64,000 nucleotides of DNA from Pachyseris speciosa (lineage: Eukaryota > Cnidaria > Anthozoa > Scleractinia > Pachyseridae). The notes below the pieces were generated by a model. That model ran no database searches and was not told where the DNA came from. It saw nothing but the letters and a program-made list of their open reading frames with translations. A program made the translations under genes and the position numbers. Shown one piece after another: positions 1 through 64,000 of this stretch. Location: assembly GCA_016490735.1 (NCBI GenBank), contig JAEMWC010000197.1, positions 713,501 through 777,500 of the forward strand, read 5' to 3'. How positions within the stretch are numbered: position 1 is the first letter of the stretch; each line of letters starts with the position of its first letter.

Positions 1-513
1 TTTTGGTAGATAAACTGCAATCTTAGTTGAAACTTAAGGGAGATGCGCCTCAAAGCATTTCTACATGTCAGTGCAAACAGGCAACCAACAACTCCCCTCC
101 CCTGAATCAATGTGTTGATTTTCATTCTTAGGCCTGTCATTAAAGGCTGGGGGTCTGGATTTTCCTTGGAGATTTTGAATTTAATTGATCACGAGCTACT
201 TTGATAGAAAAAACAGTATTAATAGTGACTATATGCCACAATAGCTGGATTCCCTGGCTATGTTTTGCACTTCCCTGCCTACTCAAAAAAATAGTGACAG
301 CCTTGCACTCCTAAACGTTTCTTCTGTAATGGCAGTTTCCCAAATTCAACGATGAATGTGATGTGGGAGGGGCTAGGAAATGGATGGGGTGAGTTGCATA
401 CAATGGAAACAGGGATTTTTGAACTCCAGATGGTCTAGTTTTTTAGTAGTTGATGTCCAAAATGATCTTGATGATGAGAATAATATTTTAATTACCACCT
501 TTGTTCACTTTAG
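1..513. other. Upstream non-coding sequence / intron of SNAPC3
   Basis: No coding exon or recognisable repeat could be supported here. It precedes the first visible SNAPC3 exon, so it is most likely intron. The N-terminal exons of that gene are probably outside the window to the left. Confidence 0.4.
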
Positions 514-3500
514 CAAAACAAGGTCCAAGAGTTTCTTGTATTGGGAAGTCAGGTAAAGCAACAATTATTGATAACTGAAATTATATCCTGAGCAGATATT
601 TGCCATCTTCCAAAACATCTTATTCGGTCATAACTGGTGTTTTGACAGGAATTTCAAGTTTTGGTTGGTCACTATACAAATGTTGGTCTGGTGACCCTTT
701 TTTTCTTTGTGTTGTGAATTTCCCAGCACACATGTCCAACACGCACCACTGCACAGAAGGGTTAAACAGCAGGTCGGTCATCTTCACATGTCACGCACAT
801 GACTTCAATGGCCTTCCGTGCAGTTGAGTGACCTTCCATGCAACATATCATGGAAGGTTTAAAGATGTTTTCAAAGCTCAGCTTCAGTTCTTTTTCATTA
901 TTTTCTGCAAGAGATGCTTCAATTAGTAATTTCGGAGGTTTCTCTGACAGTCTCTAAACTGTTTGATACGTGTTTTCTTTCTCGAGCGCTGAGCAGAAAT
1001 TGAATATCCATTGATGTAAACAATATGATTAGGCATTTTGGAATAAATAACCTATTTTCACCTCATTAGCTGTACATGTGCTGTGCATACATGGTGTAGT
1101 GGTCATTGTGACCACCCCTATCCTAGCAGGGGCAACTTCTGTGGTTGTTTTTCTTTTCTCTTTTACTTTCTGCTTTATTTTTACAAGTATTATTATTGTT
1201 ATCATTTGTTCAGCTGGAAAGCATTTTGGTAATTTTAAAGGCATATGTGTTGACAGGGTCTATGGATATTCAGTACAAACAAATTGACTCGAACATCCTG
1301 ATAATTGCAATGCATCCAAAAGAAACACAGAATTCTCTTTTCTTTTTTTCCCACCAAATTAAGGATACACCATGTTTTTTTTGCAGGCTGAGTTAAGGCT
1401 AATTGTATCCTCTTGTTTTAATTTTTCAATAGTGCCTCACAGAATTGCGTGACAAGATCTTCTGCACAGCTGATGGCATGGTATTGGGGGATCACAGTGA
1501 TCATCCAGAGCAGCTGTCGCAATCAACTGCAAAGGTTGATATCAGCAGATTGTACCTGTAGGTGTTGACTCGTCGTCCAGGTTAAGGGGACTCACATCTG
1601 GTGCGCTGTTCTAGTTTCTTCACCCAGTGCGGATCAAGTGTTACATAACATCAGTGTGATGTTGATGAAACCAAAATCAGGCCATAGAATTCTGTCTTAT
1701 TGCTGGCTGTTCAATTGCTAAGTTTTAGAATGAATGCAAAGATTTGTGCATTGATTTAAGGAGGGTGATCAATTGTTAATAAACAGATGATCACGTTTAG
1801 TGAGTTGTCTAGTGGTTTACGTTAAGCATTGGTATTTTTTAATAATTTTTTTAGGAAGAATGCAAGTCTGGATTTTTTTTCATTGAGGGAATATTTTACA
1901 ATGATAGACGAGATCCATTATCAAGGGATTACAGCAAGTAAGTCCTTCATTGTAGGTAATTTGATTCAAAATTTTACACCTCATACCATTAGGCATTATG
2001 CTTATTCCGTGGTTGTTTGCCCTTTTATAATAATTATTTTGTTCAATTACTGTCGGGTTTCAGCTACCCAAACTGGACAACACTTAGGTCTGCTAATAGC
2101 CTCTTCTACAATTGCATGCTCAGTGGTCTGGCCTTTGAGTGGAAATGAGGCTGAAGGTGACCTGGGTTTTGATACAAATCCCATGGCCTTTCTTATGTAA
2201 ATCATGTTGTTCTTATACTAACTATAGTCAACATTAACATGAAAAAGACGGAGAGGTTTGTATCAAAACAAGGTCGCCTCCAGCCTCGCTTCCACTCAAA
2301 GACCAGGTCACTGAACACACAACTGTAAAATGGGGGCCGCTAGTTTCGGAACTCTTCTTTTTATTTTCCAGGACTCTGCATCTGCCTTCTTCACTTTGAG
2401 GACCATTTTAACACTAGGGACGGATTATGCGTCTTGTTTCACTGTAGAAACAGCACGGTGTTCATTTTGGGCAGATAATTCGTCTGGTTTTATTCGTCTG
2501 TTTATCCGTTCGGAGCCACCTTAATTTTTCGATAATTTAAAGTGACTCTGAATCCCATGTACAGTTTATTTTTTAACCCATTGACTACCAAACATTTTGC
2601 CGAAAACATCTTTTGAAGCTTGTCGAGCCGTTTTCTGGCCAGAAAGAACCAAAACTGCCCAAAACTCTGTTTGCTGGTGTAGTTCATTGCGCTCGTCTGT
2701 TCCTGATGCTTAATTTTAGCTTTCCAAGATCGAGCATGCGCAGAAAACAAAATTTGGCTTGAAAAGTTTCACCGCCCCCTCTCCTTCTACCTTTCGCTTT
2801 CTCTCCTCCCCTTTTATTTCGCTTTTCTTGCCTCGCCTTCTTTTTCTCTTGCTGGGCATTTCCTGGGCTTCCTTTCGGTGGGAAAAGATTTGTGGAAAAC
2901 TTTTAGGATCATAAGATTTGGTGCAAGGATGTGCAGGTGGGTAATGGAACAAGATTTTCATTCAAATTTTCGGCTCAACATCACTTGTTTTTTTAGCGTT
3001 TTCTCCGGCCTGCTGGATGGAATTGTGCTCATTTGGGTATGGTTTGAAAGATCTCTTCCCCCTACACATGCTACATGTAAAAGTTGTCCATGAGCATTAA
3101 AACTGATGACGTCACAAGCGGTACAAGGAACGTGGTTCTGCGTGGCCGGTTTTGACCGGCACGGTTTTTAATGGGTTAAACTTTGCGGAAAGATAAAACT
3201 TCATATGTTGATTGCAATTCAATAATAAAAAACGGGGGTCATCCGACTCGTTTTTGAGTTACAGGCACATAAAAGCCAAAATTAAGGGTGTTTCTAAGAG
3301 GCTCTACTGTTGCTATTGTAACCTAATATGTCAAAATATGGATCACAACTTGTTGAGAAATAATTGAGAAATTTTTTGATACCATCTTCAAGAAAACGAA
3401 CAAAACATTGTGGGAGTATCGATCCATCAAAGACTTGGTGTTTAAAAGCAACGAAACCATTTTGAGCCACCTTAAACGTTACAGATTTGAATGCGAATTT

Positions 3501-5975
3501 GTACCGTGCTTTTATATTTTTCATTGCCGTTTTAATATTCCCAAACAACTTACGCTGATCGGTGAAGCTACAATTGCAGTCTGTGAAAATCGTCAGTTCG
3601 AGCGAATAAATTCTGCTCTAAAGTGTCTCGCAATTCGCTTGCATTTCTTTCGCGTAGTTTTACTCTAGGCGAAAATTGAGCGCTTTCGCTTCTGTAGTTG
3701 CTCGCATTTATTTGCTTTGGTACTGTGTGTGCTTTCAGGAATCAAATTTGCGAGTGTGTTCACTTTGTAATAATGTTTTGAATCGTCTGTATCCTTTGAT
3801 TGATAGCAAAAGGATTCTGTTGCGTGTTATCGTTTGCCCTTTGTGCTTACGACAGACCTGGGCAGTTTGTAATACTCTACTGTTAGTTTACATTAGCATT
3901 CTGTAATGTTTGTACGTTTAAACAAATTCTGACTATTGCCAGCAATACATTGCCCGTGGCATCCCACGTAAACGCCTCCAAACGTCTTGTTTTATTGACA
4001 AACCGTCTGATTTGCTGTTTCCTTTTTACTGGTAAGGGTGATAATAGACTGGGCTAGAGATCCTCAGAGGAGAAAGTGTCCGGGACTCGGGGTGTTCACC
4101 AGCAAACGCATGCAGGATGTGGTGTTTGAAGATCTGAAGATCAAATTAGGATACCCCTACTTGTATTGCCATCAAGGGAACTGTGAACATGTGTTGATCT
4201 TTACTGATCTCAGGTGAGTAATTCAACATAATCCAAGGCTTAGTATTAATAGGGAAAGGATCTCTTCAGTGCAGTGTTGCCATATGGAAGCTTCCGAGTC
4301 CTGCTTGAAATTCCATGGTGCTTTTTTTTTATTCGGCATGATTGCTGTAGGTTGTACGACGTGGTTCTAACTTTTCAATCGGTGGTTAAATTCCCAGAGC
4401 TTGACCATTCAAATGAAAACTACTGACCCGCTGTTGTACTTTCTTCTGGTGTAAAATCCAAACATTTTCGTCTTTGGATGAAATCCTTGAGTGATACCGT
4501 TCAGATTAAAGCTGTTCATAGATAGATAGAAACTTTATTAAAGAGTCAAACCATGTAGTCGGGAGAAACCCATACTAATAAGGGGACACATATTAATATA
4601 AAAATACAATACAGAATTAAAAAAACTAAAACATCTGCATTTGAAATATAACTATTAAAAGTGTCATGTTGTGCGGAGGATACAACCCTTGCAGCCGGCT
4701 TCTATTAACTCAGTTAGATCTTTGCCACGAATGCGCCTTTTAAACTCATTAAGTGTTTTGGCTGATCTGTCATCCGAAGACAGTTTCCACCATGATTTAG
4801 GTCCTAAGTATCGCAGTGAGTGCCTACCGTAAGTTACAGAGTTATACCAAGGAGTGAAGAAATCAGATTGCCTCAAATGTTCATGTTCAGAGTGCTGCAT
4901 TGTACACAGACATTGTAATGCAAACCTGTTGTCCAGGTTTCTGTTCGTCTTTGATAAATTATTTATTGATGGACATGCATTGCGGTTGGCGTATCTTTTC
5001 TAACCCTTTATTTCTAGCTCTTTTGATCCTCACCTCTTGGGCAAAAGATGAGAGCTTGGTGACTATTTTCACTTTAGACAACCTGCAAGAGCCAAAGACT
5101 TGAACCTTTCACTCCCATTTAAGTTCAAAACTTCATCAGAATCAGTACTCATATCAGTTTTAAGTGGTGTCGACACCGGAGGATTTCATCGACAGAGCTA
5201 AGCGATTGTTGTTGTTGTTTTGTTTTGTTGCCGTGTTGTTCTGAATGTGGCTCCATTTCTTGATTTTCAGATTGTTAGATGTAGACGACGAACCCAACGC
5301 GAACGAATACCCACTACAAGTGTTTAAACATCGAGGAAAGAGATTGCGGTGCCGAGTGTGTGATGTGTACACCGCAAGGTAAGACAAGACAGGTTTCCTC
5401 GCGCGCGGAATAGTCACTCACAGCAAGTGAACGTTACGCTAATAGTTACTGCAGTTAAATTTGGACGGCAAGTTCATTGAGGTCGATAAAACCAAAACTA
5501 CACTAATTGCTGAGACCAATCACACAAAAGCGTTAGCAACACAATGAACCAGTCAGGAGTCGTAGTGTCAAACCAAACGTGTCAAGCACACGAAACGTGC
5601 AGACAATTCACGTGTTATTTTGGTTGGTTGAGAAAATGACGCGAGTATTATTGTCAACCAATCACAAGGAAGTAAACTTTCATTTGTTGATGGCTTAGAA
5701 AGTGGCGCGAGTTTTGTAAACCAATCATAAGTTAGTAGTATTTGTTTTACTGTTGGCTGGGAAAATGGCACGAGTATTGTTAACCACTTGAATCAGAGGG
5801 TGGTAATCTTTGATTTACTGTTTATTTTAGATGGGTGACTGTGAATGATACTCTAGCATGTGAGGATCCTTGTTTCTTCTGTGCCACGTGTTTTAAGGGA
5901 CTTCACTACGCACCGAACGGCGAGAAAATCTGCGATTTCCAGGCTTATCCGGTAGTCGGAGACTTCGACTGGTGA
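514..5975 (+). CDS. SNAPC3: SNAPC3 (snRNA-activating protein complex subunit 3), 3' six exons
   Basis: Encodes the C-terminal part of the SNAP50 subunit of SNAPc, the complex that binds the proximal sequence element of snRNA promoters for Pol II and Pol III transcription in the nucleus. Six exons with consistent phases and AG/GT borders are visible: 514-552, 1433-1534, 1855-1937, 4037-4213, 5271-5378 and 5831-5975, the last ending in TGA. Conserved pieces include [16 protein letters not shown] across the first junction, [31 protein letters not shown], the Cys pair [10 protein letters not shown], and [20 protein letters not shown], which together form the SNAP50 zinc-finger region. Family members are about 400 residues; only the C-terminal part is here. 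The intron after exon 3 is long (2.1 kb) and the next one carries a LINE tail in antisense. The reading frame is open through all six exons, so this copy looks functional. Recognition rests on motif memory, without a database search. Confidence 0.9.
4515..4990 (-). mobile_element. 5'-truncated LINE (non-LTR) 3' end, RT C-terminal tail
   Basis: The minus strand encodes the C-terminal tail of a non-LTR ORF2 ([28 protein letters not shown]). It is followed by an AATAAAG-type 3' end and a (TCTA)n microsatellite tail at 4517-4540, typical of CR1/L2-like elements. It is heavily 5' truncated and lies in the SNAPC3 intron in antisense. The same fragment is present in copy B, so it predates the duplication. 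Confidence 0.8.
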
Positions 5976-6360
5976 TTTGGTCTCACATCCATGACCTTAC
6001 TGGATAGAGTGCGGGAGAGTAAGCAATCGCGTCAGGGCGAGGTGACGAAGGCGAGGAAACACTCAGCTCCACTGTTAGCGTTTTTCGAGATAACATCCCA
6101 AGAAGCAGCAATCCAAAGCGTCTCTTTCCAAGTTTGACGCGTATATGAATATGGATTACCCTTTTAGGCGCCACCAAAGACAGACTCTCGTGTCTTGAGT
6201 GGATTAAAAAGAGTGGTATTAAAAACTTTTCTAAGCTACAAGCTGTTTGAAGCGACTTCTTTGGGGACCAGCACATATGAAAAGAAACAGAAAGAAATAG
6301 AAAACAAACTGCGGTTATAAAAAACCACGCATGGTTTAAGAATTTGAATTCATTTAACTT

Positions 6361-6400
6361 GATGTTTCGTATGTTACAACATACATCTTCAGAAGTGACA
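6361..6400 (-). ncRNA. Hammerhead ribozyme-like motif (Penelope type), copy A, mutated
   Basis: On the minus strand the core CTGAAGA (6386-6392) is followed by a 7-bp hairpin (GTATGTT/AACATAC) and GAAAC (6364-6368). This is the order C3-U4-G5-A6-N-G8-A9, stem II, GAAA of a type I hammerhead with minimal helix III. The triplet after GAAAC reads ATC where the copy B version has GTC, which would break the helix III base next to the cleavage site. One unpaired T lies between the core and stem II. Such motifs are known from the terminal repeats of Penelope-like elements. Confidence 0.55.
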
Positions 6401-6851
6401 GTTATAAAAATGTGGGCGAATTAAAACTTTACTGGTACAGAGGTTAACAAGAGGCAGTCAAGAACTGCATAGCAATGAATAAAGTGGATTCTTTATAGTT
6501 AAAGCAGTGTCGTGAATAGTAGTTGCAGTATTTTTTTGTAGCTCAGTACCAGCCTAGAAGAGGCTCGAAGAGGTGTAAGTGACCACTCCACTTTCGGTTT
6601 CACTCGGTACTGCTCGATGTCTTAGAAATTCGTTTCCATTCGTCATCATTGGTTCTGTTTTGGAATACTTATCTACTCAGTGACAACGTTTGAGCGACGT
6701 TGCTGGGCTCCCTCGAAGTTCAAAAGAGAAGTTGTTAACTTATTTCAGATCACTTTTTGCTATTTTGCATCTGTAACCAGGTGCAGCTCTCTTAGACAGT
6801 GTGAAAAGTGTTTTTTCCTGGCCCATTTTTCGAGCTTTTTAGTGACCGTTT

Positions 6852-7116
6852 ATAATAATTTGGATTTTATATAGCGCATTTTCCATTTGTACATGATCAA
6901 ATGCACTTTACAAGCAGATGAAATTGAAATTTGGAAATGTTGGTTTTTGTGGAGAGGGGAAAACCGGAGAACTCGGAGAAAAACCTGTCTGAGCAGAGAA
7001 GAGACACCGAAGAGAACCAACAACAAACTCAACCCACATATGACGTCGAGTGGGGGAATGGAACCCGGGTCACATTGGTGGAAGGCGAGCGCTCTCACCA
7101 CTGTGCCATCCCTGCT
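6852..7116 (-). mobile_element. tRNA-derived SINE (copy A only)
   Basis: Copy B reads straight through this position, so a 265-bp insertion is present only in copy A. On the minus strand it begins near GGGATGGCACAGTGGTGAG, which resembles a Pol III A box, and continues to GGGTTCCATTCC, which resembles a B box. The body then ends in an AT-rich tail (ATATAAAATCCAAAT). This is the usual architecture of a tRNA-derived SINE mobilised by a LINE. The short flanking TAT is the only repeat resembling a target duplication. Confidence 0.75.
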
Positions 7117-7439
7117 ATGGAGGTTTTCCAGCCGACGAGTGCTCTCTAAATCGAATTGTGTCTGACGTCCGTGATAATCGAGTCAAAAAATGCCCTGTTA
7201 TGGACACAAAAGTGCCTTACGAGACACAAAACCTGTTTATTTCAAGGGTTAAAGAAGCCGATTGTTTTTCACCGGCCGGAGTTGTGACTTTCGTAAACAG
7301 GTCGACTGGAAACGTTCTCGAATAGATGAGCCTTAAAATCAGCGAGAATTCTTCCTCAGCAAAAAATGAGTGGCATAAAGATCAGGGATATGACGGTAAT
7401 TTACGGAGCCCCCAACAGGACATCAAGCAAAAAATTTTG

Positions 7440-7605
7440 AGATGGAAAAGGACGACTTATAAGTCGACTTATATAATTCGTCCAACGCGTTTTATAAATT
7501 CTCGTCCAGTCGAGTTATAAATCGACGTATAACTCGTCCATTCGAGTTATAAGACGACTTATAACTCGTCCAGTCGAGTTATAAGTCGACTTATAACTCG
7601 TCCGA
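7440..7605. repeat. Palindromic minisatellite with SalI core
   Basis: About four degenerate units of 34-38 bp built around the palindrome ATAAGTCGACTTAT followed by AACTCGTCCA. The corresponding locus in copy B (41040-41130) has only about two units, so the array expanded or contracted after duplication. Confidence 0.8.
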
Positions 7606-8017
7606 TGGACTTTGGCCTTTGGCTTAAAACCCTACGGGAGCAATTGCAGCTCAAGCAAAACTATAAACAATACTAACAACCAGTCCGAACAGACTAGAAC
7701 TGTCACCGTATTGCCTCAAGCTCTGTTTCTTTTGTCTAATGTGTGATCGTTTCCCTTAGGCCGGGCTAACATGTCCAAGATCACTACCGAAACTCCCGAA
7801 ACCGTGCAACTGAGAAAGGATGCTATAACATGATTCCTTATATGGTTCGTAGAGCAAAGAAAAATAATAATTATAAAGACACCCATTAAACATTAATTTA
7901 TTTTGTATCTCCTTCATGAATTATTTAGGAATTTTTGAACGCTTTTAAAAACAACAACGAATAATCAGTCGTTCGAATCAGTGTCTTCGTTCATCCATGA
8001 CTAGAACTTCACTATCC

Positions 8018-8243
8018 TTACTGGCCTGGCGTGCGTTTCTCGAAACCCCGGAAACTTTTCGGGTCTATTTCGGGTGCCACAATTTCCTTCATATCTTAAA
8101 AACAAAGACGGTTCCGGGCATGAAATTTTGCAACAAATTTGCCCTTTCGTATCTTGAAATCATGGTTAAAGGCCATCTTTTCAGAATAGATGGATCTTAG
8201 TTTTTAAAATGGCTTTTCGGCCCGAAAAGTTTACGGGACTTTT
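8018..8243. mobile_element. MITE inserted at 3' end of the SLATT-like gene
   Basis: Absent from copy B. It carries subterminal inverted repeats (CCGGAAACTTTTCGGG near the left and CCCGAAAAGTTTACGGG near the right). It lies at the 3' end of the minus-strand gene at 8231-8851 and supplies that gene's final residues and stop codon. The superfamily is uncertain; a hAT-like origin is possible. Confidence 0.6.
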
Positions 8244-8851
8244 GTGATATTAGTCATTTTAGCTGACTCTTCTTCTTGTTTCTGTCTTTTTTCTTTCTCT
8301 CTTTTCTCTATTTTCTCCAAGGCCGCGCGATAAGCCCATTCCTCGGATTTTATCCTGCTGTTAACTTCTTTCTTTGCCTGAAGTAAGTTCTCATAATTCT
8401 TTGCAAGCGTGCTCCAGGGTATCTCGGAATTCCACACGTCGCTTTCGGCAAAAAACTGAGCTCGCTTTTCCAGGTGCTGGCATTCGATTCCACTGATAAA
8501 GTGCAGTTGGGCCAAAGTCCGTGGGGAGTTAGGAAGAGGAGAAATTGCCGCGACTGCGAAGGCAACAAACGTTGTAGAGCTGGCACCAAAGATCGGTGCA
8601 AGACGAGGGTACTTTGCAGTAAACGTTTTCCATGTCAGTGTGGATAGCACGCCGCCTGTAGTCCCAGACAGTCCTGTAAAGCAAGATGCGTACTGTATTC
8701 TGCGATCCCATTTTGTATAGTGCTCGGATGATAGGTAATGGGAAGTGGCTGTTACACGCAAACTACGTCGCATTTTGTGAAGTTGTTTTTCTAAGTTACG
8801 TCTCCTTTCTCGATCCGCCTGAGACATCTTTGAAAAGATCGAAGAACCCAT
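8231..8851 (-). CDS. SLATT-like 2TM protein 1 (single exon)
   Basis: An intact intronless ORF of 206 residues, one of three intact and one broken members of the same family here. An N-terminal amphipathic helix (about 10-35, Arg/Glu rich) is followed by the conserved VTATSHYLSSEHY. Two hydrophobic, probably membrane-spanning helices come next (about 52-72 and 84-104), joined by a short loop with PRLAPI. A cytosolic helical tail follows, containing LHFISGIECQHLEKRA, the W-x(8)-A-x-x-Y-x-x-L pattern and a charged C-terminus. This layout resembles the SLATT 2TM domains that act as membrane effectors in prokaryotic nucleotide-signalling defence and occur sporadically in eukaryotes. The family assignment is my inference. 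The N-terminus MGSS is myristoylation-like but lacks Ser6. A MITE replaces the C-terminal tail seen in copy B. Confidence 0.65.
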   Translation of the reverse strand: MGSSIFSKMSQADRERRRNLEKQLHKMRRSLRVTATSHYLSSEHYTKWDRRIQYASCFTGLSGTTGGVLSTLTWKTFTAKYPRLAPIFGASSTTFVAFAVAAISPLPNSPRTLAQLHFISGIECQHLEKRAQFFAESDVWNSEIPWSTLAKNYENLLQAKKEVNSRIKSEEWAYRAALEKIEKREKEKRQKQEEESAKMTNITKVP

Positions 8852-8976
8852 CGAACCGTTTTTTTAAAGGCCTTGTCTTGGTGAACTTCAAGGGCCCGAG
8901 CACAACACGGAAGTCCCGGAAGATTCATTCTCGTTTCCAGGGCTACCCGTCCCTCTCATTCGGAAAGGCCTGGATT

Positions 8977-8981
8977 AAGGT
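8977..8981. other. Empty target site of the Polinton in copy A
   Basis: The sequence GGATTAAGGTCTGGATG at this point is continuous in copy A. In copy B it is interrupted: the left part (GGATTAA, then AGTC) ends at about 47445 and the right part resumes with GTCTGGATG at 63267. This defines the ancestral pre-integration site of the 15.8-kb element. Confidence 0.85.
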
Positions 8982-8999
8982 CTGGATGAAAAGTGGAAC

Positions 9000-10000
9000 C
9001 CCGCTCTACGGACACCCGCTTGAAACGGACATTTGGATATGACAGACAGTTTTGTTTGTTCCGACGAAAAGCTCATATAGTTTCACTAAAATTAACTCTC
9101 TTAATACAGACAACGGATACTTTTCTGTGTTCCACTTTACGGACACTGGTTATCTCTGCACTGTTCATTTTCAGTGTTTGATCCTTGAACTGTAGTCATT
9201 TCCTTCCACATACGTCTACCGATCCTCGGTTGGTATACTTTGACTTTTATGACTATACCAGTGTGGTTTTTGGTGTTCGGAAGGTAATATGGAATGTGGC
9301 TGATAATTTCCTTTAACACAGCGAAAGAGTTTTTATCCTCGGCATTTTTTCGCTCTGGCTGTAGTCCTTGTAAACCGTGAAATCCTCTTATCCAGGAAAG
9401 TTACCGCAAAGTTTCTTTGGTTTGAACTTGTCGGTTACAGTCAGTTACTGTTAAGAAATAACACAACGTTTTGTTGCTGTAAAGATGTTGCTTTAGTCTT
9501 TGTATCGAAAAGATATGTCCGCGACGTTTTATTTCAAAGAGCCAGCTTAACGGGAACCCGGATAATACGGAGACTTAAGCATGTTCCCTTGGTGTCCGTA
9601 TTAAACTGGTTCCACTGTACCTCTCTCCTTGAGTTCATCACGCCGTGACCACGTAGATCGTGTTTTCTTTCTTTCTTTCTTTCTTTCTTTCTTTTTTTCT
9701 TTTGAGAAGAGGAAAGTGGGTGGGGGAGGGGGGAGGGGGAGGGGCAATTTGACCAAAATCAAAACCCAAACAAAAAAGTGGCTTCCAAAGTCTCTTGTTT
9801 GTTATCAAATAATGTGTGCAAATTTGTCTTAAGGTTTACTTACCAGCAAAAAAAAAACAGGTTATAAGAATTGAAGTAAAATTTCGATTTCTTCGATAGC
9901 AGTTCCTTCCAGTTCCCTTCAGTGTTTTCCCATCTTACGAAAACGAAAATTTCGAATTCAGATCCGGCCATTCTAAACGAACTGAACGCTAGGTTCTGAA
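9000..10000. other. Intergenic sequence between divergent SLATT-like genes
   Basis: Non-coding stretch between the minus-strand gene 1 and plus-strand gene 2. It contains a CTTT microsatellite (about 9665-9705) and a G-rich run. Most of it is duplicated at 63290-64000. Both genes point away from it, so their promoters should lie here, but no clear TATA or initiator can be defended. Confidence 0.5.
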
Positions 10001-10010
10001 CGGGAGCACA

Positions 10011-10637
10011 ATGGGTAATTCTCCGTCACCGCACGTAAACAAGGCAGCTGAGGATCGAATGAAACGAGAAAAACTTGAATACGAACTACGCCAGATGCAG
10101 TACAGCTTAAAGGTGACATCCACGGCTCATTACATCGCTTCAGAATATTACAGAAACTTGGACATCAAGCTTCAGTACGCATCAGCCTTCACTGGCGCGT
10201 TAGGAAGCACTGCGAGCGTGGCGTCGAAATTAGCGTGGAAATCTTTGATCTCGAGTAACCCCCGCCTCGCTCCTATTTTGGTGGCCATCTCCACCACCTC
10301 GCTTCTGTTCACAGCTGTTGTCCACGTACCGCAGATACAGAATTCACCCGCTAATTTATACAAATTGCACTTTAGATCCGGTATTGAGTGTCAGTACCTC
10401 GAGAGGCAGGTGGTGTTTGTCGCTGAGACAGAGGTGTGGGACTCGAGTGTGGCTTGGGCGACTCTCGCATCGCGATACAGTGAATTGCTGAAGACTAAGA
10501 AGGAGGTGAACAACGGCATACAGTCAGAGTACTGGGCGTATCGTGCAGCCTTGAAAAAGATCGAGCAAAGAGCGAAAGAGAAAAAACTGCAGGCGGAAAA
10601 TGAAGCTAGAGGTACAAATGCGACGACTGAGTGTTAA
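10011..10637 (+). CDS. SLATT-like 2TM protein 2 (single exon)
   Basis: Intact intronless ORF of 208 residues, paralogous to the genes at 8231 and 14530. Predicted order: N-terminal helix (15-35); VTSTAHYIASEYY; first membrane helix (about 56-75); loop with NPRLAPI; second membrane helix (about 86-106); LHFRSGIECQYLERQ; then W(143)-x-x-x-x-x-W and a Tyr/Leu heptad region ending in a Lys/Glu-rich coiled tail. It begins MGNSPS, which fits the N-myristoylation consensus (Gly2, Ser6). If acylated and membrane-spanning, it would have both termini on the same face. The start is chosen because all three paralogs begin with Met-Gly at the same aligned place. Function is unknown; an effector role like prokaryotic SLATT proteins is an inference. 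Confidence 0.7.
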   Translation: MGNSPSPHVNKAAEDRMKREKLEYELRQMQYSLKVTSTAHYIASEYYRNLDIKLQYASAFTGALGSTASVASKLAWKSLISSNPRLAPILVAISTTSLLFTAVVHVPQIQNSPANLYKLHFRSGIECQYLERQVVFVAETEVWDSSVAWATLASRYSELLKTKKEVNNGIQSEYWAYRAALKKIEQRAKEKKLQAENEARGTNATTEC

Positions 10638-10649
10638 TTGATCTTATTG

Positions 10650-11600
10650 AGTGTTAAAGCCAGAAAGTGGACAAAATTGACAAATTTCGTTTTCGAAAGT
10701 TAGTGTAAAAGAAACCGTAACACAAGGAAACGTGCACGGCTGTGGCAGTTACACTTTGTGTGGTGTGGTGTGGTGATATATTCACAATGATTATTAACTG
10801 GATCATTGGATAATTTGCAATTCCAGAAATTTTAATTGGTTTTAAGGAGGCTCGCATCAGTTTATTTGGCTTTGGGGTGTACCTGTTGAAACCAAATTCC
10901 CCATAGAAGACAAGCTATGATTTCCTGGACATTTCAACATCTATTCCACGTTTGATCAAAGTTTGTTTTCTCATTAGTTTCCAAGCAACAGCTGTTACCA
11001 TCGTCACAGTAACGCGTAGCCGTTCATTTAGAAAAAGGTCAATTATATCGAAATCCAGTCAGACGCTTCATAACGAAACTTCTAGAGCTTAAACTACTCA
11101 AGTCCCACAACTTGTAGGCCAAATTTGAAAACAAAATCTATATAAAACTGATGAATAGATTGTCTTCTGGACTTTCTTACATAATGAAATCATCACGATC
11201 CAGTAACACTTCTTGGTTGTTTTTTAAAGAACAATTATTTCGCTCACGCTTGTTGGGCGCTCTTGGAACAGTCTTATAAGACCAAGCGTGGTACATGAGA
11301 GTAAAGCGAAAAGTAGCCTGTTCTTTAGTCTTTCAAAATGCACTTATGTCCAGAAATGAACGTAACTCTGAAACTGGTTATAACAAGTTATTTATAATTT
11401 TCGTATACTTCATATTAGATGCAATAGCTTGTGTTTGGTTGAGGACTGGGGCTAGTAGTGGAGGAGCGTTGTGTGGTTGACGACACAAAGAACGGCTGCG
11501 CAGGAAACAATAGGTCTAGGGGACACTTTGTGATGTCTATCATGAACCGAATGAATCTCATTATCGGTCAATCCTGGCTGAACATATCTCTCAAGAAAGG
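10650..11600. other. Intergenic sequence
   Basis: No exon, ORF with family resemblance or clear repeat was found. A short GT-rich (GTGTGGTGTGGTG) run occurs near 10755. Confidence 0.4.
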
Positions 11601-11606
11601 ATGATA

Positions 11607-11662
<56 letters not shown>

Positions 11663-11683
11663 AATGATGATTGATGATGATGA
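11601..11683 (+). repeat. (GAT)n microsatellite
   Basis: A run of roughly 20 imperfect GAT repeats with a few ATAATGATT interruptions. Confidence 0.95.
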
Positions 11684-11999
11684 TAACGGACTTATATAGA
11701 GCGTTTTCATTCAAGTGTCTACCGGCCATATTGGTTTACTGAAACAAAAGAAAATATTTGCATAAAAATATAGTTTAATTCCCAGAGATTTAGCTTGGAA
11801 CACCAACATGGCCTCCGTGACATTATGTATAAACAAACACTCTATACCGCACATAAATATTCATTTGATACACTTATTTTAGTAAACTTTACTGAACAAG
11901 AAAAGTTTCTTTTGAGGCTCTATATGATGGTTTCGAATTGTTTTTCAAGCACAAAATTAAATTTTTCCAATAGATTCAGTACAATCAAATGAAGAATGA

Positions 12000-12170
12000 T
12001 CCTCGCAGTACCGGTATCGCGAGGTCACGGGTTCAAACCCCGTTGAAGTCCTGAAATTTTTTCAGGCTTCTTTTCGCAATTGCACAAATTACGTTCACAA
12101 CTGCAAGGATCTTTCTTCATTTGACTTCATTTCCGCAGTTCATATATGATTTATTTCATATATCATGCAC
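12000..12170 (+). mobile_element. Truncated tRNA-like SINE
   Basis: Starts within the tRNA-like part (ACCGGTATCGCGAGGTCACGG, B-box-like GGGTTCAAACC). It continues into the body TTCAGGCTTCTTTTCGCAATTGCA and ends with the TTCATATATGATT palindromic tail. Two fuller, oppositely oriented copies of the same family lie at 27.42-27.90 kb. Confidence 0.7.
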
Positions 12171-12179
12171 AGATTCACT

Positions 12180-13440
12180 ACAGTCTTTATGCGATTGAAT
12201 GCGTCAAACCGCCGCTTAACCATGCTTGCCTGCTGGAAAGCACAGGCGCGCTCTCCTTCTCAGACTTACGATCTGGCCTCAGTTTTTCAAACAGCTGATA
12301 ACTTTATCCAATGGGTATGCTGTGCTGTTGTTGATGAAAATGTATTAGTTAAAGGTTGCAGTATGTTTTATCCACTTTATAGTGACTTATCCGGCGGATA
12401 AACCTAACCTATCCACCATTTGAACAATCGTAGCCTGCGTTGTAAACAGAGAAATTAGAAGAGAGTGGAAGTGAACTCACCTGATGAATGCACAGCTGTC
12501 TCACCCTCCTGTCGCTCAGCTCTCAGTGCTTTAATGTGCCCTCGACCCAGATTTTCTCGCCTTTTCAGCGGTTGTCTGCAAAAGGAGTCGACATAGTAGC
12601 CTGAACTGTAGCCGTGCCTCAATTCTCACGTGAGTAAGCGATCAAGACCACGGCTGAAATTTTCTGCAAAGTTCTCGCCCGTTGTGACTTCCCACTCGCA
12701 TCAACTTTCAGAATCTCCTGTCTGTTTATATAGCTATTGTGAGATATCAGTCGCGCATGTGCTCATGGATACTACTTGTAACGAAAGGCGGTTTTTGCGG
12801 TGTATAATGAAAATAAGTTTTCACAATGCGCTGGCGATGCATGGAGGTTAAAACGGTACTGCTTGGGCGCTGTTGGACGCGCCAGCGAGCAATCACTTGC
12901 TATGTGGCACACAGTGCCAAGGTACGCAGTCCGGTCATAGGACAAACCCGTCCGAGGAGGGAAGCAGAAGTGAATCCTCAACAAAAATCGATGGAACTCT
13001 TGAAACTGTTTCTTCGTAGACTTCAAACTACAAGCTCGCAGATAACTCAGACTTGACCATCTCGGCCGGTGTATTCAACATTGTACAGCTTACTCGTACG
13101 AAGCCCGGCTAAGTTGTAAAATACTGATACAAGCTTCCTTTATATGCTAACGCTAAGTTAATAAAGCTCGAAATCGAAAATATGACTAATTTCATGGAGC
13201 AGGCATTTTTAGAGAAAGTTGATTGGAAACTGAAATTTCTTAGAAATTGTATCGAAACAGCTTTCTTCTTAACACCATAATAATGCAATAACGATTGAAA
13301 CGTTTCCTCTACTGATGCTAACAAGTTCGCTCGATCTTGTATTTTGAAAAACTCCTCATGGGATTGAGCGCGGCTGAATAAACATTCATCTCAACAAAGA
13401 TTAGTTAAGATTACACATCTTTACGTTATCACTTTCTAGA
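12180..13440. other. Intergenic sequence
   Basis: Several short ORFs occur on both strands but none shows domain resemblance or splice-consistent conservation. I see nothing in it that I can name. Confidence 0.4.
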
Positions 13441-13452
13441 ACAGCTAAAATA

Positions 13453-13514
13453 CGTACCCTGCGAGTAGCCTCTTCCTTTTGGGAAGATCCAAGGAGACTC
13501 TGCTCGCAGGGTAT
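13453..13514. mobile_element. Palindromic mini-MITE
   Basis: A 60-bp inverted-repeat unit with ends TACCCTGCGAG and CTCGCAGGGTA. A related fragment (CTCTGCTCGCAGGGAAC) appears near 21527, supporting a dispersed family. Confidence 0.65.
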
Positions 13515-13771
13515 TTCTAAATGTGTGTCGGTCGATTTCCAAGAGCTTGAGCTCTTTTATAACGTGACAGAGAAATAACCCTTGTTATAGCCTCCCATGC
13601 AGACGTCTTTGGGCTCGTCACGCGTTCCTCCCCCACAGGCTACCCTTGTTACATATAAGACGGGGATACCCAATAGCTAATATATACTTACGACAACGTG
13701 ACAACAACCCGACAAGTTTCCCTGGTTTTTCAAAAAGGAAATTTACATTTCTTTTGTTTTTTCTATTTCTG

Positions 13772-13954
13772 CAGGCGCGGATCCAGGATTTTGAAATGGG
13801 GGGTGAATTTTTGTAATAATGTAATAGAACCAAAGCCTGGTTGAGGTGTTTGAGGGATAAGAAAAAAAAAAAAAAAAAAGAAAGAAGGGGGCTCAGAAAA
13901 AAGGGGGGGAGGGGTAAAAATTCACCCATTTCACCTCCCTTGGATCCGCGCCTG
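13772..13954. mobile_element. hAT-like MITE
   Basis: About 183 bp with inverted termini CAGGCGCGGATCCA and TGGATCCGCGCCTG, longer imperfect subterminal inverted repeats (GGGGTGAATTTTT / AAAAATTCACCC), and a central poly-A/G tract. The CAGG...CCTG ends are typical of hAT elements. The pentamer TTCTG flanks both sides. Confidence 0.75.
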
Positions 13955-14529
13955 TTCTGGTCTTTGTTTTTAAGCGATTCAACTTTTACCTTGGTACGGC
14001 CTTTTATTTATTGACTGTTCCCTGTCTTCTGACATTTCAGTTTCGATAATAACAGGGCTGAACAGCTGAAACTAAAACAAATGAACGGAGCGAAAGTTAC
14101 ACCAAAGCGGGTATTACTGCGTCACACCACGTTGCTTATTACAGTTGAAAGCCTTTGCACATAGTAACTTGCACATGCATGGTCCATTATGCTGTAAATG
14201 AATGCAACCCAACCTTATAATATTAGTCAGTATTTTACCTCTGACGACTCCTCTGACGGTTATCTATCATGGAACTTTTGCGTAAATTTGAAAGCCGTCT
14301 GGAGATGTCATCAACAATTGACAGAAATCTTCAGTATAATTTTCTTTTTTTGGAGGGAGGGGGTGGGGGCGCTCCGCAATAAACTTCGGTTTCTGACGTC
14401 AGAGTAACAGAAACTGCAGTGAAAAGCGAAAGTTAAACAGCCCACGTGTCAGCGTTTTAAAGTTCTGAAGTTCCGCCACAGTCAGCCACACGTACTCTAC
14501 CTTAAATGCTATCCGTGTAAAACCACACG

Positions 14530-15111
14530 ATGGGTTCGGCAATGTCACTTGAGGATCAAACAAGGAGACAACACCTAGATGATGAACTAAAGACGATGGA
14601 ACGTAGCTTGCACGTGACAGCCACATCTCACTATTTATCCTCCGAATATTACACTGACTGGGATAGAAAGCTACAACACGCGTCTTACTTAACAGGAACG
14701 TTAGGGACTGCAGGCATTGTTTTTTCAAAACTGAGATGGAAAACGGTTTCTGAAAGGCATCCTTGTCTCGCTCCAATAATCGCTGCCACCTCCGCAACCA
14801 TGTCTCTCTTTGCACTGGGCGTGAACATTCCCCGTGTTCCGAATTCACCCCGCACCTTGCATCAATTACACTTCAGATCTGGGATCGAATGCCAGAACCT
14901 GCAAAAACGAGCGAGATTTTTCGCCAAAACGGACGTGTGGAACTCCGGCCTGCCATGGACCGTTCTCGCGTCAAGGTATGAAAGTTTGCTCAGAGAAAAG
15001 AAAGAAGTTAACAGCAGGATTAAGTCCGAGGAATGGGCTTATCGCGCGGCCTTGGAGAAAATAGGGAAACGAGATAAAGAAAAAAGACAGAAAGGAGAAA
15101 GAGTCATATGA
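14530..15111 (+). CDS. SLATT-like 2TM protein 3 (single exon)
   Basis: Intact intronless ORF of 193 residues, paralogous to genes 1 and 2. It has the same order: N-terminal charged helix, VTATSHYLSSEYY, two hydrophobic helices around residues 52-72 and 83-103 separated by a PCLAPI loop, LHFRSGIECQNLQKRARFF, W-x-x-L-A-x-R-Y, and a KKEVNSRIKSEEWAYRAALE tail ending in Lys/Arg/Glu repeats. The N-terminus MGSAMS matches the N-myristoylation consensus (Gly2, Ser6). Sequence is closer to gene 1 than to gene 2 in the C-terminal half. The long minus-strand ORF overlapping it (14399-14848) is a shadow. Confidence 0.7.
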   Translation: MGSAMSLEDQTRRQHLDDELKTMERSLHVTATSHYLSSEYYTDWDRKLQHASYLTGTLGTAGIVFSKLRWKTVSERHPCLAPIIAATSATMSLFALGVNIPRVPNSPRTLHQLHFRSGIECQNLQKRARFFAKTDVWNSGLPWTVLASRYESLLREKKEVNSRIKSEEWAYRAALEKIGKRDKEKRQKGERVI

Positions 15112-15790
15112 AGCAAACAGATCCTGTTGGCAAAATAGTACATCAAAGATCTTCAGAATCACTGAAATTTAATAAAATAAATCACATTTCTATTCTTCAA
15201 ATATTGGTAAGTGCTTTGAATTTGTCAAGTCCCCGACATTTCATTTTCATTCGAGCCGTGAGTTTTGGACATCCCTGTCCGTGACATGAAAAATCCAACC
15301 AAAATGGCAAATAAAAGCTTTCTTTCCTCATTGAATTTGAATGTTCGTTTATGGAATCGTTTGTTCAAAGCTCGTGAATAATGTTTACAAGTCGGGGTAA
15401 CCGTTACCATACCAGGAAAAAGTCAGGGGAAAACAACAGTCCGTGCGCGCGAAGCGTTTTCTTCACACGATATACACGTGACAGAGTTCCCTCTTCCCTG
15501 CCCTCCTCATAGGTGCACTAGTGTCACGGATGTTTTGCGGTTTTTAGGTAAAAAATTCCTTCAGATCATCATTTAATATCTTTAATCAAACACAAAATGT
15601 TTCTGCAGAACTAAGAGGAGTTTAGGTATCAGATGAAATTTTGAGGGGAGAGCAGGCCTTGCATTTTTTCGCGATTTCTTCACTGACAACACAATCTCAG
15701 GACCCGTTGAGCGTCATCCCTGGAAACATAGCATTATGCCGAAAATTATGCTCATGTTTTAACATTATGCTCCATTCACTAATTCAATAT
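15112..15790. other. Intergenic sequence
   Basis: Contains an AATAAA-type signal soon after SLATT-like gene 3 (near 15170), plausibly its polyadenylation signal. Otherwise nothing recognised. Confidence 0.4.
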
Positions 15791-15795
15791 AATAG

Positions 15796-16010
15796 CTTTT
15801 AACCCTTTCCTCCCTAAGAGTGACTTTACAGATTTTACTGTAACGCCAGAAGATTTTACTCATCAAAGGGAGAGCCCTTAGAGGTTAAAGGGTTAAAAAA
15901 CTATCTCCCTTAAACCTTTACTCCCTAAGAGTGACTTACAGATTTTACTCTGTGTAACGCCAGACGTTTTACTCGTCAAAGGGAGACCCCTTAGGGGTAA
16001 AAGGGTTAAG
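15796..16010. mobile_element. Tandem pair of TTAACCC-type MITEs
   Basis: Two adjacent copies (about 15797-15897 and 15912-16008) of a 100-bp unit that starts AACCCTTTxCTCCCTAAGAG and ends AAAGGGTTAA. Each unit is itself an inverted repeat. Confidence 0.7.
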
Positions 16011-16019
16011 AGACCTCCA

Positions 16020-16950
16020 CCCCCATCCCCCCTCCTGCTAGCCTCCTTCGCAGACGTCTTTGGGCTCGTCACGCGTTCCACCAACAGGGAAAATGTACTT
16101 AGGATAATAGACTTACTGAAGTTCAGAACACACCATTTTATTGGACCAAATTCCTCAAAGTGTAAGCTATAAAAGTCAACTTTGTTGTCAGCTGTGCACT
16201 GCTCACAGTGCTCAGTCAATTTAAACTGAGCACTTTATCAACCACATGTTGAAACATCATATTATAAAAGAACTAGAAATGGAGTTAAAGACGCTTATGT
16301 TTCAGAATTTAATTCATTATGCTTGATGCTCTGGCTATAGCATTATGCCAGCAAATTATGCCAGCATAATATATCTGACCCTAACACCAAAGGACGAGTT
16401 GAGTTTAACAATGATAACTAGACTGATGAGTTATTTGTAATACAATGGCTTCAAATGCAAAGAAGCCTATGGTCCTTCAGCATGAATAAAATGGCTTTAG
16501 CCTCTGAAGCAAGATTATACAAAATGCAATCTAAAGTTGACAGCTTTCAGTACAATACTATGCCAGATGATCCGAGTTCAGTCAGCTGACTTATCCCATC
16601 AAAGGTACTGACAAGCTTGCTGTACATCACCGAATACCTGAAATTTATCAGGAATAGGATGTGATGCTAACAACACTATAGATAAGCAATTTTCAAAGTC
16701 AGTCCCTTGTCTACAGCCTCTTCTTCAAAGAAGAGCCTGATTGCAAAAGGCAGAAGCAAGAGATAATTTTATACCATGGGATCAAAATATTTCTGGATTA
16801 TTGTTTACAATGAGGTAAATACAGGATGTCATAACCACAAGAGTAGGAGTGGGATAATTAATTACTCACCGAGGTGGAGGTGAATAGTGGTGGATATTTG
16901 CAGTGAGGTAAATATCCACCACTTTCACCGACACTGAGGTGAATAATATT
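16020..16950. other. Non-coding repeat-rich sequence
   Basis: The stretch GCAGACGTCTTTGGGCTCGT at about 16050 repeats one near 13602, showing a dispersed repeat. No gene was recognised. Confidence 0.4.
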
Positions 16951-16952
16951 GT

Positions 16953-17151
16953 TTTAGTATATACCACACAAGTGGAATAACTAGTGGACCAAAACATTAC
17001 TTTGTCTGACAATATACCGACAAGTGGTCGGAAATTTTGAAACCTCGGGCACTGGCTGCTCAGAGGTGAATAGTACTTGCTAATCACCTCCAAGTTAACC
17101 AATCAGAGTGCATGAAAAGTACTATTCACTTGTGTGGTATATACTAATTTA
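16953..17151. mobile_element. MITE with AGTATATACCACACAAGTG ends
   Basis: Inverted termini of about 24 bp (TTAGTATATACCACACAAGTG at left and its complement at right) enclose roughly 150 bp of unrelated sequence. Confidence 0.75.
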
Positions 17152-17159
17152 GAATATAA

Positions 17160-17945
17160 TAATATAATAATTAGGGGCGTTTGTGCCAATTAGCTCTCTT
17201 TAAATTAGCTCTCCTTTGGCCTGCAGACTGGTTATCATGTCAGATACATAGGCCTGTGGTTATCTTGTGATTTGAGGGCCTGAATTTGGAAAATTAGTTT
17301 ATGACTTTAGCTGAAACCCAAGCAAAGGAAATCAATCATGCATCAGATCCTTTTGCTTCTGTTTCTAGAGGTTTTGGTAAAAGTCACACACTAATTCATC
17401 AAATTCTAGAATTAAGATCAAAACACAAATAAGGACCTAAGTTTCTGACAAGACATTCAGTCTTTATGCCAAAGGAGAGCAAATTTTAGGGAAATTAAGA
17501 TGTAAGGCCAAATTGGCACAAACTCCCTTCTTACACCAAGCTCTTCCATTAGAGGTGCTGAAATCGCACCTTAGGCCTTAAGGTAGCTGAAACAGGCAGT
17601 GCTTACTACAGTCTTTGTGTCATGAAGCACTCCTGGTTAGAATGCTTTTCTCTCACAGGTTTACCCCAGCTTTCTGTTACCAATGCCCATTCATGCACCT
17701 GAGTGAAGAAAGAGAATGTGGAGCAGTGTTACTTGTCTAACAAAACAAGACACCATTCTAGAGGCATCACTCCATCCTTGAACCACCAACTCTTCTTTCA
17801 TATCAGACTAGCCACCCCTCCATGGCAGTCACAAAACAATACAATTATTTGGTTTATTTATCCCAAGACTGTTTACCAGTTTTTACAGACCACAGTTTAC
17901 AGGCATCTTGTCAGAAAAAACAACTTAAATTACCCACTCAAAATG
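17160..17945. other. Non-coding sequence
   Basis: No gene or repeat family could be supported. Confidence 0.35.
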
Positions 17946-17947
17946 AG

Positions 17948-18166
17948 GCGGAGACTGTTACTAGTGAAGGATTGTGGGATCATTTGTGTAGACGAAAGAT
18001 GACAAACATTTCATTTTTTGGTGTTTTCAAGGTCCGTAGCTTTGCTCTTCTTAATTCTGCTTCTCAGAGCAATGCTACTGGCTTTGAAAATGCTGAAAAA
18101 TGACGTGTTTGTCATCTTCTATCTACCCAAATGATCCCACAATCCTTCACTAGTACCAGTCTCTTC
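17948..18166. mobile_element. Foldback MITE with 70-80 bp arms
   Basis: The left arm, starting GAGACTGTTACTAGTGAAGG, recurs inverted at 18095-18166 with about 90% identity. The arms are joined by a short centre. The short ORFs called here are within the palindrome and not genes. Confidence 0.7.
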
Positions 18167-18614
18167 ATCGCTTTTTGGAGAGGGCAATAGGTAAATGGTG
18201 ATGTAGTGGTCATAACCATGCCAACCTTCTAGAAATATTTTCAGCTCTAATGGCTTTATCAGTTGCACCTTGGTGTACCAACTCCATATAAAATCATTGC
18301 AAATACATCAGAAATTGAATAAGAAGTGCACAAGGTGTTAATTAATTAAAGAGTTTTAATTGCAAATGAGTGGGTGAGTGTTATGTGCTAATTCAGTGTA
18401 AAGAAATTGTAATTCTCATCTCAAAATTTCAGAAAATTAGGTTAAAATGTTATATATAGACTGAGATATATTATTCAATTTCTATGTGCATTACAACTCT
18501 TCTCTGCATGACTCTCAATATTTTAATTCTTATAAATTATCATAAAATCCATCTAGATTTAAATATACAGTCAAAAAATGCCATAAATATAAAAAGCTAT
18601 ATTTTAGTCACCTG

Positions 18615-19075
18615 TCAGTCCATTTGGTCACCTTTCTGTCTAGTTCTAAGATAATAAAATGCTATTATTCCTGGCAGTAATATACCAACAATAAATACAG
18701 TTGCTATAATTCCCTTCCATCCAATACCGCAAGCAGTGCCAAGGGTCTTCTCCTGCTGTTCTCGCAGTTTCAATGGATTTATACAGTTAACAGTCAATTT
18801 CCTGGCAACCTCATCCAGATTATGTTTGCGTAAAGGAGTAGATTTACAAATCAACTTGAGATCATCATCCATGTGTTGTAGAAAGCTGTTTGGTGAGTCA
18901 AGTGCAGAGCGGATACTAATAACAGTTCTCACGCAATCTCCATTAGGCTCACCATCCTCGTAATCTGACTTGTCGTCATCATCAATATCTCCAGATATGG
19001 ATGGCATTTTTAATGGTGGAGGCCTAATTCTCTTATCTGCTGTTTCTGTGAGCAACCCGTGTGGTTGAACTGGGA
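18615..19075 (-). CDS. Putative 3' exon of a single-pass membrane protein
   Basis: An open frame of at least 147 codons ends with TGA at 18615. It opens with a Pro-rich stretch, then an acidic tract (SISGDIDDDDKSDYEDGE). A helical region with conserved-looking Cys residues follows, then one hydrophobic segment of about 22 residues (GIIATVFIVGILLPGIIAFYY), closed by a basic/acidic tail, as in a tail-anchored or type I protein. No ATG starts it; the frame stays open upstream toward possible acceptor AG sites near 19080, so this is more likely a terminal exon than a whole gene. No family was recognised and upstream exons were not found before the LINE fragments begin at about 19080. Confidence 0.4.
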
Positions 19076-19079
19076 TTTT

Positions 19080-19205
19080 GATAGTCTTTAGTGCATTTTT
19101 TTTATTGTAATGTCTTTATTGTAATGTCTTTTTATTGTAATGTCTTTCGTAATTCAGCCTATGGCTGCAAGTTATTAAGACAATAAAGCATCTATCTATC
19201 TAGAA
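19080..19205 (+). mobile_element. LINE 3' end fragment
   Basis: Sequence CAGCCTATGGCTGCAAG followed by AATAAAGCATC and a (TATC)n tail is the 3' end of a CR1/L2-like LINE. A TTTATTGTAATGTC motif is repeated three times just upstream. Confidence 0.65.
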
Positions 19206-19284
19206 GTCTTGATCACTGAATAAATTGTTGGCTCTCTTCACTTCAGCTACCTTTGAATACAAAAGTTACTACTCAATAAGTGGC

Positions 19285-19475
19285 TCTGCTACATACATTT
19301 AATCATCCCAAGCTGACCTTGAGGTTGTTTCTATTGAATATTTTGTGGAGCTTGTGTGACTTTGGGAAATGCTTATCGACCAGGCAAAGGAATGATTTAG
19401 CGATGTTCGTTCGAACATTCTGGCTGTATGGTGGGTTAAACCATATGATGTTTCTTGACCTGTTTCTGGATTTTG
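19285..19475 (-). mobile_element. Penelope-like element fragment
   Basis: The minus strand encodes [37 protein letters not shown]. This is the region between RT and GIY-YIG typical of Penelope-like retroelements. Both ends are truncated, and the right end abuts a plus-strand LINE. Confidence 0.75.
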
Positions 19476-19479
19476 CTCT

Positions 19480-20810
19480 TCCTTGGTCTTGATTTTTATG
19501 GTGTGAGCGACAATTCAGTGGCACTCTTACGAAGTTATTTATCATGCCGATATCAACGAGTTAAGTTGGGCCATACCTTCTCCACCTGGATGGGTGTGTC
19601 GGCAGGAGTGCCACAGCGGTCCTTACTTGGACCATTATTGTTTAATAATGATTAGTTTGATCTTACATCTTACATCTTACATCATTTGAAATGATAGTTT
19701 GATCTTATATCTGCTATTAGCGATTGTAGGCTGATAAGCTACGCAGATGACACTAAACTCCATCTATCGCATCAGGATCCCCAAGTCGTACAAGACGGTA
19801 TAAATCTAGACCTGACTAACACCATACAGTGGTTTCAACAAAATGGCATGATAGCGAATCCGGATAAATATCAGGCTTTGGTGCTGGGAAACACGGCTCA
19901 TTATTTCGATATAAAATGCGAAGAAAAACCGATACCTGTTTCCAACGAGATACAGCTACTAGGCGTAACATTAGATAACAAGTTGAAATTCGACTCTCAT
20001 GTCGCATCTATCTGCCGAAAGGCAGGTGGACAAGTAAATGCCTTAAATAGGCTTAAGAATGTTCTGCCTTGTAAAACTAAGGAAGCACTATGTCGTGCTT
20101 TTATCTTACCGCATTTTGATTATTGTAGTCAAATATGGCACCATAATGTGGAGCCAGGGACAACAAGAAACTGGAGAGAGTAAATGAACGTGCGCTTAGA
20201 TTTGTATATAAGGACAAGAAAAGCTCTTATGATAGGTTGCTAAATTGGATTGGTTTGCATAGCACGCTAGAGGGACGTCGTATCCAGGATATGTTAATCA
20301 CAATAAATAGTTGTTTTCAGGAGAGGGCACCGACCCCTATTGTAAACCTATTCAAGGTAAAGGACATCAAATATAACTTAAGGGGCACGAACATGCTCTC
20401 ATTACCCAAAGTAAGCAGCACCAAGCATGGTCTCAGGTCTTTTCGGTACTTCGCAGCAAAGACATGGAATGCGTTGTCGGATTCGATTCGTGCCATGGCC
20501 GGCAAAGGGGAATGTTTAAGAAATATTCGCCATGTCGCTTTCTAAAATTGTTATTATTGTAGTTATGTAGCTTTTTAAATTGTAATTTTTAATTCATAAT
20601 TATACATGTACTAACAAATAATTAGATTTCTTAGAAAATTTTAGATTCTTAAATTTTTAGATTGTTAGCTAAATTTAATCCTTCTTTTAGTTGTTATTTA
20701 TTTGTTTATTTGTGGGCTTCCTGCGAAGTAGCTTTTAGCTAAGTGGAGTGCCACGTAAAATAAAGTTCTGTCTGTTCTGTCTGTCTGTCTGTCTGTCTGT
20801 TCATTGTACC
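19480..20810 (+). mobile_element. 5'-truncated LINE with RT domain, frameshifted
   Basis: The plus strand carries RT pieces in order: LLRSYLSCRYQRVKLG, GVPQ...LLGPLLFN, the catalytic YADDT block (about 19740), then ANPDKYQALVLG, LLGVTLDNKL, FILPHFDYC and the C-terminal AAKTWNALSDSIR. At least three frame changes and a small direct repeat (TCTTACATCTTACATC) interrupt it. The 3' end has AATAAAG and a (CTGT)n tail at 20760-20800, typical of L2/CR1-like LINEs. Confidence 0.85.
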
Positions 20811-22600
20811 CGCTGGATTTCAGGGCATTGTTGTACAACTGTGAGGATTTATCGAACTCGTCTTGGCCGCAGGACAAACTCGATACCCTAGTGCCTATGG
20901 ATGTTGGAATTTGCCTAATTATAGACGGAGGGTGATTGGATTTGGCGTTAATGTACAACGGATCGTTGTCGGGTTTTCTGTACGGGTAATCAGGAGTGCT
21001 CAACGACTTCTTTTTCTAAAAAGTATTCTTATCCGTCCACACAACAAATTGACACTAGAGCAGTCACACCTGATTAATAATTAACTTTCGTGGGAAAAAA
21101 GGGCCGATCCTCAGTTCCAGCAAGCGTCAGTTTCTAGGATTCTAAGCCAGCAAGGAAATTTACACAAAACTCAACTCCCAGCCAGGAGAGCTTTCAAATC
21201 TTTGTTGTTTACCAGCAAATCGGATTCAAAAAGATATTCGCCAGCCAGCAATTGTGAGAAAAGTTCCCGGTTCCCAGCAAAACGGAAATTTAACTCTAAC
21301 GGTTTAAAAAAAGTGGACTTAAGGGTTTGTAATTGAAGAATTCCCAATAACGTTATTTCTCTCTTTTCCAACCTTGACAAAGCCAGTCTCAAGGCAATAG
21401 ACTGTCATTGTGCACTCAGCTGTATAAATTGGTAGATGCCACTACAGTAACGTTATTACAAAGAAAAGGCCTTACTTGTCATTAAATCCTGACAATGAAC
21501 ATCCTCCTCCCTTCGCCGCCAGAGACCTCTGCTCGCAGGGAACCTCCTCCCTTGGTGAAGCACGTACTCTGCAAATTTACCCCTTCACAGCGCCTCTCCT
21601 TGCGATACATCTGAAAACCCTAATCTCTTCACGATGGTTCTCATTTAGGTCGTCTTTCTTAATTTCTACGTTTGTATAATAACAGCAAGCAAGCAGCAAG
21701 TATCCGCCCAAAGGCAAGCTTAATGTTCATATTTTCAGGTATCGTTTGGAATTGGCGAAGCCATTTCAGATGCTGTTTGAAAGTATTGATCTCTAAGAAT
21801 GCTGCAAAACGATTTCTGTACACGGAAACTGTTGATTACAGCGACATTGCGCATTCTAGTGAACAAAGGCCTTAAATTGTTCCTTTTGTTTTTTTTATAA
21901 ACATGCTGTAATACAACCTTATAATCATGGTATACTTTCTTATTTTTAATCTTGCGCAACCTCGAGCACTTGCTCACTTGAAAATCAAAGTTGAATGATA
22001 TTTTCTTACAGAATTGTTTCAAATACAGAGAGAATTTGCAACTCCATTTGAAAAAATGTCGCCACCAGAACTAAACAAATGTCTTAAGAAATTTTATCTG
22101 TAGTACTAATAAATAGTACTAATTAATAAACAGGATCGACTGCCACTAAAATTCGAAAAATTCCGCTTTCCTCTCAAATGCAATGGTTCTAGCTGGAAAT
22201 ATCTACTCCATTTTAAAAGCGCCATACTCGGATTGCTTTATTCCATTGTTTGCATCTGTTGTGATTTTTTCAGAATAATTGCTTTTGGTTTTGTTTGTAC
22301 GACACTCAACTGAAACTACTCTAGCCTTAGCTTTTTCCATTTATGCATGTCCTACAACTTTCTTTCAGGTGCGTGAACAGACTCTATAACTTCATTTTTT
22401 CTTCAAAGGGCTGCGGATGAGGACGAATACAATTCAACAGAAGTGTCAGTTTTACTTAGGATAACGGCCTGATTGTCTTGAAAACGTTACTGTTAGTTTA
22501 TCTCACCTAACTTCATCCACTGAGCCATGTTTGAACTACTTTGCGAGTAACTTTCATCAAGTACTGCCCAGTTTAGTTTACTTACGTACAGCTGTAATTT
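20810..22600. other. Non-coding sequence
   Basis: Only short ORFs without family resemblance. Repeated CCAGCAA motifs occur at 21110-21290, and a fragment of the mini-MITE seen at 13.45 kb lies near 21527. Confidence 0.4.
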
Positions 22601-22604
22601 CCAC

Positions 22605-25140
22605 ACAAACACATCACATCCACACGAGTGTAGAGTTTTGCAAGATCTTAAAGACGTCACAAACACATCCACAGAAGACAGGAAGTGTAAAGTTTTGCAA
22701 GATCTTAAGACGTCACAAACATATCCACACGAGTGTAGAGCTTTGCAAGATCTCAAAGACGTCACAAACACAAACACAGAAATGAAGTGTAGAGTTTTGC
22801 AAGGTCTTAACACGTCACAAACACATCCACACGAGTGTAGAGTATTGCAAGATCTTAAAGACGTCACAAACACATCCATAGAAGACAGGAAGTGTAAAGT
22901 TTTGCAAGATCTTAAGACGTCACAAACACATCCACACGAGTGTAGAGTTTTGCAAGATCTTAAAGACGTCACAAACACATCCACAGAAGACAGGACGTGT
23001 AGAGTTTTGCAAGATCTTAAGACGTCACAAACACATCCACACGAGTGTAGAGTTTTGCAAGATCTTAAAGACGGCACAACCACATCCACAGAAGGCAAGA
23101 AGTGTAGAGTTGTGCAAGATCTTAAGACGTCACAAACACATCCACACGAGTGTAGAGTTTTGCAAGATCTTAAAGACGTCACAAACACAATCACAGAAGT
23201 GAAGTGTAGAGTTTTGCAAGATCTTAAAGACGTCACAAACACATCCACAGAAGGCAAGAAGTGTAGAGTTTTGCAAGATCTTAAGACGTCACAAACACAT
23301 CCACAGAGGGAAGGAAGTGTAGAGTTTTGCAAGATCTTAAGACGTCACAAACACATCCACACGAGTGTAGAGTATTGCAAGATCTTAAAGATGTCACAAA
23401 CACATCCACAGAAGACAAGAAGTGTAAAGTTTTTCAAGATCGTAAGGCGTCACAAACACATCCACACGAGTGCAGAGTTTTGCAAGATCTTAAAGACGTC
23501 ACAAACACATCCACAGAAGACAAGAAGTATAAAGTTTTGCAAGATCTTGAGACGTCACAAACATATCCACACGAGTGTAGAGTTTTGCAAGATCTTAAAG
23601 ACGTCACAAACACAAACACAGAAGTGAAGTGTAGAGTTTCGCAAGATCTTAAGACGTCACAAACACATTCACACGGATGTAGAGTTTTGCAAGATCTTAA
23701 GACGTCACAAACACATCCACACGAGTGTAGAGTTTTGCAAGATCTTAAAGACGTCACAAACACATCCACAGAAGGCAAGACGTGTAGAGTTTTGCAAGAT
23801 CTTAAGACGTCACAAACACATTCACGCGGATGTAGAGTTTTGCAAGATCTTAAAGACGTCACAAACACATCCACACGAGTGTAGAGTTTTGCAAGATCTT
23901 AAAGACGTCACAAACACATCCACAGAAGGCAAGACGTGTAGAGTTTTGCAAGATCTTAAGACGTCACAAACACATCCACACGAGTGTAGAGTTTTGCAAG
24001 ATCTTAAAGACGTCACAAACACATCCACAGAAGACAAGAAGTGTAAAGTTTTGCAAGATCGTAAGGCGTCACAAAAACATCCATTCGAGTGCAGAGTTTT
24101 GCAAGATCTTAAAGACGTCACAAACACATCCACAGAGGACAAGAAGTGTAAAGTTTTGCAAGATCTTGAGACGTCACAAACATATCCACACGAGTGTAGA
24201 GTTTTGCAAGATCTTAAAGACGTCACAAACACAAACACAGAAGTGAAGTGTAGAGTTTCGCAAGATCTTAAGACGTCACAAACACATTCACACGGATGTA
24301 GAGTTTTGCAAGATCTTAAGACGTCACAAACACATCCACACGAGTGTAGAGTTTTGCAAGATCTTAAAGACGTCACAAACACATCCACAGAAGGCAAGAC
24401 GTGTAGAGTTTTGCAAGATCTTAAGACGTCACAAACACATTCACGCGGATGTAGAGTTTTGCAAGATCTTAAAGACGTCACAAACACATCCACAGAAGGC
24501 AAGACGTGTAGAGTTTTGCAAGATCTTAAGACGTCACAAACACATCCACACGAGTGTAGAGTTTTGCAAGATCTTAAAGACGTCACAAACACATCCACAG
24601 AAGGCAAGACGTGTAGAGTCTTGCAAGATCTTAAGACGTCACAAACACATCCACACGAGTGTAGAGTTTTGCAAGATCTTAAAGACGTCACAAACACATC
24701 CACACGAGTGTAGAGCTTTGCAAGATCTTAAAGACGTCACAAACACATCCACAGAAGACAAGAAGTGTAGAGTTTTGCAAGATCTTAAAGACGTCACAAA
24801 CACATCCACACGAGTGTAGAGCTTTGCAAGATCTTAAAGACGTCACAAACACATCCACAGAAGACAAGAAGTGTAGAGTTTTGCAAGATCATTAGACGTC
24901 ACAAACACATCCACACGAGTGTAGAGTTTTGCAAGATCTTAAAGACGTCACAAACACATCCACAGAAGACAAGAAGTGTAAAGTTTTGCAAGATCTTAAG
25001 ACGTCACAAACACATCCACAGAATGCGAGAAATGTAAAGTTTTGCAAGATTGTAAGGCGTCACAAACACATCCACACGAGTGTGGAGTTTTGCAAGATCA
25101 GCTGGCAAGATCATAAGGCGTCACAAACACATCCACAAAG
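22605..25140. repeat. Minisatellite with 105-bp higher-order unit
   Basis: About 2.5 kb of alternating units of 48/49 bp and 56/57 bp that share GTGTAGAGTTTTGCAAGATC, CTTAAAGACGTCACAAACAC and ATCCACA. One type continues CGAGT and the other GAAGACAAGA. A long-plus-short pair is 105 bp (35 codons), so the array stays open for hundreds of codons on both strands. The longest plus and minus ORFs (329 and 293 codons) are direct by-products. No start context, signal peptide or composition suggests a real protein. Every unit carries ACGTCA, half of a CRE palindrome. Confidence 0.95.
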
Positions 25141-25149
25141 CGGTTTGAG

Positions 25150-25418
25150 TTATACAAGGTGCGGGAGATAAGATTTAGTGTATGCTATAGTACGCCCTGC
25201 TTTGTTGTTGTTTGTTTGTTTCGATTGAAGCCTATAAACAAATTAAACCGCGGTTTCGCATCCCTCATAAACATTTTCTCTTCCATGTGCGCTTCTCTCA
25301 TAATGTTGAAAACATTCTTCTTCAGGATTGTCAAAGTGAAAGCATTTAACTTCCTGGCTTTAATGAGAGAAGCAATTAGTCAAATAATGCTAACCGGAAA
25401 CAATGATTAATCGTGGGC
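25150..25418. other. Non-coding sequence
   Basis: Follows the minisatellite; no repeat or gene recognised. Confidence 0.35.
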
Positions 25419-25419
25419 G

Positions 25420-25700
25420 TCAGCACACGCTATTGGTTTCTTCTGATGGATTTAAGGGTTTGCCAATTTGAGCTTTGTTGTGGCTGGAGATTATGGTCTT
25501 TACGTTACTCATACAGCTATAGCTCCGCTTAAGAGTGTTCCGGTTAAAGATTTTGTGGAGTGGATTGGATTTACTGGAGTGGATCAGTAAAAATGTAGAA
25601 ACCCAAGTCGGCAAATGCTTCCTTTCACTTGTTGATCGGCACTTTCCTAAATCCAATCCACTCCACAAAATCTTTAACCGGAACTGTACTTAATTTCCAG
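25420..25700 (-). mobile_element. Penelope-like fragment with terminal hairpin
   Basis: The minus strand encodes [20 protein letters not shown] and NVKTIISSHNK, characteristic of the Penelope region after RT. The stretch TCCGGTTAAAGATTTTGTGG at about 25527 recurs inverted at 25655-25685, giving a large hairpin inside the fragment. Confidence 0.75.
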
Positions 25701-25825
25701 GGGGATTTGGCCGTGATCCTGGTTGCAGAAAATGTGTGAAATTGTCTCCTAGGACCTTACCATAAAAATAAGGCCACACTGTGTATGTGTTGTACAGTAA
25801 AAATATGTGTCAACCCAGTGTGGTT

Positions 25826-25897
25826 GGTTCAGTGGCCTAGTGGTTAAGGCATCCGACCGGTAATCTGGAGACCCAGGTTCGATTCCTGGCTTAGCCA
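25826..25897 (+). tRNA. tRNA-like sequence (pseudogene or SINE head)
   Basis: 72 nt with A box GTGGCCTAGTGG, B box GGTTCGATTCC, a perfect 5-bp T stem and an acceptor stem with six of seven pairs including one wobble. The anticodon arm fits best with an irregular loop (CCGGTAAT), and position 33 is not T, so a working tRNA is unlikely. It shares the CCGGTAAT loop with the tRNA-like SINEs at 27.5-27.9 kb. Confidence 0.5.
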
Positions 25898-26019
25898 CAT
25901 TTTCACTTAATTACTTAGTTGATGATTTCTGTTTCCAAATTAACCTTGTCTGTTTGTATTTCTCAGAAATCGCTAATGAATCGCCATCCAAACGGGAATA
26001 GGCTGGTGATCCTAAGTAA

Positions 26020-26061
26020 TTAAGGCAATCAGTTGCTAATATATCCCCTCCCTACCTTACT

Positions 26062-26119
<58 letters not shown>

Positions 26120-26121
26120 AG

Positions 26122-26167
<46 letters not shown>

Positions 26168-26930
26168 TTATATATATACATTATATATATACATTTATCA
26201 GTGTGGAACTCACCTGAATATATATAGACACATATATATATATAAGTTGATTTGCAGAACTGTTGTCAGAGTGCTCAATAGAAAAACTAGAGCATTAATA
26301 TTTGAAAACAGTCTGATCAACTGAAGATTTGACTTGGCATATTTATTACTATATAGTTTCGTACCGCACAACCTGTACGGCACTCATCAGATAAATAGCC
26401 AAATGTAAAATTACAGCGTAAAGCTGATAACTATATATACAGGAGGAGTGGAAAAGTATTAGATTACAACGGTTTCTACTTCTTAACAATAGACGCTTAA
26501 AATCCGCGTGACAATGGAAGTAAGCGTGACACTGACATTTATGTACTTAAGATGACCGGAAAAGTTTAAATTTACAACGGTTTCTGTTTCGGATAAACAA
26601 CGGACACATTAAAATGGGGGTTATTACCTGCCAGTTTTGAAATTTTTGAGGAGAAATTTGTTTGCGTGTCTACAGGAAGTAATAAGTTCATTACGTTTGT
26701 TCAAGGTGGCTAAATCAGGCCTGCCTGTGTCTGTGGGAGAAGTATTTTATAATTTGCAGGCCTGATTTAGCCACCTTGAACAAACGTAATGAACTTGTTA
26801 TATATTCAGGTGAGTTCCACACTGATAAATTCAGGATAGTGCTCAACAATAATGGAGCGGTGATAAAAATGTGTTTCTACTCAATCTCGTTTCATATGGA
26901 CTTTAATACATATTTAATATTTAATACGTA

Positions 26931-26998
<68 letters not shown>

Positions 26999-27060
26999 CA
27001 ATATATAGTACAGTTAGGCAGGGAGGGGATATATTAGCAACTGATTGCTCTGTACTTAAT
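26020..27060. repeat. Foldback region with AT microsatellites
   Basis: Nested inverted repeats surround (TA)n tracts at 26065-26165 and 26935-26995. The outer arm (GTTGCTAATATATCCCCTCC) at about 26030 is inverted at 27015-27045. An inner pair is CAGTGTGGAACTCACC (26198) with its complement at 26805. A hairpin pair lies at 26685-26725 and 26757-26797 (GGTGGCTAAATCAGGCCTGC). The whole block is bracketed by direct copies of TTCCAGGGGGATTTGGCCGT near 25697 and 27086. Confidence 0.85.
26336..26400 (-). ncRNA. Type I hammerhead ribozyme
   Basis: On the minus strand, stem I 5' strand GGCTATTTAT is followed by the core CTGATGA (26384-26390), stem II (GTGCCGTAC/GTGCGGTAC with a short loop) and GAAAC (26356-26360). 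Helix III (ACTA-TA-TAGT) follows, then cleavage base A and stem I 3' strand ATAAATATGCC, which pairs with the 5' strand leaving one bulged T. All invariant core bases are present. It lies inside the 26-27 kb foldback. Type I hammerheads of this kind are known in Penelope-like terminal repeats and retrozymes. Confidence 0.8.
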
Positions 27061-27419
27061 TATTACTCTGTACTTAATTAACTTCCAGGGGGATTTGGCC
27101 GTGCATCGCCGATCGACCGGGGAGTAGTGACGTGATCCAGATTAATTATAATCCAAGAGGTAGATATTTAAACATTTACTGCAACTCTGACTTCTTCTCT
27201 TATGCGTGGAAAACCCAGCAAGAGATAACTCGCTGAAAAGGCCTCAGGACAGCAAAGTAAGCTAACAGACAACAAGCAAAACAGCGTGGAAGTAAGGATA
27301 GCTTTTTTTTTATTAAGAAGTTGACCGTATTTTTGCTTTCTAAGACCGATGGTAAATATTCCCATACAAACTCTTTTAATTTCGCCATGACCGTTATTAC
27401 GCAAGATGATCATGACAGT

Positions 27420-27585
27420 GAATGATATATGAAATGAATCATATATGAACTGCGGAAATGAAGTCAAATGAAGAATGATCCTCGCAGTTGTGAACGCAAT
27501 TTATGCAATTGCGAAAAGAAGCCTGAAAAAAAATTCAGGACTTCAACGGGGTTTGAACCCGTGACCTAGCGATTACCGGTGCGAT

Positions 27586-27626
<41 letters not shown>

Positions 27627-27640
27627 AGGTCAATTGTGGG
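27420..27640 (-). mobile_element. tRNA-like SINE, minus copy
   Basis: The tRNA-like part occupies 27541-27610 on the minus strand (GCTTCATAGCTCAGTTGG, then GGTTCAAACCCCGTTGAAG). The body and the palindromic ATATATGA...TCATATAT tail are to its left. It forms an inverted pair with the copy at 27660-27900. Confidence 0.75.
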
Positions 27641-27659
27641 GTCATATGGTCCCGTGAAA

Positions 27660-27774
27660 GAAATGAGTGGGAATGATATATGAAATGAATCATATATGAA
27701 CTGCGGAAATGAAGTCAAATGAAGAATGATCCTCGCAGTTGTGAACGCAATTTATGCCTGAGAAAAATTGACCT

Positions 27775-27815
<41 letters not shown>

Positions 27816-27900
27816 ATCGCACCGGTAATCGCGAGGTCACGGGTTCAAACCCCGTTGAAGTCCAAAATTTTCTTCAGGCTTCTTTTCGCAATTGCATAAA
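27660..27900 (+). mobile_element. tRNA-like SINE, plus copy
   Basis: The tRNA-like part occupies 27791-27861 on the plus strand, nearly identical to the minus copy, and is followed by AATTTTCTTCAGGCTTCTTTTCG. The left flank repeats in direct orientation the left flank of the minus copy (GAACTGCGGAAATGAAGTC), so the two elements share one end and are inverted at the other. Confidence 0.75.
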
Positions 27901-27954
27901 TTATGATCATGACACATGACACCCATCACACCGCAGGAGCTTGGGCCGCCTGTG

Positions 27955-28000
27955 CTCTGAGTTTCATGCTTCTTGCGAAGCAATCATCAGGCAACTGCCA
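27955..28000 (-). ncRNA. Hammerhead-like motif (weak)
   Basis: On the minus strand CTGATGA (27984-27990) is followed by a hairpin TGCTTC-GCAA-GAAGCA and GAAAC (27961-27965). Core and stem II fit, but positions 10.1/11.1 are a T-T mismatch and no clear helix III or stem I partner is seen. Probably a decayed motif or a look-alike. Confidence 0.35.
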
Positions 28001-28124
28001 GAAATAACGGTTACAATCACAGAAATTTGAAATACAGAACAATGCATACATGCATTACATTACATACTAGGCGTGTCGCGTCACGCGGGGTCGTTATCGC
28101 GAATTACATAATGACATTTCTTAA

Positions 28125-29110
28125 CAAGGGAGTTCCCTAGGTCCAGTATTATTTTTAATCTACATAAACGATTTACCGAACTGTTCCAATGCCTTAACAT
28201 TTAGAATATTTGCAGACGATACAAACGTGTTTGCTTCAGCCCGCGATCTGAAAATTCTCGAGAAAATAGTCAACTCTGAACTTAAAAAAGTGAAAATATG
28301 GTGTGATGTAAATAGATTGTCAATTAACTTCTCTAAAACAAACTTCATGATTATTAAATCGCAAAAGAAAAAAGATGAAAGTGCAGACGGTACAATAAAT
28401 GTGCTGCAAAGGAAGCAAAAAATAAAGTATTTGGGTGTTTTGCTTGATGAAACGATGTCATTTAATCACCATATTTCATACATCTGTACAAGAATTGTCC
28501 GAAACAATGGTATTATATCTAAGCTGAGACATTATCTTACTCTTCTGCAAATGAAACAAATCTACTACAGCTTAATATACCCATATATCTCATATGCAAT
28601 ATTAGCGGGGGGAAGTGCATACAAAACACATATTGATAGGATACAAACTAAACAAAATCATTCTGCCAGGCTTATTTTCTTTGCCACCGCTTATGGTGGG
28701 CACACAGAAAGTGCACTTCCCCTGCTAAATTTATTAGATGTTCTTACGGTACACAATGTTTATAGATTTCAGATTCTAAAATTCACGTACCTTAGGCATA
28801 AAGGCCTTCTGCCAAAGCTGTTTTCAAACTATTTTCAATATGCCAGTAATGTACACAAATACAATACCAGGTATGCATCGAAACGAAACCTTTACGTAAA
28901 GAAAGTGCGAACTAATACGGGAAAACAAACAATCGGATATGCGGCCTGTATTATCTGGGACAAAGTTCCCTTAAATCTTAAAGAACTAAACATATACCAA
29001 TTCTCAAAACAACTAAAACCTTATCTACTGTCAGAACAGCATAACTAAACGCAACCTAAGCATATACTCTTTCATTCCTATTATATTATACACTTAAAAC
29101 TGCTTCTTTA
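28125..29110 (+). mobile_element. 5'-truncated LINE, RT and C-terminal region
   Basis: The plus strand carries SLGPVLFLIYINDLP, the catalytic FADDT block (about 28215), then KIKYLGVLLDETM, the thumb region and a C-terminal domain ending in KPYLLSEQHN with a stop at 29046. The 273-codon ORF from 28227 is uninterrupted, so this is a relatively young copy. The 5' end is truncated just before the GVPQGS motif. No A-rich or microsatellite tail was identified with certainty. Confidence 0.85.
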
Positions 29111-29114
29111 TAAT

Positions 29115-30070
29115 AGTTCCTATCTCACTTATTTACAACTTTTAAATCTGGAGAACTGGCTAGAAAATCCTAGGATTATTTCAGCTCCAGGCTTTACCAA
29201 GTACAAACAGAAATGTTATTTAGTATTTTTTTAAACTTTATCAGCGTATGTATGTACAAGGCAAATAAAGGTGTGTTGTGTGACAGAAATTTCCTAACAT
29301 GTCTACAACACGATGTCAGCTCATTTCTTTTGTTTAGACTTGCCATTTGTGGTTTACAAATAATGAAATATTTCTCCCACAAACACAAATTGCATCTCAT
29401 AACATTATTGTCATTGGTGCTTTATCAAGGAAAAATAATACAGTGTATCATTACTTGTAGGAAACAGGGCCAACAAGAGAACCCCAAGCATTTCAAGAGA
29501 TAAAGACAAATGAAGTGGTGTTATCAGTGGGTATTCACCATCCACGAAAGGTTGGTATTCATTCTCGTCCCTCGAATCTTCACTCCATACTGCACAGGCT
29601 TGACAAAATGAGCGACTCTCGAAAGATCCGATAGGTTGACAATTCTGATTGGCTTTTTCAAACAATTCAAACAAACGGAGGTAAAACAGAACTCTTACAA
29701 ACTCTTACATGGAACTCAACCCTAAACAATTGTGCAGTTCAGCTGGAAGTCCGATATTTTCGGACTTCAAAACAGATCTTTCCAGGGTCGCTCGTTTTCT
29801 GACTGCTGGTCAAGGGAAACAAAGACCCTGGGTACAAGGTTGGTTGGTATTTGTAACCGTTAGAGCACTTTTAATTGAGTGTCGTAAAACCAAAACCATT
29901 ACTCTGACCAATCACAACAGAAGTAAGCAATGCAATGGGCCAATCAGAATATGAAGCAATTACATATAGCCAGTGCAAAGCACGGGAAAATACGCGTGTG
30001 CAAGTCATGATTGGTTTTGGTTTTGCTTCTCATTGGTTGAGAAAGTGGAAGCAATGCAAAACCAAAGCAC
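29115..30070. other. Non-coding sequence
   Basis: Contains several degenerate repeats of the form ACCAATCA...GATTGG with AAAGTGG near 29890-30060, similar to those at 5480-5780. No gene was recognised. Confidence 0.4.
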
Positions 30071-31929
30071 TCAGGGGCAACTTCTGTGGTTGTTTTTCTT
30101 TTCTCTTTTTCTGTTTAATTTTTACAAGTATTATTATTGTTATCATTTGTTCAGCTGGAAAGCATTTTGGTAATTTTAAAGGGATATGTGTTGACAAGGT
30201 CTATGGATATTCAATACAAACAAATCGACTCGAACATCCTGATAAGTGCAATGTGTTCAAAAGAAACACAGAATTCTCTCTTTTCTTTTTTCACACCAAA
30301 TTAAGGATACACTGTGTTTTTTGCAGGCCGAGTTAAGGCTAATTGTAGCCTCTTGTTTTAATTTTTCAATAGTGCCCCACAGAATTACGTGACAAGATCT
30401 TCTGCACAGCTGATGGCATGGTACTGGGGGATCAGTAATCCAGAGCAGCTGTCGCAATCAACTGCAAAGGTTTGTATAGATATCAGCAGATTGTACCTGT
30501 AGGTGTTGACTCGTCGTCCAGGTTAACGAGACTCACAGCTGGTGCGCTGTTCTAGTTTCTTAACCCTGTGAGGATTGAGTGTTACATAACATCATTGTGA
30601 TGTTGATGAAACCAAAACCAGGCCATAAAATTCTGTCTTATTGCTGGCTGCTCGATTGCTAAGTTTTAGAATGAATGCAAAGATTTGTGCATAGATTCAA
30701 GTAGGGTGATCAATTATTAATAAACAGTGGGTTGTCTAGTGGTTTACGTTAAGCACTGGTATTTTTAAATAATTTTTTAGGAAGAATTCAAGTCTGGATT
30801 TTTTTTCATCGAGGGAGTATTTTACAATGATAGACGAGATCATTATCAAGGGATTACAGCAAGTAAGTCCTTCATTGTAGGTAATTTGATTCAAAATTTT
30901 CCACCTCATACCATTAGGCATTATGGTTATTCCGTGGTTGTTTGCCCTTTTTACGATAATTATTTTGTTCAATTACTGTCGGGTTTCAGCTACCCAAACT
31001 GGACGACATTTAGGTCTGCTAATAGCCTCTTTTACAATTGCATGCTCAGTGACCTGGCCTTTGAGCGGAAACAAGGCTGGAAGTGACCTTGTTTTGATAC
31101 AAATCCCATTGCCTTTCTCATGTAAATCATGTTGTTCTTATGCTAACTATAGTCAACATTAACATGAAGAAGACGGAGAGGTTTGTATCTAAACAAGGTC
31201 GCCTCCAGCCTCGCTTCCACTCAAAGGCCAGGTCACTGAACACGCAACTGTAAAATGGGCTATTTCAACTTCACTACACATCAGACATACAATCCATTAG
31301 GTTTATTTTGGCTTCTTTCGGCCTCGCACCAGTGGCAGGCATAAACGACTTACGTTCGAAATAACAAGAGCAACAGATGATTTACAGAAGTGTAGAAAAA
31401 GCATGCAACACTGCCGGATGCGAAAAACCAAAAACCCCTGCGGGGAAAAAACTGGAGACGTATCCCCCGAACCAATGCAGTGCCACAAACCCTCCGGGGT
31501 TTAAAGGGTATCTTGTCACAACCCAAAAATAAACAACTAGGAATGTACACGGAGCAGAAAAATATATACATATACATATTATAAATATTATCAACAAAAT
31601 AACAAGCATATAGCGACTGATGCAGGCCTAGAATGGCTCCCCACGTGACGAACTAAGCCTTTATGGACAGCATGATACCCATCATGCCTCACAAATCGTA
31701 CCCAGGCCACTTCTGTTCCCGTGCCGTAGAAATATCAATTTCCGTCTAATTCGCACGCTCAATCGTCAGAAATTACATATTTCAACTTCACTACACATCA
31801 GACATACAATCCATTAGGTTTATTTTGGCTTCTTTCGGCCTCGCACCAGTGGCAGGCATAAACGACCTAGAAGACAAAGAAAGGGCTTGACGGCCTGGTA
31901 AAGAAAACTGTAAACGTAGTTAAAAAGCG

Positions 31930-32967
31930 CTACAAACCTAAGGACCTGGAAACCGAAAGCCTGACGACTGTGTTGTCTTTAACATACCCATTTTTAGCCA
32001 TTGCGGACTTCCAACGACCGTGTCTTTGAAAAACTCTATCAGGCACGCCACTATTAGCCGCCGCAGATACTCCACCCGACCTAAACGAGTGAGTGCCATA
32101 TACGTGAGGGTTGGGAACGAAATCTCGCAGCGTTTTGCGCAAGTGATCCCTGAAGGTACTATAGCTAATAGGTTGGTTCCCGGAGGCCAACTTGTATGAC
32201 ATTTTAGTCTTAATTAATCGCCTAAAAATGAATTCCTCTGAGAAAGGGTCAATATCAAACGTAGTTAAATACTCTTTCAGGATCTTAACGGGGCAGGCCG
32301 CACCCTCTCCCTCTGCAATCAGGACCTCATCTCCCTGCCTTAATTGGTCATTTTTACTCTTAACAACTTTGATTGATACATAACCGTTGTGAAAAGAAAT
32401 TTGATTTCTCTTAATTCTGATAACATCATCGAACCTGAGGAAGCCCGAAAAACACAATAAATACAAGGAAACATTTCTCAGCTCCAAGCCGTTAGACAGG
32501 TCAGCCCCGTCAACTATACTCTTGAGCAATTCGGGTGGGATAGGTTCCATCCGGTTCGACCTTCCAGTGTCTAGGATTCTCTTAGACGCTTCCCTAACCG
32601 CCACAACCAGTGAACTATCAGTAGGGGAGACCAACGCGGTGGTCTCATGAGCCCATTTAATCCCGTAGAACGCGGCATCAACTGAACTACAAGAACTGGT
32701 AGTTTCTAATAAGTACTGCAAATAAACGGCAACCGGGAGCGGTTCCGCCGGAAAATGCGATATTTCCCCCCAGCGCGACGAAAACTCCTTCCACCTAGTG
32801 AACGCACGCGTGTATCCGGTTACGGTGCCAGCAGCCCTTGACATCAGAAAAGTGGATTTTATTCTGCCAGCCAAACTCCTCAGATCAGGATGCTTGAGAT
32901 TTTCCACTTCCCTCCAGACTCCATGTTGGAAGACATCTGAAACGAGAAGAATAAAGGAAGGTAGCAA
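31930..32967 (-). CDS. Tyrosine recombinase of DIRS-type element
   Basis: 345-codon intact ORF. An N-terminal SAM-like core-binding domain (about 45-130) is followed by a catalytic domain with the tetrad pattern: Arg in GFLRFDD (about 177), His-x-x-Arg in THSFRSGG (about 295), HGRWKS, and Tyr in NGYV. This protein integrates circular cDNA by site-specific recombination. It follows the RT ORF on the same strand and may be translated from the same transcript. The start codon is uncertain because the frame is open upstream. It is intact although the RT part is frameshifted. Confidence 0.85.
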   Translation of the reverse strand: MLPSFILLVSDVFQHGVWREVENLKHPDLRSLAGRIKSTFLMSRAAGTVTGYTRAFTRWKEFSSRWGEISHFPAEPLPVAVYLQYLLETTSSCSSVDAAFYGIKWAHETTALVSPTDSSLVVAVREASKRILDTGRSNRMEPIPPELLKSIVDGADLSNGLELRNVSLYLLCFSGFLRFDDVIRIKRNQISFHNGYVSIKVVKSKNDQLRQGDEVLIAEGEGAACPVKILKEYLTTFDIDPFSEEFIFRRLIKTKMSYKLASGNQPISYSTFRDHLRKTLRDFVPNPHVYGTHSFRSGGVSAAANSGVPDRVFQRHGRWKSAMAKNGYVKDNTVVRLSVSRSLGL

Positions 32968-33018
32968 GAACTAATTTGCTCTGCATAAAACTGTTGAGTT
33001 TCGGAATCGTTGTGAAGG

Positions 33019-34000
33019 CTAAATGTACGCAGAGAAAAACAAACTCAACATGAGAATAAACGGGAACAATGAAATGATAGTGCCAATAAATGAAGCCAGA
33101 TCCCTGGTCTTAACTACACGCGATTCGCACTGACTGAGAGAATCAGCGAAATTAAGAAGTTTGAATATTCTTTGATCAGCGGCAGCAATTGTACCCTGAT
33201 CGGTATCTATAACACCACCTAACCAAATTATAACGTGAGAGGGATCCCACTGGGACTTCTGAGAGTTTACAAGAAAACCAAACCTGATTAGATCGCTATG
33301 CACCTTCAAGCTATTAATTTTAGCAATAAGCTCAGTAGCACCTCCGCCTAAACCATCATCAAGAAAAACGACAATTGGAATTCCTTGACACCTCCACATT
33401 TTAATGACAGGCTTTAATAGTTTTGTGAACAAATACGGCGCTGACGACAAACCGAATGGAAGGACAGCAAACTGAAAAAAACGAGTGTTTCCATCACCAA
33501 AATCCCAACCAAAGGTCAAGAACTTACGGTGGTAACGAAAAATCTCTACATGATGATAACCTGATTTGAGGTCGAACTTAAAAAGCGAAAAACCCCGCGA
33601 AATAATTGAAAGAGCGACCCTCAGATCTTCACATTTAAACTTTTGTTTGTAAACATACAAATTAACATGTCGTAGTCCAGTATTAGTCTCTTCTTTCCAG
33701 ACGATTGAATGGACACTGACAAGGGGTTAACAATTTCTGGCGCTCCATATAGTTCCTCAACACAATGCTTACTGAGGAGATCGTAAATCGCTTCAGAAAC
33801 GAAATCCTTCTCCCTGATAGCAGATAAGTTATTATCACTACGTTTTGGAGGAGGAATAGAAACAAAAGGAATTTTATAGCCCTCTCGAATAACTTCCAAA
33901 ATAAAACCGGGAGAATCAATTCTTTCCCACTCGGAGATGCATTTGGCTAACCTGCCCCTAACCGATACGTTGGATCATGCATGAGTGGAATCAAACTCAT
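33019..34000 (-). pseudogene. DIRS-type reverse transcriptase, frameshifted
   Basis: The first part encodes EWERIDSPGF, VIREGYKIPF and NPLSVSIQSSGKKRLILD. After a frame change near 33650 it continues with FKFDLKSGYHHVEI, PFGLSSAPYLFTKL and the catalytic VFLDDGLGGG block. The sequence ends soon after LASFIGTI, so the RNase H domain is lost. One frameshift separates the fingers from the palm. Confidence 0.85.
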
Positions 34001-34174
34001 AAGAGTCAAGAAAAGGAAACTCCTCCCAAGAAGAATGGACGCCCACACTAGGAAAATGCACATCATAATCAACATCTAAAGAGTTATCAGTAACAAAAGA
34101 ATCGACTACACCTTGCTCGTAATCGTCTAGTCAGATGCTTGTGCCGAACTTCGGATGAAACGTGGGGCATTGCG

Positions 34175-34440
34175 TTATCCAATGATATCTAAAGTATCCT
34201 GGATCTTGGCATTAAACCTGAATTGGTCTTCGTTTGCTTTCTTCTTAAGGCGCCTTGGTTCCTCCAGCTTGAGTTTCTTGATCTCGCGGATCTGGGCGTC
34301 TGAGGAATCGGCTTGCGATCGTTTCAAATCGCCAATGGATTTTTGAAAAAGTTCCGTCATTGACGCCATCATGGTCTGGTTGTTAGCTTCTATCATCTTA
34401 GCAATGTCGTCCTTCGAAACATTCCCTTCGCCCATGCTGA
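34175..34440 (-). pseudogene. DIRS-type gag-like ORF remnant
   Basis: Begins MGEGNVSKDDIAKMIEANNQ, then a helical segment with FQKSIGDLKR, REIKKLKLEEPRR and KKANEDQFRFNAK. This pattern is typical of the first ORF of cnidarian DIRS elements. The frame ends after about 90 residues, so it is truncated. Confidence 0.65.
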
Positions 34441-34906
34441 AGAACGGGGAAAATATTATCAACAAAATAACAAGCATATAGCGACTGATGCAGGCCTAGA
34501 ATGGCTCCCCACGTGACGCACTAAGCCTTTATAGACAGCATGATACCCATCATGCCTCACAAATCGTACCCAGGCCACTTCTGTTCCCGTGCCGTAGAAA
34601 TATCAATTTCTGTCTAATTTGCACGCTCAATCGTCAGAAATTACATATTCTAAAAGTAATGGGGCCGCTAGTTTCGGAACTCTTTTTTTTTTTTATTTTC
34701 CAGGACTCTGCATCTGCCTCCTTCACTTTGAGAACCATTTTAACACTAGGGACGGATTATGCGTCTTGTTTCACTGTAGAAAAAGCACGGTGTTCAATTT
34801 GGGCAGATAATTCGCCTGGTTTTATTCGTCTTTTTATCCGTTCAGAGCCACCTTGATTTTTCGATAATTTAAAGTGACTCTGAATCCCATGTTCAATTTT
34901 TTTTAA

Positions 34907-35493
34907 GTGCCCATAATGTCAAAAAATGTTTTTCGCTCATCTAATTCTACATTTCACCAAATGAACTTCTGCGAAAAAAATTTTCGATTTGGATAAAACG
35001 CAATTTTTATATAATTTTTTAAAGACATTCAAATTTGCCGCCATTTTGGTCCACCATTCGCACCAGTCTTCCTCGGTTTAAAGGGAGTCGTGACGTAGGT
35101 TCAGGAACACGTGATTTTGGGTCGTGACTTATCTGACTTGAAAACAAGTGGGAATTTTGCTTCAGAAGGATTAAAGCGTGGAGGTCACTAAGGACACCTA
35201 ATAAAGCTCACAATATCATAAAAGACCCGCACTCGACCTGTGTGTTTATGTGCACTCAAGGTCAAGTGAGGTTCCTGAACCTACGTCACAGACATCAATC
35301 ACGTGGTCATTTTGAGCACGTTACTCTTGTGATCAGCGGCAGGGGTCGACCGCAAGAAAATAGAATTTTGAACTTTGTAAAAATTCGTCAAAAAATCACG
35401 TTTTATCTAAATCGAAAACGCTTTTCACAGACGTTCATTTGATGAAATGTAAAATTAGATGAGAGAAAAACATTTTTTGACATGATGGGCACT
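34907..35493. mobile_element. MITE with TTAA target duplication (copy B only)
   Basis: Inverted termini GTGCCCATAATGTCAAAAAA and its near complement (TTTTTTGACATGATGGGCAC) with arms of about 90 bp. TTAA lies at 34903-34906 and 35494-35497; copy A has a single TTTTTTAACCC at the equivalent site. TTAA duplications are typical of piggyBac and Kolobok families. Confidence 0.8.
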
Positions 35494-37439
35494 TTAACCC
35501 ACTGACTACCAAGCATTTTGCTAAAAAACATCTTTTGAAGCTCGTCGAGCCGTTTTATGGCCAGATTGTAGCCAAAAAGAACCAAAACTGCCCAAAACTC
35601 TGTTTGCTGGTGGAGTTCATTGTAACCGTCTGTTCCTGATGCTTAATTTTAGCTTTCCAAGATCGGGCATGCGCAGAAAACAAAATTTGGGTCAAAAGTT
35701 TCACCTCCCCCTCTCCTTCTACCTTTCGCTTTCTCTCCTCCCCTTTTATTTCGCTTTTCTTGCCTCGCCTTCTTTTTCTCTTGCTGGGCATTTCCCGGGC
35801 TTCCTTTCAGTGGGAAAATATTTGTGGAAAACTTTTAGGATCATAGGATTTGGTGCAAGGATGTGCAGGTGGGTCGTGGAACAAGATTTTCATTCAAATT
35901 TTCGACTCAACGTCACTTGTTTTTTTTTTTTCGCGTTTTCTCCGGCCAGTTTGACGAAATCGTGCTCATTTGGGTATGGTTTGAAAGATCTCTTCCCCCT
36001 TCACATGCTACGTGTAAAAGTTGTCCATGAGCATTAAAACTGATGACGTCACAAGCGGTACAAGGGACGTGGTTCTGCGCGGCCGGTTTTGGTCGGCACG
36101 GCTGCCAAAGGGTTAAACTTTGTAGAAAGATAAAACTTGATATGTTGATTGCAGTTCAATAATAAAAAACGGGGGTCATCCAACTCGTTTTTGAGTTACA
36201 GGCACATAAACCCAAAATTAAAGGAGTTTCTAAGAGGCTCTACTGTTGCTATTGTAACCTAATATGTCACAAAATGAATCACAACTTGTTGAGAAATAAT
36301 TGAGAAATTTTTTGATACCATCTTCAAGAAAACGAACAAAATATTGTGGGAGTATCGATCCATCAAAGAGTTGGTGTTTAAAAGCAACGAGACCATTTTG
36401 AGCCACCTTAAACTTTACAGATTTGAATGCGAATTTGTACCGTGCTTTTATATTTTTCATTGCCGTTTTAATATTCCCAAACAACGTAAGCTGATCGATG
36501 AAGCTACAATTGCAATCTGTGAAAATCGTCAGTTCGAGCGAATAAATTCTGCTCTAAAGTGTCTCGCAATTCGCTTGCATATCTTTCGCGTACTTTTACT
36601 CTAGGCGAAAACTGAGCGCTTTCGCTTCTGTAGTTGCTCGCATTTATTTGCTTTGGTACTGTGTGTGCTTTCAGGAATGAAATCTGCGAGTGTGTTCACT
36701 TTGTAATAATGTTTTGAATCGTCTGTAGCCTTTGATTGATAGCAAAAGGATTCTGTTGCGTGTTATCGTTTGTACTTTGTGCTTACGATAGACCTGGGCA
36801 GTTTGTAATACTCTACTGTTTGTTTACATTAGCATTCTGTAATGTTTGTACGTTTAAACAAATTCTGACTATTGCCAGCAATACATTGATCGTGGCATCC
36901 CACGTAAACGCCTCCAAGCGTCTCGTTTTATTGACTAACCGTCCGATTTGCTGTTTCCTTACTGGTAAGGGTGATAATAGACTGGCCTAGAGATCCTCAG
37001 AGGAGAAAGTGTCCGGGACTCGGGTTGTTTGCCAGCAAACGCTGGTGTGGTGTTTGAAGATCTGAAGATCAAATTAGGATACCCCTACTTGTATTGCCAT
37101 CAAGGGAACTGTGAACATGTGGTGATCTTTACTGATCTTAGGTGAGTAATTCAACATAATCCAAGGTTTGATATTAATAGGGAAAGGATCTCTTCAGTGC
37201 AGTGTTGCCATATGGAAGCTTCCGAGTCCTACTTGAAATTCCGTGGTGCTCTTTTTTATTCGGCATGATTGCTGTAGGTTATACGACGTGGTTCTAACTT
37301 TTCAATCGGTGGTTAAATTCCCAGAGCTTGACCATTCAAATGAAAACTACTGACCCGCTGTCGTACTTTCGTCTGGTGTACAATCCAAACATTTTCGTCT
37401 TTGGATGAAATCCTTGAGTGATACCGTTCAGATTAAAGC

Positions 37440-37850
37440 TGTTCATAGATAGATAGAAACTTAGTAAAGTGTCAAACCGTGTAGCCTGGGAGAAACCCAT
37501 ACTAATAAGGGGACAGACACATCTTAATATAAAAATACAATACAGAATTAAAAAAACTAAACCATCTGCATTTGAAATATAACTATTAAAATTAAAGAGT
37601 CTCATGTTGTACAGAGGATACAACCCTTGCAACTCAGTTAGATCTTTGCCACGAATGCGCCTTTTAAACTCATTAAGTGTTTTGGCTGATCTGTCATCCG
37701 AAGACAGTTTACCCCATACTTTAGGTCCTAAGTATCGCAGTGAGTGCCTACCGTAAGTTACAGAGTTATACCAAGGAGTGGAGAAATCAGATTGGCTCAA
37801 ATGTTCATGTTCAGAGTGCTGCTGCATTGTACACAAACATTGTAATGCAA
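37440..37850 (-). mobile_element. LINE 3' fragment, copy B
   Basis: Duplicate of the 4515-4990 fragment, with the same [13 protein letters not shown] and [10 protein letters not shown] segments and the TCTA tail. It has small deletions relative to copy A. Confidence 0.8.
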
Positions 37851-38793
37851 ACCTTTTGTCCAGTTTTCTGTTCGTCTTTGATAAATTATTTATTGATGGA
37901 CATGCATTGCGGTTGGCGTATCTTTTCTAACCCTTTATTTCTAGCTCTTTTGATCCTCACCTCTTGGGCAAAAGATGAGAGCTTGGTGACTATTTTCACT
38001 TTAGACAACCTGCAAGAGCCAAAGACTTGAACCTTTCACTCCCATTTAAGTTCAAAACTTCATCAGAATCAGTACTCATATCAGTTTTAAGTGGTGTCGA
38101 CACCGGAGGATTTCATCGACAGAGCCAAGTGATTGTTGTTGTTGTGTTGTTTTGTTTGTTTATTTTTCATTTTTCTTTTCTTTTTTAAGACAAATACTGA
38201 TCTCTGCCTTCGACTATGAATTCCAGAATATTTGTTCGTGTGAGAATTTTCATTGATTCAAGACTGTTGAGTATATAATTTATTATACTTTGAAATTAAG
38301 TGTACCTCTATGCACAGTCACCTTGTACTTTGTGAAGTTAAGATGTGGTTTCGTTCTCTCTTTAACAATTTCGTGATAAATCGTTTGTTGCCCGTTTTAG
38401 TCACTGAGATCTGAATCGCGACGACACGTTACGACTGCTATACTGCTGGTATTCATCTGTTTATGGTGTCGACTGGCTGTGAAGTAGCATTCATTTCTAA
38501 CCGCGATGACCAACACCTTTCCTTTTAAATTCCTTCCGTTTTCCCGATTTTTCTTCTCTGCTTGTCGGTGAGTCTTCTTTCTGTTCAATCAGATGAGTGA
38601 TGCATAGATTCGAGTGGTTCAAACCGCCTTCGTGCCGCGTTGAGCTGAATGTGGCTCCATTTCTTGGTTTTCAGATTGTTAGATGTAGACGACGAACCCA
38701 ACGCGAACGAATACCCATTACAAGTGTTTAAACATCGAGGAAAGAGATTGCGGTGCCGACTGTGTGATGTGTACACCGCAAGGTAAGACAAGA

Positions 38794-39244
38794 CAATAGA
38801 GACCTTAAGATTAAGGTTTTTCGGCTTTTCCCGCGAACCGCGAACGTCAAGAAGTCACGTGACCAGTGCCTTGCCGTCAGGTTTGCGGTTTGAGGTTCAC
38901 GTTTGTACGGCTAGACCACGCTCTAGAGGTAAGTGATTTACCGCAAGGTTTTTTGCACCCTAAAACATCACAATCACACCTTTGAGAGGAAATACTACTT
39001 TTTAGAACTCTTTCGCCTATTAATTATCGAATTCTTTTTCATAGAAACGTCATTTTTAAGACGATTTCTCAGCTAAAATAGAAGTGAACGAATGACTGAA
39101 AACAAACATGGCGGCTGGCTATTTGTTACCCGCGAATCTTAAGTGCCGAATATAGGCCGACAGCTAACGTGAAACCGCTAACCGCAAACCGCGGTTTGCC
39201 GTTTGCAGTAATATAGTCAAACCTCGATCTTAAGGTCTCTAGTA
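38794..39244. mobile_element. MITE in intron remnant (copy B only)
   Basis: Inverted ends TAGAGACCTTAAGAT and ATCGATCTTAAGGTCTCTA-type enclose a 450-bp body with repeated AACCGC motifs (GCTAACCGCAAACCGCGG). ACA flanks both sides (38791-38793 and 39245-39247), while copy A has one ACA at this place, which suggests a 3-bp target duplication. Confidence 0.75.
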
Positions 39245-40216
39245 ACAGGTTTCCTCGCGCGCGGAATAGTCCCTCACAGCGAATGAACGTAACGCTAATA
39301 GTTATTACAGCTAGTTTTGGATGACAAGTTCATTGAGGTCGATAAAACCAAAACTACACTAATTGCTGAGACCAATCACCCAAAAGCGTTAGCAACACAA
39401 TGAACCAGTCAGAAGTCGTAGTGTCAAGCACAGGAAACGTGCAGACAGTTCACCTGTTATTATAGTGTGACTTCTAATTGGTTGGTTGAGAAAATGGCGC
39501 GAGTATTATTGTCAACCAATCACAAGGAAGTAAACTTTCATTTGTTGATGGCTTAGAAAGTGGCGCGAGTTTTGTAAACCAATCATAAGTTACTAGTGTT
39601 TGATTTACTGTTGGCTGGGAAAGTGGCACGAGTATTGTTAACCACTTGAATCAGAGAGTGGTAATCTTTGATTTACTGTTTATTTTAGATGGGTGACTGT
39701 GAATGATACTCTAGCGTGTGAGGATCCTTGTTTCTTCTGTGCCACGTGTTTTAAGGGACTTCACTACTCACCGAACGGCGAGAAAATCTACGATTTCCAA
39801 GCTTATCCGGTAGTCGGAGACTTCGACTGGTGATTTGGTCTCGCATCCATGACCTTACTGGATGGAGTGCGGGAGAATAAGCAAGCGCATCAGGGCGAGG
39901 TGACGGAGGCGAGGAAACGGTAAGCTCCAATGCTAGCGTTTTTCGAGATAACATCCCGAGAAGCAGCAATCCATGGCGTCTCTTTCCAAGTTTGACGTGC
40001 ATTAACTAAGTGTATGAATATGGATTACCCTTTTAGGCGGCACTAAAGACGGACTCTCTTGCCTTAAGAGGATTTCACCTTGGTATAAAATTTTCAGATA
40101 CAAGCAGTGTCGACTTCCTTGGGGACCAGCACATATGAAAAGAAATAGAAAACAAACTGCCGTTATAAACAGGACACACGAACCACGCATGGTTTAAGAA
40201 CTTGAATTCATTTAAC

Positions 40217-40258
40217 TTGACGTTTCGTATGTTACAACATACATCTTCAGAAGTGACA
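40217..40258 (-). ncRNA. Hammerhead ribozyme (Penelope type), copy B, intact core
   Basis: Same motif as at 6361-6400: CTGAAGA (40244-40250), 7-bp stem II and GAAAC (40222-40226), here followed by GTC. GAAACGTC is the minimal helix III form reported for hammerheads of Penelope-like elements, which are thought to work as dimers. Confidence 0.6.
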
Positions 40259-41039
40259 GTTATAAAAATGTGCCATTTTGTGGGCGAATTTAAGACTTTG
40301 CTGGTACAGAGGTTAACAAGAGGCAGTCGGTCAAGAACTGCATGTGGCTACTGCTTAACAAGCTAAAACAGTGAATAAAGTGGATTCTTTATAGTTAAAG
40401 CAGTGTCGTGAATAGTAGTTGCAGTATTTTTTGTAGCTACCAGCCTAGAAGAGGCTCGAAGAGGTCAGTGATTGGTTGCACTCGGTACTGTTCGATGTCT
40501 TAGAGCTTCGTTTCCCTTCGTCATCATTGGCTCTATTTTGGAATACTAATCTACTCAGTGACAACGTTGGAGCGACGTTGCTGGACTCCCTTGAAGTTCA
40601 AAAGAGAAGTTGTTAACTTATTTCAGATCACTTTTTGCTATTTTGCACCTGTAACCAGGTATAGCTCTCTTAGACAGTGTGAGAAGTGTTTTTTCCTGGC
40701 CCGTTTTTCGAGATTTGTAGTGACCGTTTATGGAGGTTTTCCAGCCGACGAGTGCTCTCTGAATCGAATTGTGTCTGACGTCCATGACAATCGAGTAAAA
40801 AAAATGTCTTACGAGACACAAAACCTGCTTATTTCAAGGGCCAAAGAAGCCGATTGTTTTTCACCGGCCGGAGTTGTGATTTTCGATACCACAAATACAC
40901 GAACGTAAACAGGTCTACTGGAAACGTTCTCGCGCGAGAATTCTTCCTCAGGACAAAAGTGACATTAAGATCAGGGATATGACGGTAATTTACGGAGCCC
41001 CCAATAGGGCATTAAGCAAAAAAATTTGAGATTGAAAAG

Positions 41040-41130
41040 GACGACATATAAGTCGACTTATAACTCGTCCAACGCGTTTTGTAAATTCTCGTCCAAGTCG
41101 ACTTATAAGTCGACTTATAACTCGTCCATT
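41040..41130. repeat. Palindromic minisatellite, copy B
   Basis: Two units of the SalI-palindrome repeat (TATAAGTCGACTTATA), orthologous to the longer array at 7440-7605. Confidence 0.8.
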
Positions 41131-41583
41131 TGGTTTATCAACGGAGTTGATAATGTAAATTGGCCACCGTACAGGGATTCGATTAGCTGACGTTTCGAGC
41201 GTTAGCCCTTCGTCAGAGCGAAACGAGGAATTGTGGGTTGTGTATGGTTTATATACAGAAAATGGAGCTACGCTGGTGGTAAAATGGAAACGTCAAAAAC
41301 AGGAATAAATTAATTGAATGAAAAGCGCTCGTTGATACCGTGGGTGAGTGCCGCTTTGAAAGATCAATTTTTGCTCGAGATTTTTACGGCCTTCTGTGGT
41401 ACCTTGATGTAGGGAAAGGCCGAAGATCGACATGTGTTGTTTGGAATGGCTAGGGAGAGTAAAATGCCGAGCGACTGGTTTGGATGCATCTTTGTCATCT
41501 TTCTCAACATCACGAAGATGTTCTCGGAATCGGTCACCTAGTCGTTTCACCTCAGTGAAATCAAGCAAACTACAAACAATAGT
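41131..41583 (-). mobile_element. Penelope-like element 3' end with GIY-YIG domain
   Basis: Inserted in copy B only. The minus strand encodes the C-terminal half of the GIY-YIG endonuclease of Penelope-like elements (RLGDRFREHLRDV, KPVARHFTLPSHS, GLSLHQGTTEGRKNLEQKLI), ending in a stop near 41293. A short terminal region carrying a hammerhead motif follows at 41185-41222. This is the ORF-then-pLTR order of an endonuclease-containing Penelope element, truncated at its 5' side. Confidence 0.85.
41180..41225 (-). ncRNA. Hammerhead ribozyme of Penelope terminal repeat
   Basis: Minus strand: CTGACGA (41210-41216), stem II GGGC-TAAC-GCTC, GAAAC (41192-41196) and GTC cleavage triplet, with a short AGC/GCT stem I. 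It has the minimal helix III typical of Penelope hammerheads and lies about 100 nt downstream of the GIY-YIG ORF. Confidence 0.75.
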
Positions 41584-41749
41584 AACAGCCAGTCCGAACA
41601 GACTACAACTGTCACCGTATTGCCTCAAGCTTTCTTTCTTTTGTCTAATGTCTGATCGTTTCCCTTAGGCCGAGCTGTCCAAGATCACTACCGAAACTCC
41701 CGAAACCGTGCAACCGAGAAAGGATGCTATAACATGATTCCTTATATGG

Positions 41750-42270
41750 TGTATGTTCATCACCTGAGCATGAAATGAAACAAGTAATGTTTACTGAATG
41801 AGCAGGAGTGTTTTACCAAGATTAAATAAAACACTCGGCAGCGCCTCATGTTCGGACTCTGCATAGAACACGAATTGCGAATTTATTGAACGGCTTCAAG
41901 AGCTTTACTGTACATCTATCCATTCTTACGTTATTATTTGGATTTTGGATTATTTCGGCCTAGAAAATTTAGCCGTGTCAATATAGCAGTTATAAAGACA
42001 ATCAACATTAATTTATTTTGTATTTTCTTCAATAAAAAATTAACTACTTTAAAAAGAGGGGCGACCTGCACCATTTGCAACACCTCACAAGATTGGTTCA
42101 AAACAACAATAAACAAAGAATTAAAACAATGGAACCTAGCCATAAAACAATAGAGGTGCAACTGATAAAGATCCAGTGAAATTAGAGGTTTCAAAGAGGT
42201 GCAGCCCTACCCTAAAAAGATACAGCTAAAATGTTATTAAGAAGCTTATAAAGTAATAGTATTTTCATAA
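41750..42270. other. Mixed unique and duplicated sequence
   Basis: Contains a short hairpin (GAGTGTTTTA / TAAAACACTC) at 41809-41838 and about 40 bp matching copy A near 7880-7915. The rest is unrecognised. Confidence 0.4.
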
Positions 42271-43651
42271 TAATAATTTACTCAATTCTGATTGGCTAAA
42301 AAAGCAGTGCAGTTTTGCTGTAACAGTGCAAAAACGTATAACACGAGTGCAAAGCTGTAACACAGTGCAATTACAAATGTATTTTGATTGGTTTAGAAAC
42401 AACAGAAATTTGAATGAGCCAATCAAATCGTAGCTGTTTCTATAGCAACAAGTTCGCGGTGAGTTTGAGCCGCGTTGAAAATTGTGAAAAACAAACAATA
42501 GCCGACGTTTTGAGCAGGTTTCCTTTCGCAGAGGAGCTGAAAACAGCTCTAAAAACGAGCACGGTACGAAAAGCACTGCTTTTCGGCTGTCTGTTTGGAG
42601 AAAGTGATGTCTACAGAAGGGCCCGTAGGCGGTGCAATTTGGAATAAATAAGCACTTGTAAATGTTTTCAAACGGGCTCGTGCAATTTGTGGTCTTTGAA
42701 AAAATTTACAATTGCTTATTTATTCCAAATTGCACCAGAAAAATCATGTGATTACATATTAATAATAGACACGAAAAAATTGTGTTGCATAAGCAACGCA
42801 GGTGAACCACGTGCAAAAATAATTTATTCATCACGCGCAGGTCAAAACAACAGTTTAGTCAATGTTTTTAAAGTTGTTAAGCCTCAAAAACCGTCTGAAA
42901 AGTTATATGCTATAGCTATAAGGCTGCTTCGTTTTTCAAGTGTCTATCAAATGCTGTATAATCATTACCTTCAGTATTTCTGTTTCATAATCTTCGTCTT
43001 GTTTGTTATTGTCTCCTCGGCGTAAAATGGCTTGAGCAAAGTGTTATTCAAGTTCAACGGGCTCATAACTTTCGATTTCTTCGGTAATTCCCTTCTTTAG
43101 ACATCACTTTCTCCAAACAGACAGCCGAAGAGCAGTCTTCGGCCATTGTTTGATGCTGTATAATCATTACCTTCAGTATTTCTGGTTCATAACCTTCGTC
43201 TTGTTTGTTGATGTTTTCTCGACGTAAAATGGCTTGAGCAAAGTGTTACTCAAGTTCAATGGACTGATAACTTTCGATTTCGTCGGTAATTCCCTTCTGT
43301 AGACATCGCTTTCTCCAAACAGACAGCCGAAAAGCAGTGCTTTTCGTACCGTGCTCGTTTTTAGAGCTGTTTTCAACTCCTCTGCGAAAGGAAAGCTGCT
43401 CAAAACGTCGGCCATTGTTTGATGTTTTTCACAATTTTCAACGCGGCTCAAACTCACGGCGAACTTGTTGCTATAGAAACAGCTACGATTTGATTGGCTC
43501 ATTCAAATTTCTACTGTTTCTAAACCAATCAAAATACACTTGTAAAGGATACTTCACAAATTAATGTGATCAAGTAAGCTGAAGCCACTCTAAAGGCACT
43601 AAGGCCACAAGGTAGCGGGCATTACCCCTTAAATCTACCAAAGCAAAGATT

Positions 43652-43732
43652 GAGCCCAAGCATTAGCCACCATGGACAGCTGTTTCGGCCTTGTTAGGCC
43701 TCGTCAGCATGGTATAGCTAATGCTCAGGCTC
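43652..43732 (-). ncRNA. Hammerhead ribozyme, array unit 1
   Basis: Minus strand: stem I 5' strand GAGCCTGAGCATTAGC...CCATG, core CTGACGA, stem II GGCCT-AACA-AGGCC, GAAAC, helix III ACA-GC-TGT, cleavage base C, then CATGG...GCTAATGCTTGGGCTC pairing back to stem I with internal loops. All conserved core bases are present. Confidence 0.88.
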
Positions 43733-43905
43733 AAGTACCCACATATCCATAAAACAAGCAATGAAAACGTAAAGCTTGTGGGACGTGGCTGGAGTGACAA
43801 GGATACTTCACAAATTAATGTGATCAAGTAAGCTGAAGCCACTCTAAAGGCACTAAGGCCACAAGGTAGCGGGCATTACCCCTTAAATCTACCAAAGCAA
43901 AGATT

Positions 43906-43986
43906 GAGCCCAAGCATTAGCAGCCATGGACAGCTGTTTCGGCCTTGTTAGGCCTCGTCAGCATGGTATAGCTAATGCTCAGGCTC
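43906..43986 (-). ncRNA. Hammerhead ribozyme, array unit 2
   Basis: Same structure as unit 1, exactly 254 nt further along. The base before the CATGG stem I segment differs, outside the core. Confidence 0.88.
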
Positions 43987-44159
43987 AAGTACCCACATAT
44001 CCATAAAACAAGCAATGAAAACGTAAAGCTTGTGGGATGTGGCTGGAGTGACAAGGATACTTCACAAATTAATGTGATCAAGTAAGCTGAAGCCACTCTA
44101 AAGGCAATAAGGCCACAAGGTAGCGGGCATTACCCCTTAAATCTACCAAAGCAAAGATT

Positions 44160-44240
44160 GAGCCCAAGCATTAGCAGCCATGGACAGCTGTTTCGGCCTT
44201 GTTAGGCCTCGTCAGCATGGTATAGCTAATGCTCAGGCTC
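44160..44240 (-). ncRNA. Hammerhead ribozyme, array unit 3
   Basis: Same structure, a further 254 nt along. All core, stem II and helix III bases are intact. Confidence 0.88.
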
Positions 44241-44413
44241 AAGTACCCACACATCCATAAAACAAGCAATGAAAACGTAAAGCTTGTGGGATGTGGCTGG
44301 AGTGACAAGGATACTTCACAAATTAATGTGATCAAGTAAGCTGAAGCCACTCTAAAGGCACTAAGGCCACAAGGTAGCGGGCATTACCCCTTAAATCTAC
44401 CAAAGCAAAGATT

Positions 44414-44488
44414 GAGCCCAAGCATTAGCAACCATGGACAGCTGTTTCGGCCTTGTTACGCCTCGTCAGCATGGTATAGCTAATGCTA
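44414..44488 (-). ncRNA. Hammerhead ribozyme, array unit 4 (imperfect)
   Basis: Core intact, but stem II has one mismatch (GGCGT against AGGCC) and stem I is cut short at GCTAATGCT where the array turns into its inverted end piece. Likely weak or inactive. Confidence 0.7.
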
Positions 44489-44664
44489 CTTGATCACATT
44501 AATTTGTGAAGTATCCTTGTCACTCCAGCCACATCCCACAAGCTTTACGTTTTCAAAATACATTTGTAATTGCACTGTGTTACAGCTTTGCACTCGTGTT
44601 ACACGTTTTGGCACTGTTACAGCAAAACTGCACTGCTTTTTTAGCCAATCAGAATTGAGTAATT

Positions 44665-46595
44665 TTTTTCGTGTATATTATTATGTCAGTAATTGACGAT
44701 CTAGTGCAAACAAACGGCTTACCCACTGCTGTGAACTCAAAAATTTTCTTTGTAAACTGCTCCTCGGTTGTACAATTAAAAACTGGTCTTGCATGCCTGC
44801 ATGATTCAAATAACTTGTTCACAACAGATGTAAAGTAAGTGTTGAACAGTTCTGAAATGCTTTGTTTATCAGTAACAATCTTGTCATCGGCCTTTATACA
44901 GGTGGGAATAGATTTCTGTTTCGCGTCCGGCATTGTCTTCTTCACAGACCTCCAGAAAGATTCAGAATCGCCGCTGTTCTCTTCAAGTAGTGTTCTACTG
45001 TAGCTTTCTTTAGCACGTTTAAGCCTTGCACTGACTTTATTCCGAAGTAGTCGATATGCAGCCAAATCGGTGTCCAATTTTGATCTACGATATTTCTTGA
45101 GACAGGCATCCCGAGCTCTCATCATCCGTTTGATTTCAAACGAAAGCCATGGACAATTAATTTCGCCCTCTTACTTTCTTGTCGATTAATGGAGCGTGTT
45201 TGTCATATTCAGCCGCAAAATTGCACCTCCACAAGGACCAGGCTTCATCGACGCTGGTCGAACTCAACACACTATCTCACGGGATTCTTTTCAGATCTCT
45301 GCAGAAAATTGATGGATCAGTATTTAGCATAATTCCTGCACTTTATCACACGAGGTTGTTCCTTGAAGTTGTTTATCTTTCGAACAGAAATTAGCATATC
45401 ATGATCACTCAGACAGGATTCAGCAACTATAGCTCGAGAAATGTTTCGTGAATTTGTGGTGGCACACAGGTCAATAAGTGTAGCGGTGGTTGACGTAGTC
45501 CGTGTTGGTTCATTTATCAAATGTGTTTAACCAAAGGTTTTAAAAATCTCCTTTAACTTTTCGGTTTCAGGGCTTGGTTTCTTCGGCAAAAAATCACAGT
45601 TGAAATCCCCGTTAACAATAATTTCTTTTTCCTCGGCCGCAGCACAGTCCAGGCTGTAATAAAAGCGGTCCATATAATCTAGGTTAGGCTGGCTAACTGA
45701 CTCTGATGGTGGCCGATAAAATGTTCCAAACAGTGTGCCTTTAGATTTGGGCAGAAAGATCTCACTCCAAACAGATTCATCAATCTCGAGGTCAGATCGG
45801 CGGACAGCATTAATTGACACACTGACAAACACTGCTACACCGCCTCGTTTCCTCTCCAGTCTATCTCTTCTAAAAAGTGTAAAGCCAGGCAATGACACTT
45901 CTTCATCCGAAATGTTACCGTTGAGCCATGTCTCAGTTAAAGCTATGATGTGAATTCGTGGACTTTGCATTAAGAAAGCACGAAGTTCATTTAACTTCTT
46001 CCTCAGGCTTCTGATGCTTTGATGAATGAATTTAAAAGACCACGCAACTTTAGGGTAGCATCAGATGTTGCTGGTACAACAAAACTATCGTTTAGACTGT
46101 TATCGAACTATTGCTCAGAAGAAGATAGAACTGAGCAAAAATTACAAGTCGAACCAGATTCAAAGTTCGCATCCAGGCATTTTAAATGGGAACGCGATTT
46201 GCATAAAACGCAAGTTCCAAAAGCCTGCATGGATTTCTTCTGACCGTCTTGAGACACCGAGGACAGGTTACTTTAGTGGAAGGTCCAGGATTCACGGAGA
46301 TATCATTGCACTGGAGCAGTAAACTTGCAAGAAGAACAGATCTTGTAAGCCTGACAAGCTGAGCTTTGGCGACAGGAGTGAAGGAAATTCCAAAATGGCT
46401 GCCGCTAGAAGCTTTCTTTCTCACGGGCTGCTTAAAAGCGATGAAAGAAGAGAGTTCACATCCAATAGCCAACCCAGAGCAGTTGACTTCTTGGTTATCC
46501 AACCGTGTAAGACTTTTACAATTCGATATATCCCTTGTGAGTAAGGAAACGAGTAGAAGAAGAATGCCACTTCGCATTACCTGACAAACCGCCAT
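44665..46595 (-). mobile_element. LINE 5' part: PHD-like motif, 2A-like motif and AP endonuclease domain
   Basis: Minus strand, 5' to 3'. A leader ends LLASLLLQCND followed by ISVNPGP (46281-46304), a 2A-like motif, then Cys-rich CPRCLKTVRR and KCLDANFESGSTCNFC as in a PHD-type finger. The APE endonuclease follows with ALTETWLNG, GGVAVFVS, LFGTFYRPPSES, NGDFNCDF and SDHDML, carrying the catalytic Glu, Tyr, Asp/Asn and His. A linker (DSESFWRSVKKTMPD) leads toward RT but the element stops at 44665, where the foldback transposon begins. At least three frameshifts. The order matches L2/CR1-clade ORF2. Confidence 0.85.
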
Positions 46596-46677
46596 GAATT
46601 ATTTAGGATTTTTAAACGCTTTTAAAAAAAACAACGAATAATCAGTCGTTTGAATCAGTGTCTTCGTTCATCCATGA

Positions 46678-47323
46678 CTAGAACTTCACTATCCTAACCG
46701 GTCTGCACTCATTTGTGATAGTAGTCATTCTAGCTGACTCTTCTTCTTGTTTCTGTCGTTTTTCTTTCTCTCTTTTTTCTATTTTCTCCAAGGCCGCGCG
46801 ATAAGCCCATTCCTCGGATTTTATCCTGCTGTTGACTTCTTTCTTTGCCTGAAGTAAGTTCTCATAATTCTTTGCAAGCGTGCTCCAGGGTATCTCGAAA
46901 TTCCACACGTCGCTTTCGGCAAAAAAACTGAGCTCGCTTTTCCAGGTGCTGGCATTCGATTCCACTGATAAAATGCAGTTGGGCCAAAGTCCGTGGGGAG
47001 TTAGGAAGAGGAGAAATTGCCGCGACTGCGAAGGCAACAAACGTTGTAGAGCTGGCACCAAAGATCGGTGCAAGACGAGGGTACTTTGCAGCAAACTTTT
47101 TCCATGTCAGTGTGGATAGCACACCGCCTGTAGTCCCAGACAGTCCTGTAAAGCAAGATGCATACTGTATTCTGCGATCCCATTTTGTGTAGTGCTCAGA
47201 TGATAGGTAGTGGGAAGTGGCTGTTACACGCAAACTACGTCGCATTTCGTGAAGTTGTTTTTCTAAGTTACGTCTCCTTTCTCGATCCGCTTGAGACATC
47301 TTTGAAAAGATCGAAGAACCCAT
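46678..47323 (-). pseudogene. SLATT-like gene, copy B, frameshifted
   Basis: Nearly identical to 8231-8851 up to KRAQFF. There a seventh A in a homopolymer (46921-46927; six A in copy A at 8450-8455) shifts the frame and ends translation 20 residues later. The second half continues in the neighbouring frame with AESDVWNFEIPWSTLAKNY and the usual tail. Its 3' end retains the tail TNECRPVRIVKF that the MITE removed from copy A, so it shows the ancestral C-terminus. A homopolymer error in the assembly could also explain the break. Confidence 0.8.
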
Positions 47324-47445
47324 CGAACAGTTCTTTTAAAGGCCTTGTCTGGATGAACTTTAAGGGCTCGAGCACAACACGGAAGATTCATTCTCGTTTC
47401 CAGGGCAATCCGTCCCTCTCATTCGGAAAGGCCTGGATTAAAGTC

Positions 47446-47822
47446 GCTTCGCTCCTCGTCCTCGGTTGTTTGAAACAGTAGTTGTTTAGCTCCGGCTATA
47501 CTACTTGGGAAGTGTTTGGAATGTAAACAAGGAGCAAAGGATTTTTTTGTCCTTAGATCTTCTTTTGCAAACTAGGGCCAACCCAAAACCAGTCAAACCG
47601 GTTTGACGAGTCGTGCAATTAGAGAAATGGGTATGAAGAATAATTGTGTCACGAATTAGACACAAAGGATAGCAAGGTATACCAATGAACCAGCCGGAAA
47701 TTTTTTCCAGCGAAAATATAGGCAGGAGAATGCCGACAACCTCACGCAAAGTGGACCACGGGAAGAGAGAAAGCAAAGTTCAAACAAAACCAACATCATT
47801 GTCTTCAATGAAAAACGTTGAG
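47446..47822 (+). repeat. Polinton left terminal inverted repeat
   Basis: Matches the complement of 62832-63212 at above 90% by eye: CTCGTCCTCGGTTGTTTGAA, CTCCGGCTATACTACTTGGG, CCAGTCAAACCGGTTTGACG and onward into the start of a coding leader (MPTTSRKVDHGKRES). An internal palindrome, AAACCGGTTT, lies near 47595. Confidence 0.9.
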
Positions 47823-48114
47823 GAAAAGAGGCCACGCGTCTGTTTCTCTGTATATTCCTCCACACAGACGGGGGACAACCCTTCCACCTGTTGTGGAGCA
47901 AAAGTTTTTCAACCTAAACCATAAAGACAAGTGTATAGTTGTAGGTAGTTTGGAGGAGGATGAAGATGAAAAAGATCAATCTTCCTTTCGTTGTTTGAAA
48001 TGTACAGGATGTAATGAGGATGATGTTTGTTTGCGAGCTGGTGCCCCTCCTCCATTTTGGTCTGGAAGGGAAGGCCTTCCTGCTCGGGTTTGGGATGAAT
48101 GGATGGAGGACTGA
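47731..48114 (+). pseudogene. Left-end gene 1: TIR leader plus Cys-motif protein
   Basis: Starts inside the TIR with MPTTSRKVDHGKRESKVQ. After a frame change near 47825 it continues with LYIPPHRRGTTLPPV, an acidic run (GSLEEDEDEKDQ) and a compact motif CLKCTGCNEDDVC, ending PARVWDEWMED. No known family was recognised. The same pattern C-x-K-C-x-x-C-x-x-D-D-x-C occurs in the gene at 48611, so the two are probably related Zn-binding proteins. The leader is shared with the ORF reading inward from the right TIR. Confidence 0.55.
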
Positions 48115-48208
48115 TATGTTGAAACCAGACTGACAAGCCCAGTCAATTAGAGAAAAGCGAAGTGTGTAAAATCGACACAGTCAATTAGAGAAAAGCGACG
48201 TCCGTAAA

Positions 48209-48590
48209 ATGTCGAGTCGTATAGACCGAAAGAGCGAAGGAGTAAACCCGATGGAGGCAGAAACCAAGGGGCGCCCTGTTGAACTTGGACCAAGAGTCAT
48301 TCATAAAAAAAAGGTTGATCTTTTACGTTGTAACGTGAGGCAAGCTTTGATTACAGAGATAGAAAAATGGTTAGGAAATGAAAAAAATAAAAAATCAATG
48401 TATGGGCCATTCATGCGCCGCGTGCGGGATTTGTTATGCTGTGATATGTCTCCTTGGAAGTATATTAAGAATACAGGGAGAATGTTTTTCATTGATGAAT
48501 GTGCACTTATCACATTCTCTTCCAACCTATGAAAGAATTTTCATGAAAAAATGGTTGACTGATGTAGGATTTTATGACACAGTTAATTAA
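48209..48590 (+). pseudogene. Left-end gene 2, unknown protein, frameshifted
   Basis: Starts MSSRIDRKSEGVNPMEAE and runs through a basic helical region (HKKKVDLLRCNVRQAL, EIEKWLGNEKNKK) to GRMFFIDE. There a frameshift near 48500 leads into LPTYERIFMKKWLTDVG and a TAA at 48588. No family recognised. AT content rises from here to 49.8 kb. Confidence 0.45.
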
Positions 48591-48610
48591 CGATTTGTGT
48601 AATGACATAA

Positions 48611-48985
48611 ATGGACTTTGTAGACAATGTTAATACTCTTCCTCCCGAGCTTAGGGAAAAGATTTTGAAGGACGTTATTAAATTAAAATTGAAACAACGT
48701 TCTGATTTAGGTTGGGAGCCTATTTTAGATTATATTGAGAATGCTCCATATTGTAAATACAATGAAAGAATTACAAGAATTACACAATGTATAAAATGTA
48801 GTCGTTGTTTACTTGATGACATGTGTTTTCTTTTTTTAAGAAAAGAGAATAAAGTTCACAACTTAAAGAAAAAACTTTTCGATGATGATACTATTATTTA
48901 TGAATTTTATAAAAATTATGACGCGGATTCTGTTATTTTTATAACAAATTTTGTAAGTTTTATAAGATACGTAAAATATAAATGA
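48611..48985 (+). CDS. Left-end gene 3: F-box-like N-terminus with Cys motif
   Basis: Intact 124-codon ORF. The N-terminus MDFVDNVNTLPPELREKILK resembles the start of an F-box or similar helical motif, and is repeated in a paralogous remnant at 49000 (SSLPPELRVKF). The middle carries CIKCSRCLLDDMC, matching the Cys motif of left-end gene 1. The C-terminal part is Lys/Phe/Tyr rich. The codons are very AT rich (TTA, AAA, ATA). Function unknown; a ubiquitin-ligase adaptor role would be speculation from a short motif. Confidence 0.5.
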   Translation: MDFVDNVNTLPPELREKILKDVIKLKLKQRSDLGWEPILDYIENAPYCKYNERITRITQCIKCSRCLLDDMCFLFLRKENKVHNLKKKLFDDDTIIYEFYKNYDADSVIFITNFVSFIRYVKYK

Positions 48986-48999
48986 TATTATAGATATAA

Positions 49000-49760
49000 T
49001 GGATATCATGGAAAGGATTTCTTCATTACCACCAGAGTTGCGTGTAAAATTTTATAGTTATTACACCAAAAACCAATTGAAAGAATTTGAAGAAAGAAAA
49101 AAATGGGTGGGGTAATGTTTTGGAAGAGCATTTGGTTCCTTTACGTAATTTTATTTTTCCAAATTATTTTTTTACACGCAATTGAACAAAAGTTTTCTTT
49201 ATGAATACAATGATTGGATTGTTGGTTATTCTTTTTCATTTCGTGCAAGACAAAATTCCACACCCAATTGTTGACGAGGTGAAAAAAGAAATTGTGAATG
49301 CCCTTGACGAATATTCTTTGGAAAGTACACCCATTTAAGGAGAAGAAGATATTGTGTTGTATCGATGGTAGAAAGAGTTGAAAGGGATGAAAACTTTTTA
49401 AAAACGTTTTTTAAAACGATTTTTGAAAAGTGTGACGAGCTAGTTGTCATATTTCATCTTGACCCTCCACTTGTTTTTGGAAATGAAGTTGAATATTGTT
49501 CTCCAGAACTTATTAATTTTGTTGAAGAATTTAGAATTTTTTAAAAAATTTTGAACGGGAGTTTTTTGAGGGACCAGAAAAATATATTTTCAGAATATCT
49601 GAAGAAACTCTTGACATTTTAGAAGACGGGATAGATGAATTGGAACTATTTGTTAATTCCACAGATAATTATTTTCATTTCATTGATATTCCAAATTTAA
49701 CGAATTTAAGAAAGGAAAAAAAAGTTGGGATTGCAAATTTTTGTTGGATGTTTGGGAAAT
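49000..49760 (+). pseudogene. Left-end gene 4 remnant, acidic AT-rich protein
   Basis: Begins MDIMERISSLPPELRVKFYS, a paralog of gene 3's N-terminus, then frames change at least three times. Later open segments are CDELVVIFHLDPPLVFGNE and FRISEETLDILEDGIDEL, with an acidic helical character. No family recognised. Confidence 0.4.
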
Positions 49761-49818
49761 GAGATGTAGGTTAAGAAGTATTAAAGAAAAAATTGAAAGA
49801 AGAATGGAATGTAAACTA

Positions 49819-51015
49819 TTATTTTTTTAAAACTCCAAGACCCAACTTTTCTTTCGCGTTTTTTGCATTTCTTGCCAAGGCATGCCCCCACTGTCTTTTT
49901 TCCCAAGGGACAGAATCCAAAGCTTTCACCATTTTTCTGTCAGCAGCATGCTTGCATTTTTTTTTCGTCCTCACCATATTTTTTTGCCCGGTGTCCACAA
50001 CTGCTGTAATCCACATCATGTTGCATCGCAATAGCATCCGTTGCCCCGGTCGGTTTCTGTAATATTTTCAAGATCACACCTGTTTCAGGGTCAAAGCTAA
50101 GTTGTTGATGAAGGGGATTGTAAGGGCCTGTGTAATTATGGCCAGGAAGGGTCCAACCACCTTTTGGCGCGGGTAGTTTTCCAAGTAATGTATGAACATC
50201 AACACCAGACCCACAGTAGTTACGTAGGGTTTTCTCAAAACATCCGCGAAACCACGATGCTCAGGGATGGCTTTCCCGAAAGCTTTCAAACATTTCATGT
50301 CAGTTGCAAACTTTGGAACAAGCACACCCTGTGACCTTGGATCAAACAAGTTCCCAATACCTCTTCCATAACCCTTCCATTTTATCCAGGAGTCGTAGCT
50401 GCGGGAGCCACCTTTGTCTTTGTATTCTTTGTACTGTCGTTTGTATTCAGCCACCATTGCCTTCCCCTCTTTTTTAGAAACTTCAGGACCTTTGAAAAGT
50501 TTGGGATCAGAGATAACACTCCACAGTTTTTTGAAATCAAAGAATGGGAAGGGAACAGGAATTCCCGCTCCAGTGGGATTGTCTAGATCGGGTCTGTCGG
50601 TCTTGTAATGGATGTTGGGGCGGACATTTGTTGAAAGCTCATCCAACACGGTGCTCCCAGCATTTCGAAACATAGGCTTGCCCTTCTCCACAGCCCAATC
50701 GATTGCCTTTCGTTGGAGCTTGGGATTCCTCATCGCTTCCGACGCATAGTATCGCCCCATCTCCACCCCTTTCTTTGCGAGATACGGAACTCTATGGTGA
50801 AGAAACAAATCCATCGCAGTTCCGCCAATGTCTTTACCAATTCCTTTGCCCTCTGCAAGAGAGGGCCCCGCTAGTTTCCCAACTTCGGTAAGAAACGTGT
50901 TCTTGTTATTCCACAGCTTGCGCATTTTACTTTCAACATTCTTCGTCCGTTTTTCGCAGTAACCACTTTTTCTGTTCCAGGGCCATTCGGAGTCTTTGGC
51001 TTCTCTCTCACACAA
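49819..51015 (-). pseudogene. Large virion protein with C-terminal phospholipase A2-like domain, frameshifted
   Basis: The first 280 residues are open (VPYLAKKGVEMGRYYASEA, LSTNVRPNIHYKTDR, PVPFPFFDFKKLW). The frame then changes near 50200 and the minus strand encodes KLPAPKGGWTLPGHNYTGPY, the Ca-loop-like YTGPYNPL. It continues to DAIAMQHDVDY with the His-Asp catalytic pair, and after another shift to the tail ALDSVPWEKRQWGHAL. This is the parvovirus-VP1-type PLA2 fold also found in Polinton and adintovirus proteins; in parvoviruses it helps breach endosomal membranes. Placement next to protease and capsid genes supports a virion role. At least two frameshifts. Confidence 0.75.
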
Positions 51016-51028
51016 TAGCCATCCACCA

Positions 51029-51480
51029 TCACGCTATATGCTCAAAATAATTTTTCACAACTCTCTCGTTGTCGCGCACATTTCTGGAAAACGTTCGTAG
51101 AATATCTCTGTAATCTTTCCCTTGGTTGCGTTCATTCAAAAACAAAAGACAATAGTACCCACATCGCACACTATCAATCGTTTGTATTTGGTTATTGCTA
51201 CGTAGAAAGGATTCATTTCCCACTTTCAACATTTCTTGTTCCCATTCTACCGGAGGAGGCTGACCAAAAGAGTCAAAATACTCCATATCTTCCCCGTGCC
51301 AGCAAGCGACCCAGTGTGTTCCCAAACTGCCAAAATCGTCCAAGTTCAAAATGCAAGGTGAGTGGTGCAGAGGTTTGACTTCGTCTCGGGAAAAAATTCC
51401 TCGAATTGGGATGCCGAGATATTTGCACCAATTGGTCAGATCAATGTTCGAGCGTGGAACGTCACGAAATTCCAGCCTTT
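51029..51480 (-). CDS. Adenain-like cysteine protease
   Basis: The open frame on the minus strand starts near SNIDLTNWCKYLGIP and continues through SRDEV, NLDDFGSLGTHWVACW, YFDSFGQPPP and VRCGYYCLLFLNE. His in THW, Asp in FDSFG and Cys in CGYYC form the catalytic triad of the Ulp1/adenain family that matures capsid proteins of adenoviruses and Polintons. About 150 residues, the normal size. No ATG is obvious at the N-terminus, which overlaps the end of the upstream pVI/pX-like ORF. No stop interrupts the catalytic part. Confidence 0.85.
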
Positions 51481-52262
51481 GAGCTGGAAACTTTCTTTTC
51501 TCCCAATCTTCCCCTACCCCAAACAGGTGGTGGTCGATACCACGGAGGGTTTATTTGCATTCCTTTTACTCTTTTTCCTCTTCCGCTTTGTGGTGGGGGT
51601 GGTGGAGGAAGGGGTAATGAGCGTCTTGACCGGGAAGGCCCTACTTGGATCCCTTTTCCTAACATTCCTTTCACAAGGTCGATCGCTTGAGGAATCCCAA
51701 TGGAAGCCAACATTCCCAGAAACCCCCCATACTGTGCACTTCCTCCACCGCGAACCATTCCTTTCCCAACCAAGTGTTTTTCAATCATCTTCTTTTGGTC
51801 TGGCGACAACCTTTGTGTGAGCCGGTAAGGCTCCACTTCCCTTGGTCCATAACCCTTCCCGAAAATTTTCTTCAAAACCTTATCCGCAGCGAAACTCAAC
51901 CCTGCAGTTGCCAAAGTTTTGGCGGCGGATTTGGCAGCCGGTGCAAGCAACGGCCAAGTCAGACTGAATACTGTCGAAAAAAGATTGCCGCCGCTCTGTG
52001 CGATGTTTGCGATTTGTGTTTGGCTCATCGTGATGTCCGCGCCGCGCTTCTCGCTGGCAGCTTTCTTTGCGTGATTGATTTGGGTGACAGTCAGAGGAAG
52101 AGTATCGCCGAGTTGACCTGGTTTGACCCGCAGAGTCACGGCCGTTCGCGAGGCAAGAGCCTTTCGCAGCTTTGTTTCTGGCCATCTGCCAAGGCAATCT
52201 GAAACGGATGGTACTTCGTCGCCATCTTTATACCAAAGAAAAGAATTTTCTATACTTTCCAC
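51462..52262 (-). CDS. pVI/pX-like minor virion protein
   Basis: Intact 266-codon ORF. The N-terminal part has the pattern TVTLRVKPGQLGDTLPLT, then DITMSQTQIANIAQSGG, an Ala-rich hydrophobic helix (WPLLAPAAKSAAKTLATAG) and a Gly-Lys-Gly-rich tail with LVGKGMVRGGGSAQYGG, a candidate protease site region, ending in an Arg/Pro-rich basic tail. These LPL(T), S(K/Q)xQI and GG features are typical of the adenovirus pVI/pX-like proteins of Polintons in aquatic animals. Such proteins bind the capsid interior or genome. It lies between protease and capsid candidate on the same strand. Confidence 0.7.
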   Translation of the reverse strand: MESIENSFLWYKDGDEVPSVSDCLGRWPETKLRKALASRTAVTLRVKPGQLGDTLPLTVTQINHAKKAASEKRGADITMSQTQIANIAQSGGNLFSTVFSLTWPLLAPAAKSAAKTLATAGLSFAADKVLKKIFGKGYGPREVEPYRLTQRLSPDQKKMIEKHLVGKGMVRGGGSAQYGGFLGMLASIGIPQAIDLVKGMLGKGIQVGPSRSRRSLPLPPPPPPQSGRGKRVKGMQINPPWYRPPPVWGRGRLGEKKVSSSKAGIS

Positions 52263-52278
52263 CTGATGGTGGATTAGC

Positions 52279-53530
52279 CTATAACCAATTCGTTTCCTTT
52301 TTGTGTAATAACAAATTCTTTCTCATTCAAGACGGCTGCGAAAATTTTGTAATCGTGGGCATCGGCTGCTTCATTCAACCGAAAATGGAATTCCATATCC
52401 ATTGCATCGCTGTCATGCTTTCTTTGGTCGCGCGGAGGTCGAAGTAAACAACGGGGTAAAGAGACGAAAAGTTGTCCATACTGATTTGAGTTCCGGAGTT
52501 GGGGTCGTTCTTCCTGTATCGGTACTCGAACAGATCGCTGTAGATGGGTGTCCGGTCACCTTCGTCATAGTCGAGCTCGGGGTAGAAGGTGGAACCATAC
52601 TTCAGCTTGCAAAAGCTCAGTTTCGCCGAGTTGTCTCCATCGAGGTCGAAAGTGTCAAAGCTGTACGGATTGAAGGTGATGGCGTTTGACTTTCTCGTTT
52701 GCTGGAAGAAGACAAAAACAAATCCGAAACACGCCTTCCGCATCTCTCTGGGCTTGGCTGGGGACCAGTGTTTCCTGCAAGTAATTCCATTTTATCGGTC
52801 TGAGGAACTGTTCATTCACCATTTTCTTTCCCGCAGGTGTCAGCTGCAGTTTTGGAACCCACAATTCGAACTTTTTGACCCCAATTCGTCGCCCAGTGGC
52901 GTCGTTCTGGAAAATCATTTCATTGTCAGTCTGCAGATCAACTTCAAACTAGAGGTTCAATGCAGGGAGCAATTTGTCCGCCAGCTCTTCGAAAAACGAG
53001 AATATTTGAGAGGGATCACAGTTTTCACCGTTCCCGCCCCTCGCGAAAGTTTATGTCGCACTTCGATACCTTTGTTGGTGGCGGGTGTGGCGGGGTTGGT
53101 AACAGTTGAGTTGTCGGTGTCGAGATACCAGAACTCACGCTTCGCCACGATCCACGAGTAGTCGTCGGAATAATCCAACAAAGTTTTGATGAAGATCACT
53201 TTGTGGACGTCAGTTGCTGTGTAAATAGGTTTTCCAGAGGATTTCAAAGTCAAGTTCCTTATCAACGAGAAAGAGCCGTTGATTGGTGCCGTTTGCACGT
53301 TGTTCACAATGTTGGCGCCATCTGCAAGAGCCTCGAACCGGTACTCAACGTTGAAATAAGCGTTGTACCAGTCGCCGATGATGTTCCGATTTGATGCAAA
53401 GAAACTCAGCTCCGTTTTCTCTTGATGTTGGCCATTTCCTGGCGTAACGAGCGGGGTGTCGAGAAGGATGCGCTTGAAGTCTACCTTTTCAAGATATTGC
53501 GGTGACCTGAATCAAGCCATGAGATATATT
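52279..53530 (-). pseudogene. Major capsid protein candidate (double jelly roll), frameshifted
   Basis: Read 5' to 3' on the minus strand: FKRILLDTPLVTPGNGQ, FFASNRNIIGDWYNAYFNVE, IVNNVQTAPINGSFSLIRN, FIKTLLDYSDDYSW, NEMIFQNDATGRRIGVKKFE, SNAITFNPYSFDTFDLDG, NFSSLYPVVYFDLRATKE, and a C-terminal MEFHFRLNEA, DYKIFAAVLNEKEF. The beta-rich repeats, length of about 410 residues and the LYPVVYFDLR segment before a terminal strand pair resemble Polinton capsid proteins. At least three frame changes break it. Assignment rests on motif memory and position beside the protease and pVI-like genes. Confidence 0.65.
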
Positions 53531-53814
53531 CACGAAAAAAAATTTCAACGCCGATTGGCCAAAATTTGGGTGAGTTTCCACATGGCCTCTCCTCTTGGTT
53601 GCGCCTTTTGCCTCCCCAACAGTTGTCGGATCGTTTTCGCCCCCTTTCCTCTTTGAGGTTTTTTTCTTCTTTCCGCAAAGAAATTTTAGGAACCGGAGGC
53701 GGGGCTGGTTTCGTGAAACTTTTGCCAATGTCTCAGAGCGAGTCACGAATCACACCAGACCTTATGTGTATGAAGCGATACCAGCCGGCTCGCGGGTCAA
53801 GAAATTTCATCCAC
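53530..53814 (-). other. Basic linker region between capsid genes
   Basis: Short open frames rich in Lys/Arg (KKKKTSKRKGGEND, KGATKRRGH) on the minus strand, without a clear start. Possibly the remnant of a basic core peptide or of the capsid gene's 5' end. Confidence 0.3.
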
Positions 53815-54303
53815 TCACTTGGATGGTTCATTTCGAGTTGAGACAAACGTCGAAGACAAGACTATACCTTTCGAAAAATTTTTACATCTCGGGGGGACCT
53901 CCCGGATCACAAGAGCCAAAGCCACATCGGCGCCATTGAGGTTCAGAATGTTATTTCTCCCGTCTGTGACCCGTATTCCGACTGAGTCGATACGCACCTT
54001 GTTCACGGGGTGGAATGTAAGGCGGCGGGGTTCTTCGTTAAAAGGGTAGCTGACAGGCAGCCCCACAGTGTAAACGCTATACAAAACGTCTCTTGCAACA
54101 TCCCTCACCTTCCTTGTGATCAAGTCACAATGGATAAAAACCCAATCCACGCCCTTTGTGATATTTAGAATCCTGTCTCTCACGAAACTTGTTGCATCTT
54201 TCAAAATCTTTTTGTCAAAGCCCAGCAGCTCGGCCAATTTCCCGACGGAGAGGTCGAGCTCGTAGTCTTTGGCGACCCCGATCACGACCCGATAGACCGT
54301 CAA
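53815..54303 (-). CDS. Minor capsid protein candidate
   Basis: Intact 162-codon ORF. Features: LAELLGFDKKIL near residue 22; VFIHCDLITRKVR; VLYSVYTVGLPVSYPF; RRLTFHPVNKVRIDSVGIRV; ILNLNGADVALALVIRE. Proteins with this LLGF / VHCDLI / LNG-V-L pattern occur beside the capsid gene in cnidarian Polinton-like elements; a penton or spike-like role is my inference. It is the most upstream gene of the minus-strand virion cluster and carries no stop. Confidence 0.6.
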   Translation of the reverse strand: MTVYRVVIGVAKDYELDLSVGKLAELLGFDKKILKDATSFVRDRILNITKGVDWVFIHCDLITRKVRDVARDVLYSVYTVGLPVSYPFNEEPRRLTFHPVNKVRIDSVGIRVTDGRNNILNLNGADVALALVIREVPPRCKNFSKGIVLSSTFVSTRNEPSK

Positions 54304-54338
54304 ATGAAAGTACAGACTGAAAATGTGGGAGAATGGTC

Positions 54339-54883
54339 ATGCAAACTGGCTTGGACCTGAATGGAAAGGGCATCTTGAACCCAAAAATGGGAGGGGATTT
54401 GAATTTAAATTATTTCAACATCGTCAATGACGGGCAAAAAATATTTTCCCCAAGTCCGGGGGTTTCTGGTGTTGAAATGTAGACGGGAATGGATTTCAAT
54501 GGATTTTCCATGTATGAACCAAAACTTGGTGATTTTCTTGATTTGAATGGAAAACATGTTGGAGATGGGAATACCCGATTGTTTGATAGTTGAAACCAAC
54601 AACTTGTCTTGCACACAGACTTGAACGCCGGATACAGTGTGTTGGAAAAAATGGGGGTGGTTTCGAAGTTGATGATAATGGAAGAACAAAAATGCATGGT
54701 GATTTGGATTTGAACGGGCATGGGATTCACGAGGTTCTTCGTTTTCAGGGTGGAAAAGTTTTGTTGTTAAAAGATTTGGACTTGAATGATAAAATTTTAT
54801 CAAATTTTCGGAATAAAGAAATTAATTGTTTTTATGACTTTGAAATAGAAAATCTGCCACTTGTTACTTTGCCCCCAAAGTGA
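54339..54883 (+). pseudogene. Fibre-like protein with LDLNG repeats
   Basis: The plus strand shows repeated short motifs in changing frames: GLDLNGKGILNPKMGGDLNL, FLDLNGKHVGDG, DLDLNGHGIHEV and KDLDLNDKILSN. Repeats of the form LDLNGxxIxN are typical of trimeric tail-fibre or receptor-binding shafts in phages and some Polinton-like viruses. At least two frame changes or stops. It lies head-to-head with the minor capsid candidate. Confidence 0.6.
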
Positions 54884-55022
54884 ATAATTTCCCATTAATA
54901 CCCACCAACCGAATGTTCACCTTGAAAAAAATCAGTCTTTTTACAGGGCGGTTTTTCAGGGCTTCATCACATTAATATTTCATCAATACGACGTAGATCT
55001 ATAAGACGACAAAGAGTCTGGA

Positions 55023-55238
55023 ATGAAACATTTACCCCCCCCCCTTGTCGTCGCGGGTGATCATGTTGAAATTGTGGAAATGACCCCAAATGTCAATGTC
55101 CATGATAACATCACAGCTCAACTCACGACAACCAACGACAATAGGGGGTTGGAATCATTTGGTTCTTCTTGGAATGATTCACATGAAAATTCTTCCATTG
55201 ACATGAAACCCTCCCAAACTGTGACATTGCGTATTTGA
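55023..55238 (+). CDS. Small unknown protein
   Basis: 71 codons, MKHLPPPLVVAGDHVEIVEM, with a Thr/Asn/Asp-rich middle and no recognisable motif. It overlaps the next gene's start by four bases (ATGA-like overlap), and both point the same way. A remnant of the fibre gene's end is possible. Confidence 0.35.
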   Translation: MKHLPPPLVVAGDHVEIVEMTPNVNVHDNITAQLTTTNDNRGLESFGSSWNDSHENSSIDMKPSQTVTLRI

Positions 55239-55789
55239 AAGGATCTATTCTTGCGTCACTATTGTCTAAATTTTTCAAAAAAATATACACAACCATGCGT
55301 TTACTGTTTTGGAAACCTCGACCTCCTCCCATCAACAATTTTGACTTCAACCACATCGACCCGGCCCTTCCAAAGGAAATCGTCAATATGTCAAAACAGT
55401 ACTATGCTTTTTACCACAAGAAACATTGGGGCTACAACAGGCTTTACCAAATGTACAAGCCCAGAGACTTGTTTTGTGATGTGGTTGCGGCAAAGACTAT
55501 TTTGGGTGGTGCTGTCGCTGGAGGAGTCACTCTCAGACCTGAGGTTATTGGGGTTTTGGTTGGCTTCGGTCTTCTTGTCAAAGCTGTTGCGAAGAAAAAA
55601 AATTATGCCAGAAAGATTGAAAAAGCCGACTTAGCTCGATTGGATTACAAAAAAATATTAGATGCCATACGGTTTTATCTCCGGGGAGAACCTTTCGATG
55701 AAAAAGAGTTTCTTGACAGTTTGAAAATGAAAGAAGACTTCATTTCCGACCACTGCATGGAAATCCCTGAGAAACTAGAGAGGAGATAG
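55235..55789 (+). CDS. Conserved Polinton membrane protein
   Basis: Intact 184-codon ORF. The N-terminal basic segment (LSKFFKKIYTTMRLLFWKPR) is followed by INNFDFNHIDPALP, a helical region and a pair of hydrophobic stretches around residues 85-115 (ILGGAVAGGVTL, VIGVLVGFGLLVKAVA). A C-terminal helical domain ends with AIRFYLRGEPFDEKEFLDSL. The RxYLRGxPxDE(K)xFL segment is characteristic of a protein found in many cnidarian Polinton-like elements, whose function I do not know. The start is uncertain: Met-21 (TMRLLF) is an alternative. Confidence 0.6.
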   Translation: MKGSILASLLSKFFKKIYTTMRLLFWKPRPPPINNFDFNHIDPALPKEIVNMSKQYYAFYHKKHWGYNRLYQMYKPRDLFCDVVAAKTILGGAVAGGVTLRPEVIGVLVGFGLLVKAVAKKKNYARKIEKADLARLDYKKILDAIRFYLRGEPFDEKEFLDSLKMKEDFISDHCMEIPEKLERR

Positions 55790-55844
55790 TCCAAAAAGTT
55801 CATCGCGAATTGACTTTTCCGAAATTGCAACAGCCCACCATATT

Positions 55845-56382
55845 TCAAACCTTTCTTGCGCCTTTTTGTCGTGTCTTTGGTCGAATTCTCTTGAAAGCTG
55901 GTAAAATGTTTTCGAGAATTTCTTTTTTGCGCGGCCAAACGTCCTCTGGAACCGATTTGATATAGTTGTGGAAGAAACAAACGTAATTAACCGACTTCTT
56001 GTCAAAGTTCGCGAACTCGTGCATGATGTTTCCTAAAAACACCCACCGCACCGCGCCATACTCTCGTCCTCCTGGCAACGCGCAGGTGTTGACTACGTTG
56101 AAAATGTTGTATCTTTGCAGAGTTTTGCGGATGTGGGTCAGGGAAATCACAACCGGCTGCCAGCCTTTCTCTTCTCTGCGAGAGTGGAACACTGTGTCTA
56201 GTTTTTGTACCAGCCCGCATTTTCAACAAACAAGTTCGAAAGCTTTCGATTTTTCCTCCACCTTCTCCGCGCAATGCCATTCGCTTTTTTCTTCACTCAC
56301 CACAAGTGGTGGTGGGTTGGGAGCAGCGAACGCCTGCCAAGCTTTTTGTTTTTCTTCTTCTCCAATCTCGATTCCGAACATT
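55845..56382 (-). pseudogene. Zinc-ribbon-like protein with nonsense mutation
   Basis: Starts MFGIEIGEEEKQKAWQAF and runs to LVC-stop-KCGLVQK. The TGA at 56223-56225 most simply comes from CGA, giving a VCxKCGLV motif as in TFIIB-type zinc ribbons, with an upstream Cys in EWHCAEK. After the stop the same frame continues: VVISLTHIRKTLQRYN, GGREYGAVRWVFLGN and FHNYIKSVPEDVWPRKKE. The zinc-ribbon pair suggests a transcription-factor-like or nucleic-acid-binding protein, but the second half matches no family I know. Confidence 0.45.
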
Positions 56383-56439
56383 GTTGGGTTTTTCTTTCAG
56401 ATATATTTTTCTGTCAGAAATATTTTCTTTCAGAAATAT

Positions 56440-57453
56440 TTTCTTTGAGAAATATATGTGCAAATGGAGTGTCAAGACGGAAGCGTCGTTTGTCGAGAAT
56501 TTTTTATAGTTCAGGGGGGTATTGGAAGGGATGGGGTGCGTTCAAAAAATTGGCACAAGAAGCAAAAGTTTCGGAAAAGGTGGCAGAAAAATGGTTGCGA
56601 AGATAGGCGCTCTGGCAGGTATTTCTTCCTCCACCTCGGGTCGTTCCTCACCCAAAGTTTGACGTGCCTGTGCCCAACGCGGTATACCAGGCCGACCTGA
56701 TTTTCTTACCTCATGATCAAGCCAGAGGTAAAGTTTGGAAATATGCCCTCACTGTTGTTGATGTTGGAAGCCCGTTCAAAGAGGCCGAACCACTTTCCAC
56801 AAAACATTCACAAGAAGTTGCTTCGCCTTTCGAAAAAATTTATAAACGGGGGCCATTAAAATGCCGAAGTTGTTGCAAGTTGACCCGGGAGCATCACGCA
56901 TATTATGAACAAGCACGACACAACCATCCGACGCGGCCATCCAAATCTTCATCGTGACCAAGGAGTTGTAGAACGATTCAATCGAACACTTGCAGAGTGG
57001 CTTTTTCGATATCAATACGGTGTGGAAATGCGAAGACCTGGAGGGGCACGATCTGTGGCTTGGGTGGAACGGCTTCCTCGCGTCATCGCTGCCATTAACA
57101 ATCGCCCAACCCTCTTGATTGTAATGAAACCAGTTGATGCAATCAAACAAGGACGTGTGAATTCAGAACCAGCTACTGCACCTTATTTGAGGCCTGTCGG
57201 TTTTGAAGAAGATCTTCTTCCAAAAGGAACAAAAGTGCGACATCTTTATCTTCCTGGTGAATTGAAAGGTGGGGCACGAAGAGCAACTGATCCGATTTGG
57301 TCAATGGATGTGTTCAAAATTGGGCTGGTCATGACCAAGCCACGCCAGCCCGCTTTGTATTGGCTTGCCACTGGCCCGTGCCGCAGTTTTGTGCGAGAAG
57401 AATTGATGGTTGTCCCCCCCAAAACACAATTACCTCCAGCAAGTCTCACTTGA
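56440..57453 (+). pseudogene. Retroviral-type (RVE) integrase, degenerate
   Basis: Order on the plus strand: YWKGWGAFKKLAQEAKVSEK (N-terminal HTH-like), then an in-frame TAG at 56604-56606 where a Gln codon is expected. The catalytic core follows with VYQADLIFLPHD (first Asp), KYALTVVDV and QVDPG (second Asp, in a different frame near 56880), then RRGHPNLHRDQGVVERFNRT (catalytic Glu). The C-terminal domain has PKGTKVRHLYLPGELKGG and RATDPIWSMDVF, ending VPPKTQLPPASL. About 6 residues around the second Asp are lost and two frameshifts are present. This integrase type inserts Polinton DNA; here it is inactive. Confidence 0.9.
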
Positions 57454-57705
57454 GATTCTTCACCCATTTCTTTCTTTCGTAATAACTCTTCGGAATTATT
57501 TCTTGAAACACGTCACAATAATTTTTCCAGGGTAAATCAAATTTGTGAATTTCTCCTTCTCGCAAACAAGACAAACAAGCCTCATGAATTCACACCCGCA
57601 TTTTGCGCAAACAACGATTTTTGGTGTCCCCCGTCTCCGCGTGCAAATGGGAATTCTACAATTCTCCATGTTTCTTTTAAATACATTTCAATGAAAACCA
57701 TTCCT

Positions 57706-60700
57706 TCAAAAAGGCGTCGCACAATGATACTCAATCGGTTCCGTGTGAATTTCGTCTGGAGGAACATGGCGCTTATATTTGTAAGCAGACATACCGAGTT
57801 TCTTTTGGTGATAGGTCACCATGTGGCCGACTCGCATTCGAAAGCCCATGTTTTCAGCCAAATCACAAAACCCATCAAGTGCTGCTTTGAAACGATTCCA
57901 AGTGATCTGATTGTGTCTTTTCGACATGCCCTTTGTTGAAAATTTTTGCAGAATCTCCTTTGTCAACATAATAACATTTGGAACAGAGGGCAATCGCGCC
58001 TCGACCTTCACATTCAAGTTTGAATAACCCTGGTGTGCGCCCGCTCCATTTGTTCCACGCCAACCGGTTCTTTTTATTTTAAAAATCTTCTCTCATAATC
58101 GATTTGACGACATCTTCCAGTCTTTCACCACTTATCGCCAGATAGTTGCTGTCTGTGTCCATTTGAATCAATTCAAAATCTTTTCTGTCGATGTGTTTGT
58201 CAAGGAAATCAAAGTAAAACTCCAGCATCCTCAATTTTGCCAGTTGATAAACCGCAATTCCAACTTGAAACGGTCTTCTTATCTCGATTCGCCTCTTTCG
58301 ACTGTCCAACTCATACACATCCCCAATTTCATCAAGATCTTCAAAGAGAGGGCTTCTCAATGCTCTGTCTACAACCTTCTCACCCTTCGTGTAAATCGTG
58401 TCTATGTGCCTTTCAACTGCTTCAATCATTTTACCATAGGCGCTATTACCGAACAGTTTGAACATATCAGCAAGTATTGATTTGCTTTTGTCTGTGTCTC
58501 CTACTCATCGTGCAGCTGTGACTTCTTCCACAAACCAAGTGAAAGGCTTGCCAACTGCATAGTTTGTTGTGCGATAAACAGCTTTTATCTTGCGCCATGA
58601 TCGATATACCATCTCAACAGGGGCTCATAAAATGCTGAAAAATGTATGTGAATGGCTACATGTAAATAAGCTGACACTTAACATTAAAAAGTCAAACTTT
58701 GTTATTTTTCGACCTCCACAGCGATCGCTAAATTATGAGATTAAACTCAAAGTAATTGACCACAGCACCAACATATCGTCAGGTATAGAATGTAAGGAAT
58801 ATATTAAGTACGTAGGTGTCCTGATTGACAACCATTTGTCCTGGAAATATCACATAGACTATATTGCCGTGAAGATTAGTAAAATTGTTGGAGTCATAGC
58901 TCGTCTAAGACACTTCGTTCCTTTCTGTACTTTGAGAAGAATATATCAGTCCCTCATGCTTCCCCACTTGACATATGGTTTGACTGCTTGGGGCCAAGCC
59001 GCAAAAGCCCATCTTAATAAATTATTGTTGCTTCAAAAACGTGCACTACGTATGATGCATTTTCTAAATCCAATAACTCATGCCATTCCTTTTTTTATTT
59101 CTTCAAAAATATTACCCATTCATCTGCTTTACTTTGAAGCTATCTTACACTCTATGTATGATGTTTCAAATAACTGTGCTCCAAAAGCTATCTCTGCAAA
59201 ATTTGTCAAGACCAGCTCGGTTCATTCATATAACACGAGGGCTTCATCTTGTGGCAAATATCATACCAAATTTTCACGTCTAAATCAACAGCGGGACTCT
59301 TTTTTATGCTTTGGCGCGAAAGCGTGGAATTGTCTCCCATCGCAAATATGTAATCTACCAAAACTGGCGTTCAAGAAATCAATTCGCAAAGCTTTATTCG
59401 CAGCTTTAGAAGGCGAGGAGGATTATATTGAGGCACCTAATTTACTATCCAAAATTAATTTATATTTTACATAACCTTTTGTAACCATTCATTGTTAATG
59501 TCTTCGCCTGTTTAGTTTGTTTAGTTTATTAAGCTACCTATTACTAATCAATTGTGTAACCATATTTATCTCCGGATGCTAATGATTGTATTTTATTTAT
59601 AGTTTATTCCTGTCATTGTTCATAGTCTGTTATTTGAAGCTTACAAATTGATTTATTTTCTTCTTCTTTTTTTTTTCTTCCTGCACAACTCGCCTCCACT
59701 AGCTTACGCTATATGCGAGTTGTACATGTTCTTCTTTTAATTGTTAAATATTAATAAAGTTTATTGTCATAAATCAACATTTTGTTTGCAGATAACGCGC
59801 CAACAAGTTTTTTCCCTTCCGTTTTTTTCCTGCCTGTTTTCTGGAGATAATCCAACATGTGTTGTGGAATGGCTTCATCAGGAACCTCTTTGTTGATAAA
59901 GAAAGGACACATTTCCTCGAAGTTTGGACATAAAACTTTTGGAATCTCAATATCTATCTCCGCAAACCCAAACCATTGCCTTTTCTTCAATCTTTCCACA
60001 AAATTGTGCACAGCGCAAAATCGATCATTGAAATGGGAAATTGTTTCTTGCCCACAAGGCATGTCTCGAAGCATGATGGAAAGATACAACGCATTCGCAT
60101 CATAACCCAAAATTCGCCTGCAAGGCTCGGGATTGGTAATTTGATGATTTCTGATATGTGTTTGCCCAACTTCATGATAACGGGTAAAAATGACACTTGG
60201 CCCTCCGACAACGGCGCCTTGCAACATGTTGTAAGCTTCTTCACAAGGCGTCCAAAGCCTGGATCCTGTGTGAAATGACCCCTGCAAAAGATATTGCATG
60301 CTGACTCCCGGGGTGGAAACGCTGTCTTTCAACATGTCAATTCCTTTCTCAGTGAAAAAATCTCTCATTTTTGTTAATGCCTCCAACCCAGGTATTACAT
60401 CCAAATTATTGTAGTATTTCAACCAATCAGCAAAGATTTCCATACCTTTTTCCTCGAACACTTTGGTGCATTGTTCATACTCTTCCTCTGACAAACGTAA
60501 TTTCCCATGAAGTTTGGAATATCAATAATAATGAGGAGGGAGACCAGGAAAATCAAGTTTATTAGGTGAATCAAACCATTCATAGGGAAACCAAGATTTT
60601 TTTGTTTCACAACCAAAGGCTTTCACCCAATTTTCATAGCTTGTTCCTTGCGCAAGATAGTTGGTTATGTCAAGAAACTTGAAATGAGGGGTTGTGATAA

Positions 60701-62544
60701 ACATAGTCTTATTAGCTTTCTTCGCAATTTTTATCTTCTTTGCCTGGTCTGATAAAAGACTTGGAAAAGGATGTTTTTTTTATCAAATTCAAATCATATC
60801 TTCCTGAATTAAAACCAAGATCTGGCACTTGATCACACAATTCCTCAATCTTCAAGCGCTGTTTCTTAGGCCAAAAATTCCTTGTCAGGAAGAAATTCTT
60901 TTCTAACAGCTTCTCTTATTCGACTTCCTCTTTTTTTTCCAATTCTTCCATGAAAAGTGACACAAGTTGCGTTGGATCTTTGTTACATATATGGGTTGGT
61001 TCTGGATTCATGGTGTCCCCAAGAGAAACAGAAATTGGAACGTGCTCGGCGTTTTCTATCAAAAGGTCCGGTGTTGGCTCTTTGCATGTGTTCACATTTC
61101 CAAAGGCTTCGAAATCGAAGATTATTGCGTGTGGATAACTTCTTTGAAAAGGTTTGGGGAGGTTTTCCCTTGAAAGAAACCCGGCTTGACATTCCCACAT
61201 TTCCACAACAATAAAGGCCAGCTTCTCTTAATTTTCTTGTTCTTTGTTGGGTTTTCATGTATCTTATGTTGAGAGACGTGCCGGTTTCATTTGGAAAGGG
61301 TTCATCACGATCATTCGGATAACATCTTGGACAACCGTGAAATACACAACCATGAAACTGGAATATTGTTCGGGAAATGGGTTCATATCCGTCCACACAA
61401 GCTTTATCAATCCACCTTTCTCTACCATGACCACACCTCGCATGGTGAATGTGTACCCCTCTTTTTTGCGCTTCCATCTCAATCCAAATAACGGATGAAT
61501 TGGATGCGTTGGATGTTGGAAAGAAAGCTTTTTCAAAACTACTTTGAAGTTTTGTTGGTGGTTTATTTGAAAATTCTATCTTTGTTGTTCCTTTCACACA
61601 CCTTTCGATAATATGTCGATCCAAGTTGTTTCTTGTTGTAAATCTTGCGTTACAAATAGCACATACATAAATATGAGCAAGTTTAGTGATATCCTTAATC
61701 AGAAAAGCGTGATCTTCATAGATACCAATTGTCATCACTTTCACTTTATTTGTTGGGCTGCGGCGAAGATACCAAATAATAGAACCATTTTCTTGGGCTG
61801 GCTCATAAACACGAAAACCAATCCATTCTGAAGCTGGCCGCCCAAAATTGAAATGTTGTTCTATTTTTTCCAAATCTTCCAAACTTGTTTTTTGACAATC
61901 TTCCTTTTTCAATCTTAGGTTTCTAAAGTAACGTCTTGCAAGATTAAGTGCTTTTCTTTCACATCTGTCGACTCTTGCTTCGTCCCCATCCTACCAAAGA
62001 GCCAAACATCTCCAAATACATAAATTATCTTCAAAACGATCCAATGCAATCATCGCTCGTGAATGTGCTAAATTACACAACCATTCTCGAAGCTTCCCAG
62101 CATCGAGCAAAGGTTGTCTGTCTTGAACAGCCTTGACATCCACTCGATAAAAACTATCAAAACCCCAATTCGTCCCACCATCCACTTGCCCGGTGATTTG
62201 TCCACCTGTGACACGTTTGTTTTCCTGATCAGCCAACCAATCTCTTGCTTCATCAAGTCGTTTAAACCAAGGGGAACCTTTTGTTGATTCCCAATTTGCT
62301 TTAACTTCATCGGTGACAACATGTCTTCTTTTGTTACACACTAATACTTCAGATAAAATGATGTTCCAACCCTTTCCCCGATTTTTTCCATGAATTCCTC
62401 TGTTTTATTTTCTTCCAACTTATCCAAACATCTCCAAATAAAATAACGCCTTCCTTTTCCAGTTAACTCAACACCTTCAAACTCTGTGTTGTATAAAGTT
62501 TCAAGACTTTCGGGCTCATTTACTTGTGTTGGACGATGAATCAT
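57706..62544 (-). pseudogene. Protein-primed DNA polymerase B, degenerate and interrupted
   Basis: Minus strand order: SFYRVDVKAVQDRQPL; zinc-finger-like CAICNARFTTRNNLDRH; HIHHARCGHGRERW and HGCVFHGCPR endonuclease-like region; exonuclease motif IIFDFEAFG (about 61110); FLDITNYLAQGTSYENWVK; palm motif A ILGYDANALY (about 60110). A LINE insertion (58603-59760) comes next, then motif B KLFGNSAYGKM, motif C QMDTDS, and the C-terminal ITWNRFKAAL and IHTEPIEYH. At least six frameshifts and a TGA at 58505-58507 (from CGA) are seen. This is the large Polinton-type pPolB, normally above 1200 residues. A zinc finger and HNH-like segment preceding the exonuclease is usual in cnidarian copies. Confidence 0.92.
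58603..59760 (+). mobile_element. 5'-truncated LINE nested in polB
   Basis: The plus-strand ORF (about 290 codons, no stop) carries VCEWLHVNKLTLNIKKSNF, YIKYVGVLIDNHLSWKYH, LMLPHLTYGLTAWG and FGAKAWNCLPSQICN. It is the region after the YADD motif of a non-LTR RT, ending at TAA near 59472. A 280-bp 3' UTR ends in TTAATAAAGTTTATTGTC. The polB reading frame can be followed on both sides, in DNKLY at 59755 and in RKIKAVYRTTNYAVG at 58590, so the insertion postdates the Polinton. Because its ORF is open, it is younger than the host element's decay. Confidence 0.88.
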
Positions 62545-62928
62545 AGAGGGGAGGGCTCAAACTCTTGCAATACTTCCACCATTTTTTGGGGAGAAAGGGG
62601 TTTGGGTTTTCTTGTTTCTTTGGGAAAACAAAAGTAAAATTCGTTGGGATAGTTGCGCTTGGGTGATTCATCAACAGGAAAATTCCGCATGACATCTGCT
62701 TTCTTTTCCTCCCAGCTTTTTATCTTTTTCTTTATTTTTTTTACGAGGAGGTGGAATTGGTCTCTCTTCATCCTCAAATAATAATTCATACAAAAGTGTT
62801 GCCATTTCACCCGCGTTGTACTCAAGAATATTTTCAACATTTTTCATTGAAGACAATGATGTAGGTTTCTTTGTTTGAACTTTGCTTTCTCTCTTCCCGT
62901 GGTCCACTTTGCGTGAGGTTGTCGACAT
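62541..62928 (-). pseudogene. Right-end ORF with TIR leader
   Basis: Starts in the right TIR with MSTTSRKVDHGKRESKVQ, runs through NILEYNAGEMATLLYELLFE and, after a frame change near 62740, ends KPLSPQKMVEVLQEFEPSPL. Its stop overlaps the first ATG of the polB frame as ATGA. It may be the original N-terminus of a polB polyprotein or a separate small gene translated just ahead of it. The leader is the same as in left-end gene 1. Confidence 0.5.
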
Positions 62929-63212
62929 TCTCCTGCCTATATTTTCGCTGGAAAAAATTTCCGACTGGTTTATTGGTATACCTTGCTATCCTTTGTGTCT
63001 AATTGGTGACACAATTATTCTTCATACCCATTTCTCTAATTGCATGACTCGTCAAACCGGTTTGACTGGTTTTGGGTTGGCCCTAGTTTGCAAAAGAAGA
63101 TCTTGGGTCAAAAAAATCCTCTGCTCCTTGTTTACATTCCAAACACTTCCCAAGTAGTATAGCCGGAGCTAAACAACTACTGTTTCAAACAACCGAGGAC
63201 GAGAAGCGAAGT
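62832..63212 (-). repeat. Polinton right terminal inverted repeat
   Basis: Complement of 47446-47822, with scattered substitutions (for example GTGACACAATT for GTGTCACGAATT). Includes the same palindrome AAACCGGTTT and the coding leader. Confidence 0.9.
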
Positions 63213-63266
63213 GACGAGGACGATGGTTGTGCGAAACGGTAGTTGTTTAGCTCCGGCTATACTACT
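63154..63266. repeat. Snap-back end beyond the right TIR
   Basis: The 27-bp GTAGTTGTTTAGCTCCGGCT...ACTAC, which belongs inside the TIR (63154-63180 in complement), occurs again in opposite orientation at 63240-63266, immediately at the junction with copy B flank. The arms enclose 59 bp. The left end lacks this extra piece. Confidence 0.85.
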
Positions 63267-64000
63267 GTCTGGATGAAATCGCAAAGCGGAAGAGTGGAAC
63301 CCCGCTCTACGGACACCCGCTTGAAACGGACATTCGGATATTACAGACAGTTTCGTTTGTTCCGACGAAAAGCTCATATAGTTTCACTAAAATAACCTCT
63401 CTTAATACAGACAACGGATACTTTTCTGTGTTCCACTTTACGGACACTGGTTATCTCTGCACTGTTCATTTTCAGTGTTTGATCCTTGAACTGTAGTCCT
63501 TTCCTTCCACACACGTCTACCGATCCTCAGTTGGTATACTTTGACTTTTATGACTATACCAGTGTGGTTTTTTGTGTTCGGAAAGTCATATGGAATGTGG
63601 CTGATAATTTCCTTTAATACTCTGGTTGCAGTCCTTGTAAACCGTGAAATCCTCTTATCCAGGAAAGTTACCGCAAAGTTTCTTTGATTTGAACTTGTCG
63701 GTTACAGTCACAGTTACTGTTAAGAAATGAAGCAACGTTTTGTTACCGTAAATATGTTTGCTTTAGTCTTTGCATCGATAAGATATGTCCGCGACGTTTT
63801 ATTTCAAAGAGCCAGCTTAACGGGAACCCTGATAATACGGACACTTAAGCATGTTCCCTTGGTGTCCGTATTAAACTGGTTCCACTGTACTGCTCTGCTT
63901 GAGTTCATCACGCCGTGACCACATAGATCGTGTTTGTTTGTTTGTTTCTTTTTTTCTTTTGATAAGGGGAAAGTGGGTGGGGGAGGGGGAGCGATTTGAC

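Follow-up and report, generated by a model that had tools for sequence, protein, structure and literature searches.

A tandem array of hammerhead ribozyme units in the window analysed here, a 64-kb stretch of Pachyseris speciosa DNA, is a metazoan non-LTR retrozyme, a known kind of element to which we assign it by its features. The whole insertion occupies 43546..44553 on the minus strand (1008 bp) and probably entered its site as a non-autonomous element by target-primed reverse transcription, a reading for which its one-directional tandem hammerhead units, a target-site duplication (TSD), a gap-free empty site, an inverted RNA-5' end and junctions that fall inside the unit all argue. That a retrozyme-like array had moved as a unit was already the original prediction; the hammerheads, tandem units, TSD and empty site agree with it, and the inverted end sharpens the mode of movement. 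The kind of element is already known, and the informative part is the footprint of its insertion. Taken together, the TSD, the empty site and the inverted end give a start site on each strand, and thereby turn the question of which enzyme mobilises animal retrozymes, which is left open in the available text of two earlier studies (PMC7229834; PMC7761336), into a count, in which the two ends of every copy in a genome are mapped and set against the ends of Penelope-like elements (PLEs) and LINEs there.

The array, whose RNA sense is the minus strand, is reported by TRF as a repeat with a period of 254, 3.7 copies and 98% matches at 43545-44487. It had been described as four units of exactly 254 bp, which is correct for the three full units, that is, unit 1 (43545..43798, the last in the RNA, with its first base common to the TSD), unit 2 (43799..44052) and unit 3 (44053..44306); the fourth (44307..44487) has only 181 nt. 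Pairwise differences between units 1-3 amount to 2, 3 and 5 positions. The insert contains no stop-to-stop frame of at least 150 aa, and no flanking direct repeats of at least 40 nt, other than the units themselves, were found at it. The monomers have a GC content of 0.453-0.461 (three of three), and as 254-nt circles they are predicted to fold into rod-like structures of -86.4, -89.7 and -93.0 kcal/mol, with z-scores of -4.6, -7.0 and -5.7 against 60 dinucleotide shuffles per monomer.

Each of the four units carries a type I hammerhead on the minus strand, as the covariance model RF00163 (Hammerhead_1) matches all of them in cmscan, one above the gathering score of 34. The match in unit 1 (43669..43713) reaches 37.6 bits, with cleavage predicted between 43675 and 43674; those in unit 2 (43923..43967; predicted cleavage between 43929 and 43928) and unit 3 (44177..44221; between 44183 and 44182) reach 30.7 bits each, and that in unit 4 (44431..44475) reaches 33.2 bits. 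When 3.5 kb are searched, the three hammerheads below gathering have E-values between 1.1e-5 and 7.5e-5, so that all four lie at E<1e-4. In the cmscan alignment, the core CTGACGA, a stem II of GGCC/GGCC with a six-base loop and GAA are accompanied by a helix III that is a loopless palindrome (ACAG/CUGU) and by the cleavage triplet GUC, and the motif is extended by a long stem I. The expectation of a complete hammerhead in every unit thus needs a correction for unit 4, where a G-to-C change at unit position 153, marked by cmscan, breaks one stem II pair. Its local fold is also weaker (-29.1 versus -46.7 to -49.8 kcal/mol in the others), in part because the inverted piece described below replaces the outer strand of stem I. 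No other match to a hammerhead family was found in the 64 kb up to E=5. The exact core had no occurrence in two open collections, viral_contigs and genome_contigs, and searches with degenerate cores returned two stretches among the genome contigs and, among the viral contigs, one stretch in one search and 94 in another (80 listed, one match each), presumably unrelated phage and bacterial hammerheads.

The insertion lies in one arm of a foldback element, and its footprint is clear on both sides. The left TSD copy, CAAAATACACTTGTAA (43530..43545), stands on the RNA-3' side and the right copy, CAAAATACATTTGTAA (44554..44569), on the RNA-5' side; they agree in 15 of 16 bases, which at a fixed register and a match rate of 0.3 per base has a chance of about 2e-7 (for at least 15 of 16). 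The predicted 16-bp duplication at both array ends is hereby confirmed, and the predicted array extent of 43530..44569 resolves into the insert proper, at 43546-44553, and the TSD copies as the remainder. At each target junction 2 nt may be of either origin (AA; TG), so the TSD measures 12-16 bp. If C or T is allowed at the variable base, the window has the TSD sequence at the two flank sites and once reversed in the other arm, where its reverse complement at 42371..42386 marks the empty target site, as seen from the alignment and from the overlap of the inverted pairs I2 and I3 there. The unfilled site proposed for this arm is likewise real: the joined flanks align with it over 222 columns without a gap, and 214 of these are identical. 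The left, unfilled arm spans 42272..42621 and the right arm, interrupted by the insertion, 43292..44668; with the insert left aside, an alignment of the two arms over 353 columns shows 12 substitutions and one 3-nt gap. Such a clean empty site suggests that the foldback arms predate the insertion. On a larger scale, the segments 1127-8982 and 30072-47445 are paralogous and form a large collinear segmental duplication with blocks of about 79-96% identity. The second paralogue has about 4.6 kb extra at 41750-46712, comprising the foldback, a LINE fragment and the array, and this portion would have either entered after the duplication or been lost from the other copy.

At the right end of the insertion, 44487-44555 is an inverted copy of part of the unit that had been overlooked. 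This inverted partial unit (44487..44555, plus strand, 69 nt; inverted pairs I6, I7 and I8) corresponds to RNA positions of about 99-166 in reverse, with positions numbered from the first nucleotide past the hammerhead cleavage site. Its length is 68-69 nt, as its last 2 nt are common to the TSD, and it is 100% complementary to units 2 and 3 and 99% to unit 1. The sense part of the insertion runs from RNA position 205 of one unit to position 130, over 942 nt in total, and the inverted part covers 166 down to 99. The inverted end suggests that each nicked strand of the target primed on the RNA, one at position 130 and the other at 166, which favours reverse transcription with a primer from each strand over a movement of DNA. 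Both starts would be internal to the unit, neither of them at the hammerhead cut. Three features of these starts, all picked after seeing the data of this one locus, deserve mention: they are offset by 36 nt (an offset of 30-40 nt has a chance of 0.087), the 25 nt beyond position 130 are the A+C maximum of the unit (19 of 25, reached by 3 of 254 windows), and ATT follows the nick in one of three equivalent placements per strand (with chances of 0.11 and 0.13 given the local rates), the primer strand at the nick reading TTGTA/ATT. From the second start, at position 166, to the first base of the sense part there are 38 nt (chance 0.15).

From the DNA sequence we infer transcription, cleavage, circles, an RNA template and an enzyme, which may have acted together as follows. 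A multimeric minus-strand RNA would be made and cut by its hammerheads into 254-nt monomers, which would then be converted to circles. An enzyme borrowed from an autonomous retroelement would nick both target strands 12-16 bp apart, whereupon one nicked end would prime at RNA position 130 and copy 942 nt, and the other would prime at position 166 and copy about 68 nt. Joining of the two cDNAs would yield the inverted end, and repair the TSD. A copy of 942 nt from a unit of 254 nt implies that the template was a circle or a multimer. Unit position 125 reads A, G, G and A across the four units, a two-to-two split that a single-circle template does not predict and that therefore counts against one; as an arbiter between circle and multimer, we rejected this column as too weak. 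The anatomy of TSD and inversion on which this scheme draws is that of one array.

As for the enzyme that mobilises retrozymes, the available texts name LINEs or PLEs, with PLEs as a strong candidate (PMC7229834), or speak of likely candidates (PMC7761336). We regard a PLE as the likelier of the two, at a probability slightly below even, with a LINE close behind. In purified form, the PLE PAc was found to cut the two strands and to extend each of them, with a preference for ATT; its reverse transcription begins at two internal sites in connection with an AC-rich stem loop, the interval being the 30-40-nt 'tail' of genomic copies (PMC11167929). The 36-nt offset, the A+C-rich stretch and the possible placement of ATT at both nicks of our insertion thus resemble a PLE insertion. 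According to the part of the report available to us, PLE inserts of Adineta have inverted end repeats (pLTRs) and an optional 31-bp tail (PMC3846280), and with PAc and Adineta vaga Penelope our array shares tandem or partial-tandem copies, an inverted end, a TSD and a hammerhead (PMC11167929; PMC3846280). This likeness is one of form. Unlike PLEs, for which an ORF with reverse transcriptase and GIY-YIG endonuclease is expected, the unit has no long reading frame. In the same account of Adineta, inverted and direct parts overlap (by 15 bp in one case), whereas here they are 38 nt apart, and the TSDs there have 8-10 bp or, in some inserts, are absent (PMC3846280). The 12-16 bp found here do not match these published values, which is a weak discrepancy because PLE TSD lengths vary; they are nearer to those of L1 (14-16 bp), so that TSD length favours a LINE.

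Further ends come from the rest of the genome, in which our hammerhead search gave 66 matches listed, 63 of them over the cut-off, a lower bound since 74 were scored from 127,828 first-look candidates; the window's own array is absent from the 66. When 3-4.1 kb around each of these loci were compared with the unit by BLAST, no other full unit was found. Unit sequence outside the hammerhead is present at seven of the 66 loci, which represent three independent sites. One site (L101/L102) holds a piece of RNA positions 71-177, another (L141/L152) a piece of 71-171 by BLAST, or 58-171 by local alignment of L141, and the third, in three near-identical copies (L105/L107/L108), an inverted piece with its outer end at RNA position 157. 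The sense piece of this third site ends at +2 (BLAST, all three copies) or +10 (local alignment, L107 only), as if a self-cleaved end had been used, which counts against the internal-start reading. Read as starts, the outer ends of our insertion (130 and 166) and of these pieces (157, 171 and 177, with one more at the cleavage site) come from four insertion sites, and five of the six fall within a 48-nt stretch. On balance, the pieces at the three other sites lean towards internal starts.

With the PLE as the preferred enzyme, we tentatively suggest, at a probability of clearly less than one half, that Penelope-type enzymes may copy animal retrozymes into the genome by priming from each nicked strand at fixed positions inside the unit, around RNA positions 130 and 157-177. 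In this division of labour, the hammerhead would make the circle and the 'tail' stretch would serve as the handle of the enzyme. The A+C-rich 'tail' stretch lies roughly opposite the ribozyme in the circle.

The main competitor of this proposal, with a substantial probability that nonetheless stays under one half, is mobilisation by a LINE enzyme through twin priming during target-primed reverse transcription; in that case the 36-nt offset and the A+C-rich stretch would be due to chance. In the available text on L1, full-length copies have a TSD peak at about 14-16 bp, 5'-inverted copies are not prone to short TSDs, and about 70% of the latter show 2-5-bp microhomology (PMC2912911); the TSD of 12-16 bp and the 2-nt microhomology seen here come close to these values, and the 5' inversion itself is a common feature. 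A gap such as the 38 nt that separate the sense part from the second start is expected from twin priming on one RNA, LINE remnants are present in the window, and the available text on Nematostella compares the TSDs of retrozymes there to those of LINEs (PMC4918200). Against a LINE speak the RNA-3' end without a poly(A) or simple-repeat tail, the target without a TT/AAAA-like site and the starts inside the unit; the first two, together with the tandem multimer, also set our insertion apart from the 5'-inverted L1 insertions as described in that part of the literature (PMC2912911). Nor did BLAST show significant similarity between the unit and other parts of the window, among them the LINE regions (best E 0.24), and no LINE 3' end or tail common to the unit was found among the LINE remnants of the window by BLAST and by eye.

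Most of the hammerhead loci listed elsewhere in the genome (L098-L163) match a second, dispersed type I hammerhead repeat, 56 of the 66 to at least +47 past the cleavage site. It ends at +96 to +116 in 47 of the 66, at +57 to +74 in six and at or before +28 in ten, values that serve as a hint only, as 27 of these loci had served to train the end model and duplicate copies were kept; in pairwise comparison, 16 of the 66 loci continue past +116. Several copies have inverted partners, and the palindromic helix III is mostly the same as in the retrozyme; these repeats are possibly Penelope pLTRs. TRF gave no rows with a period above 100 for the first 30 of the genomic hammerhead loci, a result that we do not rely on. 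About 980 nt downstream of one hammerhead, on the same strand, lies a decayed frame (L121:2516-2890) with a motif that we take to be that of a Penelope-type reverse transcriptase; for this frame, Pfam returned only two unrelated weak rows (E 0.13 and 0.17) and a PDB search nothing. PLEs are likely to be present in this genome.

These repeats raise the question whether the unit could itself be a degenerate Penelope element, that is, a free-standing pLTR array instead of an independent retrozyme. The numerous hammerhead repeats dispersed through the genome, whose cores are closely similar, would fit this notion, as would the helix III shared by most of the 30 listed genomic hammerheads (ACAGCTGT) and the concentration of repeat ends 96-116 nt past the cleavage site, as far as a model trained on part of these repeats can tell. 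We nevertheless consider it unlikely, given that the unit has no BLAST match to the dispersed repeats outside the hammerhead, and that its long stem I and rod-like 254-nt fold resemble those of canonical retrozymes. Still less probable is an insertion of the array as DNA, for instance from an extrachromosomal circle of units or inside a DNA transposon that carried it. A tandem array would arise from a circle of 254-bp units too, but a TSD of 12-16 bp combined with a 5' inversion and its 38-nt gap would rather resemble reverse transcription, and the sole inverted match between the insert ends is the partial unit itself. Finally, the possibility of an ordinary satellite, with the flanking repeat and the inverted end as by-products of rearrangement in the foldback in which the array sits, is barely credible and was rejected, even with long hammerhead arrays of up to 62-mers described in a coral in the available text of PMC7229834, because it is contradicted by the gap-free empty site and the 16-bp TSD exactly at the array ends.

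The non-autonomous retrozyme that we favour has close counterparts, as the original prediction had correctly stated for metazoans in general (PMC7229834; PMC4918200, as far as available). Metazoan non-LTR retrozymes have been described from the coral Acropora millepora, a mussel and the axolotl (PMC7229834, in the available text), and the accessible portions of several reports document that corals, jellyfish and anemones have type I hammerheads in tandem repeats, that a coral repeat forms circles and that long TSDs occur (PMC7229834; PMC7761336; PMC4918200; PMC8490949; PMC11722881; PMC8969392). In line with what these accessible portions say of metazoan non-LTR retrozymes, our array combines type I hammerheads in short tandem units (about 150-450 bp; 254 bp here) with a GC content below 50%, a stable self-paired fold and a TSD of more than 4 bp (16 bp here), and it has neither an LTR nor protein coding (no frame of at least 150 aa). 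Compared with the available account in PMC7229834, the inverted 5' end and mapped start sites are found only here. The hammerhead repeats of Nematostella vectensis likewise have a large TSD, of 15 bp against 16 bp in our array, and the portion of that report at hand mentions no inverted end such as ours (PMC4918200). In the literature available to us, we came across no retrozyme insertion for which an inverted end had been mapped.

The window contains several other features. A LINE remnant on the minus strand (44649-46060) adjoins the foldback and includes an endonuclease domain (PF03372) at 45527-46060; a neighbouring frame of this remnant (44649-45170) has no Pfam match. At 31930-33726, also on the minus strand, a tyrosine-recombinase-type integrase (PF00589) lies beside a reverse transcriptase (PF00078), possibly as part of a DIRS-like element. 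A block of frames at 50074-61990 appears Polinton/Maverick-like by eye; Pfam and PHROGs gave no confirmation on the frames tried. At 22615-25137, a 49/105-bp tandem repeat extends over about 2.5 kb and has no hammerhead match. By eye and self-BLAST, we further recognised a small gene family with four copies, at 8231-8863 (minus), 9993-10637 (plus), 14521-15111 (plus) and 46862-47335 (minus), of which the first has PF18967 in two of its 33 homologues, the only named homologue being from Acropora cervicornis (46%). Lastly, ARAGORN calls a four-base anticodon in an inverted pair of tRNA-like sequences, at 27538-27611 (minus) and 27790-27863 (plus), which is located near a tRNA-Thr at 25826.
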